Positions 1-41,497 of a stretch of DNA of 41,497 bases are shown here, in pieces. Position numbers and translations under genes: made by a program. The stretch lies in the IMG/VR virus record IMGVR_UViG_3300015265_000208, positions 1-41,497 of that record. One strand, 5' to 3'. Source of the stretch: a virus. Every line of letters begins with the position of its first letter. Position 1 is the stretch's first letter. A model generated the notes under the pieces. The model worked only from the letters and a program-made list of their open reading frames with translations, did not search any database and was not told the origin of the DNA.

Positions 1-210
1 TCAGGACGGGATCAGGCCCCACTGGTACGGCTTGATGGCGTAGCCGTGTTCGCCGCTGGCCATGATCAGCGCCTTCTGCGTTGGCGCGATGTTGAACTGG
101 TCGTCCCGCTGGTTGATCTCGCTGACGATGTCGACCTCGAGCTGATCGAGCATGTCCTTGGCCTCGCGGCTCAGGGAGACAGGTCCGAAGGTGGCGTAGC
201 GTCCGCACAT
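1..210 (-). pseudogene. Truncated SRAP (YedK/HMCES-type) protein, N-terminal 69 residues
   Basis: The product begins MCGRYA, the hallmark of SOS-response-associated peptidases, where Cys2 becomes the N-terminal residue that cross-links abasic sites in single-stranded DNA. It also has NIAPT and ends YQWGLIPS followed by TGA. Full-length family members (about 220 residues) continue WGLIPSW, so the stop lies exactly where a Trp codon (TGG) is expected and one base change would explain it. The downstream Asn, Glu and His active-site residues are missing. It lies 40 nt after the Rz1-like gene on the same strand, as the last gene of the late operon. I see no clear ribosome site. It could still be a deliberately short protein; what follows lies outside the window. 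Confidence 0.7.
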
Positions 211-250
211 TTGTGCAGCATACGTCGCCGGCGTGAGGGCCGCGTCTGTG

Positions 251-523
251 CTACCTGATCTGACCGGCCGCCCGGTAAGCGTCGAGGCAATCGGCCGTGG
301 TCTGGGACTTAAGGTTCGCCCGCTCGTAGATGCCCATCATCGTTCTCGCCCATACCTTGGCTTCGTCCAGGCTGTGGAAGAGGGGCGGGATTTTCTCCCT
401 TGGGGCTCTTTCCTCGCACGAGATCGTCGGCGGAGGCGTCGGCTCGGGTCGCAGCGGCACGGAGGTCTTGCAGGACGGGATCATCGTCGCGCATAGCGCA
501 GACAACAGGAGACGGCGAATCAT
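251..523 (-). CDS. Rz1-like outer-membrane spanin lipoprotein
   Basis: This 90-residue protein starts MIRRLLLSALCATMIPSC, a lipoprotein signal peptide with a lipobox Cys, followed by a proline-rich stretch (PLRPEPTPPPT). That is the layout of Rz1 o-spanins, which with the inner-membrane Rz partner fuse the two membranes in the last step of lysis. It starts inside the Rz-like gene in another frame and runs past its end, the nested arrangement known from lambda Rz/Rz1. A GAGG ribosome site precedes the ATG at 523. It is longer than lambda Rz1 (60 residues); the C-terminal part (LDEAKVWARTMMGIYERA) is extra and of unknown role. Confidence 0.75.
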   Translation of the reverse strand: MIRRLLLSALCATMIPSCKTSVPLRPEPTPPPTISCEERAPREKIPPLFHSLDEAKVWARTMMGIYERANLKSQTTADCLDAYRAAGQIR

Positions 524-809
524 GGATATACCTCGTGATGACAGTGACGTCGCGCTGCTGGGCGTCGTTCGAAGCCGCGACGGCGACAGCACCGGCCTGC
601 ATTGCCTGACCTGCCGCTTTTGCCGCCCGGGCTGCGCGCTCGGCCGCCTCCGCCTGCAGGCGCGCCGCCGCAGACTGCTGCGCTGCTAGGAGATCCGCGC
701 GACCCGCCGCGTACTGCGCGGCCCCATAGCGCTGGATGCCGACGTAGCCGCACAGGGTGAGAAGGCTGGCAAGCAGCACGCCGAATGCGACCGATTTCAC
801 CGTGGTCAT
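309..809 (-). CDS. Rz-like inner-membrane spanin
   Basis: This 166-residue protein has one N-terminal membrane helix (SVAFGVLLASLLTLCGYVGI) and then a long Ala/Arg/Gln-rich helical region (about residues 30-95) that should form a periplasmic coiled coil. That is the build of i-spanins such as lambda Rz. The start at 809 is chosen because ATG overlaps the stop of the gene before it (ATGA). The Rz1-like gene is nested in its second half. The C-terminal third is not obviously related to known Rz proteins, so the call rests on topology and gene order. Confidence 0.7.
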   Translation of the reverse strand: MTTVKSVAFGVLLASLLTLCGYVGIQRYGAAQYAAGRADLLAAQQSAAARLQAEAAERAARAAKAAGQAMQAGAVAVAASNDAQQRDVTVITRYIHDSPSPVVCAMRDDDPVLQDLRAAATRADASADDLVRGKSPKGENPAPLPQPGRSQGMGENDDGHLRAGEP

Positions 810-1060
810 GGCTTTCTCTTGTCGAGGTCGTTGATCCGATGGTCTATGCACCGCTCGAGGAGATCCTCGTACCGGTTGCGCTGAACCATTGCCTTATCCG
901 CCTCGCGCTGCGTAACACCGACCTGGTCGACGGCCGCCGTGGCGGATCGGACCACATAGCCTCCGCCGGCGCCGGTAGCGCCCAGCAGAGCGAGCACGTA
1001 TCCCGGCGCCGCTGTCCCCAGGCGATCTTGCAGTCGCCGTCCACCACGCTCACGCGCCAT
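806..1060 (-). CDS. Small membrane protein of the lysis cassette
   Basis: An 84-residue protein with one hydrophobic segment (APGYVLALLGATGAGGGYVV, about residues 18-37) followed by a charged helical tail rich in Glu, Arg and Asp. The ATG at 1060 has GGAGG at good distance and overlaps the end of the holin-like gene by 11 nt; its own stop overlaps the Rz start (ATGA). The position between holin and spanin suggests a lysis role, for instance an antiholin or accessory holin, but I do not recognise the family. Confidence 0.6.
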   Translation of the reverse strand: MARERGGRRLQDRLGTAAPGYVLALLGATGAGGGYVVRSATAAVDQVGVTQREADKAMVQRNRYEDLLERCIDHRINDLDKRKP

Positions 1061-1355
1061 GGTCGCCTCCATCGGTGTTCCCCCCCGTTCCGGCGGCATT
1101 GGGCAGCGGCGCAGGCGTCGCGCTTGCAAGAAGCTCGGTCTTGCGATCGCTGTCGCTGGACCGCCCGAAGTAGAAGCTGACCACCACGCCAAATGCGGCG
1201 CTGTTGCACACCCCAAGAATCGTTCCCAGGAGCGTGCTCTCGGCAATCTTGAAGTCCGGTGTAGAAAGGATCTTCTCGACCGTGCGCGCGTCCAGATAGA
1301 AGGCGCAGATGATGATCACGAGGCCGAGGTAGTGAACAAACGTACCCCGCCGCAT
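1050..1355 (-). CDS. Putative holin with two membrane helices
   Basis: A 101-residue protein with a membrane helix near residues 7-24 (VHYLGLVIIICAFYLDA) and a second near residues 42-66 (LLGTILGVCNSAAFGVVVSF), then a polar tail (RSSDSDRKTELLAS). Two helices and a charged C-terminus fit a class II-type holin that controls release of the endolysin. Its start overlaps the stop of the lysozyme-fold gene (TGATG), and it sits between endolysin and spanins. Assignment is from topology and place; no signature motif exists for this class. Confidence 0.65.
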   Translation of the reverse strand: MRRGTFVHYLGLVIIICAFYLDARTVEKILSTPDFKIAESTLLGTILGVCNSAAFGVVVSFYFGRSSDSDRKTELLASATPAPLPNAAGTGGNTDGGDHGA

Positions 1356-1870
1356 CAGTGCGGCCTGGTCGCGGAAAATGTGGTGGGTACCAACCCGCCG
1401 CGCATCATCCGGTGAAGCTCGATCACGCGCCGCTTGTCGTCTGTAGTGGGGTCGCCCGCCACCACGAGCGGCCACTCACTGAGCAATAGCGCGTCGGCGG
1501 CGTCCTCGAACCGTTTCTCGCGCAGGGCCTTCCAAAGCTCCGCCATGTTGGCGAGTTTCTCAACACCGACGAGCACCGCGACGTGCAGCAAGACGCTGAG
1601 GCGCACGGAGTTTAGGTGGTCCATGTTTAAGGTCATACCGCGAAGCTTTTCGGTGGCACGTTTCAAGTCCCGCTGAACCACCACGGACATCTCATCACGA
1701 CTCAGCTTGCGTGAGGAAAGAAGTTGCCGGTAGTCGCTGATCAGCCGCAGCGGAACCTCGACGGGAAGCTTGCTTAACGGCTCAAATCCGCCCACATGGC
1801 GGCCTGCAAGCTCCATGGCTTCGTCCTCTCGCTCTAGCGCTCTCTGGATCAGCTGGTCGTCCATGGTCAT
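1355..1870 (-). CDS. Degenerate T4-lysozyme-fold protein
   Basis: A 171-residue protein. From about residue 55 on it can be aligned by eye with the C-terminal lobe of T4 lysozyme: LSRDEMSVVVQRDLKRA with ITKDEAEKLFNQDVDAA, then LWKALREKRFEDAADALL and a following SEW with the [21 protein letters not shown] segment. The N-terminal lobe does not show the Glu...Asp...Thr catalytic set or the GIGH signature. It may bind peptidoglycan or help lysis without cutting. It starts by ATGA overlap with the GH108 endolysin gene, so the phage seems to carry an active muramidase and this relic side by side. The match was made by eye and needs a structural comparison. Confidence 0.55.
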   Translation of the reverse strand: MTMDDQLIQRALEREDEAMELAGRHVGGFEPLSKLPVEVPLRLISDYRQLLSSRKLSRDEMSVVVQRDLKRATEKLRGMTLNMDHLNSVRLSVLLHVAVLVGVEKLANMAELWKALREKRFEDAADALLLSEWPLVVAGDPTTDDKRRVIELHRMMRGGLVPTTFSATRPH

Positions 1871-2508
1871 GCGGCCGCCGCGAACGTCTTGGGCGTGACC
1901 AACGGCGCTGCCGGTATGGTGGCGACGGTACCGGCAATCATGCGCAGTGCGCGGTCGGCGACACCCGTATCGTTCACCTGGCTACCCGGCGTCGAACCGA
2001 AGACGCGCATTTCCCAGCCGCGGCCGAAGGTGCCATAGGTCTTGAGGCCGCGGAGGAACCGGCCACGCTCGGCGCAGATCGCATCACTCAAAACCGCATT
2101 GCCCTTTTCGCGAGCGAAGCCAGCTGCCGCAGAGATGGTCAGCGGTCCTACCGCGCCGTCCTGAACGATCCCCAGCACCTTCTGCAACGCGAACGCAGCA
2201 CGGCGAACGCCGCTATTCACGGCGAAATCGAAGACGGCATAGTCCGCACCGAGCGGAAGTGAGCCCGCGCGCACCGCATCCCAGTACCGCCATCGATAGA
2301 TATCGACAAGTTCGTCATCGCGGATGTAACGCACAGACTGCCCAGTCTGGCCTTGCATCGCCCGATATTCGTCGTAAACCGACTGCGTGACGCCACGCAT
2401 CGTAGCCTTACCGGGGTCGAGGGGGTGGTTGCTCCACTCACCCTCATAAACCAGCGTGAGCGCAAGGCACACGGGGAAATTGTCAGCGCGACGGGATGTG
2501 GTTGCCAT
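1867..2508 (-). CDS. GH108-type endolysin (N-acetylmuramidase)
   Basis: A 213-residue protein. The N-terminal half has the GH108 pattern: YEGEWSNHPLDPGKATMRGV holds the Glu expected to be catalytic and the DPG/T-x-x-G signature. The second half (FDFAVNSGVRRAAFALQKVL, then DGAVGPLT) is the usual PG-binding_3 region that follows GH108. It should cut the glycan strand of peptidoglycan at lysis. ATG at 2508 is preferred because it begins the recognisable domain, though no Shine-Dalgarno is visible before it; a GTG at 2562 in frame would start inside the upstream palindrome. That palindrome lies exactly 24 nt before the ATG. Confidence 0.85.
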   Translation of the reverse strand: MATTSRRADNFPVCLALTLVYEGEWSNHPLDPGKATMRGVTQSVYDEYRAMQGQTGQSVRYIRDDELVDIYRWRYWDAVRAGSLPLGADYAVFDFAVNSGVRRAAFALQKVLGIVQDGAVGPLTISAAAGFAREKGNAVLSDAICAERGRFLRGLKTYGTFGRGWEMRVFGSTPGSQVNDTGVADRALRMIAGTVATIPAAPLVTPKTFAAAA

Positions 2509-2532
2509 GAGCCAAGAGTGGCCGCCGCGTAG

Positions 2533-2557
2533 TGCAAATTGTCCCGGAAAACTTGCA
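2533..2557. promoter_or_regulatory. 25-bp near-palindrome, copy 2, before endolysin gene
   Basis: Read on the minus strand the arms are TGCAAGTTTTCC and GGACAATTTGCA around one central G, with 10 of 12 arm positions complementary. The same element occurs at 20,071-20,095. In both places 24 nt separate it from the next ATG, and both lie in rare 60-nt gaps of a tightly packed operon. It is likely an operator, a late-promoter activator site or an RNA hairpin; the sequence alone does not decide. Confidence 0.75.
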
Positions 2558-2567
2558 CTCACCTACA

Positions 2568-2798
2568 TCAAACGGTCAGGTCATAAACCGGCAAATCTGG
2601 CGCGGGACCGACCACGCGCCCAGCTTGGACGTAGACCTTTCCAGGAGCCCCCACAATAGCGCCCTGCGCCCGAATGATTCCGCCCTCTGGCGTCTGCACG
2701 GTGCTCGTGCCATCACCATTGAGCGCCACGACGGTACCGACGATTACGGTCTGCGAGGGTAGCAAGCCGGCGAACTGTTTCCAGACATCAATTTGCAT
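2568..2798 (-). CDS. Small tail-associated protein
   Basis: A 76-residue product beginning MQIDVWKQFAGLLPSQ, followed by a short beta-rich region (GTVVALNGDGTSTVQTPEG) and ending PVYDLTV. The start at 2798 is chosen over longer versions because the upstream extension is antisense-like and a GAGAGG lies before this ATG; it overlaps the end of the tail-hub gene by 11 nt. Similar short beta proteins follow tail-tip genes in many siphophages, but I do not recognise this one. Confidence 0.6.
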   Translation of the reverse strand: MQIDVWKQFAGLLPSQTVIVGTVVALNGDGTSTVQTPEGGIIRAQGAIVGAPGKVYVQAGRVVGPAPDLPVYDLTV

Positions 2799-4704
2799 CG
2801 GAAAGGTGCCTCTCAAGGGAAACCGTCTGCCAAATTTCGAGCGCCGCATCGGCGCTGCCGCTTCGCCGAGCCGAGATGGACACCGCGACGGATAAGGCTT
2901 GATAGCGATCGTCCGGGTCGACGACATCGACCAGCATCAGTGGCGAATAAAGGCCGGTCTGGCCGCCGGTCAGCGAGCCCGCCGGGAAAAGGGGAATCTC
3001 CAGACTCACCAGATCCTGCATGCCTCGATCGCTCAGAATGTTGCGACCACGCTCGGTAGCCACATCCGCCCCTACCGTGAGCCCGTCGACAACCTGAGGC
3101 GCGTAGGTCTCGCCCGCCGAACCCTCGCGGGTCACGCGCGCAAGTACGCCCTGCTGCTGGCCTATAACGAAAACGGCGTCATACAGCGGCTTGCTCTGCT
3201 GCTGCGCGGATTCGGAGGTGGCCCACTCCAGGGGCAAGGCGATGTCAGCGGTGTCCGCTGACCATGTCCAAGGACTAGTCGGGTACCTCGCGCGGATGAC
3301 CAGGGTGGCGTCTCCAGCAGCTGACTGAACCACCGCGCCGCGGGATGCCGCAATCTGAGAGATGGCGTCAATCGGAGCCAGGTCTTGGTACGACCACACG
3401 CCGCTCGGTACGATCCAGTCTAGGCCTTGCCAGTCGATGGCAAATGGCAACGACCGCTCCGTGATCTCGTCCAGAGCGAGCTGCTGGGCCGTCCGGGTAT
3501 CGCCGATCGCCAAGGAACGCCTCGCCGTGTAAGTGTCCGACAGGAGCGCAGTCTGGCTTCGACCGGACACGGTAGCGCTTCGGCCCCCTGTAGAGGCGTG
3601 CTCGCGCGCCGAATCCCTGCCTTCGATGACCGCTGTCCACGGGTACCCATTCAGGGTGACTTGCACGACTTTCGGGCCCGCTGCCGTAGGCTTCAGCAGC
3701 GCCAACTGAGCAGGGTCGGCGAGTTCCATGCGCAACGACCAGCACCAAGAGTCTACGGACGCCTCCAAATCGACGGAGTTGACCTCAATGGGCACCCGAT
3801 CCGGCAAAAGCACGACCTCGACTTCGTTCATGACGATGTAAACCTTCTCTGACGGAGGGATAGGCGGGGGTTCGGTCGTGTGACCGCTGGGAACCTCGAC
3901 AGGGGGTGGATCTCGCGGGCCCAGCTGCGGACCATGCCCCCAGCGGAGTATTTCGAGAGGCCCGAAAGTCGTTGCGCGCCCCCAGACGGACCGCCAAGGA
4001 ACCGGATCTTTCCGGTATACGAAATAAGCCGGCGGATCCTCGACCTCGACGTTGCCGATGCGATCACCCACGGGCGACACATACCCAGGCGCTATCGTCG
4101 ACAGGAGCGCCCCGCCGCCAGGAGCCACATATCCTGGCTCCAACGGTTGCCCCCCGATGATGGTGGCTGGCGGATCGAAGATGAGTCCTGGTGGCAGCGC
4201 ACGCTCCCAGGCCAGCTCGTTGGCGCCGTCCGTGACCGCGATAGGGTCCCAGGTCGCCTGGATCACCTGTGCAGGCGTTGCAGCGGCCGAGGCATACGGT
4301 GCCGATGAGCTCCCATCAGCTCGGGGCGGAGAGCTCCAGGAGGACGTGTCTCCTCGACGATCCAAGGGCTCAGAACTCGAGTAAGAATCACCATGCGCCA
4401 CGTCTGCCGTGGCGACGCGGGCCCACCCACTCTGCGGACCCGCCACATCGGCAGTGGGCGGCCGCGCCCACCCTGCCCGTTTTGCAAGGTCGCCGCGACG
4501 CCCGCCACTCCACGCGGTATTTAGTCGTCGCGCGGACCGGTGACTTGCCGTACCACTGGGTGCCCTCACCGTAACGTTCAATGTCCGTGCTACGGCGACA
4601 CCGTCGCCCAGAAGCTGGGTGACGGCGTCGCCCGCCTGCGGAATGTATTGACTGCCCAGCGACTGCTGAACGGCAGATCCGCTGGGCGGCGAATACGTAC
4701 TCAT
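2788..4704 (-). CDS. Tail hub / tip protein
   Basis: 638 residues. The first 300 are low-complexity and Pro/Gly/Ser-rich (for example APGYVSPVGDRIGNVEVEDP), suggesting an extended or fibre-like part. From about residue 300 the sequence turns beta-rich (EVEVVLLPDRVPIEVNSVDL; LNGYPWTAVIEGRDSAREHA) like the hub domains of gp27/gpD-type baseplate or siphophage tip proteins. ATGA overlap fixes the start at 4704. It follows the LamG-domain gene and precedes the lysis cassette. Placement at the tail tip is inferred from gene order after the tape measure. Two similar short motifs (ARPPTADVAGPQSGWARVAT) hint at a small internal duplication. Confidence 0.6.
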   Translation of the reverse strand: MSTYSPPSGSAVQQSLGSQYIPQAGDAVTQLLGDGVAVARTLNVTVRAPSGTASHRSARRLNTAWSGGRRGDLAKRAGWARPPTADVAGPQSGWARVATADVAHGDSYSSSEPLDRRGDTSSWSSPPRADGSSSAPYASAAATPAQVIQATWDPIAVTDGANELAWERALPPGLIFDPPATIIGGQPLEPGYVAPGGGALLSTIAPGYVSPVGDRIGNVEVEDPPAYFVYRKDPVPWRSVWGRATTFGPLEILRWGHGPQLGPRDPPPVEVPSGHTTEPPPIPPSEKVYIVMNEVEVVLLPDRVPIEVNSVDLEASVDSWCWSLRMELADPAQLALLKPTAAGPKVVQVTLNGYPWTAVIEGRDSAREHASTGGRSATVSGRSQTALLSDTYTARRSLAIGDTRTAQQLALDEITERSLPFAIDWQGLDWIVPSGVWSYQDLAPIDAISQIAASRGAVVQSAAGDATLVIRARYPTSPWTWSADTADIALPLEWATSESAQQQSKPLYDAVFVIGQQQGVLARVTREGSAGETYAPQVVDGLTVGADVATERGRNILSDRGMQDLVSLEIPLFPAGSLTGGQTGLYSPLMLVDVVDPDDRYQALSVAVSISARRSGSADAALEIWQTVSLERHLSDAN

Positions 4705-5618
4705 ACGGCTACAGCAGTCACCGGGCCGTCGCACACGGGGCGATAACCGGCGGGCCCGAGGGCGACCACTTCAAAGTCCCCCTGTGGCGTGTACACGCCC
4801 CACGATCCGTCCGACGCGAGGGTCGCATCGGCAAGGGTGCGATGCGTTGCCCAGTCACGAACGAGCACCTTCGACGCCTTCGCGCCCGTATCCAGGGCTG
4901 CTACGCCCGCCACTTTCCACTTCGCCATCGCTGCTTGATGGCGAGCTAGGATCTCGTCATCGGTATTGACGCGGCACCAGACCCCGAAGCCGACGTAATC
5001 GATGATCTGGCCTACGTAATCAGTACTTCCGTGAACGTTGAAGTACGCTTGGGCGGTGCCTGTTGAAGGCGCTCCTGCGAAGTTTTTACTCTGTATCTTC
5101 GTCCCATCGACGAACAGCGTGCATTTGCCGACTGCATCCACAGTCACAGTCAGCACGTAGAACTTGCCTCGATTGATGGCAAAGTCGAACGAGAAGAAAT
5201 CGCCATATAGCGACACCTGGACCGACTGAGCAAGATCCGGATAGAAGGCGATGATCTGACCTGCTCTGGTGTCGTTGCCGCCAAAGAAAAGCGTCTGCCA
5301 CTGTACCGGGCTGCCTATCCCCTGCGCCCCGTCCGGGATACGAAAGATAATTTCGTACGTGCGGCCTGCTGCACCCTGCGGAAGTCCCATGCTCGGGAAG
5401 CGTGCGTAAATATTCCCCGGTAGCTTCAGCATACCAAGACCGTTCCAGAGCTCCGCTGCCGCCGCTATCGATGTGTTCGCCTGGTCGTTGCTGCTGTTGT
5501 ACCACTGCATGCGCAGCTCGCTGACGAGCGACGTAAGTTTTCCTGCCACGGTGTCCCCGAACCGGAACAGCACTGATGCACCATGGACCACGGCGAGATT
5601 GAAGTAGATATTGTCCAT
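4701..5618 (-). CDS. LamG/concanavalin-fold tail protein
   Basis: 305 residues. The central region (about 60-220) reads as a LamG-like jelly roll: IYARFPSMGLP, TYEIIFRIPDG, QTLFFGGNDT, FYVLTVTVDAVGKCTLFVDG and DYVGFGVWCRVNTDDEI are the expected strands. This fold binds sugars and is common in receptor-binding tail proteins. The last 70 residues (DTGAKASKVLVRDWATHRTL) form a separate small domain. It lies 3 nt after the 1177-residue tail gene and overlaps the hub gene start. A role in host surface recognition is inference. Confidence 0.65.
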   Translation of the reverse strand: MDNIYFNLAVVHGASVLFRFGDTVAGKLTSLVSELRMQWYNSSNDQANTSIAAAAELWNGLGMLKLPGNIYARFPSMGLPQGAAGRTYEIIFRIPDGAQGIGSPVQWQTLFFGGNDTRAGQIIAFYPDLAQSVQVSLYGDFFSFDFAINRGKFYVLTVTVDAVGKCTLFVDGTKIQSKNFAGAPSTGTAQAYFNVHGSTDYVGQIIDYVGFGVWCRVNTDDEILARHQAAMAKWKVAGVAALDTGAKASKVLVRDWATHRTLADATLASDGSWGVYTPQGDFEVVALGPAGYRPVCDGPVTAVAV

Positions 5619-5621
5619 GCG

Positions 5622-8600
5622 TCAGTCCGCGTCGCCACGGAGCTGGAGGCGAAAGCTATCTTCCAGTGTTGCCTGCGCACCAGGGAGCACCGTACGAGCC
5701 ATCCATATGGGCGCATTGGGGCCGATAGTGTTGAATCTCAAAACGTTGTTGACGCCCCAGCCGGTTCCCCACCCATCCTTCTTCAGGGTGAAGTAAGGCT
5801 TGCCCGTCAGCGGATTCACCGGCGCTGCGTCTTGGCCGATGGCGAAGGTACCGATGACGCCGAGCGTCTCGCCCACGATGTTCCCACCAGCGGTCCCGGT
5901 GAAGATCAGCGCCCAACGTTCAGTGGTGGCATCTGCGTTGATCAGCTGAAGCGGATACAGGGTACGGTTGTATTGGGCCGTAGTACCGCTGCCGGAGAGG
6001 GCATCCGCCCACGCGTTTTGCCACGTACCCTGACTGAAGAAGATCGGGTTCTTCGCCTGCAGGTCGCCGAAGAGAAGCGCTGAAGAGACGAGCGCGTTGG
6101 TGCTGTAGTTACGCGTCAATGGTGCCGCTAGGGCGAGCCGTCCAGACAGGTCGACCGACGAAACCAGCACCATGTCTTCAAGCGTCACTGTCGCGCTGAG
6201 CGGCTGGGCCAGTCCCGCCAAGCTACCACTCATGGTCACAGTACCGGTATCCATATCGATTGCGTAGAACTGCGGTTGCACTTCCTGACCCGAAGAATCC
6301 AAAAGGTCAAACTGACCGAAGGGTGCGCCAGGTAAACTGAGCACCTGGCCCGCTGAGACCGAGGCCGGCCACGTCACAGCTTTGCGCTCGTGGATGACGA
6401 TCACATCACCGTCGCGAAAAATCGGAACGCGGCCCGTCAGTGGCAAGCGGACGGGATCGATGCCCAGTACATCCGCATTCAATGGCAGTGTGGTCTGGAC
6501 AACGCAGTTGAACCGGATCGTGGTCGGGTCGACAAGGATCGGCTTCCAAACGGTGGTACCGACGACATTGGCGGGGTCGTACCAGGGCTCGTTTTCGTTC
6601 CCGGCAGCAGGAACGTAGTAGCCAAATTTAACTTCGGCAAATCCGAAGTCGTTTTCGACGGTACCGCCAACAAAGGAGCCAGTGATATCGCCGTTGGCAT
6701 TCGACGTTGCGGATATGACCGCCCCGGTGTCGGTACGGACGGCCTGCAGGCTGAATGTAGCCGGGCGCAATGGCGACCCTGGTGTGCGAAAGGCCGCGTA
6801 CGAAACCGGCATATCTCCGAAGCGGGTTACCAGCGATTTCAGCGAGACCGAGCCGCCTGAGCTGGTCCCGTAGTTGGTCAGAGAGACGGTGCCCGTCTGG
6901 TAATCGATGGTCCCAGCCTCGATCGCCGCCCCGGTGGTCGGATCCAGGTCCCGGAACATCTTTCCTTGGCGGTCGATGTACGTCTTACCGCCCCATGTGA
7001 ACCAGACTGAGCCCGCCTGAATCGGATCGACAACGGTCCGGGTCAGGATGATTTTCACCCCGGGAAACGTTGCGGATTCCTCGGAGCTGACCTCGCCCGC
7101 GCTATTGCGCTGGCTGCGATACTGCACGATGGGTGCCGGCACGAAGGATGATAGCCCGGTCGTGACCGCCCATTCGCCGAGCACGAGGTCGCCCTTGTAA
7201 AGGCTCTTGATGTCGAATTGCCGCTTGGCAATGCTTCCCGGCTGGATAACTACTGCCCCCGTCGTGTAATCCACCGTACCCGCATTCACCGCAATGATCG
7301 GTTGGAGGCCGGGACTGCCGATGTCGGACAGCTTCAGGCCTTCGGTCTTCGGCGCAAGCTCGTACGCCGTGACGATGTTGCCTGCACCATCATCTTTGAA
7401 GTAGAGCGTGGCGGGGTCGTTGCCCGTGAACCCCGCCACGGAACCAGACACCATGCCAGGTTTCAAGGGAAGCGCCTCCGGCGGGAGCGCAAAGCTTATG
7501 GACCCACTCGCATATGCGGCCGTGACGTTGCCTTGCTGGCCATCCGTTTGAATGTACGTAGCGTCGATCTTGCTGTTGGTGTCCGGAAAGGCGGCTCCGG
7601 CGGGCCGCATGATGACCATGCCATTGAGGTATACGACCACGCCGGAAGCATCACCGGTGATGGTGCCGTCCGCCGAAGCGCTTGCATGCCGAAGCGTCCC
7701 ACTGCTCATCCACGACAGCGCCAGGCTTCCAGCCTTAATCGGAAAACCATTCAGTTGAAACGTGACCGTCGGGTTCTCGACCGTCAGATCCCCGGCGTGC
7801 TGCTGGTAGCTGGTCGGGTCGCCCCACGAGAACACGATGCGACTGCCGACATCCGGAACGGCGCCCAGAGTCAGCGTCACGTCACCAGATGCATAATTCA
7901 CGGTGCCGCCGCCCTCCGCGTCCGACGAGCCGACCATCGAGCCGTTGCCCGCCGTGTCACGCAACGTGTACCACTTTCCCAGATACCGGAAGGAAACCGA
8001 CAGCGTACCGACTGCGGGCCGCGTGGGAAGTGTGAGGACATACACCGTTCCTTGGTTGGCGAGTGTGACGCTCACCGCGACGGTATGGGCGGCCCCGCTC
8101 ACGGCCGCCGCCGGCACGTAGGTACCACCAAACAGGGTCGTACCGTCGAACCGGCCAGCTTCGTAATCAACGGTGCCAACCGCCGTTCCGCCGACGACCA
8201 GGCTTCCGCCCACGTCGGTAGCGGAACCTGCGGATACCGAAGCGGATACGCTGCCAGGCAGCACACTGCGCCACTGGTAGCGCGGTGCACCGCCGCTGTT
8301 GAGCGCTTGCGATACGCCGGCCGCGATGTAGCTGAGCGCCAATCCGGGCGATGCGCTCGCCACCGCTGTCTCACGGGTTGTCGCCGGTACCAGCTGGGCG
8401 GTTATGCTGTCGACAACGATTTCCAGCGCATTCTGTACCGCCGCCGATGCAAGCCGGCTCACGCCGAAATACGTGCTGGCGTCGGCTACCGTGGTCAGGC
8501 GAACTCGCGTCGGTGGCACAATGTTGGAAAGGCGCGTGGCCTCGGCGCCGAGGTACGTCTGACGTAGCGCACCAGTTAGAGTCAGCGTAACCACCTTTCG

Positions 8601-9155
8601 GGAATAATCACCTGATTCGTCGGTGAATGTACGGGTCGCCTGGCTCACGTCTGCGATGCGTACGTACTGCTGAGCAGTTACGAGCGCGCCGGACTCGACA
8701 GAAAGAACAAGCACGTCGCCGACGTCGGGGAGTGGCGTTTCGACGCGCCCCAGCAATGTGATCGCCTTCGCACCCTTAGGCTGGTTGCCGAACAGGAAAT
8801 ATGGCGACAGCGGCCCGACGGTGACGTAGGACTCAATACGATCCTGCGCGTCGGAGCGGACGTCCGTCACGCTTCCGGTCGTGAACATGGTGACGGCAAT
8901 CCGCGGGTCATCGGGCGGGTCGGTGACGATGACATGCGAACCCAGATAGGTATCCGTGTCCGCGCTGGTCACAGCCATGTAGGCCTTGCGGAGTGAGAGG
9001 CGGCCGTACGCACGGTCCAGGCGGCTGATATCCGGGAACAGGTTATTGAGGATGCCGCTCTCGATGACCTGGCCGGTCATGCGACCACCCCCGTCGTCGG
9101 TGTCGGTTAGGCGCTCAGAGGCGCGCAGCTTGATGTCGGACACCTGGATCGTCAT
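5622..9155 (-). CDS. Large modular beta-repeat tail protein
   Basis: 1177 residues, mostly predicted beta. A signature G-T-[V/I]-[D/N]-Y-x-[S/T/A]-G recurs: GTVDYEAG (about residue 328), GTVNYASG (417), GTVDYTTG (627) and GTIDYQTG (748), with a weaker copy in MDTGTVTMSG near the C-terminus. Each copy is followed by a hydrophobic strand, so the protein looks like a chain of related modules of about 90-120 residues. It starts by ATGA overlap with the small gene before it. It lies between tape measure and hub genes and is probably a tip or side-fibre component. I cannot name a family. Confidence 0.6.
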   Translation of the reverse strand: MTIQVSDIKLRASERLTDTDDGGGRMTGQVIESGILNNLFPDISRLDRAYGRLSLRKAYMAVTSADTDTYLGSHVIVTDPPDDPRIAVTMFTTGSVTDVRSDAQDRIESYVTVGPLSPYFLFGNQPKGAKAITLLGRVETPLPDVGDVLVLSVESGALVTAQQYVRIADVSQATRTFTDESGDYSRKVVTLTLTGALRQTYLGAEATRLSNIVPPTRVRLTTVADASTYFGVSRLASAAVQNALEIVVDSITAQLVPATTRETAVASASPGLALSYIAAGVSQALNSGGAPRYQWRSVLPGSVSASVSAGSATDVGGSLVVGGTAVGTVDYEAGRFDGTTLFGGTYVPAAAVSGAAHTVAVSVTLANQGTVYVLTLPTRPAVGTLSVSFRYLGKWYTLRDTAGNGSMVGSSDAEGGGTVNYASGDVTLTLGAVPDVGSRIVFSWGDPTSYQQHAGDLTVENPTVTFQLNGFPIKAGSLALSWMSSGTLRHASASADGTITGDASGVVVYLNGMVIMRPAGAAFPDTNSKIDATYIQTDGQQGNVTAAYASGSISFALPPEALPLKPGMVSGSVAGFTGNDPATLYFKDDGAGNIVTAYELAPKTEGLKLSDIGSPGLQPIIAVNAGTVDYTTGAVVIQPGSIAKRQFDIKSLYKGDLVLGEWAVTTGLSSFVPAPIVQYRSQRNSAGEVSSEESATFPGVKIILTRTVVDPIQAGSVWFTWGGKTYIDRQGKMFRDLDPTTGAAIEAGTIDYQTGTVSLTNYGTSSGGSVSLKSLVTRFGDMPVSYAAFRTPGSPLRPATFSLQAVRTDTGAVISATSNANGDITGSFVGGTVENDFGFAEVKFGYYVPAAGNENEPWYDPANVVGTTVWKPILVDPTTIRFNCVVQTTLPLNADVLGIDPVRLPLTGRVPIFRDGDVIVIHERKAVTWPASVSAGQVLSLPGAPFGQFDLLDSSGQEVQPQFYAIDMDTGTVTMSGSLAGLAQPLSATVTLEDMVLVSSVDLSGRLALAAPLTRNYSTNALVSSALLFGDLQAKNPIFFSQGTWQNAWADALSGSGTTAQYNRTLYPLQLINADATTERWALIFTGTAGGNIVGETLGVIGTFAIGQDAAPVNPLTGKPYFTLKKDGWGTGWGVNNVLRFNTIGPNAPIWMARTVLPGAQATLEDSFRLQLRGDAD

Positions 9156-9556
9156 GCAGTCACCGTTTCGAGTCGGATGGTGGGGATGTATTGAAGGGAG
9201 TCGCGTACCGACGCATCGGGCGTAACGCGGTGCTCGACCGGCTCAGCCTCGACGGCCGAGTCCTCCACCCGGAAGCGGACGGTGAAGGCGCGCCCGTCAG
9301 GCAACGTCAGATTGCGGTACGTGGCCGCTTCGGTCGCCATCGATCGAAGGGCCTCGACCGTCGCATAGTCGATCCAGGCGAAGTCGGTACCGCCCTCGAG
9401 CGTGATCGGTCGGCTGGCTTGCAAAAGTCCGATCTGAACAATTTTCGCGCCCGTAAGGCTGACCTTGGTGGAGGCACCGACCGGAAGCCATTTGTGTTCA
9501 TCGGACCAGAGAAGATCCGGTGGAAGGGAAAGCGCACCGAGTGTGATCTTGTCCAT
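9152..9556 (-). CDS. Tail protein following the tape measure
   Basis: 134 residues beginning MDKITLGALSLPPDLLWSDE. It has the feel of a small beta-barrel tail component (TGAKIVQIGLLQASRPITLE; TLPDGRAFTVRFRVEDSAV). It starts 3 nt after the tape-measure stop and overlaps the next gene by ATGA. In many siphophages the gene after the tape measure encodes the distal tail protein; that is a positional guess only. Confidence 0.6.
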   Translation of the reverse strand: MDKITLGALSLPPDLLWSDEHKWLPVGASTKVSLTGAKIVQIGLLQASRPITLEGGTDFAWIDYATVEALRSMATEAATYRNLTLPDGRAFTVRFRVEDSAVEAEPVEHRVTPDASVRDSLQYIPTIRLETVTA

Positions 9557-9559
9557 GGA

Positions 9560-12500
9560 TTACCTGTTGGCCTTGGCGCGGCTGATACCCAACTTCCTGA
9601 CCACCAATGGGGCCAGCAAGTTGGCGACACGCTGGAGATCCATCGCGCTCATCGCCACCGGTTCACCGCCGGATTGCGCGTTAGTCAGGTTAAGGTCGAT
9701 CGCGAGGCGGTCGGGCGTGACGCCGTCACCGCTGATTCGGGGCGAGGACTTGGCTTCCGTGGACCGTTGCTGTTCACGGGCCGCGTTGGCATCGGCGACC
9801 GCCTGTTCGCGGTCCTGAGCGGCCGTCAGCGCCTCCTGCTCTTTCCTCTCAGCCGCTTCCTTGGCCGCCCGCTGGTTATCTTCCAGCGTCTTTTCCGCCT
9901 GGGCTTCAGCGCGAAGCTGATCGTCGGTTAAATATTTGTACTGACCGCGAAGCCGCTCGACGCGCATCGACATGTCGTCGAACTGCGCGTTGGCCTTCTC
10001 CAGCAGCCCCATACGTTCCTTGAAGTCGTTCAGCTGGTCGGTCGCCTGCGCCATAACGCTGTTCCACTGGTTTCGCCACACTTCTGGCGTCGCCGCGAAC
10101 CGGTTAAGCGCCGCAAGATCCTTGATGAGCTGATCGGATAGCCCACCAAGCGAGTAAGAGAGTGCTTCCGTTTCCTTCGCGTGTTTCTTTGTCGCTTCGG
10201 CCGATTCGTCGGCGGCTTTGGAGTAGTGAACCTCACTATCCGCCGCGTCGTCACTCGACTCAGCGACACGATCTGTGGCATCGGCTGCTCGGTGAGACGC
10301 GGCAGCGGTATCGTCCAACGCGCCGCGCGCGTGTCCTGCTCCGCGAGCCACGCGGTCACCGGCATCCAACCCGGCGTCACCCATTTGGTTCAGACCGTCC
10401 GTCACGTTCAGCACGGCTGCTTGTGTATTCAACGCTGCGCGGACCGTCGTTTGCTCCCACGGATCGGAGTTAGCCACCGCGTCCAATTGTGCGCGCGACA
10501 TCGCCACGAACGCCGCCCTGACGTCGTCGACGCTGGCTTCTCCCTGTCGAGAGACCTGGACGATGGCAGAGAAGGCTGCGCGGGCGCTGGCGGCCGCATC
10601 GTCGAGCGCGGCCTTCGACTGAATGCCGAGGGCGGCAAAGGAATCGTTAAGCGGGTTAATAGCGGTCTGAAGCTGCCGAAGCCGGTTTTGCACGGCGGCG
10701 GCGGCGCGTTCCGTGGCCTGGAAGCCGACGCGCCCTTGATCGCCTGCGGCGAAGAGCGCATCACCGATGCTCTTGGCCTCGTCCACGGTCGTCGCGTTGG
10801 CAAGGGCCTTGGAGAATGCCGCCTCGATCGTCGATGCACTCGCGGCGGCATTCTCCGCGACCGTGGCGAAGGCAGCGACGTTCTGCCGGGAAGCATCCGT
10901 GCTCGCCAGGCCCCAGCGCTCGGCGGCCACACCAAGCCGCCCCAGCGCTACCTCGAGGACGCTCTGCGTTACCGCTGCCGCGTCGGTGGCGCTGACCTGG
11001 TAGGCATTGAACGCCGCCGTGGCGGCGGACTGGAAGCGCAGCAGATCGGTGGAGCTCAGCTCGTTCAGTGTCGACTTCAGCCCGAGGCGGACGGCGAGGT
11101 CCGCACGCTGTGACTGGTCGGCGGCATTCGCCAGCGCCAAGGCGAGATCACCCACCTGCGTCGTACTGGCCTGCTGGAAGCCAGCGAACAACTCCTGAAT
11201 CCGAGTTCCCGCTGTGGTTGCGTCGGAGCCGATGCCGGTCAGTGAAGCGCGGAGTTCTTCGGCACCCACACTGAGGTGATCCTTCAGTGCGTCCGCAGCG
11301 ATTTGGGCTCCTTGGGCGAGAGCTTCCAGGCCATCGCGACTCGCTTGGTATGACGCCTTTGTCTGTCCCAGCTCCTCCGACACGTCGCGGCCGATCGCCT
11401 GAAGACGGACTTGTTCGGCCATTTTCGCGCGCAGGTACTCCTGGGAGCCCTTCAGCCTTACCTCATACGACGCGCGCTCCTCGTCACTGAGGGCCGCGAC
11501 CTGTTTCGAGGTCAGTACCTGTGTATCGGCGTACTGGATGTATTGCTGCTGCACGGCGCGGTACGAATCGACCTGCCGTTCCATCTCGTCGCGAACCCGC
11601 TTCTGCACGGCTTCCAGATTCTTCGCCGCAGCGCTGTGCTTGCCTGCCAGCTCGCCGATGTAGTCGCCGGCCTGGACGAGAAGCTCGAACCCGGCCACGG
11701 CGATTGCCACCTGGATGGTAGGCGGGAGGCTCCGAAGAAGCTTCGTCACCAGTGTCGCCTTCGAAGCGACCCCTTGAATGGCACCCTGCGAGCGAACAGC
11801 CCCTGCTGCCAGCTCGGCGAACTTGGCCGCACCGAGGCCGAGTTCCGCAACGATGGCGCCTATCTTGAACGCGGTATATGCCTTCGCGACCGTAGCGATA
11901 GCCGCGGCATGGTCGAATAGGAACATCGTGCCGGTCTTGACGGCAGTCGCCACGCGAACGATCGCATCCGAGATACCCTGGGCGTACGTCGCCAGGCGCC
12001 CGTCGGACGCCATCTGCCTTACTTGGTCGTTGAGCGCCTTCAGCTGGTCACGGAAAAAGTCCAGAACACCGCTCTTCGCGATCTGGTCTTCGAACTGCTG
12101 GATATTGTCCTTCGCCACGGTGAACTGACCGCCGGCAGAGGCGACCTGGGCGGCAGCCGCACCCAAGGCATCCTTGCCCATCTGCGCGACGAACTTTTGC
12201 AACACGTCGACGCCCAGCTTGCCGGCGGAACCAAGCTTCTGAATTTCACCGGCCGTCTTTCCAGTCACCTCGCCGAGGATCTGATACACCGGCACTCCGG
12301 CCTCAACGAGTTGCATGAGCTCCTCGCCCTGCAGCTTGCCCTTGGCGAACGCCTGACCCAAAGCCAGCGTGATGCGCTCCAGGCGCTCACTCTCACCGCC
12401 AAGCTTGGCGTTCTGGTCAACAACCGCGCGCAGTGCCCCGGTGGTGGGATCTACGCCGAAATTCTTGAGGGTGATGAAAGCCTTCATGACGTCCTGCAAC

Positions 12501-13396
12501 TGCAACGGCGTCTGTTTCGTAAAGGTCTTCACCCATTCGAATGCTCGCTGACCCTTTTCCTGCGTCCCGTAGAGGCTGGCCAGCTGCTTCTCAAACTTGC
12601 CGAACTCATCGCCCGTGGAAAGGATGTCCTTGACACCCCGGATCAGCGCGTCGAACGTAAAGAACGCCGCGAGCCCTGCCAGGACACCTTTAAGGCGCTC
12701 CACCACGCCCACGGTGCGCTCCAACCCTCCGTTGGTTTCCGCTGACGCCGCCTTGGCTTCGTTGGCTGCCTCCTGCTGCGCCGAAGCCACCCGCTTTAGA
12801 CCGGCCTCGTACTCCGCCTGCTCGCGAACCCGGCGCGCAGCCTCAGCAGCAATCTCGCGGTCTGATGTTGCCTGCGCGGTCCGGGACGCCTGCAACCGCG
12901 TCACCAGCTCGCGCAACTGCACGGTCGTCCGCTCCGTAGCGGCGGCCAGGTCGCGCTGAGTGGTCGCAGCACTGCGTGTGCTCACGGAGGCCGCATCGAG
13001 TGTCGCCTTCACGTCGCGCAGTTTTGTCAGCTGGCCCTGCTGCTCGGCCACCAGGTCCTTCAGTTCCGCACGCGAACGCTCCAGCGCACGCGTCTGTTTT
13101 TTCGTTGGCGCCTCTGCGGCGTCCACCTCGGCTGCAAGGGCCTTAACCTGCGCTGTCGCTTCGCCAATCTGCCGCTGGTACTCGATGATCGACCGGCCGA
13201 CCGTGCGATAGGTCTCGGCCGCCTGGGCCGCCTTTTCCTTCGACGATACGGCGTCGAGCACCGCAGCGGCCTCAGCGCGCGTCTCCTCGGAGACGTCACC
13301 GAGGGTCGTCATCAGCTGCGCCGCCTGCTTAATCGCCTCCGGATTCCCGGTTTCGAAAGCGAGACGAATGACCTCTTCGAAGGTTGCGTTAGCCAC
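9560..13396 (-). CDS. Tail tape measure protein
   Basis: 1278 residues, the longest gene. It opens with a long helical region rich in Ala, Glu and Arg (about residues 1-220), then has the conserved tape-measure N-terminal domain (FGKFEKQLASLYGTQEKGQR; GKLQGEELMQLVEAGVPVYQ; GEIQKLGSAGKLGVDVLQKF, about residues 260-420). Two hydrophobic segments follow (AYTAFKIGAIVAELGLGAAK; IQVAIAVAGFELLVQAG), then more coiled coil. It sets tail length and probably helps DNA entry. GTG at 13,396 is preferred; a TTG at 13,426 is possible. It overlaps the gpZ-like gene by 8 nt. No G/GT frameshift chaperone pair lies upstream. Confidence 0.92.
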   Translation of the reverse strand: MANATFEEVIRLAFETGNPEAIKQAAQLMTTLGDVSEETRAEAAAVLDAVSSKEKAAQAAETYRTVGRSIIEYQRQIGEATAQVKALAAEVDAAEAPTKKQTRALERSRAELKDLVAEQQGQLTKLRDVKATLDAASVSTRSAATTQRDLAAATERTTVQLRELVTRLQASRTAQATSDREIAAEAARRVREQAEYEAGLKRVASAQQEAANEAKAASAETNGGLERTVGVVERLKGVLAGLAAFFTFDALIRGVKDILSTGDEFGKFEKQLASLYGTQEKGQRAFEWVKTFTKQTPLQLQDVMKAFITLKNFGVDPTTGALRAVVDQNAKLGGESERLERITLALGQAFAKGKLQGEELMQLVEAGVPVYQILGEVTGKTAGEIQKLGSAGKLGVDVLQKFVAQMGKDALGAAAAQVASAGGQFTVAKDNIQQFEDQIAKSGVLDFFRDQLKALNDQVRQMASDGRLATYAQGISDAIVRVATAVKTGTMFLFDHAAAIATVAKAYTAFKIGAIVAELGLGAAKFAELAAGAVRSQGAIQGVASKATLVTKLLRSLPPTIQVAIAVAGFELLVQAGDYIGELAGKHSAAAKNLEAVQKRVRDEMERQVDSYRAVQQQYIQYADTQVLTSKQVAALSDEERASYEVRLKGSQEYLRAKMAEQVRLQAIGRDVSEELGQTKASYQASRDGLEALAQGAQIAADALKDHLSVGAEELRASLTGIGSDATTAGTRIQELFAGFQQASTTQVGDLALALANAADQSQRADLAVRLGLKSTLNELSSTDLLRFQSAATAAFNAYQVSATDAAAVTQSVLEVALGRLGVAAERWGLASTDASRQNVAAFATVAENAAASASTIEAAFSKALANATTVDEAKSIGDALFAAGDQGRVGFQATERAAAAVQNRLRQLQTAINPLNDSFAALGIQSKAALDDAAASARAAFSAIVQVSRQGEASVDDVRAAFVAMSRAQLDAVANSDPWEQTTVRAALNTQAAVLNVTDGLNQMGDAGLDAGDRVARGAGHARGALDDTAAASHRAADATDRVAESSDDAADSEVHYSKAADESAEATKKHAKETEALSYSLGGLSDQLIKDLAALNRFAATPEVWRNQWNSVMAQATDQLNDFKERMGLLEKANAQFDDMSMRVERLRGQYKYLTDDQLRAEAQAEKTLEDNQRAAKEAAERKEQEALTAAQDREQAVADANAAREQQRSTEAKSSPRISGDGVTPDRLAIDLNLTNAQSGGEPVAMSAMDLQRVANLLAPLVVRKLGISRAKANR

Positions 13397-14012
13397 GGGT
13401 AAGGTCCAGGCGAATCTGGCGAGCAAGCTCGGTCACGTAAAACGACTCCAACTGGGAGATGACGCGATCGCGAACCCGGTTGGCGGGGCTGTCTGTGTTG
13501 GGTGACACCGCGAGCATGTCGAACACGCTCGGGCCGTAAAGTTTGCGCAGCGGCGCGCGGCTCGGGCGGCGGCCGCTGGCTGAGCGCTCGCGAACGAAGA
13601 CCGCGCGCTGGCCGTGCGCCGAAGCGATGAACGCGCTCGTGTACGTCTTTCGCTGACCGAGCAATATCGACGCCGTAGCGCCTGGTGACGTGCGACCTGA
13701 CCAGGCACCGCTGAACACGATGAGCGGCAGTCGGCGCGTACTCGCGCGCAACACAATGGCGCCATCGGCCGATCTGCCTGAGTCCAGCTTCATCGACGTA
13801 TTGAGCGCGGACGCCTTGAGGTTGTAGACCGAGCGGATCTCACGTTTTCCTGTGGGCTGCACTCGACGCGCAAGGCTGGCCTTCGTTCTGCCAGCCGCAG
13901 TGGAGTAACGGGCTAAGCGTTCGGCGACTCGACGCCCGAGCGCATTGGCGCCCGTGGGCGCCTTGCCGTTCACCGTGAGTTTCGCTGCCTGGGATCGTGT
14001 TCGAGCGGCCAT
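13389..14012 (-). CDS. Minor tail protein Z-like
   Basis: A 207-residue basic protein resembling the prophage minor tail protein Z (GPZ) family: YNLKASALNTSMKLDSGRSA, VFVRERSASGRRPSRAPLRK and LYGPSVFDML are typical (the RAPLRKLYGPSV signature is strong). GPZ proteins help connect or terminate the tail. It lies 60 nt after the tail-tube gene, with a GC-rich hairpin between them, and runs into the tape-measure gene by overlap. No strong Shine-Dalgarno precedes the ATG at 14,012. The position right before the tape measure is where other phages have tail assembly chaperones. Confidence 0.75.
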   Translation of the reverse strand: MAARTRSQAAKLTVNGKAPTGANALGRRVAERLARYSTAAGRTKASLARRVQPTGKREIRSVYNLKASALNTSMKLDSGRSADGAIVLRASTRRLPLIVFSGAWSGRTSPGATASILLGQRKTYTSAFIASAHGQRAVFVRERSASGRRPSRAPLRKLYGPSVFDMLAVSPNTDSPANRVRDRVISQLESFYVTELARQIRLDLTRG

Positions 14013-14043
14013 GCGTGGTCTCGGCAGCGTGACGGAGAAGGGT

Positions 14044-14067
14044 GCCGCCGGATCGAGGTCCGGCGGC
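14044..14067 (-). other. GC-rich hairpin between tail-tube and gpZ-like genes
   Basis: A perfect 9-bp inverted repeat, GCCGCCGGA and TCCGGCGGC around a 6-nt loop, sits in a 60-nt gap. It is not followed by a T run in either direction, so it is not a simple terminator. It could dampen read-through or protect the upstream, heavily used tail-tube mRNA from decay. Confidence 0.6.
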
Positions 14068-14072
14068 AGGTC

Positions 14073-14825
14073 TTACAGGTAATCGGCCGTGAAAGGAGCC
14101 GCGCCGTTGACGGACTTGATCGGGCCCCCGAACGTGGCGACGGAGAAGCTATCGGCGAGGAAGTCCACCTCGGTGCTGGGATACACCGCTGCCTCGGGAA
14201 TGTTGATGTAGATGAACTTGCCGGTGGCAAGGTTTTTCATCTTCCCGTACACGCGAATACGAAGCGTCGGCTTTGTTCCCGGCGTCACACGCACACCGGA
14301 CTGGGCCGGAGCGCTGTAGGTGACTTCCACCTCTCCCCCCGCGGCACCACCTTCGATCTTCATGATCATGCCGCTCTCGGCGTCGAGCTTGTAATCCTTG
14401 TTCAGTTCCAGCGCCGCACCCTCCTCGCCCTGGTCGTCCAGCGCTTTGACCGAGACGGCAGTGAGGTTGTAGGCACCGTCAGCGACGGGCAGCCACAAGC
14501 CCGATGCCGGCAGCGCGACGGTCGCCTTGACGCCGTTCTGCGCTGCGCGGGTGATCTGCGTGACTTCGCCACGGAACGACATACCGGCAATGTCGGCGTC
14601 GTGCTCGTCGAGGCCGATCGTCAGCACCGATGCGCCCGGCGTGTATACGGTGTCGAGCGCCTGGCCGAAGCTCGCGATCTGCTTCGACACGCGGGTTTTT
14701 TCGTTGTTGTCGCCGTTGGCGATCTGCAGCTGCACGGTATTCTTGACGGGCATGAAGCCCTTGAAGCTACCGTCGTCGTTGAGGATGGCGATCTGTACAT
14801 CGCCTGCGCAAATAAGGCCGGACAT
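14073..14825 (-). CDS. Major tail tube protein
   Basis: 250 residues starting MSGLICAGDVQIAILNDDG with a good GGAGAAG site. It is beta-rich throughout and has FKGFMPVKNTVQLQIANGDN near the start and a C-terminal domain ending VNGAAPFTADYL. Its place after the tail-terminator gene and before the tape measure, and its size, fit the tube subunit that polymerises around the tape measure. The identification rests on gene order and general fold; the tube domain likely spans roughly residues 10-170 with an extra beta domain after it. Confidence 0.75.
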   Translation of the reverse strand: MSGLICAGDVQIAILNDDGSFKGFMPVKNTVQLQIANGDNNEKTRVSKQIASFGQALDTVYTPGASVLTIGLDEHDADIAGMSFRGEVTQITRAAQNGVKATVALPASGLWLPVADGAYNLTAVSVKALDDQGEEGAALELNKDYKLDAESGMIMKIEGGAAGGEVEVTYSAPAQSGVRVTPGTKPTLRIRVYGKMKNLATGKFIYINIPEAAVYPSTEVDFLADSFSVATFGGPIKSVNGAAPFTADYL

Positions 14826-14843
14826 GGGCTTCTCCGAATGGGG

Positions 14844-15290
14844 TTAGGCGGGCGAGGCGGTGTACTCGAAGCAGGTGCCCCGCAGAGTCACACCCACCAC
14901 GTTGTAAGGAAGGTCGTCGGTCTGTCGGTCGATCAGCGCGTCGGTGACCTCGAGCGTTTGCAGATTGCCGACCTGCTCGCGCACCGCGGTCGGAATCGCC
15001 GCCACCAGGTCCTCCAGCAGGTCGACGCAGGTACGTTCCGCCGAAGCGAGCTTTGTGGGCACGCGCGCCTCGACGCGGAGATCAAATTGCCAGTCACGCC
15101 GTGCGGCGGTCTTCGCCACGCGCGCGAGGTCAGTGAGAAACACGCCGACAACCAGCTTCTTGTCGTCGCCATTGCCGGAAAGCCGCTCCGTCACGACGTT
15201 GGCCCCGGCATCGGTCGTGAAGCCAGCGGCGATGTGGATCCGACGCAGCCTCTCTGCCACAAAATTGATGTACTCGAATAGACCGATCAT
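14844..15290 (-). CDS. Tail terminator-like protein
   Basis: 148 residues beginning MIGLFEYINFVAERLRRIHI. The alternation of helix and strands (KKLVVGVFLTDLARVAKTAA; DWQFDLRVEARVP; VVGVTLRGTCFEYT) and its place between the head-tail connector and tube genes match the gpU-type tail terminator, which caps the tube and joins it to the head. ATGA overlap with the connector gene fixes the start at 15,290 instead of a slightly longer version. Confidence 0.65.
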   Translation of the reverse strand: MIGLFEYINFVAERLRRIHIAAGFTTDAGANVVTERLSGNGDDKKLVVGVFLTDLARVAKTAARRDWQFDLRVEARVPTKLASAERTCVDLLEDLVAAIPTAVREQVGNLQTLEVTDALIDRQTDDLPYNVVGVTLRGTCFEYTASPA

Positions 15291-15613
15291 GGCTCGGACA
15301 CCCACACGCGCACGATGTGTCCGTCATCCGTGTCCTTCACGTCGACGATCCACTCGCTGTCAGGGAAAATCACTCGATCGCCCTGCTCTGGCGATGGCAC
15401 TTCAGCGGTGAGCAGGTCGATGGCCGGCCTGCCCACCACCGTCACACCAAAGTCCTGGCCGACGCCGACCGCATTTTTGTCGAGTGCGGCGAGGACCGGG
15501 ATCTCGGTACCGTCGATGGCGACGTAGCGCGCGGGCTCCCCGACGCCACCCAGCAGCTGCCTGGCGGCGTCGTCGAACAGCTGACGGGCGGAGCGACGGG
15601 GCGGAAGAGGCAT
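15287..15613 (-). CDS. Head-tail connector (gpFII-like)
   Basis: 108 residues: a short helical start (PLPPRRSARQLFDDAARQLL), then beta strands (VAIDGTEIPVLAALDKNAVG; GDRVIFPDSEWIVDVKDTDD). Small proteins of this pattern follow the decoration gene in lambda-like phages and attach to the head completion ring to accept the tail. It starts 9 nt after the decoration gene and overlaps the tail-terminator gene by ATGA. Confidence 0.65.
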   Translation of the reverse strand: MPLPPRRSARQLFDDAARQLLGGVGEPARYVAIDGTEIPVLAALDKNAVGVGQDFGVTVVGRPAIDLLTAEVPSPEQGDRVIFPDSEWIVDVKDTDDGHIVRVWVSEP

Positions 15614-15622
15614 GGCCGCGCC

Positions 15623-15982
15623 TTACGCCGTGACGACCTTGCCAGCGCCCGGGGTCAACTTGACCCGGACAACGGCGTCGCCAGCGGCAGCGGCCTGAAT
15701 CGCCACGGCGCCGCCGGCAAGGTCGTTGGCAGCGCCCGCGCCGAAGATCAGCGCCTTATCGGCGACACTCCAGGTCACCGGCACACCGGCAGCAATGGCA
15801 CCGCCGGTCTTCTTGGGCAGGTCGAACACGCCTTCGACGGCCAGCGCACCGGTGTCATTGGCAGCGATGTCGCTGACGGCGACGCCGAGCAGGACGCCGA
15901 ATGCGATCACGTCGTTGCTGGCGACGTCGGCGGCCGGCGTGTAGTCGATCATTTCGCCGGGCTGAACGTACTTGGTGGTCAT
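15623..15982 (-). CDS. Capsid decoration protein (DUF2190-like)
   Basis: 119 residues, beginning MTTKYVQPGEMIDYTPAADV, with GVLLGVAVSDIAANDTGALA and then VEGVFDLPKKTGGAIAAG. This is the compact beta pattern of the DUF2190 family, which trims the outside of HK97-type capsids. The start at 15,982 has GGAGAAGAG at good distance; a longer in-frame version runs back into the capsid gene and has Arg-rich antisense-like sequence, so I reject it. The 53-nt gap to the capsid gene holds only the ribosome site. Confidence 0.8.
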   Translation of the reverse strand: MTTKYVQPGEMIDYTPAADVASNDVIAFGVLLGVAVSDIAANDTGALAVEGVFDLPKKTGGAIAAGVPVTWSVADKALIFGAGAANDLAGGAVAIQAAAAGDAVVRVKLTPGAGKVVTA

Positions 15983-16035
15983 GTCTCTTCTCCGAAGCTG
16001 TGATGTAGGGAAAGCGGGGCGACTCGGCGTGAGCC

Positions 16036-18318
16036 TCAGCCGCCCGCGTTCTTCGCCAGGCCGCGGAAGTCGAGCGGCGCCACGCCGGCGTCGATGCGGA
16101 CCTTGAACTGGGTACCGTCGACGTTCCAGCCGTCCTTCTGATCGAGGAACGGCTGCTGGACGCCGTCCAGGTAGGCGACCTCGATCGTGTCGTACAGATT
16201 GGGATCGGCGGCGCCGAACCACGCCTTGGGACTGAACGCGTCCAGGCGAGCGTCGGCGATCACCTCGAAGCGGTTTTGCTCCACGTTAGGCGTGGTGGAG
16301 TTGTCGCTGCCACCGATGCGGTACTGAGCGGAGCGAACGAGGTTCGCCAGGCCTTCCAGCGCGAGCGGCACGATCAGGTACTTGAGCGGCAAGGCCACCG
16401 GCTTGTCGTCCACCGTCTGCGTGCCCATCGCCACGCGAAGCGCTGCCACCGCGTCGGTCGTGATCGGCGCACCCGGGGTAACCAGGTTGCGGTGGTCTGC
16501 GCTGAAGAGCTGCTTGTTGTCCGCCATACGCGGATTCTTCGTCAGCACGGCAAAGACGAGATCACCGATGGTGCGGCGGGCTGCACGACCCATCTTCTTC
16601 GGCACTTCGGTGAAGGCGCCCAGTTCGTCGTTGATGATGGCCTGCCGCGTGATCGAAAACATTTTGCCGTACGTCGCCAGGACGATGGAATTGCCGGCGC
16701 TGCCGAAGGTGCCTTGCTTGTACTCGCCACCCTCGGGCACCTTTTCGAGCGACGAGAAGAAGCCCAGGCCCGTCCGCTCTGCCGGCTTGAAATCGGTCAG
16801 CGTGCCCGTGCGGGTGAACTGCTCGAACACTTCGGGCGACTCGTCATAGCCGCGCAGCAGCGCCGTCCGCGCGGTACTGGTGAGCAGCGCCGGGAAGTCC
16901 GACGTGCTGGTGAAAGCCGCCCCGACGACCTCGCGCACGTCCATGCCATCGCTGTTGCGACCCGCGCGCTGCAGGGATGCACGCGCCATCTCGCGAAGGT
17001 TCATGCCGCGCATCGGGTTCTGGCCGTCGGCCTTCGCCATGCCGGCACGGGCCAGGATGGCGTTCTCGCCCGCCGCGCGGAACTTGTCCGACTCGTCGGC
17101 AACGAGCTCGACGCGGACCGGCGCTGCAGACGCACCGATATGGTCGAGCAGCTTCGCGCGGGCCTGGTCGATCGTCAGCGAGGGATCGGCGAGGACGTCG
17201 GTCAGCATCGCCTGCACGCCGGGGCGGGCCAAGTGCGGCTCGAAAGCCGCGCGCACGCCGTCATTGCGCTGACGAAGTGCAGCCATTACAGCGTTGGTGG
17301 GATCGGCGGGGGCAGCGGCAGGCGGCGTCGTGCCGCCGCCACCCTCGGAACCATCCGCGCCCAGCGGGGCGCGGAGGGCGGCAAACAACAGGCGGCGTCG
17401 ATTCATGTCAGTGTCTCCGGTATCGGCCGTCAAGGCCGTCGTAAGGGCGCCCACGAGGGCTTGCTGCCCTTCGGCGCTGCCGAGGGCGAGGTTGAAATTG
17501 GTGAGGTCGGCGCCTGCCGCGGCGCGTACGCGCGGTTTCGCGGCGGCGGGCATCGCCTTGGGCTGACGACGGGCGGCGGCCATAGCCTGACGCTGGATCT
17601 GCGCGGATGCACCGGCAGTGAAGCGGCTCACGCCCTGAGCACGCATCTCACCTTGCGCCTGTGCAGCGTCCCCTTCGTCATCCTCAAGCGGGTCAGCCAC
17701 CACCGCGTCGATGAAGCCTGCGGCCAATGCCTGGTCGCCGGTGTAGAAATGATCCTTGCCGTCCGAGAGCAGCGCCATCATCTCGTCTTTCGGCTTGCCG
17801 CTCTTACGGGCATAGGCACTCGACATCGCATCGGCGTAGATATCGAGGACGTCGGCCATTTCGCGCATATCCTGCGCGTTGCCCTGCGCCAGGCCCCAAG
17901 GGGCGTGGATCATCAGCACCGACTCGGAGGGCATCTGCAACTCGTCGCAGGCCATGGCGATCAGGCTGGCACTGGACATCGCCACGCCGTCGACCGTGCC
18001 GACCTTGCGTGCGGAGTGACGGCGAAGGGCGTTGTAGATCGCCAGGCCGTCGCTGACGCTTCCGCCGTAGCTGTTGATTCGCACATTGAGCTGCGTGACG
18101 CCCGCATCCAGCGCTTGCAGCTGCTGCACGATGCTGAGCGCGGTCACTGACTCGCCCCACCAGCTCTCGCCGATATCCCCGTAGATAAGCAGCTCATACT
18201 CGTTGGCAGCGGCGGCGACGGGGCGAAGCACCATCACGGGACGAATAGGCGTCGGCGCGGGTGCAACGCCATCGGCCATCGCGAGCGCAACGAACAGACG
18301 TTTACGCGGAAGGTTCAT
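16036..18318 (-). CDS. ClpP-like prohead protease / major capsid fusion protein
   Basis: 760 residues. Residues about 30-220 are a ClpP/S49-type serine protease: INSYGGSVSDGLAIYNAL, then DGVAMSSASLIAMACDE with the likely nucleophile Ser, and VLMIHAPWG with the catalytic His. A linker of about 120 helical residues follows (scaffold-like). The last 330 or so are the major capsid protein (GLGFFSSLEKVPEGGEYKQG; ITRQAIINDELGAFTEVPKK; FSADHRNLVTPGAP). The protease should mature the prohead and free the capsid subunit. Three in-frame ATGs lie at the start; 18,318 has the best distance to GGAG. An internal ATG at 17,406 with its own GGAG may give scaffold-capsid without protease. Confidence 0.9.
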   Translation of the reverse strand: MNLPRKRLFVALAMADGVAPAPTPIRPVMVLRPVAAAANEYELLIYGDIGESWWGESVTALSIVQQLQALDAGVTQLNVRINSYGGSVSDGLAIYNALRRHSARKVGTVDGVAMSSASLIAMACDELQMPSESVLMIHAPWGLAQGNAQDMREMADVLDIYADAMSSAYARKSGKPKDEMMALLSDGKDHFYTGDQALAAGFIDAVVADPLEDDEGDAAQAQGEMRAQGVSRFTAGASAQIQRQAMAAARRQPKAMPAAAKPRVRAAAGADLTNFNLALGSAEGQQALVGALTTALTADTGDTDMNRRRLLFAALRAPLGADGSEGGGGTTPPAAAPADPTNAVMAALRQRNDGVRAAFEPHLARPGVQAMLTDVLADPSLTIDQARAKLLDHIGASAAPVRVELVADESDKFRAAGENAILARAGMAKADGQNPMRGMNLREMARASLQRAGRNSDGMDVREVVGAAFTSTSDFPALLTSTARTALLRGYDESPEVFEQFTRTGTLTDFKPAERTGLGFFSSLEKVPEGGEYKQGTFGSAGNSIVLATYGKMFSITRQAIINDELGAFTEVPKKMGRAARRTIGDLVFAVLTKNPRMADNKQLFSADHRNLVTPGAPITTDAVAALRVAMGTQTVDDKPVALPLKYLIVPLALEGLANLVRSAQYRIGGSDNSTTPNVEQNRFEVIADARLDAFSPKAWFGAADPNLYDTIEVAYLDGVQQPFLDQKDGWNVDGTQFKVRIDAGVAPLDFRGLAKNAGG
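17404..17418 (-). promoter_or_regulatory. Internal ribosome site within the protease-capsid fusion
   Basis: On the minus strand GGAG (17,415-17,418) stands 8 nt before an in-frame ATG (17,404-17,406) that begins MNRRRLLFAALRAPLG. The 456-residue product would contain the linker and capsid but no protease. Lambda makes its scaffold from an internal start in the protease gene in the same way, so a second product in excess over the protease is plausible. Confidence 0.5.
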
Positions 18319-19804
18319 CATCATTCTCCGGGGGTACTGGGGCGGCGGCCGTGAGCAGGCCGGCATCGCGCTTGTCCTGCTGCCACTTGGCCTGGGCACG
18401 CAGCACGTCAGATGGGTTGCGTCCCTGCCTACGAAGGATCTCGGGACCCGACACGTAGCAGCGGTCTTCAGCCTCGGCGTAAGCGTTCACTTCTTTGAGC
18501 GGGTCGATCCAGGGCATGGACGGCGGCACGTAGACCGCGTGCTTGAAGCCCTCGCGCGTCATACCCTTGGGCAGGCGCACCAAGCCGGCCAGCAGCACCA
18601 TGTCGCACCAGCGGCCGTAAACCTCGGCGGTGTGCTGGTCGATGAAGGCCTTGCTCAGCACCGAGTACGCGCCCCACTGCTCGACGAGCTCTTGTCGCTG
18701 CGCGCTGTAGGTACCGTTGTAGTTTTTGCTCGCCGAACTCGCACTGACGCCCGCGCCGGCGGAGACGGCGCGCAACTGCCCGTCACGCCAGGCGGCGGCG
18801 TTGGGGTTAGGGCGTTTGCTGTCGATCATGCCGATGTCCTCGCCGGGGGCGAGGTCGTCGAAAATCATCCCGGCTTCGAAATACAGCTCGCGCTTCGGAG
18901 CATTTGCGTCTGCCGGCGAGTCTGGGAACGACGCTGGATCACCTTTCTTGATGAACGCAGCCATGGACGCAGCGATCCGGGCGGCGATGCGCTCGCTCTC
19001 TTCGTAGTCTTTCAGGTCGTCCAACCGGCCGAGCACGCTGGCGAACATGCTCACACCGCGGCGTTGGCCAATGCGATCGATCAGCTTGATGTGACCGATC
19101 TGCGCGGTATCCACCCACTTGAGTTCAGGCATCGGTGCGTACGGCTCGCCTGGATGCGACTTGTACATGCCGTATCGTGTCGGGCGGCCCCAGGCGTTGC
19201 ACTGGACACCCTGCAGCACGTTCTTCGTCGGGTCGTTGTAATCGACCGGGCACATGTCCGACTCGAGCAGTTCAAGCGAGAACGGCACCGCCGTGCCGTG
19301 GGTCAACGTCGGAACGTTTCCCTCGACGTACTGCCAGAAGCTGTCGCCGTCGCGGAACCAGCTACGCGCCAAGAGATGCTCGCTTCGCGCGCGGTTGAGT
19401 TCCCCTGTGACCTCGGGAAGCGCGCTCCATTTTTCCCACAGCTCGCTGAGCTGCACGGCGAGGTCGTTGTTGATATTTCCAGCGGCATCCCGCGGCTGCG
19501 GCTCGACGCCAATACCGTCAGGTCCGACGACGTTCCGGACAAGGATGTCCAGGATGCCGCGGCTGATATCGTGGTTGCGGTCGAGGTGGCGAGCCATGTC
19601 GCGCAGCGCCATCTGGCTACCGGCGACCACGGCGTTGCCGTTACCACGATCGCGTGCGCGCTTGCGCATACGGCCAGGTTCGACCGCCTCATACGCCGAC
19701 CCATATGCCTTCGCGCGGTACCGGGACTGGGCACGCGCCGCCGCCCAGCCGGGAGCCACGGCAAGAATCACACGATCGAAGGCGGACATCGAGCGACGGG
19801 CCAT
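18302..19804 (-). CDS. Portal protein, lambda gpB family
   Basis: 500 residues. Recognisable parts of the lambda-type portal are SRGILDILVRNVVGPDGIGV near residue 90, WFRDGDSFWQYVEG, HIKLIDRIGQRRGVSMFASV and PGEDIGMIDSKRPNPNAAAW, and the end IDPLKEVNAYAEAEDRCYVS. It forms the dodecameric ring at one capsid vertex through which DNA enters and leaves. Start at 19,804 is fixed by TGATG overlap with the gpW-like gene; it also overlaps the protease-capsid gene. Confidence 0.93.
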   Translation of the reverse strand: MARRSMSAFDRVILAVAPGWAAARAQSRYRAKAYGSAYEAVEPGRMRKRARDRGNGNAVVAGSQMALRDMARHLDRNHDISRGILDILVRNVVGPDGIGVEPQPRDAAGNINNDLAVQLSELWEKWSALPEVTGELNRARSEHLLARSWFRDGDSFWQYVEGNVPTLTHGTAVPFSLELLESDMCPVDYNDPTKNVLQGVQCNAWGRPTRYGMYKSHPGEPYAPMPELKWVDTAQIGHIKLIDRIGQRRGVSMFASVLGRLDDLKDYEESERIAARIAASMAAFIKKGDPASFPDSPADANAPKRELYFEAGMIFDDLAPGEDIGMIDSKRPNPNAAAWRDGQLRAVSAGAGVSASSASKNYNGTYSAQRQELVEQWGAYSVLSKAFIDQHTAEVYGRWCDMVLLAGLVRLPKGMTREGFKHAVYVPPSMPWIDPLKEVNAYAEAEDRCYVSGPEILRRQGRNPSDVLRAQAKWQQDKRDAGLLTAAAPVPPENDDEPSA

Positions 19805-20046
19805 CAGTTGCGGCCCCACTTGCGCTCACGGCCGTCACCGCCACAGCTGCCCGAGAAGGTGGCCACGGCCCCGCGTCGGCCGCCGCGCTCTGCGGCAACG
19901 CGACGCTCCCACTGCGCACGCCCCTTTTGGACCGTTCCAAGGTCGGCGAGAGTGAGTCGCCGACCACCGAAGTCGATGCTCTGCCCATTGAGAATGGACA
20001 GTTCGGCTTCGACGTATCGATCAAGCATCTCGGAGGCGTGTGACAT
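19804..20046 (-). CDS. gpW-like head-tail joining protein
   Basis: 80 residues with the short helix-hairpin-helix pattern of this family: MLDRYVEAELSILNGQSIDF, GGRRLTLADLGTVQKGRAQW. Such proteins, encoded just before the portal, stabilise packaged DNA and prepare the head for tail attachment. The C-terminal 25 residues are basic and Gly-rich. The ATG at 20,046 stands 24 nt after a 25-bp palindrome; only a weak GGGGG lies in between, so translation or transcription of this gene may depend on that element. Confidence 0.75.
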   Translation of the reverse strand: MSHASEMLDRYVEAELSILNGQSIDFGGRRLTLADLGTVQKGRAQWERRVAAERGGRRGAVATFSGSCGGDGRERKWGRN

Positions 20047-20070
20047 GCCCCCATCGTCGGCAAACGGCAG

Positions 20071-20095
20071 TGCAAAGTTTCCCGGAAACCTTGCA
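20071..20095. promoter_or_regulatory. 25-bp near-palindrome, copy 1, before gpW-like gene
   Basis: Read on the minus strand the arms are TGCAAGGTTTCC and GGAAACTTTGCA around one central G (11 of 12 arm positions complementary). Copy 2 is at 2,533-2,557, with the same orientation and the same 24-nt distance to the next ATG; CT(A/G)C directly after the element is also shared. It follows the gene for a Mor-like DNA-binding protein by 11 nt, which makes that protein a candidate ligand. Confidence 0.8.
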
Positions 20096-20106
20096 CCCCG
20101 CTACCG

Positions 20107-20412
20107 TCAGCGCTGCTGAGCCATCAGCCAGAAGTAAGTGCGGCGGCTTATGCCGAAGCGGGAGCAGATCCGCTTTACCCCCTCGCGGCGGCGCGTCGCG
20201 TCTACGATGTCAGCGATCGGGTACGTGCGCCCTGGGCGCGGGATGTACATTTCATCGCCTCCGTACTGCTGCTGCAGGTAAGCCACAATCGGCCGCACAT
20301 TGGCGATGGCTTCTTCGATGGTCATACCCCGGGCTTGCATCAGCGCCAGAGCCATCTCGTCCACGAGCGTCTTCGCCGGTTCGAAACTCGCCTGCTCGGT
20401 TACCGTATTCAT
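20107..20412 (-). CDS. Mor/C-like transcription activator
   Basis: 101 residues. The second half matches the Mu Mor/C pattern: VAYLQQQYGGDEMYIPRPGR corresponds to the conserved GG-x-x-[I/M]YIP segment, and RICSRFGISRRTYFWLMAQQ is the helix-turn-helix. Mor and C activate middle and late promoters of Mu as dimers on inverted repeats. Here the gene lies between large terminase (overlap of 4 nt) and the gpW-like gene, right before a 25-bp palindrome that recurs before the endolysin gene. A role in late gene control is inferred from this. It could instead be a packaging-associated DNA-binding protein. Confidence 0.65.
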   Translation of the reverse strand: MNTVTEQASFEPAKTLVDEMALALMQARGMTIEEAIANVRPIVAYLQQQYGGDEMYIPRPGRTYPIADIVDATRRREGVKRICSRFGISRRTYFWLMAQQR

Positions 20413-22445
20413 GTTCGCCTCGCGAATTGGCTTCCGCCACGCCGCGGCGCCGCAGGCGTCTGCGCGCGACGCATCACAGCCGGCGCAGGAGCGTCAGGAG
20501 CCTCAGCACCCTCCGATCGCTCTGCAGCATCTTTCTGCACCGTCGGCGTCGGTGCGGGCGCGGGCGATGCCATGGGCTCGATGGCAGGCGGCACCGACCA
20601 CAGATCCGGCGTGCCGGGCTCCAGCTTTGCCTCGAGCACCGACCAGTCAGCGTCGCGCATGACGTGCAGCCGCACCTTGGGGCTGAGCGCCGCAGCATAG
20701 GCGTAGACGAGCGTATCAAGCACTTCGTTGCGCTTGCCCTTTGCCAGCACCCACCGCTTTGCGACCAGGTCGAGGCGCTCGGCGGTGAGCATCTGGTAGA
20801 ACTCGGGATCGTGGTCGGCCGGAAAATGGAACCGCCGCCTTTCTTCATCTGCCAGTTCGCCATCGTTGATCAACCGCTGCATGAGGGTCGTCTTGATGGT
20901 GTGCTGGCCGACGTTCCATCGCGCGATACCGCGACGATCGGCGCCGCCCTTGCGGTTGGCATCCTCTTTCTTCGGCCGCGCCATGGCGGGCGCATCCGGC
21001 GTGTTCATACCCTTGATCGCCATGATGTTCCGGGCTTGGCGTGGACGCACCCAGCGGTAAACGTCATTCGTCCAGTTGCCGCTGTCGATGCACACCGCCG
21101 CAGGGCGGAGTGGGGTTCCGAACGCGTTGACGAACGTGGCCTTGTCCAGAAACTCATCGACTACCGCCCAGTCCTCATTGCGCGTGGGATCGCCCGGAAG
21201 CTCGACATAATCGATCGCCCAACACTGCTCGTTGCGCCCCCAACCCCAGACGCCAATGGCGAAGCGGTTGGCCTGCACATCGATGCCGACGGTGATCAGC
21301 ATGCAGCCCGCCGGAATGGTGCGACGTTGCCACTTGCCGGCGCGGTCCTTCACGTCTTTGGCTTCGACTTTCTGAGCGACGCCTTCGTAGCTGCGCCCGA
21401 GAATGGTGTTCGTGAACACCACTTCCTTCTCGATGTCGCCCTGCGCCTCGGTGCGCATGGCGGCGATCTCCTTCCAGGTGTATCCGAGACCCACCGGCGA
21501 ATACCCTGCCCAGATGGCGTAGCTCTTTGCGAGCCGTTCGGGGTACCGGTGAACCCACCATGCGCCCGGCTCTTCCTCGGATACCGCCTCGACCAACATC
21601 GCCGTCTTGTGCTCTTCGCCGTAGAGGTCGCCGCAGGCAGGGCAGACGAAGAGGCCATCATCCGTCAGGTTGTCGATATCGAGGGCATGACGGGTACCGC
21701 AGTACGGGCACGGCACGCGGTACTCGGCCTGACTGCCACGCTCGTACTCATCGTCGATCGCGCTAGAGTCTTTCACGCTGGGCGAGCTGACCTTGAATAT
21801 CTTCTTGCGGCGCGTGTAGGACGACGTGCGGCGCTCGGCCTGAACCTGAGCGCTACCCTGCTTGTCGAGGTCGCGCGGGTATTTGTCGAGCTCGTCCAGC
21901 ACCAGGTAGCGCACTGGCATCGAGGCCAGCGAACTCGCGCTGTTCGCGCCGCTCAGCACCAGAAGACCACCGGGAAATTTCTTGGTGAGCGCGGTGTTGC
22001 CGCTGTCCCGAGATCGCGATGGGCCAAACCGCCGTTGCAGGCAGGGCATAAGCTCGATCATCGGCTTCAGGCGCTGCTCGCTGAAGCGCCGCGCGACATC
22101 GACCGTGGGAAGCACGTACATCATCGGGCCGGGCACGTGGTCGGCGACATACCCGATCAGGTTGATCCCGACCTCGGTACCGCCGACCTGCGTCGACTTC
22201 AGCAGCGTGACCTCGGTTACCGGCGAGTCAACCGACAGATCCTCCATGATCGCCCGGAGGAACGGCGTACGTGAGGTCCGCCAGTCGCCTGCCTCGGCCG
22301 CCGACTCCGTGGGCAGCTGCCGGTAGGTGTCCGACCACTGCGTCAGCGTCAACGAGTCGGGCGCGGTCCACCCTGACTGCCACGCCTCCAGCACCACCTC
22401 GGCGCCGGAGGCCAGCTCGATGTCGCCATGCCAGTCCAGACTCAC
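20409..22445 (-). CDS. Terminase large subunit, lambda gpA family
   Basis: 678 residues. The ATPase has a Walker A-like segment (VTLLKSTQVGGTEVGINLIG, about residues 78-97) and Walker B LVLDELDKYP. A four-Cys zinc ribbon follows (CPYCGTRH ... CPACGDLYG). The nuclease half has IDVQANRFAIGVWGWG and AVCIDSGNWTNDVYRW with the acidic residues expected to hold metal. It cuts concatemers and drives DNA into the prohead; the gpA family is usually linked to cos-type ends. The start is GTG at 22,445 by GTGA overlap with the small subunit gene. The C-terminus is Ala/Pro-rich. Confidence 0.95.
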   Translation of the reverse strand: MSLDWHGDIELASGAEVVLEAWQSGWTAPDSLTLTQWSDTYRQLPTESAAEAGDWRTSRTPFLRAIMEDLSVDSPVTEVTLLKSTQVGGTEVGINLIGYVADHVPGPMMYVLPTVDVARRFSEQRLKPMIELMPCLQRRFGPSRSRDSGNTALTKKFPGGLLVLSGANSASSLASMPVRYLVLDELDKYPRDLDKQGSAQVQAERRTSSYTRRKKIFKVSSPSVKDSSAIDDEYERGSQAEYRVPCPYCGTRHALDIDNLTDDGLFVCPACGDLYGEEHKTAMLVEAVSEEEPGAWWVHRYPERLAKSYAIWAGYSPVGLGYTWKEIAAMRTEAQGDIEKEVVFTNTILGRSYEGVAQKVEAKDVKDRAGKWQRRTIPAGCMLITVGIDVQANRFAIGVWGWGRNEQCWAIDYVELPGDPTRNEDWAVVDEFLDKATFVNAFGTPLRPAAVCIDSGNWTNDVYRWVRPRQARNIMAIKGMNTPDAPAMARPKKEDANRKGGADRRGIARWNVGQHTIKTTLMQRLINDGELADEERRRFHFPADHDPEFYQMLTAERLDLVAKRWVLAKGKRNEVLDTLVYAYAAALSPKVRLHVMRDADWSVLEAKLEPGTPDLWSVPPAIEPMASPAPAPTPTVQKDAAERSEGAEAPDAPAPAVMRRAQTPAAPRRGGSQFARRT

Positions 22446-23017
22446 GCGGCCTCCGCAACGGCGCCGTCGTCATCCAGCGGCGCCTTCGCGAGCTTCTTGA
22501 TGACCGCCTGCAATTCGCTGTCGACGATCCGCTCGCACTCGCGCGCGTCGGTGGTCGTCGCCAGTTGGCCCGCTATGCGAGGAGCAACGTTGCGCAACGC
22601 TTCCATCGCACTCCGCGCAAGCCCAAAGATCGCGCGCTCCACGGCATCCCTGCGGATCAGTTCGCCCGCCGTCTCAGCCTGCTCCAATTCGGCCGTGCGC
22701 GCCTTGGCGACCTTCTCCCTTCGCGCCGCCTCGTTGTAACTCATCGGCGCCGCGACAGCGCCTGATAACGCGGCAGCGCCCTCGTCGACGCGCGGAGCGT
22801 CAGCGGGCGGCGCAGCCTGGTTCTTCGCCGCCGTGCGATCGCCACCCCGACCAGGATCGCGCGTGGCATCGATCACCATCTTCGACTGCGCGACCATGAC
22901 CAGCCCGGCGCTGTCTTTCACCAGACGATGTTGGCGGTCAAGCTTGCTGACGTAGGAGTCGCTGACGCCAAGATGCCGGGCAAATTCCGCCTTCGTCATG
23001 AGGTGCTGGTCGTTCAT
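22442..23017 (-). CDS. Terminase small subunit (gpNu1-like)
   Basis: 191 residues. An N-terminal helix-turn-helix (MTKAEFARHLGVSDSYVSKL) should bind the packaging site; a linker rich in Ala and Pro follows, and the C-terminal half (YNEAARREKVAKARTAELEQ; LIRRDAVERAIFGLARSAME) resembles the part of gpNu1-type subunits that contacts the large subunit. ATG at 23,017 has GGAGAGG and overlaps the stop of the gene before it (ATGA). The 9-bp repeats at 23,205-23,448 lie just upstream and could be its binding site. Confidence 0.8.
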   Translation of the reverse strand: MNDQHLMTKAEFARHLGVSDSYVSKLDRQHRLVKDSAGLVMVAQSKMVIDATRDPGRGGDRTAAKNQAAPPADAPRVDEGAAALSGAVAAPMSYNEAARREKVAKARTAELEQAETAGELIRRDAVERAIFGLARSAMEALRNVAPRIAGQLATTTDARECERIVDSELQAVIKKLAKAPLDDDGAVAEAA

Positions 23018-23454
23018 GCCGCCTCTCCGAACCGAAACCGGGTAAGCCGAACCCGACCGAACCAAAGCCAAACCGCTGAATCTAGAGACAAACTGCGCGC
23101 CGGGAACCCGCAATGGCCTGATGTGGGGGAGGACCCGCTCGAACCTGAATGAATTGTTAAGGTATCGTGAGAATTGTTAAGGTTGCCCCACCAGCGACGA
23201 GTCTGGCCCAACCGGCCCAACCACCCGCGACGTAGGTTGGGCCGCTCAAACCGTTGTGCCGCAATCTCTGTCCCAACCGGCCTAACCTGCCTAACCTGTT
23301 TACGCATACATAGGTTGCTGGTGTCGGTGTCTCTCATGTGTACGCACGCGAGAAAGGTTGGGACGGTTGGGACAGCCGTTGGCTCCCAACGCGTAGGAGG
23401 TTGGGCCATAGGTTGGGCATAGGTTGGGCCGGTTGGGCCGGTTGGGCCATTCAT
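23014..23454 (-). CDS. Hypothetical 146-residue protein encoded across the repeat array
   Basis: The frame starts by ATGA overlap with the VapE-type gene and ends by ATGA overlap with the small terminase gene, so it fits the operon exactly. Its sequence mirrors the DNA repeats: GPTGPTGPTYAQPMAQPP, then TAVPTVPTF and QVRQVRPV. No domain is visible, and the C-terminus (SAVWLWFGRVRLTRFRFGEA) is aromatic and basic. It may be a real protein or only a frame kept open for translational coupling across a cis-acting DNA site. I cannot tell which. Confidence 0.45.
   Translation of the reverse strand: MNGPTGPTGPTYAQPMAQPPTRWEPTAVPTVPTFLACVHMRDTDTSNLCMRKQVRQVRPVGTEIAAQRFERPNLRRGWLGRLGQTRRWWGNLNNSHDTLTIHSGSSGSSPTSGHCGFPARSLSLDSAVWLWFGRVRLTRFRFGEAA
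23151..23183. repeat. Direct repeat of 13 bp beside the 9-bp array
   Basis: GAATTGTTAAGGT occurs at 23,151-23,163 and again at 23,171-23,183, 20 bp apart (two helical turns). These are the most AT-rich bases in the area and flank the GC-rich 9-bp repeats, as a melting region or extra protein site would do at an origin or packaging site. Confidence 0.7.
23205..23448. repeat. Array of 9-bp repeats GGTTGGG(C/A)C in two orientations
   Basis: On the plus strand the unit occurs at 23,235, 23,356, 23,365, 23,399, 23,411 (last base A), 23,422, 23,431 and 23,440. In reverse orientation it is at 23,205 and 23,214, with diverged reverse copies at about 23,271, 23,279 and 23,288. Several are in perfect tandem with no spacer. 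The array lies between the replication genes and the small terminase gene. It resembles the iterons of phage P4-type origins; a terminase recognition (cosB-like) site is the other good option. It is not CRISPR: units are too short and there are no uniform spacers. Confidence 0.85.
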
Positions 23455-24839
23455 GGCGCACCTCCCGTGTCGTCGGTCTCTTCGTCGGGCCGATACCACA
23501 GGTGCATGCGTTGTCCGCCCACGCGCGTGCGGAACTTGGGCCAACCGAAGCGCGTCATGACCGCGGCGACGCGCATCTGCATCTGGCGGTCCTGCCGCCC
23601 CACATCGACATGCAGCGCGTATAGCAGGATATCAGCGGTACTCACCTCGAGTACCCTGCCGCGCTCCATGGGATCTTCACCCTTCTCGGTCTTGATGCGC
23701 CAGGCGTAATGATCACGTGGGCCGCCACATAGCCAGCGCGCCACAGGTTCCTCCCACGCATCTGCCGCATAGCGATCCTCCTGTTGCTCGGCGGCACCCT
23801 CGGGCAACTCCCACCAGGATTCGCCACGCCGGAACCGGGCTACCGCCTCGGCCCACAATTGATCGCGGCGTGCCCGTATTTCTTCGACAGCTACGACGCC
23901 CACGCGCACGGGCAGGAAGCGCCTGGCACCGGTCGCGTCGCGAAGCGGCTGGTCTTCATTGGTCGTGCCGATAAACACGCACTGGCGTGGGAACGTGCGT
24001 GAGTAGCGGCCATAGCTGGGCCGGTAGGTATCCGATGTGGCCGACAGGGTTTGCTTCACCTTGTTGGCCTCGGACTTCGTAAAGGAGACCAGCTCGCCGA
24101 TTTCGACGCCCCACTTGCCTTGGAGATCCTGATAGAAGTCCTTCTCGGTAGGGCTTCTCTGGGCGTCCATATACCAGCGATCGCCCCCGAACAGCATTTG
24201 CGTGACACGCGTTTTGCCTGCGCCCTGCCTGCCTTCGAGCACGAGCATGGTGTCCACCTTGCAACCAGGCTGAAGGATGCGCGCCACCGCGCTGATCATG
24301 AAGATCAGGCCGACACCGCGCGTGTAGGGCGTGTCGTCGGTACCGAAAAACGTCGGGAACAGCGTGGGTATCCGCTCCACACCGTCCCACTTGAGTTCCT
24401 CGAGGTACTCGCGAACGGGGTGATGACGATTGATGTTGGCCGTGGCTTCCACCGCTTCCATGACGAGGCTGGACTTCGCGCTCAACTGGTAGGTCTCTGG
24501 CTGGCCCACCCACGCGGCCAGCTGCGTTGCCCCGGTTTCCAGCCACTCGCCCTTCTTCCCGCCGCGCCACGGCGGATCACGGGTGATGGTCACCTGATTG
24601 GCGAATTCGTCCAGGGCAAACAGGCCGGCGAGTTCGTCGTCGTGCTCAAGAATCAGCATCAGGTTGTGCAAGGTCGCCGTGCATGCACCCTCGCGATTAC
24701 GCAGCAGCCGTTGCCGCCATTCGCCGCCTGCCCTGTCCCCACCCGCGCCGCCTGCACCACCACGCCCACCCCCACCGCCACCGCGTCCCGAGCGACGGCG
24801 ATCGCCGAGCGGAACAACTACCTTCGAAGCATCGTTCAT
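23451..24839 (-). CDS. VapE-type P-loop ATPase (putative replicative helicase)
   Basis: 462 residues of the virulence-associated E family. Residues about 15-45 are a Gly/Arg-rich linker. The ATPase half has Walker A (LVLEGRQGAGKTRVTQMLFG), a segment ending WGVEIGELVSF, sensor-like FIGTTNEDQPL and an arginine-rich GARRFLPV. Such proteins, paired with a primase, replace a DnaB-type helicase in many prophages and satellite elements. ATGA overlap with the primase gene fixes the start at 24,839. It is the last replication gene before the 9-bp repeat array, its possible binding site. Confidence 0.85.
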   Translation of the reverse strand: MNDASKVVVPLGDRRRSGRGGGGGGRGGAGGAGGDRAGGEWRQRLLRNREGACTATLHNLMLILEHDDELAGLFALDEFANQVTITRDPPWRGGKKGEWLETGATQLAAWVGQPETYQLSAKSSLVMEAVEATANINRHHPVREYLEELKWDGVERIPTLFPTFFGTDDTPYTRGVGLIFMISAVARILQPGCKVDTMLVLEGRQGAGKTRVTQMLFGGDRWYMDAQRSPTEKDFYQDLQGKWGVEIGELVSFTKSEANKVKQTLSATSDTYRPSYGRYSRTFPRQCVFIGTTNEDQPLRDATGARRFLPVRVGVVAVEEIRARRDQLWAEAVARFRRGESWWELPEGAAEQQEDRYAADAWEEPVARWLCGGPRDHYAWRIKTEKGEDPMERGRVLEVSTADILLYALHVDVGRQDRQMQMRVAAVMTRFGWPKFRTRVGGQRMHLWYRPDEETDDTGGAP

Positions 24840-25879
24840 ACAGCTACGTGCTCCGTCTGTTCGATCTCGATGGGTACGACGCGGGACTTTGCCCACGCCG
24901 CGATCTGCTTTGCGGTCCAGCCGTCCTTCACGGCGTCGGCGATGTCCCAGCCCTCAGGCTGCCCGGTGGGGTCCACCATGCGCAGGCTCTCGCACCCCGC
25001 GCGAAACGCGTGCTGCGCGACGCCTTCATGGAGCGCGCCGCTGCGATCGACGTAGCCAAGCATGGCCTGTACACCGGGGTTATCGGCGTCGCGCCATAAC
25101 ACGACGTCGCGGCCAGCCAGCGGCGACCAATCGACGTGGCGAATCCCATGGCTGCCGCCAGGCCAAGTGATGACGACATACGGCGTGAGGATCTCGCCGC
25201 CGATGTATTTGCACTTCTCGCCCTCGACAACGAGGACAGGCGCATGCGGCCGTGCCGCCAATTCATCGAGGCCGCAGAGCGGCCGGGCTTCGGGAAACGG
25301 TTGGAGACACCACTGCGCCTCGCCACGCGGACCAATGCACCAGGTGACCGTCGGCGTGATCTTGTCGCCCTTGATCGTGGTCCGCAGCACGTAGCCCATG
25401 AGCGAACCCTCCGGGGAGCGATAGGCGTCCACGCGATCAGGGCGGAGACGATTCCACCACTTGCCCTTCTTGATGTTCCAGACGCGTCCCTCTACGCCAA
25501 CCACCCACGCCGGCGCGTCGCGCGGCACCGGATAGATCGGCACCCATACCTCGCCGACGGGCCGGTCGAGTCGCCGCGGCGCCGTGTGCGTCGCCCGCTT
25601 TGCCTCCGCCCCCATATCGTGCCCGCCAAGCTTGTGGCAGGCCTCGACGAACGTGTACTGGCACTTGAGCATCAGGAAGCTGATGACGTTCCCGTTCCAG
25701 CCACAGCCGAAGCAGTGGGCGAAGCCCTTATCCGGAATGACATAGAAGGACGGCGAGTTTTCCCCGTGGAATGGGCATAGGCCAACCCACTCGTGGCCGG
25801 ACTTGCGCAGCTCCACGCCATTGCGCTCGATCACCTCGACCAGGTCGACGGTGTCCAGCAGGGCAGCAACGTTGATCAC
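24836..25879 (-). CDS. DNA primase with CHC2 zinc finger and Toprim-like domain
   Basis: 347 residues. The N-terminus has the CHC2 zinc-binding set (LCPFHGENSPSF, then HCFGCGWNG), which recognises the template. The Toprim-like part has VLVVEGEKCKYIGG with the catalytic Glu and VVLWRDADNPG with the metal-binding Asp pair. It should make primers for phage replication together with the VapE-type ATPase. The start is GTG at 25,879, in a GTGA overlap with the gene before it; longer frames add Arg-rich antisense-like sequence. Confidence 0.88.
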   Translation of the reverse strand: MINVAALLDTVDLVEVIERNGVELRKSGHEWVGLCPFHGENSPSFYVIPDKGFAHCFGCGWNGNVISFLMLKCQYTFVEACHKLGGHDMGAEAKRATHTAPRRLDRPVGEVWVPIYPVPRDAPAWVVGVEGRVWNIKKGKWWNRLRPDRVDAYRSPEGSLMGYVLRTTIKGDKITPTVTWCIGPRGEAQWCLQPFPEARPLCGLDELAARPHAPVLVVEGEKCKYIGGEILTPYVVITWPGGSHGIRHVDWSPLAGRDVVLWRDADNPGVQAMLGYVDRSGALHEGVAQHAFRAGCESLRMVDPTGQPEGWDIADAVKDGWTAKQIAAWAKSRVVPIEIEQTEHVAV

Positions 25880-26181
25880 GCCGCCACCCCCTCGCAGCAC
25901 AGGTCGCGCTTCACATCGCGAAACGTCGTGCCCTGGGCATACGTACCGAACAAACGCTCCTGGCACCGCGCATCGAGCTTGCCGTCGGCTTCGCCGTCGC
26001 GCGGCGCGATGGCGACCGTGCCACACGGCCATCGATACACGCGCACGCCGAACCCCACGCTCGCGCGATCGAGGATAGCTGCCGCAATTTCCTCGAGGCT
26101 GTAGCCAGGTCGGAGCACCTTCACGGTGCGGCCTACGCCGGCCGGTACCGGGCTTTTCCAAGGGAGGGATTTCACGGTCAT
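25876..26181 (-). CDS. Hypothetical 101-residue protein before the primase
   Basis: Starts MTVKSLPWKSPVPAGVGRTV and has a short alpha/beta look (GYSLEEIAAAILDRASVGFG). Two Cys pairs are not arranged as a zinc site (CQERLF; DLCCEG). It is coupled at both ends (ATGA before, GTGA after), so it belongs to the replication operon. I do not recognise it. Confidence 0.6.
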   Translation of the reverse strand: MTVKSLPWKSPVPAGVGRTVKVLRPGYSLEEIAAAILDRASVGFGVRVYRWPCGTVAIAPRDGEADGKLDARCQERLFGTYAQGTTFRDVKRDLCCEGVAA

Positions 26182-26369
26182 ACCTTCAGATCAAGCCGCC
26201 CTTGAGGGCAGCCAGGTTTCGTTTTGAGAAAAGCGTCGTGCGCGGCCATGGCTTCGGCGGAGGTGCCGTGTGCCTGATGACGTGCCAGTTCCGCTTTCGC
26301 CCGCTCCATGAGAGCGCGTTCGGCCACGGTTATCGGTTTCTGCCGCTTCGTTCGACGGGTATATGCCAT
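26178..26369 (-). CDS. Hypothetical 63-residue basic protein
   Basis: A small, Lys/Arg-rich, helical protein (AYTRRTKRQKPITVAERALM; RAKAELARHQAHGTSAEAMA). It overlaps the DksA/TraR-like gene by 40 nt and the next gene by ATGA. Charge and size suggest a DNA- or RNA-binding accessory of replication, but no known family is seen. Confidence 0.55.
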   Translation of the reverse strand: MAYTRRTKRQKPITVAERALMERAKAELARHQAHGTSAEAMAAHDAFLKTKPGCPQGRLDLKV

Positions 26370-26569
26370 GGCTTTGCCCCCTGCTCGAGCAAATGCTGGT
26401 GGTGAAGGCAGCGGCGTGCGCCGAGATCACGGCGCACCTCGCTGATCTGTTCATCGCAGTCCGCCGATTCGCACGTGGCGGGGCCGCGAACGGCTACTTT
26501 CCCTCGTGCCGCGAGCGCGAACTCCATGTCTTCCAGCTGGCGGGTTTGAGCGCGATCGATGCTGTCCAT
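26330..26569 (-). CDS. DksA/TraR-type zinc-finger protein
   Basis: 79 residues. An N-terminal helix (DSIDRAQTRQLEDMEFALAA) is followed by the TraR-like finger: CESADCDEQISEVRRDLGAR then RCLHHQHLLEQ. The usual four Cys are C-x2-C...C-x2-C; here the first pair is spaced C-x4-C and the fourth position is His, so zinc binding may be altered. TraR-type proteins enter the RNA polymerase secondary channel and shift promoter choice. ATG at 26,569 is chosen because AGGAAG stands at proper distance; a GTG six bases upstream would abut it. Confidence 0.7.
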   Translation of the reverse strand: MDSIDRAQTRQLEDMEFALAARGKVAVRGPATCESADCDEQISEVRRDLGARRCLHHQHLLEQGAKPWHIPVERSGRNR

Positions 26570-26571
26570 GG

Positions 26572-27153
26572 TCACTTCCTCCCGCCGTTCTTATCCGGGA
26601 GCGCTGCTGTGAGCTGCGCCTGGAGGCTTGCCATCGCTGCCTGCAGATCCGCGAGCTCCGTGAGCGCAGGCTTGAGATAAGGCTGGTCGCGCTCGTCGAT
26701 CACGCCATCAGCCACGATGGGCGCCATGCGCCCGAGGAAGTCGCTGAATGCATGCGTGGCATCTGACAGGCTTTCCAGCGCTTCGCGAGGGCTGCGTGCC
26801 TTGGCGGCCAGCAGGCCGTGGCGACCGGACAACAGGCTCAGCGCCTCGTCGCGGAACGGCGGCTGCAATGCCGCCACCCAGGACTCTTCGAGGTCGCACG
26901 GGAAGGTCTTCACTTCGCCCTTGATGTAGCGATCGACCGTCTGGCGATTGGCCTTCTGCGCGGCGCTGATCTGATTGATGTCACCGAGCAGCGGCTTCAA
27001 CGGGACACGGCGATGCTCCTCGGCCGTGTTGTCCAGATAGTGATCGGCGACCCGGTCCGCGAAGCCCACGACGCCGTCGCGGGTGTCGCGCACGGCGCGC
27101 GCCGTCAGCTCCATGAGGGCGGCGGAACGGGACGGCTGAGGACTGGGCTTCAT
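26572..27153 (-). CDS. CII-like phage regulatory protein
   Basis: 193 residues. The middle has a DNA-binding region (QISAAQKANRQTVDRYIKGE) and the rest is helical (SPREALESLSDATHAFSDFL; PALTELADLQAAMASLQAQL), as in the CII/CP76 family of regulators found after cro in many prophages. It is the first minus-strand gene left of the immunity region, but about 1 kb of plus-strand genes separates it from cro. A weak GAGAA precedes the ATG. Whether it favours lysogeny cannot be seen from sequence. Confidence 0.5.
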   Translation of the reverse strand: MKPSPQPSRSAALMELTARAVRDTRDGVVGFADRVADHYLDNTAEEHRRVPLKPLLGDINQISAAQKANRQTVDRYIKGEVKTFPCDLEESWVAALQPPFRDEALSLLSGRHGLLAAKARSPREALESLSDATHAFSDFLGRMAPIVADGVIDERDQPYLKPALTELADLQAAMASLQAQLTAALPDKNGGRK

Positions 27154-27299
27154 GCGAAGGTTCTCGTAGAGGGACAGAATTGCGCCATAGAGACGACGGT
27201 GAGATTGCGGGGATGAGCCAGAGCCAAGGAACGACAGCCAAAATAGGCCGCGCGGTAGACTTCAATCGCGGCAATGGCGCCGCGAGCCGGATGCAAGAG

Positions 27300-27806
27300 A
27301 TGGATGTCGTGATGACGTTGGTAACCGGCGTAGCCGTGCTTGCCTTCAGCGGGCTGGGATTTCTCTGGTGGAACGATCCCGCCGGTTATCGGCGCGTTGC
27401 CAACAAGGTGTTGACTGCTCTCTTCCTCGCATGGGTCGGAATGCTGCTCTATGACCAAGGGTTCAACCACGGTGTCATGCAGCAATATTTGCGAGATTCC
27501 GACACGGCGGAGAAATACACGCAACAAACCTACGTAACTGTTCGAGATGCGATCGACACCGTCTCCAAGGATTCCGAATTGAGCCCCGCGCAACTCGGAA
27601 AGCTCTACAAGGCCGCACCGACTGCCGCGCCGAAGATCACGAACATCAAATTCGGATCCGGAGTGCCCGACTGGCTTGTAGTCCTGTTCCTCATTCTCGC
27701 GGCCCAGCAGGTGATCTTGATTTACATCGAGCCAATGCTGAGCCGCAACGCCAAGCTGGAAGCCAATAGCAATGGAAACGAGCAGCGAAACGACGAGGGT
27801 CGATAA
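27300..27806 (+). CDS. Three-helix membrane protein, antisense to the cro operon
   Basis: About 168 residues with three hydrophobic segments: MTLVTGVAVLAFSGLGFLWW at the start, KVLTALFLAWVGMLLYDQGF at about 33-52 and WLVVLFLILAAQQVILIYIE near residue 125. The loop between the second and third is polar and probably extracytoplasmic or cytoplasmic as one domain of some 70 residues. ATG at 27,300 places the first helix at the N-terminus; starts at 27,213 and 27,291 are also open. It overlaps the next gene by 35 nt. It sits antisense between cro and the CII-like gene, as lysogenic-conversion genes (morons) often do. Function unknown. Confidence 0.6.
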   Translation: MDVVMTLVTGVAVLAFSGLGFLWWNDPAGYRRVANKVLTALFLAWVGMLLYDQGFNHGVMQQYLRDSDTAEKYTQQTYVTVRDAIDTVSKDSELSPAQLGKLYKAAPTAAPKITNIKFGSGVPDWLVVLFLILAAQQVILIYIEPMLSRNAKLEANSNGNEQRNDEGR

Positions 27807-28134
27807 CTTCGGCGGCACATATCGCAAGGAAAGCATCTCAGCGCCTCCCGCAAAAATGTGCTTCGTCACCTGGTTCGCCGAGAGCGAGTTCGCCCGGTTT
27901 CGGGAACTGTTCCCGGTGCGATACCCCGCCACATACCAGGCGTATATACGCTGCACGGAACTGGTGATCGAACTCGACAAAGCGGCGGGCATCGAAGTGA
28001 CGAAAGTGGAAATCCACGCAGAAGGTTTCGTCGCGTGGTGCCGCGCCCTGGGCCGAGATGTCGATGGCCGAGCCCTGCTCGACTACACGGATCGCCTTGG
28101 CGTTGCGCAGCGGTGCCGTCGCGATGAGGGTTGA
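27772..28134 (+). CDS. Hypothetical 120-residue protein, second gene of the antisense pair
   Basis: Begins METSSETTRVDNFGGTYRKE and continues as a soluble alpha/beta protein (MCFVTWFAESEFARFRELFP; TELVIELDKAAGIEVTKVEI). It overlaps the membrane-protein gene before it and ends 10 nt from the convergent cro stop. The pair is probably co-transcribed. I recognise no domain; joint function with the membrane protein is a guess from gene order. Confidence 0.55.
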   Translation: METSSETTRVDNFGGTYRKESISAPPAKMCFVTWFAESEFARFRELFPVRYPATYQAYIRCTELVIELDKAAGIEVTKVEIHAEGFVAWCRALGRDVDGRALLDYTDRLGVAQRCRRDEG

Positions 28135-28144
28135 GAGAGTCATG

Positions 28145-28411
28145 TCAGGCACCAGCACCCTGCGCCAGGAGGGCGCCCAACACCTCCGGAAAGGCAACCG
28201 GGTCAAATCGGTGACAGGGCACCTTCCCTCCAGTGGCTCGCGAAATCCGCACCACCCACCCATCGGGGGCACCACGAGCACGCCAGTTACAGAGGCGCGT
28301 CACCTCAATTCCGAGCAGGTCGGCGAGGTTCGAAACACCCCCGCAGACCTCTATCGCTTCCGCGACAGCGGCCTTATTAAGGGTTCTATGGTCAGGAATT
28401 CTGTCCGTCAT
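28145..28411 (-). CDS. Cro-like repressor (YdaS-type helix-turn-helix)
   Basis: 88 residues with a helix-turn-helix at about 15-40 (AEAIEVCGGVSNLADLLGIE, then VTRLCNWRARGAP), the pattern of Cro/YdaS proteins. It is divergent from the cI gene with 87 bp between the starts, the classic immunity switch. Codons 2-8 overlap one of the operator-like dyads (28,390-28,406), so binding there could block its own transcription. It should be the first gene of the leftward lytic operon. Confidence 0.8.
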   Translation of the reverse strand: MTDRIPDHRTLNKAAVAEAIEVCGGVSNLADLLGIEVTRLCNWRARGAPDGWVVRISRATGGKVPCHRFDPVAFPEVLGALLAQGAGA

Positions 28412-28482
28412 GGCGACACTTTCACAGAACGTGAGCCGGAGTGCAACAGTTTTTCTGACCGTCTTGAGTTAGAAAAACGTGA
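28390..28482. promoter_or_regulatory. OR-like operator cluster between cro and cI
   Basis: Dyads of the form TCA[G/C]-N5-[G/C]TGA or close to it have cores at 28,392-28,404 (TCAGGAATTCTGT), 28,422-28,434 (TCACAGAACGTGA) and 28,446-28,458 (ACAGTTTTTCTGA), plus a half-site ending CGTGA at 28,470-28,482. The centres of the last three are 24 bp apart, as in lambda OR. The element at 28,444-28,460 matches the reverse of one in the right cluster at 14 of 17 positions. Core promoter boxes for cro and cI could not be placed with confidence. Confidence 0.7.
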
Positions 28483-28498
28483 ACTACCATCCCGTCTT

Positions 28499-29143
28499 AT
28501 GGACAAGAAAACTGTCGGGGCGCGTCTCGCGCATCTCCGGAACTCCTTCGGGCTCTCTCAAAAAGAGTTTGCGGAGCGCCTGAACCTCAAGGGACGGGGG
28601 CGTGTGGGCAATTACGAATCCGGCGACAACTACCCGCCCTTCGACTTGGTCGAGGACATCGGGGAGCTGTTTGGCGTTGATGCGTTCGCCCTGCTGACGA
28701 GGAAGGACGGACCGGACATCGCACAGGAGGACGGAAACCGTCGCTTGCCCGGCCACCTATCGATCGCGGTGCTACGCGGCTTTAACAAAGTACCGGGTCC
28801 GCCTGCCGCGATCTTCCCAGAGGACGTCCTACGCCGAAGGATGCCCGGGGCCGACCTGGACACATTGAGGTGGGTGATCAATCCGTCCGACGCGATGAGC
28901 CCTAGGTTCGCCGAGGGGGCGACGACATTCGTGGACCCGCGCGCCAATAGCCTCGACAAAATCGTGAACGGCCAGGTCTACGCTATACACGCCTTTGGCT
29001 CTGCGGATATCCGCCGCATTTTCATCCTCGGACATAACGAGTACCGGCTGACCGGCGACAAGGAGACCGAGAGGCGCCACGATCTGACGGGTCCCGATTT
29101 CAAGAAGCTTGAGATCTTTGGACGAGTCATAGACGCCATCTAA
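28499..29143 (+). CDS. CI-like repressor with degenerate S24 domain
   Basis: 214 residues. The N-terminal helix-turn-helix (LRNSFGLSQKEFAERLNLKG, about residues 13-32) binds operators. The C-terminal part aligns with LexA/CI S24 peptidases: NPSDAMSPRFAEGATTF stands where G-D-S-M-x-P-x-[I/F] is expected, giving Ala for the catalytic Ser, and ADIRRIFILG gives Arg where the catalytic Lys of VKRL is expected. It should still dimerise but probably cannot cut itself. ATG at 28,499 starts the helix-turn-helix domain; the long upstream frame covers the operators. No strong ribosome site is visible. The MASE1 gene follows after 47 nt. Confidence 0.85.
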   Translation: MDKKTVGARLAHLRNSFGLSQKEFAERLNLKGRGRVGNYESGDNYPPFDLVEDIGELFGVDAFALLTRKDGPDIAQEDGNRRLPGHLSIAVLRGFNKVPGPPAAIFPEDVLRRRMPGADLDTLRWVINPSDAMSPRFAEGATTFVDPRANSLDKIVNGQVYAIHAFGSADIRRIFILGHNEYRLTGDKETERRHDLTGPDFKKLEIFGRVIDAI

Positions 29144-29190
29144 CGGGTGGTGCTACGGTCCGGCCGGGGAATCATCGTCAAGACCAATTC

Positions 29191-30825
29191 ATGACTAGCC
29201 GTGCAGTGGATGCTTGGGGCGCAATCAGGGCGCTAACAGCGGGAAAGCCGAGCGTAATCGCAAATATCGCCATTGCTGCAGCATACGCGGTCGCTTTTGC
29301 GGCGCTCCGCGAGGCCTCGAACGACCAGTGGTATCTGCCCGCCGGACTGCGCTTCGCCGCGGCTCTAGCAACTCCCATCAGGCTCTGGCCTGCTCTGTAC
29401 CTGGGCGACATGGCAGGACTCGCCATAGCTCGTTACCCAGTAATCGACCGTCACGGGTGGGCTTGGTACTTGGGGATGCTTCTCCCCGCGTGGCCTCCGG
29501 TAGCCGCTGTCATTTATCAACTCCGCGCCCGGACCAAGCTGCCTCGAATTCAACGTCCGCTGGACGCGGCGGCCCTTGCCGTCGGCGTCGTGCTTTCCGC
29601 CGAAGGCGCAAGCTTGGCGAGCAAAATCTCGTCCGCGTTGCTCACCCCCGGCAGTGACGGCATCAGGCTTGGAGATCTCATCGTGTACTCGATGGGTGAC
29701 ATACAGGGGATTTTGGTTGGTGGCTTTTTGGTCGCTCTCACGTCCAATGGCTGGCTCGCGAGGGAGCGGGCCAAGATATTCCGAGCTGAGGCCCTGTGCG
29801 CCATCACCGTAACCGGTGGCCTTGCCGGTGCGGTTGCAACGGCGCATTTGACGCAAGCGGCGAGCCTTGATGGCGCGCGGCTGCTCCTGTTTGTTCCAGC
29901 TGTTGCCCTCTCACTTCGGCACGGATGGCGAGGCGCGTGCGTGGGCGCGATCGGTGGCGACTTGGCTCTCCTCTGGACGATACCGCACCAAGATAAGGGA
30001 ATGAGCGACGCCGCCGCACTGACGATGCAGGAGGTTTTCACGTTTCTGTCCCTCGCCCTATTCGTCCTCGGCGCGAGAGGGTCCGCGCCGGCGGTTCCCT
30101 CAGAGCAAGTCGCAGAAGGGGTCTCGAAGCGCGAGGCTCGGGGAGAGCATAGGGCGCGCTTCAACTCGATCGAAGCCGCACTACGGGAGAAGGCACTGCG
30201 CGCCGAAGCGATGCAGGCGAACTCGCGCGGGAGCATCGCCCCGGTCGTCGCCATCTTGCGCAAGAGCGGCCATTCGGAGGCCGCGATGGACTTGATCGGG
30301 GCTACCCATCTCGAATCCACTCAGTTCCGGCACACGGTCATAGACGGCATATACCCCCTAACCGTTGAGCGTGACGGGCTGTACGCCGCGCTGCATTCTG
30401 ACGGCTTTCTTGAACGCTTCGGTACCTCGAAGTGCCGTCTCGATCTCATCGGAAGCGCTCATGGGATTTCGCTCGGCACTCTATTGTCCGCTTATCGCAT
30501 GCTCGGCGACGCCGTTGACTATCTGCTCACTTCCGACCCTTCGCATATCGATATCTCGGTGCGCTGCTCGGTTAGGCTCGGGCGCAATCACCTGAGCATG
30601 GCCCTTGTTGCGCGCAATCCAGTAGTCACCGAAAGGACGGCTGTCGACACGGCGAGGCTCGCCAGACTTCGCACTCGTGCCTGCGCGTTCGACGGTTCGT
30701 TTCACAACCGCCCGCACCGACTCCGCATCATCATGGTCGACACTGAGTCGGAGATCTCCCGCCACCGCGGGGCCGATACCGGCTATAGCCTTACATGCGT
30801 GCTTGAGCGGTCCGACCACGACTGA
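29191..30825 (+). CDS. MASE1-domain membrane protein with kinase-like C-terminus, in the rex position
   Basis: 544 residues. About residues 20-295 hold eight hydrophobic segments with MASE1 hallmarks (LPAGLRFAAALATPIRLWPA, YLGDMAG, SMGDIQGILVGGFLVAL). A polar helical linker follows, then a domain resembling a UhpB-type histidine kinase (TLLSAYRMLGDAVDYLL, then DISVRCSVRLGRNHLSMAL), but without a clear phospho-acceptor His box or the Gly-rich ATP-lid motifs. It lies 47 nt after cI on the same strand, so it should be made in the lysogen. In lambda this is where rexA/rexB, the exclusion genes, stand. A role in superinfection exclusion or altering host signalling is inference. Confidence 0.7.
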   Translation: MTSRAVDAWGAIRALTAGKPSVIANIAIAAAYAVAFAALREASNDQWYLPAGLRFAAALATPIRLWPALYLGDMAGLAIARYPVIDRHGWAWYLGMLLPAWPPVAAVIYQLRARTKLPRIQRPLDAAALAVGVVLSAEGASLASKISSALLTPGSDGIRLGDLIVYSMGDIQGILVGGFLVALTSNGWLARERAKIFRAEALCAITVTGGLAGAVATAHLTQAASLDGARLLLFVPAVALSLRHGWRGACVGAIGGDLALLWTIPHQDKGMSDAAALTMQEVFTFLSLALFVLGARGSAPAVPSEQVAEGVSKREARGEHRARFNSIEAALREKALRAEAMQANSRGSIAPVVAILRKSGHSEAAMDLIGATHLESTQFRHTVIDGIYPLTVERDGLYAALHSDGFLERFGTSKCRLDLIGSAHGISLGTLLSAYRMLGDAVDYLLTSDPSHIDISVRCSVRLGRNHLSMALVARNPVVTERTAVDTARLARLRTRACAFDGSFHNRPHRLRIIMVDTESEISRHRGADTGYSLTCVLERSDHD

Positions 30826-30832
30826 GCAGAAA

Positions 30833-30864
30833 CGGCAAGGACTCGAGGAGCCGAGCCCTTGCCG
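30833..30864. terminator. Bidirectional hairpin between convergent genes
   Basis: CGGCAAGG at 30,833-30,840 pairs with CCTTGCCG at 30,857-30,864; after one mismatch CTCG pairs with CGAG, with a 6-nt loop. It lies between the stop of the MASE1 gene and the stop of the exported-protein gene. On the minus strand it is followed by TTTCTG, a weak U tract; on the plus strand by CGCGCG. Confidence 0.7.
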
Positions 30865-30873
30865 CGCGCGTAA

Positions 30874-31299
30874 CTACTTGACGAACACCTGCCAAGACAC
30901 GCTTCCGTCAGCATTCGTGACGACCCCAACCGCCACCGACGCATCGTCGAAGACCAAGCTTGCAAATGTCGGTGCGAAGGCGACCTGCTGCACTATATCC
31001 CCGCCCACAGGCAGCGCCAGAACGGACCCGTCTACAACCGTGAACGCAGCCCTCGGTAAGCCGGACGCGTCGGCCAGCTCCACGTAGCGAACCCCATTCC
31101 GGCTGAAGACGAAGGCCTGCCAGCCTGGGACCCTGCTGTAGTTCTCGGTGCCGGGGCTGACCTTGCCCAGGTCGGTGGCTACTGCATGACTCCGAATCCC
31201 ATGGTCATCCGAAGCGCAGCAGACGGGAGCATCCGCCTTTGCTGCGACCGCTCCACCTAGCAGCACCACCCCAATCACCCCCATCGCGACTTGACGCAT
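30874..31299 (-). CDS. Exported protein of unknown function (moron)
   Basis: 141 residues with a signal peptide (MRQVAMGVIGVVLLGGAVAA, cleavage probably after AKA) and a mature part of about 115 residues, beta-rich, with a Cys pair right after the signal (PVCCASDD). AGGAGG stands 6 nt before the ATG at 31,299, the best ribosome site in the area. It is monocistronic, convergent with the MASE1 gene, with its own palindrome at 31,314-31,330 and a terminator at its end. This layout is typical of lysogenic-conversion genes expressed from the prophage. No family recognised. Confidence 0.65.
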   Translation of the reverse strand: MRQVAMGVIGVVLLGGAVAAKADAPVCCASDDHGIRSHAVATDLGKVSPGTENYSRVPGWQAFVFSRNGVRYVELADASGLPRAAFTVVDGSVLALPVGGDIVQQVAFAPTFASLVFDDASVAVGVVTNADGSVSWQVFVK

Positions 31300-31313
31300 T
31301 TCGAGCCTCCTGG

Positions 31314-31330
31314 CGTTCATTTTATGAACG
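31314..31330. promoter_or_regulatory. Perfect palindrome before the exported-protein gene
   Basis: CGTTCAT and ATGAACG around TTT form a perfect 7-bp inverted repeat 14 bp before the start codon and right before its AGGAGG. The half-site differs from the TCA[G/C] dyads of the immunity operators, so a different regulator is likely. On the minus strand CATAAAAT within it could serve as a -10 element. Confidence 0.6.
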
Positions 31331-31344
31331 TTAGATAAACGGAA

Positions 31345-31374
31345 TTGACAGATGGTCAGAATTTCTGTTGCTAT
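31345..31374 (+). promoter_or_regulatory. Rightward PL-like promoter
   Basis: TTGACA at 31,345-31,350 is a perfect -35 box. A -10-like TGCTAT lies 18 bp downstream at 31,369-31,374. The first operator-like dyad lies between the boxes and the second over the expected start of transcription, so a bound repressor would block it. It should drive the right operon through to the integrase. Confidence 0.65.
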
Positions 31375-31414
31375 GTTGGTCAGATTTTCTGACCATGGAT
31401 TCACGTTTTGTGAG
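31354..31414. promoter_or_regulatory. OL-like operator cluster at the rightward promoter
   Basis: Three dyads: GGTCAGAATTTCTGTTG (31,354-31,370), GGTCAGATTTTCTGACC (31,378-31,394) and TTCACGTTTTGTGAG (31,400-31,414). Core centres are 24 and 21 bp apart. The same two sub-types, TCAG...CTGA and TCAC...GTGA, occur in the cro/cI cluster. The arrangement over a -35/-10 pair mirrors lambda OL. Confidence 0.72.
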
Positions 31415-31453
31415 CAGCCGGTCGGCCTTCGCAAAACGCCATCCAAGAATGCC

Positions 31454-31774
31454 ATGTCGGCAGGGGAGTTCGGTGCCATGCTCGAACGCGAAATGAAACA
31501 CATGCCAGGTCGGTTCCGGCGCTGCCGTTGCAGCAAAGAGCCGCGCCACGTCCAGTCCACGGGCCGTAGCAGCCGCGAGCCGGTCATCACGCTCGCCGAG
31601 GCACGCACGCAGCGTGATTCGCAGCGTCACCGCCTTGAATGCGCTTGCGGCGCCGTCACCGCCCGCCACGCAACGCTCGACCAGGCAGAAGCTCAGTGGG
31701 GCAGCGACTACGCTCAGCTGGCGTTGCCGGCCCGCACCACGACGCGGCGTGCTCGCAAGCAGAGGGCTTCCTGA
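31454..31774 (+). CDS. Small Cys-containing protein, first gene of right operon
   Basis: About 106 residues, starting MSAGEFGAMLEREMKHMPGR. It has CRCSKEPRHV and LECACGAVTARHATLDQAEA, which could hold a metal. The stop overlaps the next start (TGATG), supporting the frame. The start is uncertain: an upstream in-frame ATG at 31,352 lies within the operators, before the expected transcript start, so the ATG at 31,454 is preferred, with only a weak AAGA before it. Confidence 0.5.
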   Translation: MSAGEFGAMLEREMKHMPGRFRRCRCSKEPRHVQSTGRSSREPVITLAEARTQRDSQRHRLECACGAVTARHATLDQAEAQWGSDYAQLALPARTTTRRARKQRAS

Positions 31775-32052
31775 TGGACTTTCGCTATCTCTCCGTCAGC
31801 GAGACCGCGATCACGGCGTGCGAGGCGCGTGGAAGCGTGTTTACGTCATGCGTCCCGCCCAACACCAGGGCGCAAATCGATAGCGACCGCCTCGCCGTCA
31901 CACTCAGCTTCGGCCCGATGCGTCTCGAAATGACTCCAACCGAGGCGATTGAGATCGGTAACGCAATGATCGAAGCAGCGCACCACTTCCGTGCGCACGC
32001 GCACGAGCTGCTCAGCCAGACCGAAGTCGTCAGCGAGGACGTCGCCGCATGA
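31774..32052 (+). CDS. Hypothetical 92-residue protein
   Basis: Begins MDFRYLSVSETAITACEARG and has a beta segment (LAVTLSFGPMRLEMTPTEAI) followed by a helix (AMIEAAHHFRAHAHELLSQT). It is coupled at both ends: TGATG with the gene before, ATGA with the 23-codon frame after. Family unknown; such short proteins crowd the PL-type operons of lambdoid phages. Confidence 0.6.
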   Translation: MDFRYLSVSETAITACEARGSVFTSCVPPNTRAQIDSDRLAVTLSFGPMRLEMTPTEAIEIGNAMIEAAHHFRAHAHELLSQTEVVSEDVAA

Positions 32053-32120
32053 ACGGCATTCGCATCGTCACCGCCCTCTTCGTTGTCACCGCCCTCGACC
32101 GCTTCATGGGGTTGCCATGA
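32049..32120 (+). CDS. 23-residue hydrophobic microprotein
   Basis: The ATG overlaps the stop of the gene before it (ATGA) and its own stop overlaps the next ATG in the same way. The peptide MNGIRIVTALFVVTALDRFM plus GLP is hydrophobic enough to lie in the membrane. Exact fit at both ends suggests real translation, either as a product or as a coupling device. Confidence 0.45.
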   Translation: MNGIRIVTALFVVTALDRFMGLP

Positions 32121-32404
32121 ATATCGCCGCCGCACCGTCGCTCCGCCGCTTGGGCATCGTCCAGTTCGACCTCGCCGACATGCTGGTCAACCCAGCGCGG
32201 TACGCGCCCATCGTTGAGCGCATGGCGATCGTCCGCGCTGACGTCGATCTCAGCACCAACCGCGTCTCGTACTTGGTTTGGGACGCGTCGTTCGGCCGCG
32301 TGCCGGAGTGCGAGCGCCCGCCCCGGTACGAGGTAACCGTATTTGACGGCCGCCTCATGTTCTCGCTTCACCAGGAGCCCACGTTCGCCGCCGCGTCGAT
32401 GTAA
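32117..32404 (+). CDS. Hypothetical 95-residue protein
   Basis: Begins MNIAAAPSLRRLGIVQFDLA and continues as an alpha/beta protein (VRADVDLSTNRVSYLVWDAS; PPRYEVTVFDGRLMFSLHQE). The ATG overlaps the microprotein stop. It is followed by a 114-nt gap with the branched RNA candidate. Family unknown. Confidence 0.6.
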   Translation: MNIAAAPSLRRLGIVQFDLADMLVNPARYAPIVERMAIVRADVDLSTNRVSYLVWDASFGRVPECERPPRYEVTVFDGRLMFSLHQEPTFAAASM

Positions 32405-32414
32405 CGCGGCTCTT

Positions 32415-32491
32415 GTCAGCGGCCCGTCCTACACGGAACCCCTGCCGTGTTCTGCGGTGCCCCCTTCACCGCCGAGGGGCGGGCCGCTGAC
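32415..32491 (+). ncRNA. Candidate structured RNA: three-way junction
   Basis: A perfect 12-bp outer stem (GTCAGCGGCCCG at 32,415-32,426 with CGGGCCGCTGAC at 32,480-32,491), extendable by three pairs including a G-U, encloses two perfect 6-bp hairpins: ACACGG/CCGTGT (32,431-32,450, loop AACCCCTG) and GCGGTG/CACCGC (32,454-32,472, loop CCCCCTT). It lies between two coding regions, 27 nt before the next ATG. A cis-regulatory leader, a processing site or a small RNA are possible. GC-rich DNA makes chance hairpins common, but the nested perfect set is unusual. Confidence 0.5.
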
Positions 32492-32518
32492 CAGACCTCT
32501 TCCTTGCCGGAGCTCGCC

Positions 32519-32641
32519 ATGTCGCCAGCACCATCGCTTCCCACTCTCCAACCGCTGTTCGAACGCCATGGCTGGTACGTCGGCCTGTTTATCGGTCTGG
32601 CCGTGTTCGCCATCGCCGCCGACCTGGTGTCGCCGGCATGA
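32519..32641 (+). CDS. 40-residue single-span membrane protein
   Basis: MSPAPSLPTLQPLFERHGWY is followed by VGLFIGLAVFAIAADLVSPA, a single membrane helix reaching the C-terminus. GGAG precedes the ATG at 32,519. A longer version from 32,447 would read through the branched RNA region and is less likely. The stop overlaps the next small membrane gene (ATGA). Confidence 0.55.
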   Translation: MSPAPSLPTLQPLFERHGWYVGLFIGLAVFAIAADLVSPA

Positions 32642-32763
32642 GCTACGCCATTCGCTGGTGGCTTACCGCGCCGATGTCGGGCGCTAAGGCCACTGCTCTC
32701 GTCCTCGGCGTCTGGCTCGCCATCGCCGCCCTTGTCTCGATGCCTAGCATCGCGACTCATTGA
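32638..32763 (+). CDS. 41-residue single-span membrane protein
   Basis: Starts by ATGA overlap with the 40-residue membrane protein. MSYAIRWWLTAPMSGAKATA leads into a helix LVLGVWLAIAALVSM and ends PSIATH. Two tiny coupled membrane proteins in tandem suggest a two-component membrane factor (antiholin, exclusion or stress peptide); which one cannot be told from sequence. Confidence 0.5.
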   Translation: MSYAIRWWLTAPMSGAKATALVLGVWLAIAALVSMPSIATH

Positions 32764-32781
32764 TCTTTGGAGTTACCGCCC

Positions 32782-33036
32782 ATGAGCAAGTTTTCCCTCG
32801 GAAAGACGCTGCGCGACACCGTCAGCGGTTTCGAAGGTGTTGCAGTCGCACGCGTCGAATACCTCAACGGCTGCATTCAGTACTGCATCCAGCCGCCCGC
32901 GAAGGACGGTCGCTTGCCCGATGGCGTTTACCTGGACGAGCACCAGCTCGTAGAGATCGGTGAGGGCGTCTCCATTGAGGCATCCGGTACCGGCGGACCC
33001 TCGCGCCACGTCCCGCCCGCTGCGTACCGCGGCTGA
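32782..33036 (+). CDS. Hypothetical 84-residue protein
   Basis: Begins MSKFSLGKTLRDTVSGFEGV and forms a small beta protein (VARVEYLNGCIQYCIQPPAK; LPDGVYLDEHQLVEIGEG). This pattern, a short beta-barrel like protein with a D-x-Q-L-V motif, is common in phage accessory operons. GGAG precedes the ATG at 32,782. Function unknown. Confidence 0.65.
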   Translation: MSKFSLGKTLRDTVSGFEGVAVARVEYLNGCIQYCIQPPAKDGRLPDGVYLDEHQLVEIGEGVSIEASGTGGPSRHVPPAAYRG

Positions 33037-33047
33037 TCAACTCCCCG

Positions 33048-33067
33048 CCCCGTGGAGAAGCACGGGG
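33048..33067 (+). other. Intergenic hairpin
   Basis: CCCCGTG and CACGGGG enclose the loop GAGAAG, 11 nt after a stop codon. There is no T run. The remaining bases up to 33,147 show only short, weak pairings before the AGGAG of the next gene. A role as mRNA 3'-end protector is possible. Confidence 0.5.
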
Positions 33068-33147
33068 CACACGTAAGCTGCTTGGCGATACCCGCTGCAG
33101 CAACCAAAGGAAGGCGGCTTTCTTGTCCCGAAGCACCAGGAGACACC

Positions 33148-33393
33148 GTGGCTAACAAAAGCATCGTGATTTACGGACCGCAGCAGTGCGGCAAGACGAC
33201 GAACGCGGAGCAGCTCCGCGAGACATACCGACTCGACCGCGTGGTGGACGACTGGGATGGCAAGGACTTCGAAGACGAAGGCGTGCTGTACCTCACCAAC
33301 CTCGACGCGACCGACTTGGACCTTCACCTGCGGCACCGCCGCGCCCACCCCTATAGCACCGCCATGCTGGCCGTGCGGAGCGACGCACCATGA
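33148..33393 (+). CDS. Small P-loop protein
   Basis: 81 residues from a GTG start with AGGAG at good distance. SIVIYGPQQCGKTTNAEQLR near the N-terminus is a Walker A motif (G-x4-GKT). RVVDDWDG, then GVLYLTNLDA, may supply Walker B-like acids. It is far shorter than a normal kinase or ATPase domain, so it may be a nucleotide-binding regulator or need a partner. ATGA overlap joins it to the next gene. Confidence 0.65.
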   Translation: MANKSIVIYGPQQCGKTTNAEQLRETYRLDRVVDDWDGKDFEDEGVLYLTNLDATDLDLHLRHRRAHPYSTAMLAVRSDAP

Positions 33394-33743
33394 GCGAGAA
33401 CAACAACGCTATCCAGCTCTTCGAAGACCTCGACGCGGGTGTTTTCGTGCAGCGTCTCGACGCCGCGCTCAACGCCGTCGCCCTCGGTGTCACAACTGAG
33501 GGCCGCGATGGCGAAGTCATCATCAAGATGAAGCTGAAGCAGATCGGCTCCAGCAGCCAGATCAACGTCGTCCACCAGATCAAGTACACGCAGCCCACCG
33601 CGAAGGGCCGCGTCGTCGAAGAGGCGACGACCAGCACCCCGGTCCATGTCGGCAAGGGCGGGCGCATGTCTTTGTTCCCCGAAACGCAGCCGCGTCTCTT
33701 CGCCGACGAGCCGCGTGGCGTTAGCGCCGACGAGAACCAGTAA
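33390..33743 (+). CDS. Hypothetical 117-residue protein
   Basis: Begins MSENNNAIQLFEDLDAGVFV and continues with an antiparallel pattern (GEVIIKMKLKQIGSSSQINV; VHQIKYTQPTAKGRVVEEAT). Proteins of this kind often stand directly before DUF2303/YfdQ genes in phage recombination-type operons. It overlaps the P-loop gene by ATGA. Function unknown. Confidence 0.65.
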   Translation: MSENNNAIQLFEDLDAGVFVQRLDAALNAVALGVTTEGRDGEVIIKMKLKQIGSSSQINVVHQIKYTQPTAKGRVVEEATTSTPVHVGKGGRMSLFPETQPRLFADEPRGVSADENQ

Positions 33744-33770
33744 CCCTCACCCGCCCCGAAAGGAACCACT

Positions 33771-34589
33771 ATGGATCGCTCCGCCATCGAAGCCCTCAGC
33801 GAGCTCACGCTCCGCGCTGACGGCAATCGCCATCTGGATACCGCCACCCCGACCGTCATCCTGCACGGCGAAAGCGGCGAGACCATCGTCTCGCTGGAGA
33901 AGTTCGGCGCTGGCCGCGCGCGCTACCGCGGCCACTACACCACCACCAGCCTGTCGTCGTTCATCGCCACGGTCCTCGACACGACGGAAGAAAAGTCCGT
34001 CGGCTTCATCGAGCCGTCCGCGATGATGGCCGTCGTCTACTTCAACCTGGGCACGGCCGCCAACCCGGGCCACGGTGATCACCTGGCATCGCTCACGCTG
34101 AAGAAGACCGCCGCGTACGCCGCCCTGCTCAACTTCGTCGGCCGCCCGCACAAGCAGCGCGCACTGGCCGAGTGGATCGAGGACTGGCGCGAGTTCCTGA
34201 CGCCCGTCTCTGACGGTAAGCCGACGGGTGCCACCATCGCGAAGGTGATCGCGGCCGTGCGCGATATCACCGTCACCACGGCTGGTGAAGTGAACAAGGT
34301 CGAGCGCGATATGGGCTCGTCCACCAGCGCCATGGCGCGTGTTGACGCCCAGAGTCAGCACGTGCTCCCCGAGGGCTTTCTCTTCGAGACGGAGCCGTAC
34401 GCCGGTCTGCCCAAGCGCGTGTTCGAACTGCGCTTGGGTGCCATCACCAGCGACAAGGATCTCGCGCTCACCTTGCGTATCCAGCAGGCCGAAAGCCAGG
34501 CCGAGAAGATCGCGCAGGACTTCGAAACCGTCCTGACCGAAGGCCTCGGCGACAAGGTCACGTTGTCCATCGGCGAATTCAAGCTCTAA
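33771..34589 (+). CDS. DUF2303/YfdQ family protein
   Basis: 272 residues. Hallmarks of the family are LHGESGETIVSLEKFGAGRA and RYRGHYTTTSLSSF near the start, VGFIEPSAMMAVVYFNLG, GHGDHLASLTLKKTAAYAAL and WIEDWREFL, and a beta-rich C-terminal part (LEGFLFETEPY-like segment; VFELRLGAITSDKDLALTLR). The family is widespread in prophages and its function is not established. AAGGA precedes the ATG. It is the best conserved product of the right operon. Confidence 0.85.
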   Translation: MDRSAIEALSELTLRADGNRHLDTATPTVILHGESGETIVSLEKFGAGRARYRGHYTTTSLSSFIATVLDTTEEKSVGFIEPSAMMAVVYFNLGTAANPGHGDHLASLTLKKTAAYAALLNFVGRPHKQRALAEWIEDWREFLTPVSDGKPTGATIAKVIAAVRDITVTTAGEVNKVERDMGSSTSAMARVDAQSQHVLPEGFLFETEPYAGLPKRVFELRLGAITSDKDLALTLRIQQAESQAEKIAQDFETVLTEGLGDKVTLSIGEFKL

Positions 34590-34599
34590 CCCAACCCAC

Positions 34600-34621
34600 G
34601 CCGCCGGCAGATACCGGCGGC
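34600..34621 (+). other. Intergenic hairpin before a ribosome site
   Basis: GCCGCCGG and CCGGCGGC enclose CAGATA in the 42-nt gap after the DUF2303 gene, with AGGAGG starting right after the right arm. The stem resembles the one at 14,044-14,067. No T run follows. It could limit translation of the next gene or guard the 3' end of the previous message. Confidence 0.55.
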
Positions 34622-34631
34622 AGGAGGCCCT

Positions 34632-34943
34632 ATGCACCCGCGTCCGACCGGCCACATCGCCGCCAACCTCGACGTCCTCGCGATCGCCATGCATCGCCGC
34701 ATCACGCACTCAACGGTGCGCGATATCCACGTGGCATGGGTCAACGACGACGGCTGCGTCTTCATGGCGACCGACGGCAGCGCTGCCGCGAAGGCCGTCA
34801 CGGTCCACGCACCGGACCAGGTGTTCCAGCGGTACCGCAAAGCACCCGGCCTCGGCCGGCCCGAAATTCTTGAAGACTTGGCCGAAGCGCGGCTGGCGTA
34901 TGCACGCCGCTCGCTGCAGGCGGCAGAGGTCTCTTCCCCATGA
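34632..34943 (+). CDS. Hypothetical 103-residue protein
   Basis: Begins MHPRPTGHIAANLDVLAIAM and reads as alpha/beta (STVRDIHVAWVNDDGCVFMA; GRPEILEDLAEARLAYARRS). AGGAGG before the ATG is strong. Its stop overlaps the HNH gene start (ATGA). Family unknown. Confidence 0.6.
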   Translation: MHPRPTGHIAANLDVLAIAMHRRITHSTVRDIHVAWVNDDGCVFMATDGSAAAKAVTVHAPDQVFQRYRKAPGLGRPEILEDLAEARLAYARRSLQAAEVSSP

Positions 34944-35641
34944 CAAAGAGCCGCGGACTGGTGAAACGCGTCCCTTGGACAGCGGCAGACGACGCGATTC
35001 TTCGCGCCCGCTATCCACACGAAAACACGCGGGAAGTGGCAGCCAGCCTGGGCCGCCCCGCAAGCGCGACCTACCAGCGCGCAGCAAAACTCGGTTTGTC
35101 GAAGACGGAAGCCTTTTACACCAGCGACCGAAGTGGCCGCGTTCAGCGCGGCAAACAGGATCCGCGCATGCGGTCGACGCAGTTCAAGAAGGGCACAACG
35201 CCGCCCAACAAGGGCCTCCGACGTCCCGGCTATGCACCTGGTCGCATGGCTGAAACGCAGTTCAAAAAGGGCGCTATGACGGGAGCCGCACAGCACAACT
35301 ACCTGCCCATCGGCAGCGAGCGCATCAGTAAGGACGGCTACCTCGAACGAAAGGTGACCGATGACCCAACACTTACACCTGCAAGGCGATGGATTGCCGT
35401 CCATCGACTCGTGTGGTCGGAAGCGAACGGCCCAGTACCTCCCAGTCATGCCGTCACGTTCCGCCCCGGTCGACGAACTACGGAGTCGGCATCCATAACG
35501 CTGGACGCCCTGGAACTGGTGAGTCGACGGCAACTCATGCTCCGAAATAGCTACCACACGAACTATCCCAAGGAAGTCGCCCAGCTGATCCAGCTAAAGG
35601 GCGCTTTGCAACGAAAGATCAACCGGAGGGAACGCTCATGA
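34940..35641 (+). CDS. HNH-type endonuclease with N-terminal DNA-binding domain
   Basis: 233 residues. The N-terminus (PWTAADDAILRARYPHENTR; EVAASLGRPASATYQRAAKL) is a SANT/GcrA-like helix-turn-helix. Two FKKG-type arms follow (TQFKKGTTPPNKG and TQFKKGAMTG), the usual linker of phage HNH proteins. The nuclease region reads WIAVHRLVWSEANGPVPPSH, then AVTFRPG; the second His of the usual H-x-[V/D]-H-H motif is not evident, so activity is uncertain. Phages use such enzymes as homing or packaging nucleases. ATGA overlap at both ends shows it is part of the operon and not a recent free-standing insertion. Confidence 0.75.
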   Translation: MTKSRGLVKRVPWTAADDAILRARYPHENTREVAASLGRPASATYQRAAKLGLSKTEAFYTSDRSGRVQRGKQDPRMRSTQFKKGTTPPNKGLRRPGYAPGRMAETQFKKGAMTGAAQHNYLPIGSERISKDGYLERKVTDDPTLTPARRWIAVHRLVWSEANGPVPPSHAVTFRPGRRTTESASITLDALELVSRRQLMLRNSYHTNYPKEVAQLIQLKGALQRKINRRERS

Positions 35642-35892
35642 AAAATAAGATGTCAGATGTTCGAGACCACCTGGTTGCGATGCTCGAGCAACTCGGCGAT
35701 CCGGAAGTTTCCGTCGAAGTCGTGGAGCGTGCGAAGGCGACGGCTCTCGTGGCTGGCACGTATATCAGTGCAGTGAAAACGGAGATCGACGCTCTACGGC
35801 TTGCCGACGACATCGGCAAACTGCCGTCAGCCGTCGAGCCTATCGCGGCGCCGGAAGCGAAAGTCGTCGGCTTTGAGAGGCGCGCGGGCTAA
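35638..35892 (+). CDS. Hypothetical 84-residue helical protein
   Basis: Begins MKNKMSDVRDHLVAMLEQLG and has a second helix (VVERAKATALVAGTYISAVK). The pattern, with an A-x-x-I-A-G-T-[Y/L] type stretch, is that of small helical proteins common in Gram-negative prophages. ATGA overlap before it and TAATG overlap after it. Function unknown. Confidence 0.65.
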   Translation: MKNKMSDVRDHLVAMLEQLGDPEVSVEVVERAKATALVAGTYISAVKTEIDALRLADDIGKLPSAVEPIAAPEAKVVGFERRAG

Positions 35893-36752
35893 TGGTCATG
35901 AACAACGCGCACTCATCCGTTCTCTGCATCTACCACGGCAACTGCGCCGATGGCTTCACCGCCGCGTGGGCCGTGCGCAAGGCGCTCGGCAACGACGTCG
36001 AGTTCCATGCTGGCAAGTACGGTGCGGCACCGCCCGACGTCGCCGGTAAGACCGTCTACATCGTCGACTTCAGCTACCCGCGTGATGTCCTCGAGGCAAT
36101 GGCTGCGGTCGCCCAGCAGATCATCGTGCTCGACCATCACAAGACGGCCAAGGAGGCGCTCGACGGGCTGTCGATCGGCAACCTCATCGTCGTGTTCGAC
36201 ATGGAGCGCAGCGGTGCACGGATCGCCTGGGACTACTTCTTCCCGTACGACGAGCCGCCGCGCCTGCTGCAGCACGTGGAAGACCGCGACCTTTGGCGGT
36301 TCGAAATCGACGGGACACACGAGGTGCAGGCTGCGCTCTTCAGCTACGCCTACGACTTCGCCACCTGGGACAGGTTGATGGCGTCCGATCAGGCCCTCGA
36401 AACCCTGTACCACGACGGCATCGCGATCGAGCGCAAGCACCAGAAGGACGTCGCGGAGCTTGTGGCCGCCTTCCGCTATCGCATGGTCATCGGCGGCCAC
36501 GATGTCCCGGTGGCGAACCTGCCTTACACGCTTACCAGCGATGCAGGCGGGCTCATGGCTGAGGGCGAGCCGTTTTCCGCGTGCTACTGGGACACGGCGT
36601 GCGGGCGGACCTTCAGCCTGCGCAGTCGCGAAGGCGGCCTGGACGTCGCTCTCGTCGCGCAGCAGTACGGCGGCGGTGGGCACCGCGGCGCAGCTGGCTT
36701 CCGCGTGCCGTTCGATCACCCGCTCGCGAGCGGCACCACGGAGGGCCTCTAA
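35892..36752 (+). CDS. DHH/DHHA1 family phosphoesterase
   Basis: 286 residues. IYHGNCADGFTAAWAVRKAL is the first metal-binding motif, VYIVDFSYP the second, and IVLDHHKTAKEA the DHH motif; YGGGGHRGAAGFRVP near the C-terminus is the DHHA1 GGGH signature. All core metal ligands look present, so it should hydrolyse phosphodiesters such as short oligoribonucleotides, phosphoadenosine phosphate or cyclic-dinucleotide products. It is coupled to its neighbour by TAATG. Its job in the phage is unknown: nucleotide salvage, or removal of signal nucleotides used in host defence, are both possible. Confidence 0.85.
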   Translation: MVMNNAHSSVLCIYHGNCADGFTAAWAVRKALGNDVEFHAGKYGAAPPDVAGKTVYIVDFSYPRDVLEAMAAVAQQIIVLDHHKTAKEALDGLSIGNLIVVFDMERSGARIAWDYFFPYDEPPRLLQHVEDRDLWRFEIDGTHEVQAALFSYAYDFATWDRLMASDQALETLYHDGIAIERKHQKDVAELVAAFRYRMVIGGHDVPVANLPYTLTSDAGGLMAEGEPFSACYWDTACGRTFSLRSREGGLDVALVAQQYGGGGHRGAAGFRVPFDHPLASGTTEGL

Positions 36753-36754
36753 CC

Positions 36755-37165
36755 ATGGATACCCCCGTCCGCCCCATCTTCGATCCTCGTTTCATGCCGG
36801 CCCGTAACAGCGAAGGCTTCGTCCACCATCCCGATCTCGACGATCGCTGGGGGCATCCGCTGCTGGGTGAGGAATACATGGATACCCTGAAACTGGCCGA
36901 GGCTGGATTCGCTTGGGACTGGTGCGACATGGACGGCGACGTGCCGGACGAAGAGTTGGAGGCCATGTCCGATGCCTGCGATTGCACCGGTTGGACGCCG
37001 CCTGATCGGTCGGCTGACAGCTGGCAGCTCGTGGCGATCTACGACACCGAAGACGGCCCGCGCGCGTTCTACATCCGTCCGATCTCAGGCGACCAGCAGG
37101 CAGGGCACATCGCCAAGGAACGGAAGGCGATGACCGACTTGGCCGACCAGCGGAAGCGCCGCTGA
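36755..37165 (+). CDS. Hypothetical 136-residue acidic protein
   Basis: Begins MDTPVRPIFDPRFMPARNSE. It is rich in Asp, Glu and Trp (FAWDWCDMDGDVPDEELEAM; DCTGWTPPDRSADSWQLVAI) and ends in a basic helix. The acidic character could mimic DNA, as many phage anti-restriction proteins do, but that is only suggestion. It starts 2 nt after the DHH gene and overlaps the next by TGATG. Confidence 0.6.
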   Translation: MDTPVRPIFDPRFMPARNSEGFVHHPDLDDRWGHPLLGEEYMDTLKLAEAGFAWDWCDMDGDVPDEELEAMSDACDCTGWTPPDRSADSWQLVAIYDTEDGPRAFYIRPISGDQQAGHIAKERKAMTDLADQRKRR

Positions 37166-37347
37166 TGAAGCCGACCACCGACCGCCCCGAAGCGTGCGCG
37201 ATCGACGGCAAGGTCCACGTCTTCGTCGGTGGCTACCACCAGGTGATGTCGGTTGAAGCTGCCGAACGACTCACCACACAAATCACCGCTGCCATCGCCA
37301 AGGCGAAGGCGAGCGCCAGCGAGGCACCCCATGAAGATCACATTTGA
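37165..37347 (+). CDS. Hypothetical 60-residue protein
   Basis: Begins MKPTTDRPEACAIDGKVHVF and has a beta hairpin followed by a helix (VMSVEAAERLTTQITAAIAK). The TGATG start overlap and 17-nt overlap with the next gene show tight packing. No family recognised. Confidence 0.55.
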   Translation: MKPTTDRPEACAIDGKVHVFVGGYHQVMSVEAAERLTTQITAAIAKAKASASEAPHEDHI

Positions 37348-37615
37348 GGGCGCGCAAGACTTCGAGGCCGAGCACAAGGCGGTGGACTGGTGCCGTGCGC
37401 GCGGTATCTCGGTTGGCCAAATGCAGGGCCCTGCGCCCCGTGGCCTCTTGTTCGGGAACTACCTCATTTCCAAGTGGCGCGGCATGTCGCTCGCCGAGAA
37501 GCGCCAGTTGCACGGGACCATCGATGGCCCCGGACGCATGGGCCCCGTCACCGTAACCATCAAGCCCGAGTTTGAGCACCTGCTCGCCGGCGCTATCGAG
37601 GAATCGAAGGCATGA
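37331..37615 (+). CDS. Hypothetical 94-residue protein
   Basis: Begins MKITFEGAQDFEAEHKAVDW and includes GISVGQMQGPAPRGLLFGNY and WRGMSLAEKRQLHGTIDGPG. The mix of a short strand, a helix and a Met-Ser-Leu-Ala-Glu segment is seen in small phage accessory proteins. It overlaps the gene before it by 17 nt and the next one by ATGA. Confidence 0.6.
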   Translation: MKITFEGAQDFEAEHKAVDWCRARGISVGQMQGPAPRGLLFGNYLISKWRGMSLAEKRQLHGTIDGPGRMGPVTVTIKPEFEHLLAGAIEESKA

Positions 37616-38574
37616 ACGCAATGAGGAACGAGCGCGAAGCGCCAAGTCCGATCTATGTGCTCATAAACCAGCATGGGCGTTTGATGGAAGACCGGTCCTT
37701 CGTCGATGCCGCAGAGGCTGCGCGGATGGCAGAGGCTTACTCGGACTTCGACGATCGTTTCCAGGTCGTCGAGGTTGCGCCTGTCGCGCAGCAGCCCGTC
37801 CAGCCTACGCCCGAGCCTGCGCCGCCTGTACAGGCGGTGGACGAGGCGATGACCGAGATTGCGTGCCGGGCTTACTACAACTCCGGCGTACCGGTTACTC
37901 CGCCTGTATTCGAAGCTATGCGCGCGGCGCTGACGGCCGCCCTCGCCCATCCCCGCCCCACGGGTGAAAAGGAGACGCCGGTGGTTACGACGGTTTCGTA
38001 TGAGCATTGCAAGGTTCCGGGTCAATGTGACATGCCTACAGTCGAGTATCACGGCTGGGTTTGCGGCCAGGGGATGAACCATAAAGGACCGTGCATTCCG
38101 TCTGATGCCGAGGAAGCGCGGATGCACGACGACAGGGCAGCGGTCGCCTTCTCCGTAGCGATGCGAGAGAAGCTTGCCGCCGCGCGCGCGAAGGATCGCA
38201 GCGGATGGAACGATAAGGCCGATTGCAGCCAGCAGCACCTATCCGACTTGCTCCGTAACCACGTTGAGAGGGGTGACCCGGTTGACGTGGCGAATTTCGC
38301 GATGTTCCTGCACCAGCGCGGCGAGTCGATTTTGCCCGTCCCCACGGTCGAGCAGGCTGGGGAGGTGGTAACCGGTGAAGCGGTGGCCGAAATCACCCGC
38401 GGACCAGACAACGAGCTCAACGTGTCATGGCTGATCGAAGGCGGTATCGATGCATTGATCGAGGGCGAGACGCTTTACATCCTCGGCATGAATTGCCCCG
38501 AGGATGGCGCGGTCGAACTGTACGCCGCCGCGGCCGCCGCCGCGCCCGCTCCGGGCAGGGGTGGTGAGGCATGA
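37612..38574 (+). CDS. Mosaic phage accessory protein
   Basis: 320 residues made of several pieces joined by linkers. Residues about 1-50 are a small domain (PSPIYVLINQHGRLMEDRSF); a Pro/Gln-rich linker follows; then a helix (VFEAMRAALTAALAHPRPTG), a Cys-containing part (HCKVPGQC, HGWVCGQG, HKGPC) and a module widespread in lambdoid accessory proteins (KLAAARAKDRSGWNDKADCS; GDPVDVANFAMFLHQRG). Such modular proteins recombine often between phages. Function unknown. ATGA overlaps at both ends. Confidence 0.65.
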   Translation: MNAMRNEREAPSPIYVLINQHGRLMEDRSFVDAAEAARMAEAYSDFDDRFQVVEVAPVAQQPVQPTPEPAPPVQAVDEAMTEIACRAYYNSGVPVTPPVFEAMRAALTAALAHPRPTGEKETPVVTTVSYEHCKVPGQCDMPTVEYHGWVCGQGMNHKGPCIPSDAEEARMHDDRAAVAFSVAMREKLAAARAKDRSGWNDKADCSQQHLSDLLRNHVERGDPVDVANFAMFLHQRGESILPVPTVEQAGEVVTGEAVAEITRGPDNELNVSWLIEGGIDALIEGETLYILGMNCPEDGAVELYAAAAAAAPAPGRGGEA

Positions 38575-38792
38575 GCATGGAATATGTGCGAAACCGTTAC
38601 GGCGTGCCGGCGAGGCGCGGTGGCCGCGTGGAATACACCGGGTGCGGCAAGAAAGAGTTGGGAGCGATTCGCTCCGCCAGCGACGGCAGACTGAATATCC
38701 AGCTCGACGGCATCAAGCACACGATGCCGTTCCATCCGACGTGGGAGCTTCGGTATCTTGATGCAGCGCCATCCCTGGAGGCTGGCCTGTAA
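38571..38792 (+). CDS. Hypothetical 73-residue protein
   Basis: Begins MSMEYVRNRYGVPARRGGRV and reads as a small SH3-like beta barrel (YTGCGKKELGAIRSASDGRL; HTMPFHPTWELRYLD). This YVR-x-YGVPA-x-RG pattern is common among phage proteins of unknown role. ATGA overlap with the gene before it; convergent with the minus-strand gene that ends 2 nt away. Confidence 0.7.
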   Translation: MSMEYVRNRYGVPARRGGRVEYTGCGKKELGAIRSASDGRLNIQLDGIKHTMPFHPTWELRYLDAAPSLEAGL

Positions 38793-38794
38793 TG

Positions 38795-39271
38795 TCAGAG
38801 CTTGTTGAGCAGATCAGTAAGCACCTTGTGTCGCGCATCCGGATGCAAATCACCTTCCAAGTGCTCAGGGCGAATGGCAGTCATGATCATTCGGGTCTGG
38901 AAATCGGCCTGAAATGCTTGCGCGCGGACGCGGATGAAGTCCATCTGCCTCTCGATCTCCAAGAGGACAACGAGCTGATCTGGACCGAGTTCTGCGAGCT
39001 GAGAATCAACTCGACGCAGGCATCGATCCGCGTAGGCGACACGCTCGATCAGCGCGGACAAGGTCGCGTCTACATGCTCGGCATCGACCCGCTGAATATG
39101 ATGGGAAAGATCAATCAGTTCGGGGAAGAACATTTCGACGGCCTTACGTATGTAGGCACGAATGCTCTTCCGTCGCTGCCACCTACTCCAAGCCGCCACC
39201 CCGTATGTCGTGGCGATCGTGAGAGCTGCGCCGGCAAGACCCGAACCCACCGAGACCCAATTTATTTCCAT
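38795..39271 (-). CDS. Membrane-anchored helical protein, antisense in the right operon
   Basis: 158 residues. One N-terminal membrane helix (SGLAGAALTIATTYGVAAW) is followed by a basic stretch (SRWQRRKSIRAYIRKAVEMF) and then a long amphipathic helical part (ALIERVAYADRCLRRVDSQL; VVLLEIERQMDFIRVRAQAF). The opposite-strand frame of like length lacks such a pattern, so I take this strand as coding. It fills the space between two plus-strand genes exactly; its ATG and the ATG of the next plus gene share the tetramer CATG. A GGGGGG run lies before the start. Function unknown; likely a moron. Confidence 0.6.
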   Translation of the reverse strand: MEINWVSVGSGLAGAALTIATTYGVAAWSRWQRRKSIRAYIRKAVEMFFPELIDLSHHIQRVDAEHVDATLSALIERVAYADRCLRRVDSQLAELGPDQLVVLLEIERQMDFIRVRAQAFQADFQTRMIMTAIRPEHLEGDLHPDARHKVLTDLLNKL

Positions 39272-39365
39272 GCGTGAACCCCCCATCCTGATGAATGGCG
39301 CCATGGTGCGCGAGGCGGGCGAGCGCCGCAAGAACGTGGAGGTGCCGCGTGCCGATTCGGCCTGA
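39270..39365 (+). pseudogene. Remnant of a phage ASCH-type gene
   Basis: A 31-codon frame starting MREPPILMNGAMVREAGERR. The first half matches the start of a common phage protein (PILF-x-G-PMVRAIL-A-G-TKTQTRR type), after which the match is lost and the frame ends 17 nt inside the next gene. It looks like a gene fragment left by deletion, perhaps when the antisense membrane-protein gene came in next to it. Confidence 0.4.
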
Positions 39366-39783
39366 AAACCGCGCCCGCTATCCCGCGAACTGGCCGACTG
39401 AGATCCGTCCGGCGATCCTCGCGCGCGCCAGTAACTGCTGCGAGCGGTGCAATGCGCCAAATGGCGAGCGCATCTGCCGCGAGGCGGGCGGCGCTACTTA
39501 CATGATTGACACAGGCGAGGTGTTCAGCGCTGACACTGGAGAGGCATTGGGGCAGACCCATCTTTACGACTACCCCGCCGGCCGATACGTAACCGTGGTG
39601 TTGACGATCGCGCATCTCGACCACCAGCCCGAGAACTGCGATCCCAGCAACCTGCGTGCATGGTGCCAGCGATGCCACCTCGCGTACGACAAAGACCACC
39701 ACGCCGAGACGCGGCGCGCGACGATTGCGGCGCGCAAGGCTTCCGGAGACCTGTTTCAGAAGGAGGTGCCGCATGGCGGCTAA
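39349..39783 (+). CDS. HNH-type endonuclease, small zinc form
   Basis: 144 residues from GTG at 39,349, with GGAGG at good distance; VPIRPENRARYPANW is the usual start of this family. A zinc site is formed by CCERCNAPNG and CQRCHLAYD. Between them TIAHLDHQPENCDPSNLRAW carries the His and Asn of the nuclease fold. It likely nicks or cuts DNA in packaging or exclusion. It overlaps the remnant frame before it and the small gene after it. Confidence 0.8.
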   Translation: MPIRPENRARYPANWPTEIRPAILARASNCCERCNAPNGERICREAGGATYMIDTGEVFSADTGEALGQTHLYDYPAGRYVTVVLTIAHLDHQPENCDPSNLRAWCQRCHLAYDKDHHAETRRATIAARKASGDLFQKEVPHGG

Positions 39784-39943
39784 GCCGAAGAAGCCCATGG
39801 CCCCGGCCATGCTGACCCTTATCGACGAACTCGCGCGCCGTGCCGTGCGGGAATATCTGACCGAGCGCGCGGCGCAGGACAGCCATTCGTCGCACCCGCG
39901 ATCGAATCGGGATGCATTGCCCGATCTGACCAAGGCCGCCTAA
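39773..39943 (+). CDS. Small protein before the integrase, possible directionality factor
   Basis: 56 residues: a basic start (MAAKPKKPMAPAML) and one helix (TLIDELARRAVREYLTERAA), then a disordered tail. It overlaps the HNH gene and ends 6 nt before the integrase start. Similar short proteins stand before large serine recombinases in other proteobacterial prophages. Serine integrases need a recombination directionality factor for excision and no other candidate is obvious here, so this gene is worth naming; evidence is position and size only. Confidence 0.5.
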   Translation: MAAKPKKPMAPAMLTLIDELARRAVREYLTERAAQDSHSSHPRSNRDALPDLTKAA

Positions 39944-39949
39944 AGTCCG

Positions 39950-41497
39950 ATGATGCGAACCGCCGCCTACGCCAGATACAGCTCCGACGCACAGCGGGAA
40001 GCCAGCCTCGAGGATCAGCTTCGCAATTGCCGCGCCTTCTGCGCGCGCATGGGATGGCCCGATCCGGTCGTGTACACCGACGCCGCCGTCAGCGGGTCGC
40101 GCCTGGACCGCGAGGGCTACCAGCGTCTCCTCGTCGAAGCGCACCGTTTCAACGTGCTGCTGGTCGACGACCTTTCCCGGTTCGGCCGTGACAGCGCCGA
40201 GCTGACCATGACCGTTCGACGGCTCAAGTTCGCCGGCGTCCGCCTGATCGGCGTCAGCGATGGCGTCGACACCGAGCGGAAGTCCCACAAGGCCGACGTG
40301 GGACTGCGCAGCCTGATGTCCGAGATGTACCTCGACGACCTCGCCGACAAGGTGCACCGGGGCCTCACCGGACGCGCGCTGTCGGGCGCGAGCGCGGGCG
40401 GTCTGCCCTACGGCTACCGGATCACCACCGTGGGCCAGCGCGCGATCGACGACGCGCAGGCCGATATCGTCCGCAGGATCTTCGCCGAGTACATCGCCGG
40501 GTCCAGCCCGCGCGAGATCGTGTCGGCGCTCAACCGCGACCGCGTGCCTTCCTCGCGCGGCGGCGACTGGTACGTGAGCGCCGTGTACCCGGACAGGAAG
40601 CGAGGCATCGGCATCCTCGCGAACGCCATCTACGTTGGCCGCCAGATCTGGAACCGCAGCCACTTCGTGAAGCATCCGGATACCGGCCGGCGCCTGCGAC
40701 AGGATCGGCCGCAGTCCGAGTGGATTGTCACCGAGCATCCGGAGCTGTCCATCATCGACGAGGCGACGTGGGATGCGGCGCATTCGCGCGCGCGAAGGTC
40801 CACGAACGGCAGCTACGCCGGCAGCACGAAGCCGGCGCGGCCAGGCCGCCCGACCCGCTACCTGCTCAGCGGCATCCTTCGGTGCGGCGACTGCGGCGGC
40901 CCCATGGTCATCGTGGACCGCTACCGCTACGGCTGCTCAGTGGCAAAGGACCGCGGCGCAACGGCATGCCCGAGCACGGTGAAGGTCGCGCGCGTGCCGG
41001 CCGAGCGCGCGCTGGTCGCCGGGGTGCAGCGCGAGCTGCTCACCGAGACGGCATTCCAGCGGTTTACGGCCGCCGTCACCGCCGAGCTGAAGCGCGCGGC
41101 GCCGGACACCGAAGGAGCGAAGCGCAGGCTCGCCGAGGCCGAGAAGGTGCACGCGAACGTGATGATGGCGATCCGTGCGGGCATCGTGACGCCGAGCACG
41201 CGAGCGGAACTGGTTCGAGCTGAGGGAGAGGTGGAAGCGGCCCGCGCAGAACTGGCGGCCGTGAAGTCGTTCCAGCCGGCGCAGATCCTGCCGCGGGCTC
41301 GGGAGACGTGGCGTCGGCTGGTTGCCGAGCTGACGACGGTGACGGACACCGTGCGCGCACGCGATGCGCTGCGCGAGTTGATCGGCGAATCCGTCCGCGT
41401 CACAAAAGAAAACGGCGCGATCTTTGGAGAGATCGCGCCGTTTCAGATAAACCTGGTAGCGGGGGTAGGATTCGAACCTACGACCTTCGGGTTATGA
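39950..41497 (+). CDS. Large serine recombinase (phage integrase)
   Basis: 515 residues. The resolvase domain begins AAYARYSSDAQREASLEDQL with the catalytic Ser near residue 11, and has VDDLSRFGRD and the long linking helix. The recombinase domain follows (GLPYGYRITTVGQRAIDDAQ), then the zinc ribbon (LRCGDCGGPMVIVD; GCSVAKDRGATACP) and a coiled coil (about residues 385-430). It integrates and, with a partner, excises the phage. The last residues, GVGFEPTTFGL, are encoded by the tRNA-fMet gene read backwards, and the TGA stop is formed by anticodon bases. A terminator hairpin also lies within its last 40 codons. The C-terminus in the free phage is therefore probably different. Confidence 0.93.
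   Translation: MMRTAAYARYSSDAQREASLEDQLRNCRAFCARMGWPDPVVYTDAAVSGSRLDREGYQRLLVEAHRFNVLLVDDLSRFGRDSAELTMTVRRLKFAGVRLIGVSDGVDTERKSHKADVGLRSLMSEMYLDDLADKVHRGLTGRALSGASAGGLPYGYRITTVGQRAIDDAQADIVRRIFAEYIAGSSPREIVSALNRDRVPSSRGGDWYVSAVYPDRKRGIGILANAIYVGRQIWNRSHFVKHPDTGRRLRQDRPQSEWIVTEHPELSIIDEATWDAAHSRARRSTNGSYAGSTKPARPGRPTRYLLSGILRCGDCGGPMVIVDRYRYGCSVAKDRGATACPSTVKVARVPAERALVAGVQRELLTETAFQRFTAAVTAELKRAAPDTEGAKRRLAEAEKVHANVMMAIRAGIVTPSTRAELVRAEGEVEAARAELAAVKSFQPAQILPRARETWRRLVAELTTVTDTVRARDALRELIGESVRVTKENGAIFGEIAPFQINLVAGVGFEPTTFGL
41410..41443 (-). terminator. tRNA-fMet terminator inside the integrase frame
   Basis: A perfect 14-bp stem (AACGGCGCGATCT plus one A:T pair, loop TTGGAG on the plus strand) begins 10 nt after the tRNA 3' end. 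In the tRNA direction it is followed by TTTTCTTTTG, a good U tract. It should end tRNA transcription, and may also meet integrase transcripts. The phage apparently supplies both the tRNA 3' end and its terminator. Confidence 0.85.
41454..41497 (-). tRNA. Initiator tRNA-fMet (CAT), 3' half, attachment site
   Basis: Read on the minus strand: anticodon CAT followed by AA, the anticodon-stem strand CCCGA (three C that pair with GGG, special to initiator tRNAs), variable loop AGGTC, T stem/loop GTAGG-TTCGAAT-CCTAC, acceptor strand ending in ACCA. The 5' half lies beyond the window. Position at the integrase end marks it as the probable attB/attR site. Confidence 0.88.

Follow-up and report, generated by a model that had tools for sequence, protein, structure and literature searches.

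Gene organization of the immunity region

The window analyzed here is the complete IMG/VR record IMGVR_UViG_3300015265_000208, 41,497 nt in length. Pfam and PHROG matches, together with motif coordinates, place cI and cro as a divergent pair in its immunity region, separated by a cluster of related dyads, one of which overlaps the cro start. The cI gene (28499–29143, plus strand) encodes a 214-residue repressor consisting of an HTH domain (Pfam HTH_3/HTH_31; PHROG repressor, 5.6e-21) and an S24-like C-terminal domain, for which the Peptidase_S24 match is weak (0.011). The cro-like gene (28145–28411, minus strand, 88 residues) encodes a YdaS-type HTH protein (Pfam YdaS_toxin, 1.1e-9; PF15943, 38.4 bits against a cut-off of 30) that matches PHROG repressor/regulator families and is 52% identical to the Cro of the related phage L009. 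Downstream of cro, in the same direction and beyond two plus-strand ORFs, lies a CII-like gene (26572–27153, minus strand; PHROG 4834 (phrog_4834), CII-like activator, 2e-30), which is 94% identical in L004 and L009. On the other side, cI is followed by a gene for a 544-residue MASE1 membrane protein whose C-terminal domain resembles a histidine kinase (29191–30825, plus strand; Pfam MASE1, 6.9e-15; structure model). Convergent with it is a "moron" gene encoding a 141-residue, β-rich secreted or periplasmic protein with a signal-like N-terminus (30874–31299, minus strand). The first gene of the early operon at the second dyad cluster spans 31478–31774 on the plus strand; an alternative start at 31352 was discarded because the homologs in L009 (71%) and L013 (78%) begin at MLERE. 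The sequence-only reading had described cI, a membrane-protein gene and a convergent moron between two dyad clusters. The elements it named were all found where it had placed them, with the three genes occupying 28499–31299.

Predicted operator sites at both early promoters

Seven related 17-bp dyads were located, four at cro/cI and three overlying the early promoter on the other side. The OR cluster comprises site A (GGTCAGGAATTCTGTCC, 28390–28406), site B (TTTCACAGAACGTGAGC, 28420–28436), site C (CAACAGTTTTTCTGACC, 28444–28460), and site D (GTTAGAAAAACGTGAAC, 28468–28484), with start-to-start steps of 30, 24, and 24 bp. The OL cluster comprises site E (GGTCAGAATTTCTGTTG, 31354–31370), site F (GGTCAGATTTTCTGACC, 31378–31394), and site G (ATTCACGTTTTGTGAGC, 31399–31415), with steps of 24 and 21 bp. 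The operator consensus is approximately GGTCA[G/C]-AAATT-[C/G]TGACC, and the agreement previously noticed between site C and the reverse of site E (14 of 17 bases) was reproduced. The shorter pattern proposed at that stage, TCA[GC]N5[GC]TGA, is exact at 28422, 31380, and 31401 and inexact at the remaining sites. Likewise, the first cluster had been assigned to the space between cro and cI, which holds for sites B to D, whereas site A falls within the opening codons of cro as annotated (ATG at 28411). Site D, an imperfect dyad directly before cI, had been regarded as a half-site at 28470; it is probably a full fourth operator, since L009 carries a complete dyad at the equivalent place (position 4422, just before its cI). 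The hexamer TTGACA at 31344–31349 (plus strand) is a candidate −35 element of pL. In a promoter consensus scan, neither cluster showed a good sigma-70 −10 element, the positions 16–18 bp from this hexamer included.

A matrix built from the four OR sites alone ranked the distant sites F, E, and G first, second, and third among 41,417 positions, and the numbers of matches expected at those three OL-site scores in simulated sequence were 0.000, 0.017, and 0.117. In the reverse direction, a matrix from the three OL sites ranked site A first among the held-out positions, site C second, site B fourth, and site D 17th. The reader who chose the training sites of the matrix already knew both clusters; a palindrome search conducted without supervision is free of that bias. 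The best 17-bp palindrome common to both intergenic regions scored 13.5; the highest scores among 1,018 other stretches and among 300 shuffles were 11.5 and 12.5, respectively. The same search exceeded all null stretches and shuffles in L009, L010, L011, and L013 (17 bp) and in L012 (18 bp), and the positive controls lambda and phi80 also passed the null-stretch test. Moreover, when the window matrix was applied blind to L009, the top five matches among 14,685 bases all fell within the two clusters of that phage. The dyads might alternatively be chance palindromes of AT-rich intergenic DNA, and the short pattern TCA[GC]N5[GC]TGA indeed matches the window exactly at six places, of which three lie outside the clusters. 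This pattern alone is close to chance, and the discrimination comes from the 17-bp matrix. The cross-prediction ranks, the negligible simulated expectation, the unsupervised palindrome, and the blind matches in L009 contradict a chance origin, which we regard as having a negligible probability.

The two-cluster design in related phages

The relatives were reached through the neighboring CII-like and MASE1 genes and not through CI, for which a single-protein search yielded only one distant match among phages and no relatives among viral or genome contigs. A search of genome contigs with the MASE1 alignment profile gave no match. Four related phage groups (L009; L010/L011; L012; L013) carry different repressors, two of them with another DNA-binding domain, and show the same two-cluster design, each with its own dyad in both clusters. 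The dyad core follows the HTH type of CI: TCAC-N5-GTGA in the window phage, L009, and L010, TAGC-N5-GCTA in L013, and TAAG-N4-CTTA in L012. The CI of L009 is 43% identical to that of the window. L013 is otherwise close to the window phage (terL 78%, virE-like 89%, DHH 83%); its immunity cassette is exchanged and so is the dyad at both ends, which fits what heteroimmunity requires. In such phages the operator is readable from the genome as the same dyad at both ends, and the repressor helix can be paired with its operator across four divergent groups besides the window. This set of immunity regions probably belongs to phages of Lysobacteraceae.

The earlier proposal of a lambda OL/OR-type plan is thus borne out by the cross-prediction between clusters and by the recurrence of the design in relatives. 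Its further claim that a single repressor acts on two distant promoters is strongly supported at the sequence level by the cross-prediction within the window, the blind transfer to L009, and the two-cluster design in L010/L011, L012, and L013.

The conserved cassette between the clusters

A conserved cassette occupies the stretch between the clusters and consists of a cI lacking the S24 cleavage residues, the MASE1 gene, and the convergent secreted-protein gene. An alignment with phi80 CI revealed that the catalytic Ser and Lys of the S24 domain are replaced by A132 and R172 in the window CI, and one or both are missing in every cassette member read. Because CI lacks these residues, prophage induction probably proceeds by a route other than its RecA-stimulated self-cleavage. 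The N-terminal DNA-binding half of CI is exchanged between members, while the C-terminal half, MASE1, and the secreted protein stay linked. The pairwise identities of MASE1 correlate at 0.93 with those of the CI C-terminal half and at 0.65 with those of the N-terminal half. A search with the CI C-terminal domain returned matches restricted to cassette contigs, and CI adjoins MASE1 in 11 of the 11 MASE1 matches in viral contigs.

The MASE1 domain (PF05231, 55.4 bits against a cut-off of 29.8) is present in all nine members. The structure model of the window protein has a mean pLDDT of 77 from an alignment only nine sequences deep. Its best PDB match is DesK (3ehj; E 2.2e-4, probability 1.0), and the top 50 matches are histidine kinases or related proteins, so that the C-terminal half is predicted to carry a histidine-kinase fold. 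The likeness to DesK-type kinases lies in this predicted fold. In contrast to these kinases, the MASE1 alignment contains no conserved phospho-accepting His in the 305–358 helix, none of the nine members has a HisKA or HATPase Pfam match, and a response regulator is not adjacent. A PDB sequence search with the MASE1 profile produced weak coiled-coil-like matches only. The secreted protein has no Pfam family, and its model shows no convincing relative in the PDB (best E 0.36); it is conserved in the cassette members and, paired with MASE1, on Xanthomonas plasmids, where no cI lies alongside.

Proposed switch and alternative explanations

From the sites, their common specificity, the gene order, and its recurrence among relatives, we infer a temperate phage that silences its lytic genes in the manner of lambda, a well-supported reading in which one repressor would act at a pair of corresponding site sets separated by about 3 kb. 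CI would bind the 17-bp dyad at the four cro/cI sites and at the three sites that precede the early operon on the other side. Such binding would shut off the two divergent lytic operons in the lysogen, the leftward one with cro, the CII-like gene, and primase and the rightward one from the 31478 gene to the integrase, and CI would also control its own promoter. After induction, Cro would compete for the same operators. The spacings of 24 and 24 bp and of 24 and 21 bp would leave room for cooperative dimer pairs, and the distance of about 3.0 kb between the clusters may be spanned by an OL–OR loop as in lambda. cI and the MASE1 gene, on the same strand and only 47 bp apart, are probably co-transcribed in the lysogen. 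The MASE1 protein, and perhaps the convergent secreted protein, would then be lysogen-expressed cargo. We consider this explanation as a whole very likely.

In principle, Cro could be the only protein that binds the clusters, or CI and Cro could both do so. The view that chiefly Cro or a host regulator occupies the dyads draws on the adjoining YdaS-type Cro-like gene and on lambda, in which Cro and CI use the same operators. However, the operator type tracks the HTH type of CI among the relatives, the TCAC-N5-GTGA core is common to members of the same CI HTH class, and a host regulator would not be expected to accompany a change of dyad in a phage as close as L013. We judge such binding very improbable. 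For the gene pair, the reading that we favor, as reasonably probable, is lysogenic-conversion cargo (e.g., superinfection exclusion, envelope sensing, or defense) that is unrelated to CI control and would be expressed in the lysogen by its position, which equals that of lambda rexAB and phi80 gene 40A. Exclusion systems typically comprise membrane and secreted proteins, and the pair's presence on plasmids without cI indicates that it has an independent function. PADLOC, however, gave no defense match for MASE1 or the secreted protein, and the linkage to the CI C-terminal domain across differing repressor DNA-binding types is unusually strict for cargo.

This strict linkage would be accommodated if MASE1, with or without the secreted protein, were a sensor acting on the CI C-terminal domain and making induction respond to a signal from the membrane or envelope rather than to DNA damage. 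The missing Ser and Lys, the invariable adjacency of MASE1 to that domain in viral contigs, the exchange of the N-terminal half alone with its lower correlation, and a predicted kinase fold devoid of a conserved phospho-His all point in this direction. The same correlation is nevertheless expected if adjacent genes are inherited through one crossover, no precedent was found in the literature searched, and the pair exists on plasmids apart from cI. For this last reason, MASE1 as a dedicated CI partner, initially considered, was downgraded, and a sensor role now appears unlikely. Equally doubtful is its extension, in which the cassette is a lysogeny control unit whose sensor-like membrane protein, devoid of the usual phospho-His, holds or releases the non-cleavable CI on an envelope signal, immunity being changed by swapping only the DNA-binding half and the operators. 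If it were true, these prophages would be induced by a cue other than DNA damage.

Comparison with known phages

The plan of the switch is already known; the membrane/secreted gene pair between the site sets, common to phages and Xanthomonas plasmids and situated exactly where lambda places its lysogen-expressed genes, is uncharacterized. The window and lambda share divergent early operons, operators between cro and cI as well as a second cluster that accompanies the other early promoter, dyads of 17 bp, and lysogen genes (proposed as such in the window) between the clusters, in mirrored orientation. Of the sequence-only reading, then, the two-promoter plan stands, while the suggestion of an operator type foreign to described phages was overstated, since TCAC-N5-GTGA is lambda's own operator core. 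Exact identity with the lambda operator was also rejected: the core is common, but the matrices fail to recognize each other's sites. Unlike lambda, the window has operators with an AT-rich spacer and a GGTCAG variant, an OR cluster of four sites that includes one step of 30 bp (A–B) and places site A inside cro, a CI without the S24 catalytic residues, a YdaS-type Cro, a serine integrase, and the MASE1/secreted pair in place of rexAB. The spacings are 24, 20 and 23, 24 bp (20–24 bp) in lambda, compared with 24, 21 (OL) and 30, 24, 24 (OR) here.

phi80 shares the order of cro, OR, cI, one further gene (40A), and OL at pL, and the C-terminal domain of its CI shows a detectable relationship to its counterpart in cassette member L006 (24%). 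It differs in its operator sequence, in the intact Ser and Lys of its CI, and in having no MASE1. OL and OR also flank the repressor gene in HK022 and phiKO2, at distances of about 0.7 kb and 0.63 kb (PMC8053113), compared with about 3.0 kb in the window. Since the three lambdoid repressors tested (lambda, HK022, and phiKO2) loop between OL and OR (PMC8053113), looping in the window phage is plausible by analogy.

Two operator clusters flank the immunity region

Seven 17-bp dyads lie in two clusters on either side of the immunity region of the window, which spans an entire virus record (41,497 bases). The OR cluster, at cro/cI with its first site in the opening codons of cro, contains GGTCAGGAATTCTGTCC (28390), TTTCACAGAACGTGAGC (28420), CAACAGTTTTTCTGACC (28444) and GTTAGAAAAACGTGAAC (28468), and the OL cluster contains GGTCAGAATTTCTGTTG (31354), GGTCAGATTTTCTGACC (31378) and ATTCACGTTTTGTGAGC (31399). 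The sequence-only reading had placed six dyads and a half-site (28470) here; all were found where it had put them, and with seven sites its count was too low.

The short pattern TCA[GC]N5[GC]TGA is a weak discriminator, with three of its six exact matches in the window located beyond the clusters. A 17-bp position matrix built from the four cro/cI sites only gave the three distant sites the top three ranks among 41,417 positions, at scores for which 0.000, 0.017 and 0.117 matches are expected by chance in simulated sequence preserving the window's dinucleotides. In the reverse test, the OL-trained matrix ranked the cro/cI sites 1, 2 and 4, with the remaining one at 17. Because the training sites were picked with both clusters in view, an unsupervised test was added, in which the best palindrome common to both intergenic regions is sought with nothing preselected. 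The window scored 13.5 at 17 bp, compared with maxima of 11.5 among 1,018 other stretches and 12.5 among 300 shuffles. The positive controls, lambda and phi80, passed this test against other stretches.

The top matrix match beyond the clusters, GTTAAGGTATCGTGAGA at 23156–23172 (score 12.9; chance expectation about 0.8 at 12.7), lies about 43 bp upstream of a minus-strand gene (22442–23113). A weaker match (11.0), GGACAAGAAAACTGTCG at 28501–28517, overlaps the cI start and could be an additional operator or a chance occurrence.

Dyads of related phages change together with the CI HTH type

Single-sequence scans with CI recovered no relatives, which were obtained instead via its neighbour genes. 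The related viral contig L009 encodes a CI 43% identical to that of the window. When the window matrix was applied blind to its 14,685 bases, the top five matches (4422, 4353, 7331, 4377 and 7265) all fell within its cro/cI and distal intergenic regions. The contigs L010/L011, L012 and L013 share the gene order of the window, and each carries its own dyad in both regions: GTCACG-N3-CGTGAC, TAAG-N4-CTTA and TAGC-N5-GCTA, respectively. Each of these, at its best length, exceeded all null stretches and shuffles. The core TCAC-N5-GTGA is common to the window, L009 and L010, all with one CI helix-turn-helix (HTH) type, whereas the CI proteins of L012 and L013 have other types. At the sequence level, the dyad type tracks the CI HTH type. 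This covariation is the pattern expected if CI reads both clusters, and only a footprint would be stronger evidence. Outside the immunity region, L013 is closely related to the window (terminase, 78%; VirE-like, 89%; DHH, 83%), but its immunity cassette (6850–10500) is divergent and its operators are different; the two phages are a natural heteroimmune pair.

In L005, L006/L007, L008 and L015, the same CI C-terminal/MASE1 cassette accompanies a different CI N-terminal half, and the secreted-protein gene is also present where the contig extends that far. The L006 cassette adjoins a homologue of tail gene D. Both arms of the dyad just upstream of cI vary among these contigs, as in CCCTC-AGGGG-GAGGG (L006) and CCTAC-GACTT-GTAGG (L005).

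The main point of the sequence-only reading, one repressor acting at two distant promoters, is borne out insofar as sequence comparison demonstrates two clusters of one shared specificity, a conserved plan and, in the relatives, a dyad change matched at both ends. CI would bind both clusters, cooperatively at the 24-bp spacing, thereby silencing both early operons and regulating itself. It may also loop across the approximately 3.0 kb between them, by analogy with the lambda, HK022 and phiKO2 repressors, which loop (PMC8053113). Less certainly, the lysogen would express MASE1, and perhaps also the secreted protein, along with cI, and induction would bypass CI self-cleavage. The switch is one more example of an established kind; it is the cassette that deserves follow-up.

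Comparison with lambda and phi80

The plan of the window is that of lambda, mirrored. Successive sites are 24 and 21 bp apart in OL and 30, 24 and 24 bp apart in OR, compared with 24 and 20 bp and 23 and 24 bp, respectively, in lambda. The phi80 layout is as in the window, with gene 40A between cI and OL. The lambda operator consensus, TAtCACCGCcaGTGaTA (PMC10742460), is TCAC-N5-GTGA; therefore, the core in the window is lambda's own, and the earlier description of a wholly unknown operator type was overstated. The window operators differ from lambda's in spacer and flanks, and the matrix of either phage misses the sites of the other. On L009, the lambda matrix places two operators among its top three matches. 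For the window operators, the sequences support a specificity that is of the lambda type but distinct.

The cassette between the clusters

The rightward cI gene (28499–29143) is followed by a gene for a membrane protein with a Pfam MASE1 match (29191–30825) and a convergent gene for a small secreted protein (30874–31299). In an alignment with phi80 CI, the window CI has Ala132 at the catalytic Ser and Arg172 at the catalytic Lys, and one or both S24 catalytic residues are missing in every cassette member read. The C-terminal half of the MASE1 protein has a predicted histidine-kinase fold (best match, DesK), and its structure match list is filled by kinases or related proteins; the protein has neither a conserved phospho-His nor a kinase Pfam match. 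The model of the secreted protein is a small beta fold of high confidence (pLDDT about 88–95 over residues 51–141), with no convincing structural relative.

The CI C-terminal half, MASE1 and the secreted protein co-occur across contigs with differing CI N-terminal halves. Between the window and L006, identity is 25% for the CI N-terminal half, 46% for the C-terminal half, 43% for MASE1 and 51% for the secreted protein; between L013 and the related contig L014, the first three values are 23%, 67% and 54%. CI adjoins MASE1 in 11 of 11 MASE1 matches, and scans with the CI C-terminal half and the secreted protein returned cassette contigs only, the scans being seeded on conserved peptides and thus biased to close members. 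Linkage by itself could produce the correlation between the CI C-terminal half and MASE1. Xanthomonas plasmids carry the MASE1 gene with a convergent secreted-protein homologue (19 plasmid records matched per query), and in the two read directly, L031 (3920–5830) and L032 (2929–4830), no cI is adjacent. The pair is therefore mobile as a unit. Control of CI by the pair is conceivable, but unnecessary to account for its location. The plasmid homologues come from Xanthomonas only, which indirectly suggests a host in the Lysobacteraceae.

Gene surroundings and promoters

The leftward cro-like gene (28145–28411) encodes a YdaS-type HTH protein, and leftward of cI lie a CII-like gene (26572–27153, minus strand), a primase-like gene and a gene here named VirE-like, which has homologues in both L009 and L013. 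Two plus-strand ORFs (27180–28134) separate cro from the CII-like gene and lie antisense to leftward early transcription. They are possible lysogen genes, and the second has a 72% homologue in L013 (6596–6862). Rightward of the secreted-protein gene, the OL cluster precedes an early operon ending in a serine integrase gene. Comparison with L009 and L013 places the start of its first gene at 31478 rather than 31352. The product (31478–31774) contains paired CxC motifs and, by eye, somewhat resembles restriction-alleviation (Lar) proteins, with no Pfam or PHROG match.

A consensus promoter scan yielded no sigma-70 site. The TTGACA previously read as a promoter at OL is present at 31344, but has no good −10 element at the normal distance; therefore, the promoters remain putative. 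ARAGORN detected no tRNA. At the end of the record (41460–41497), the integrase reading frame terminates in GVGFEPTTFGL, a peptide resembling the translation of a tRNA T-arm region, and this segment is a possible attachment site.
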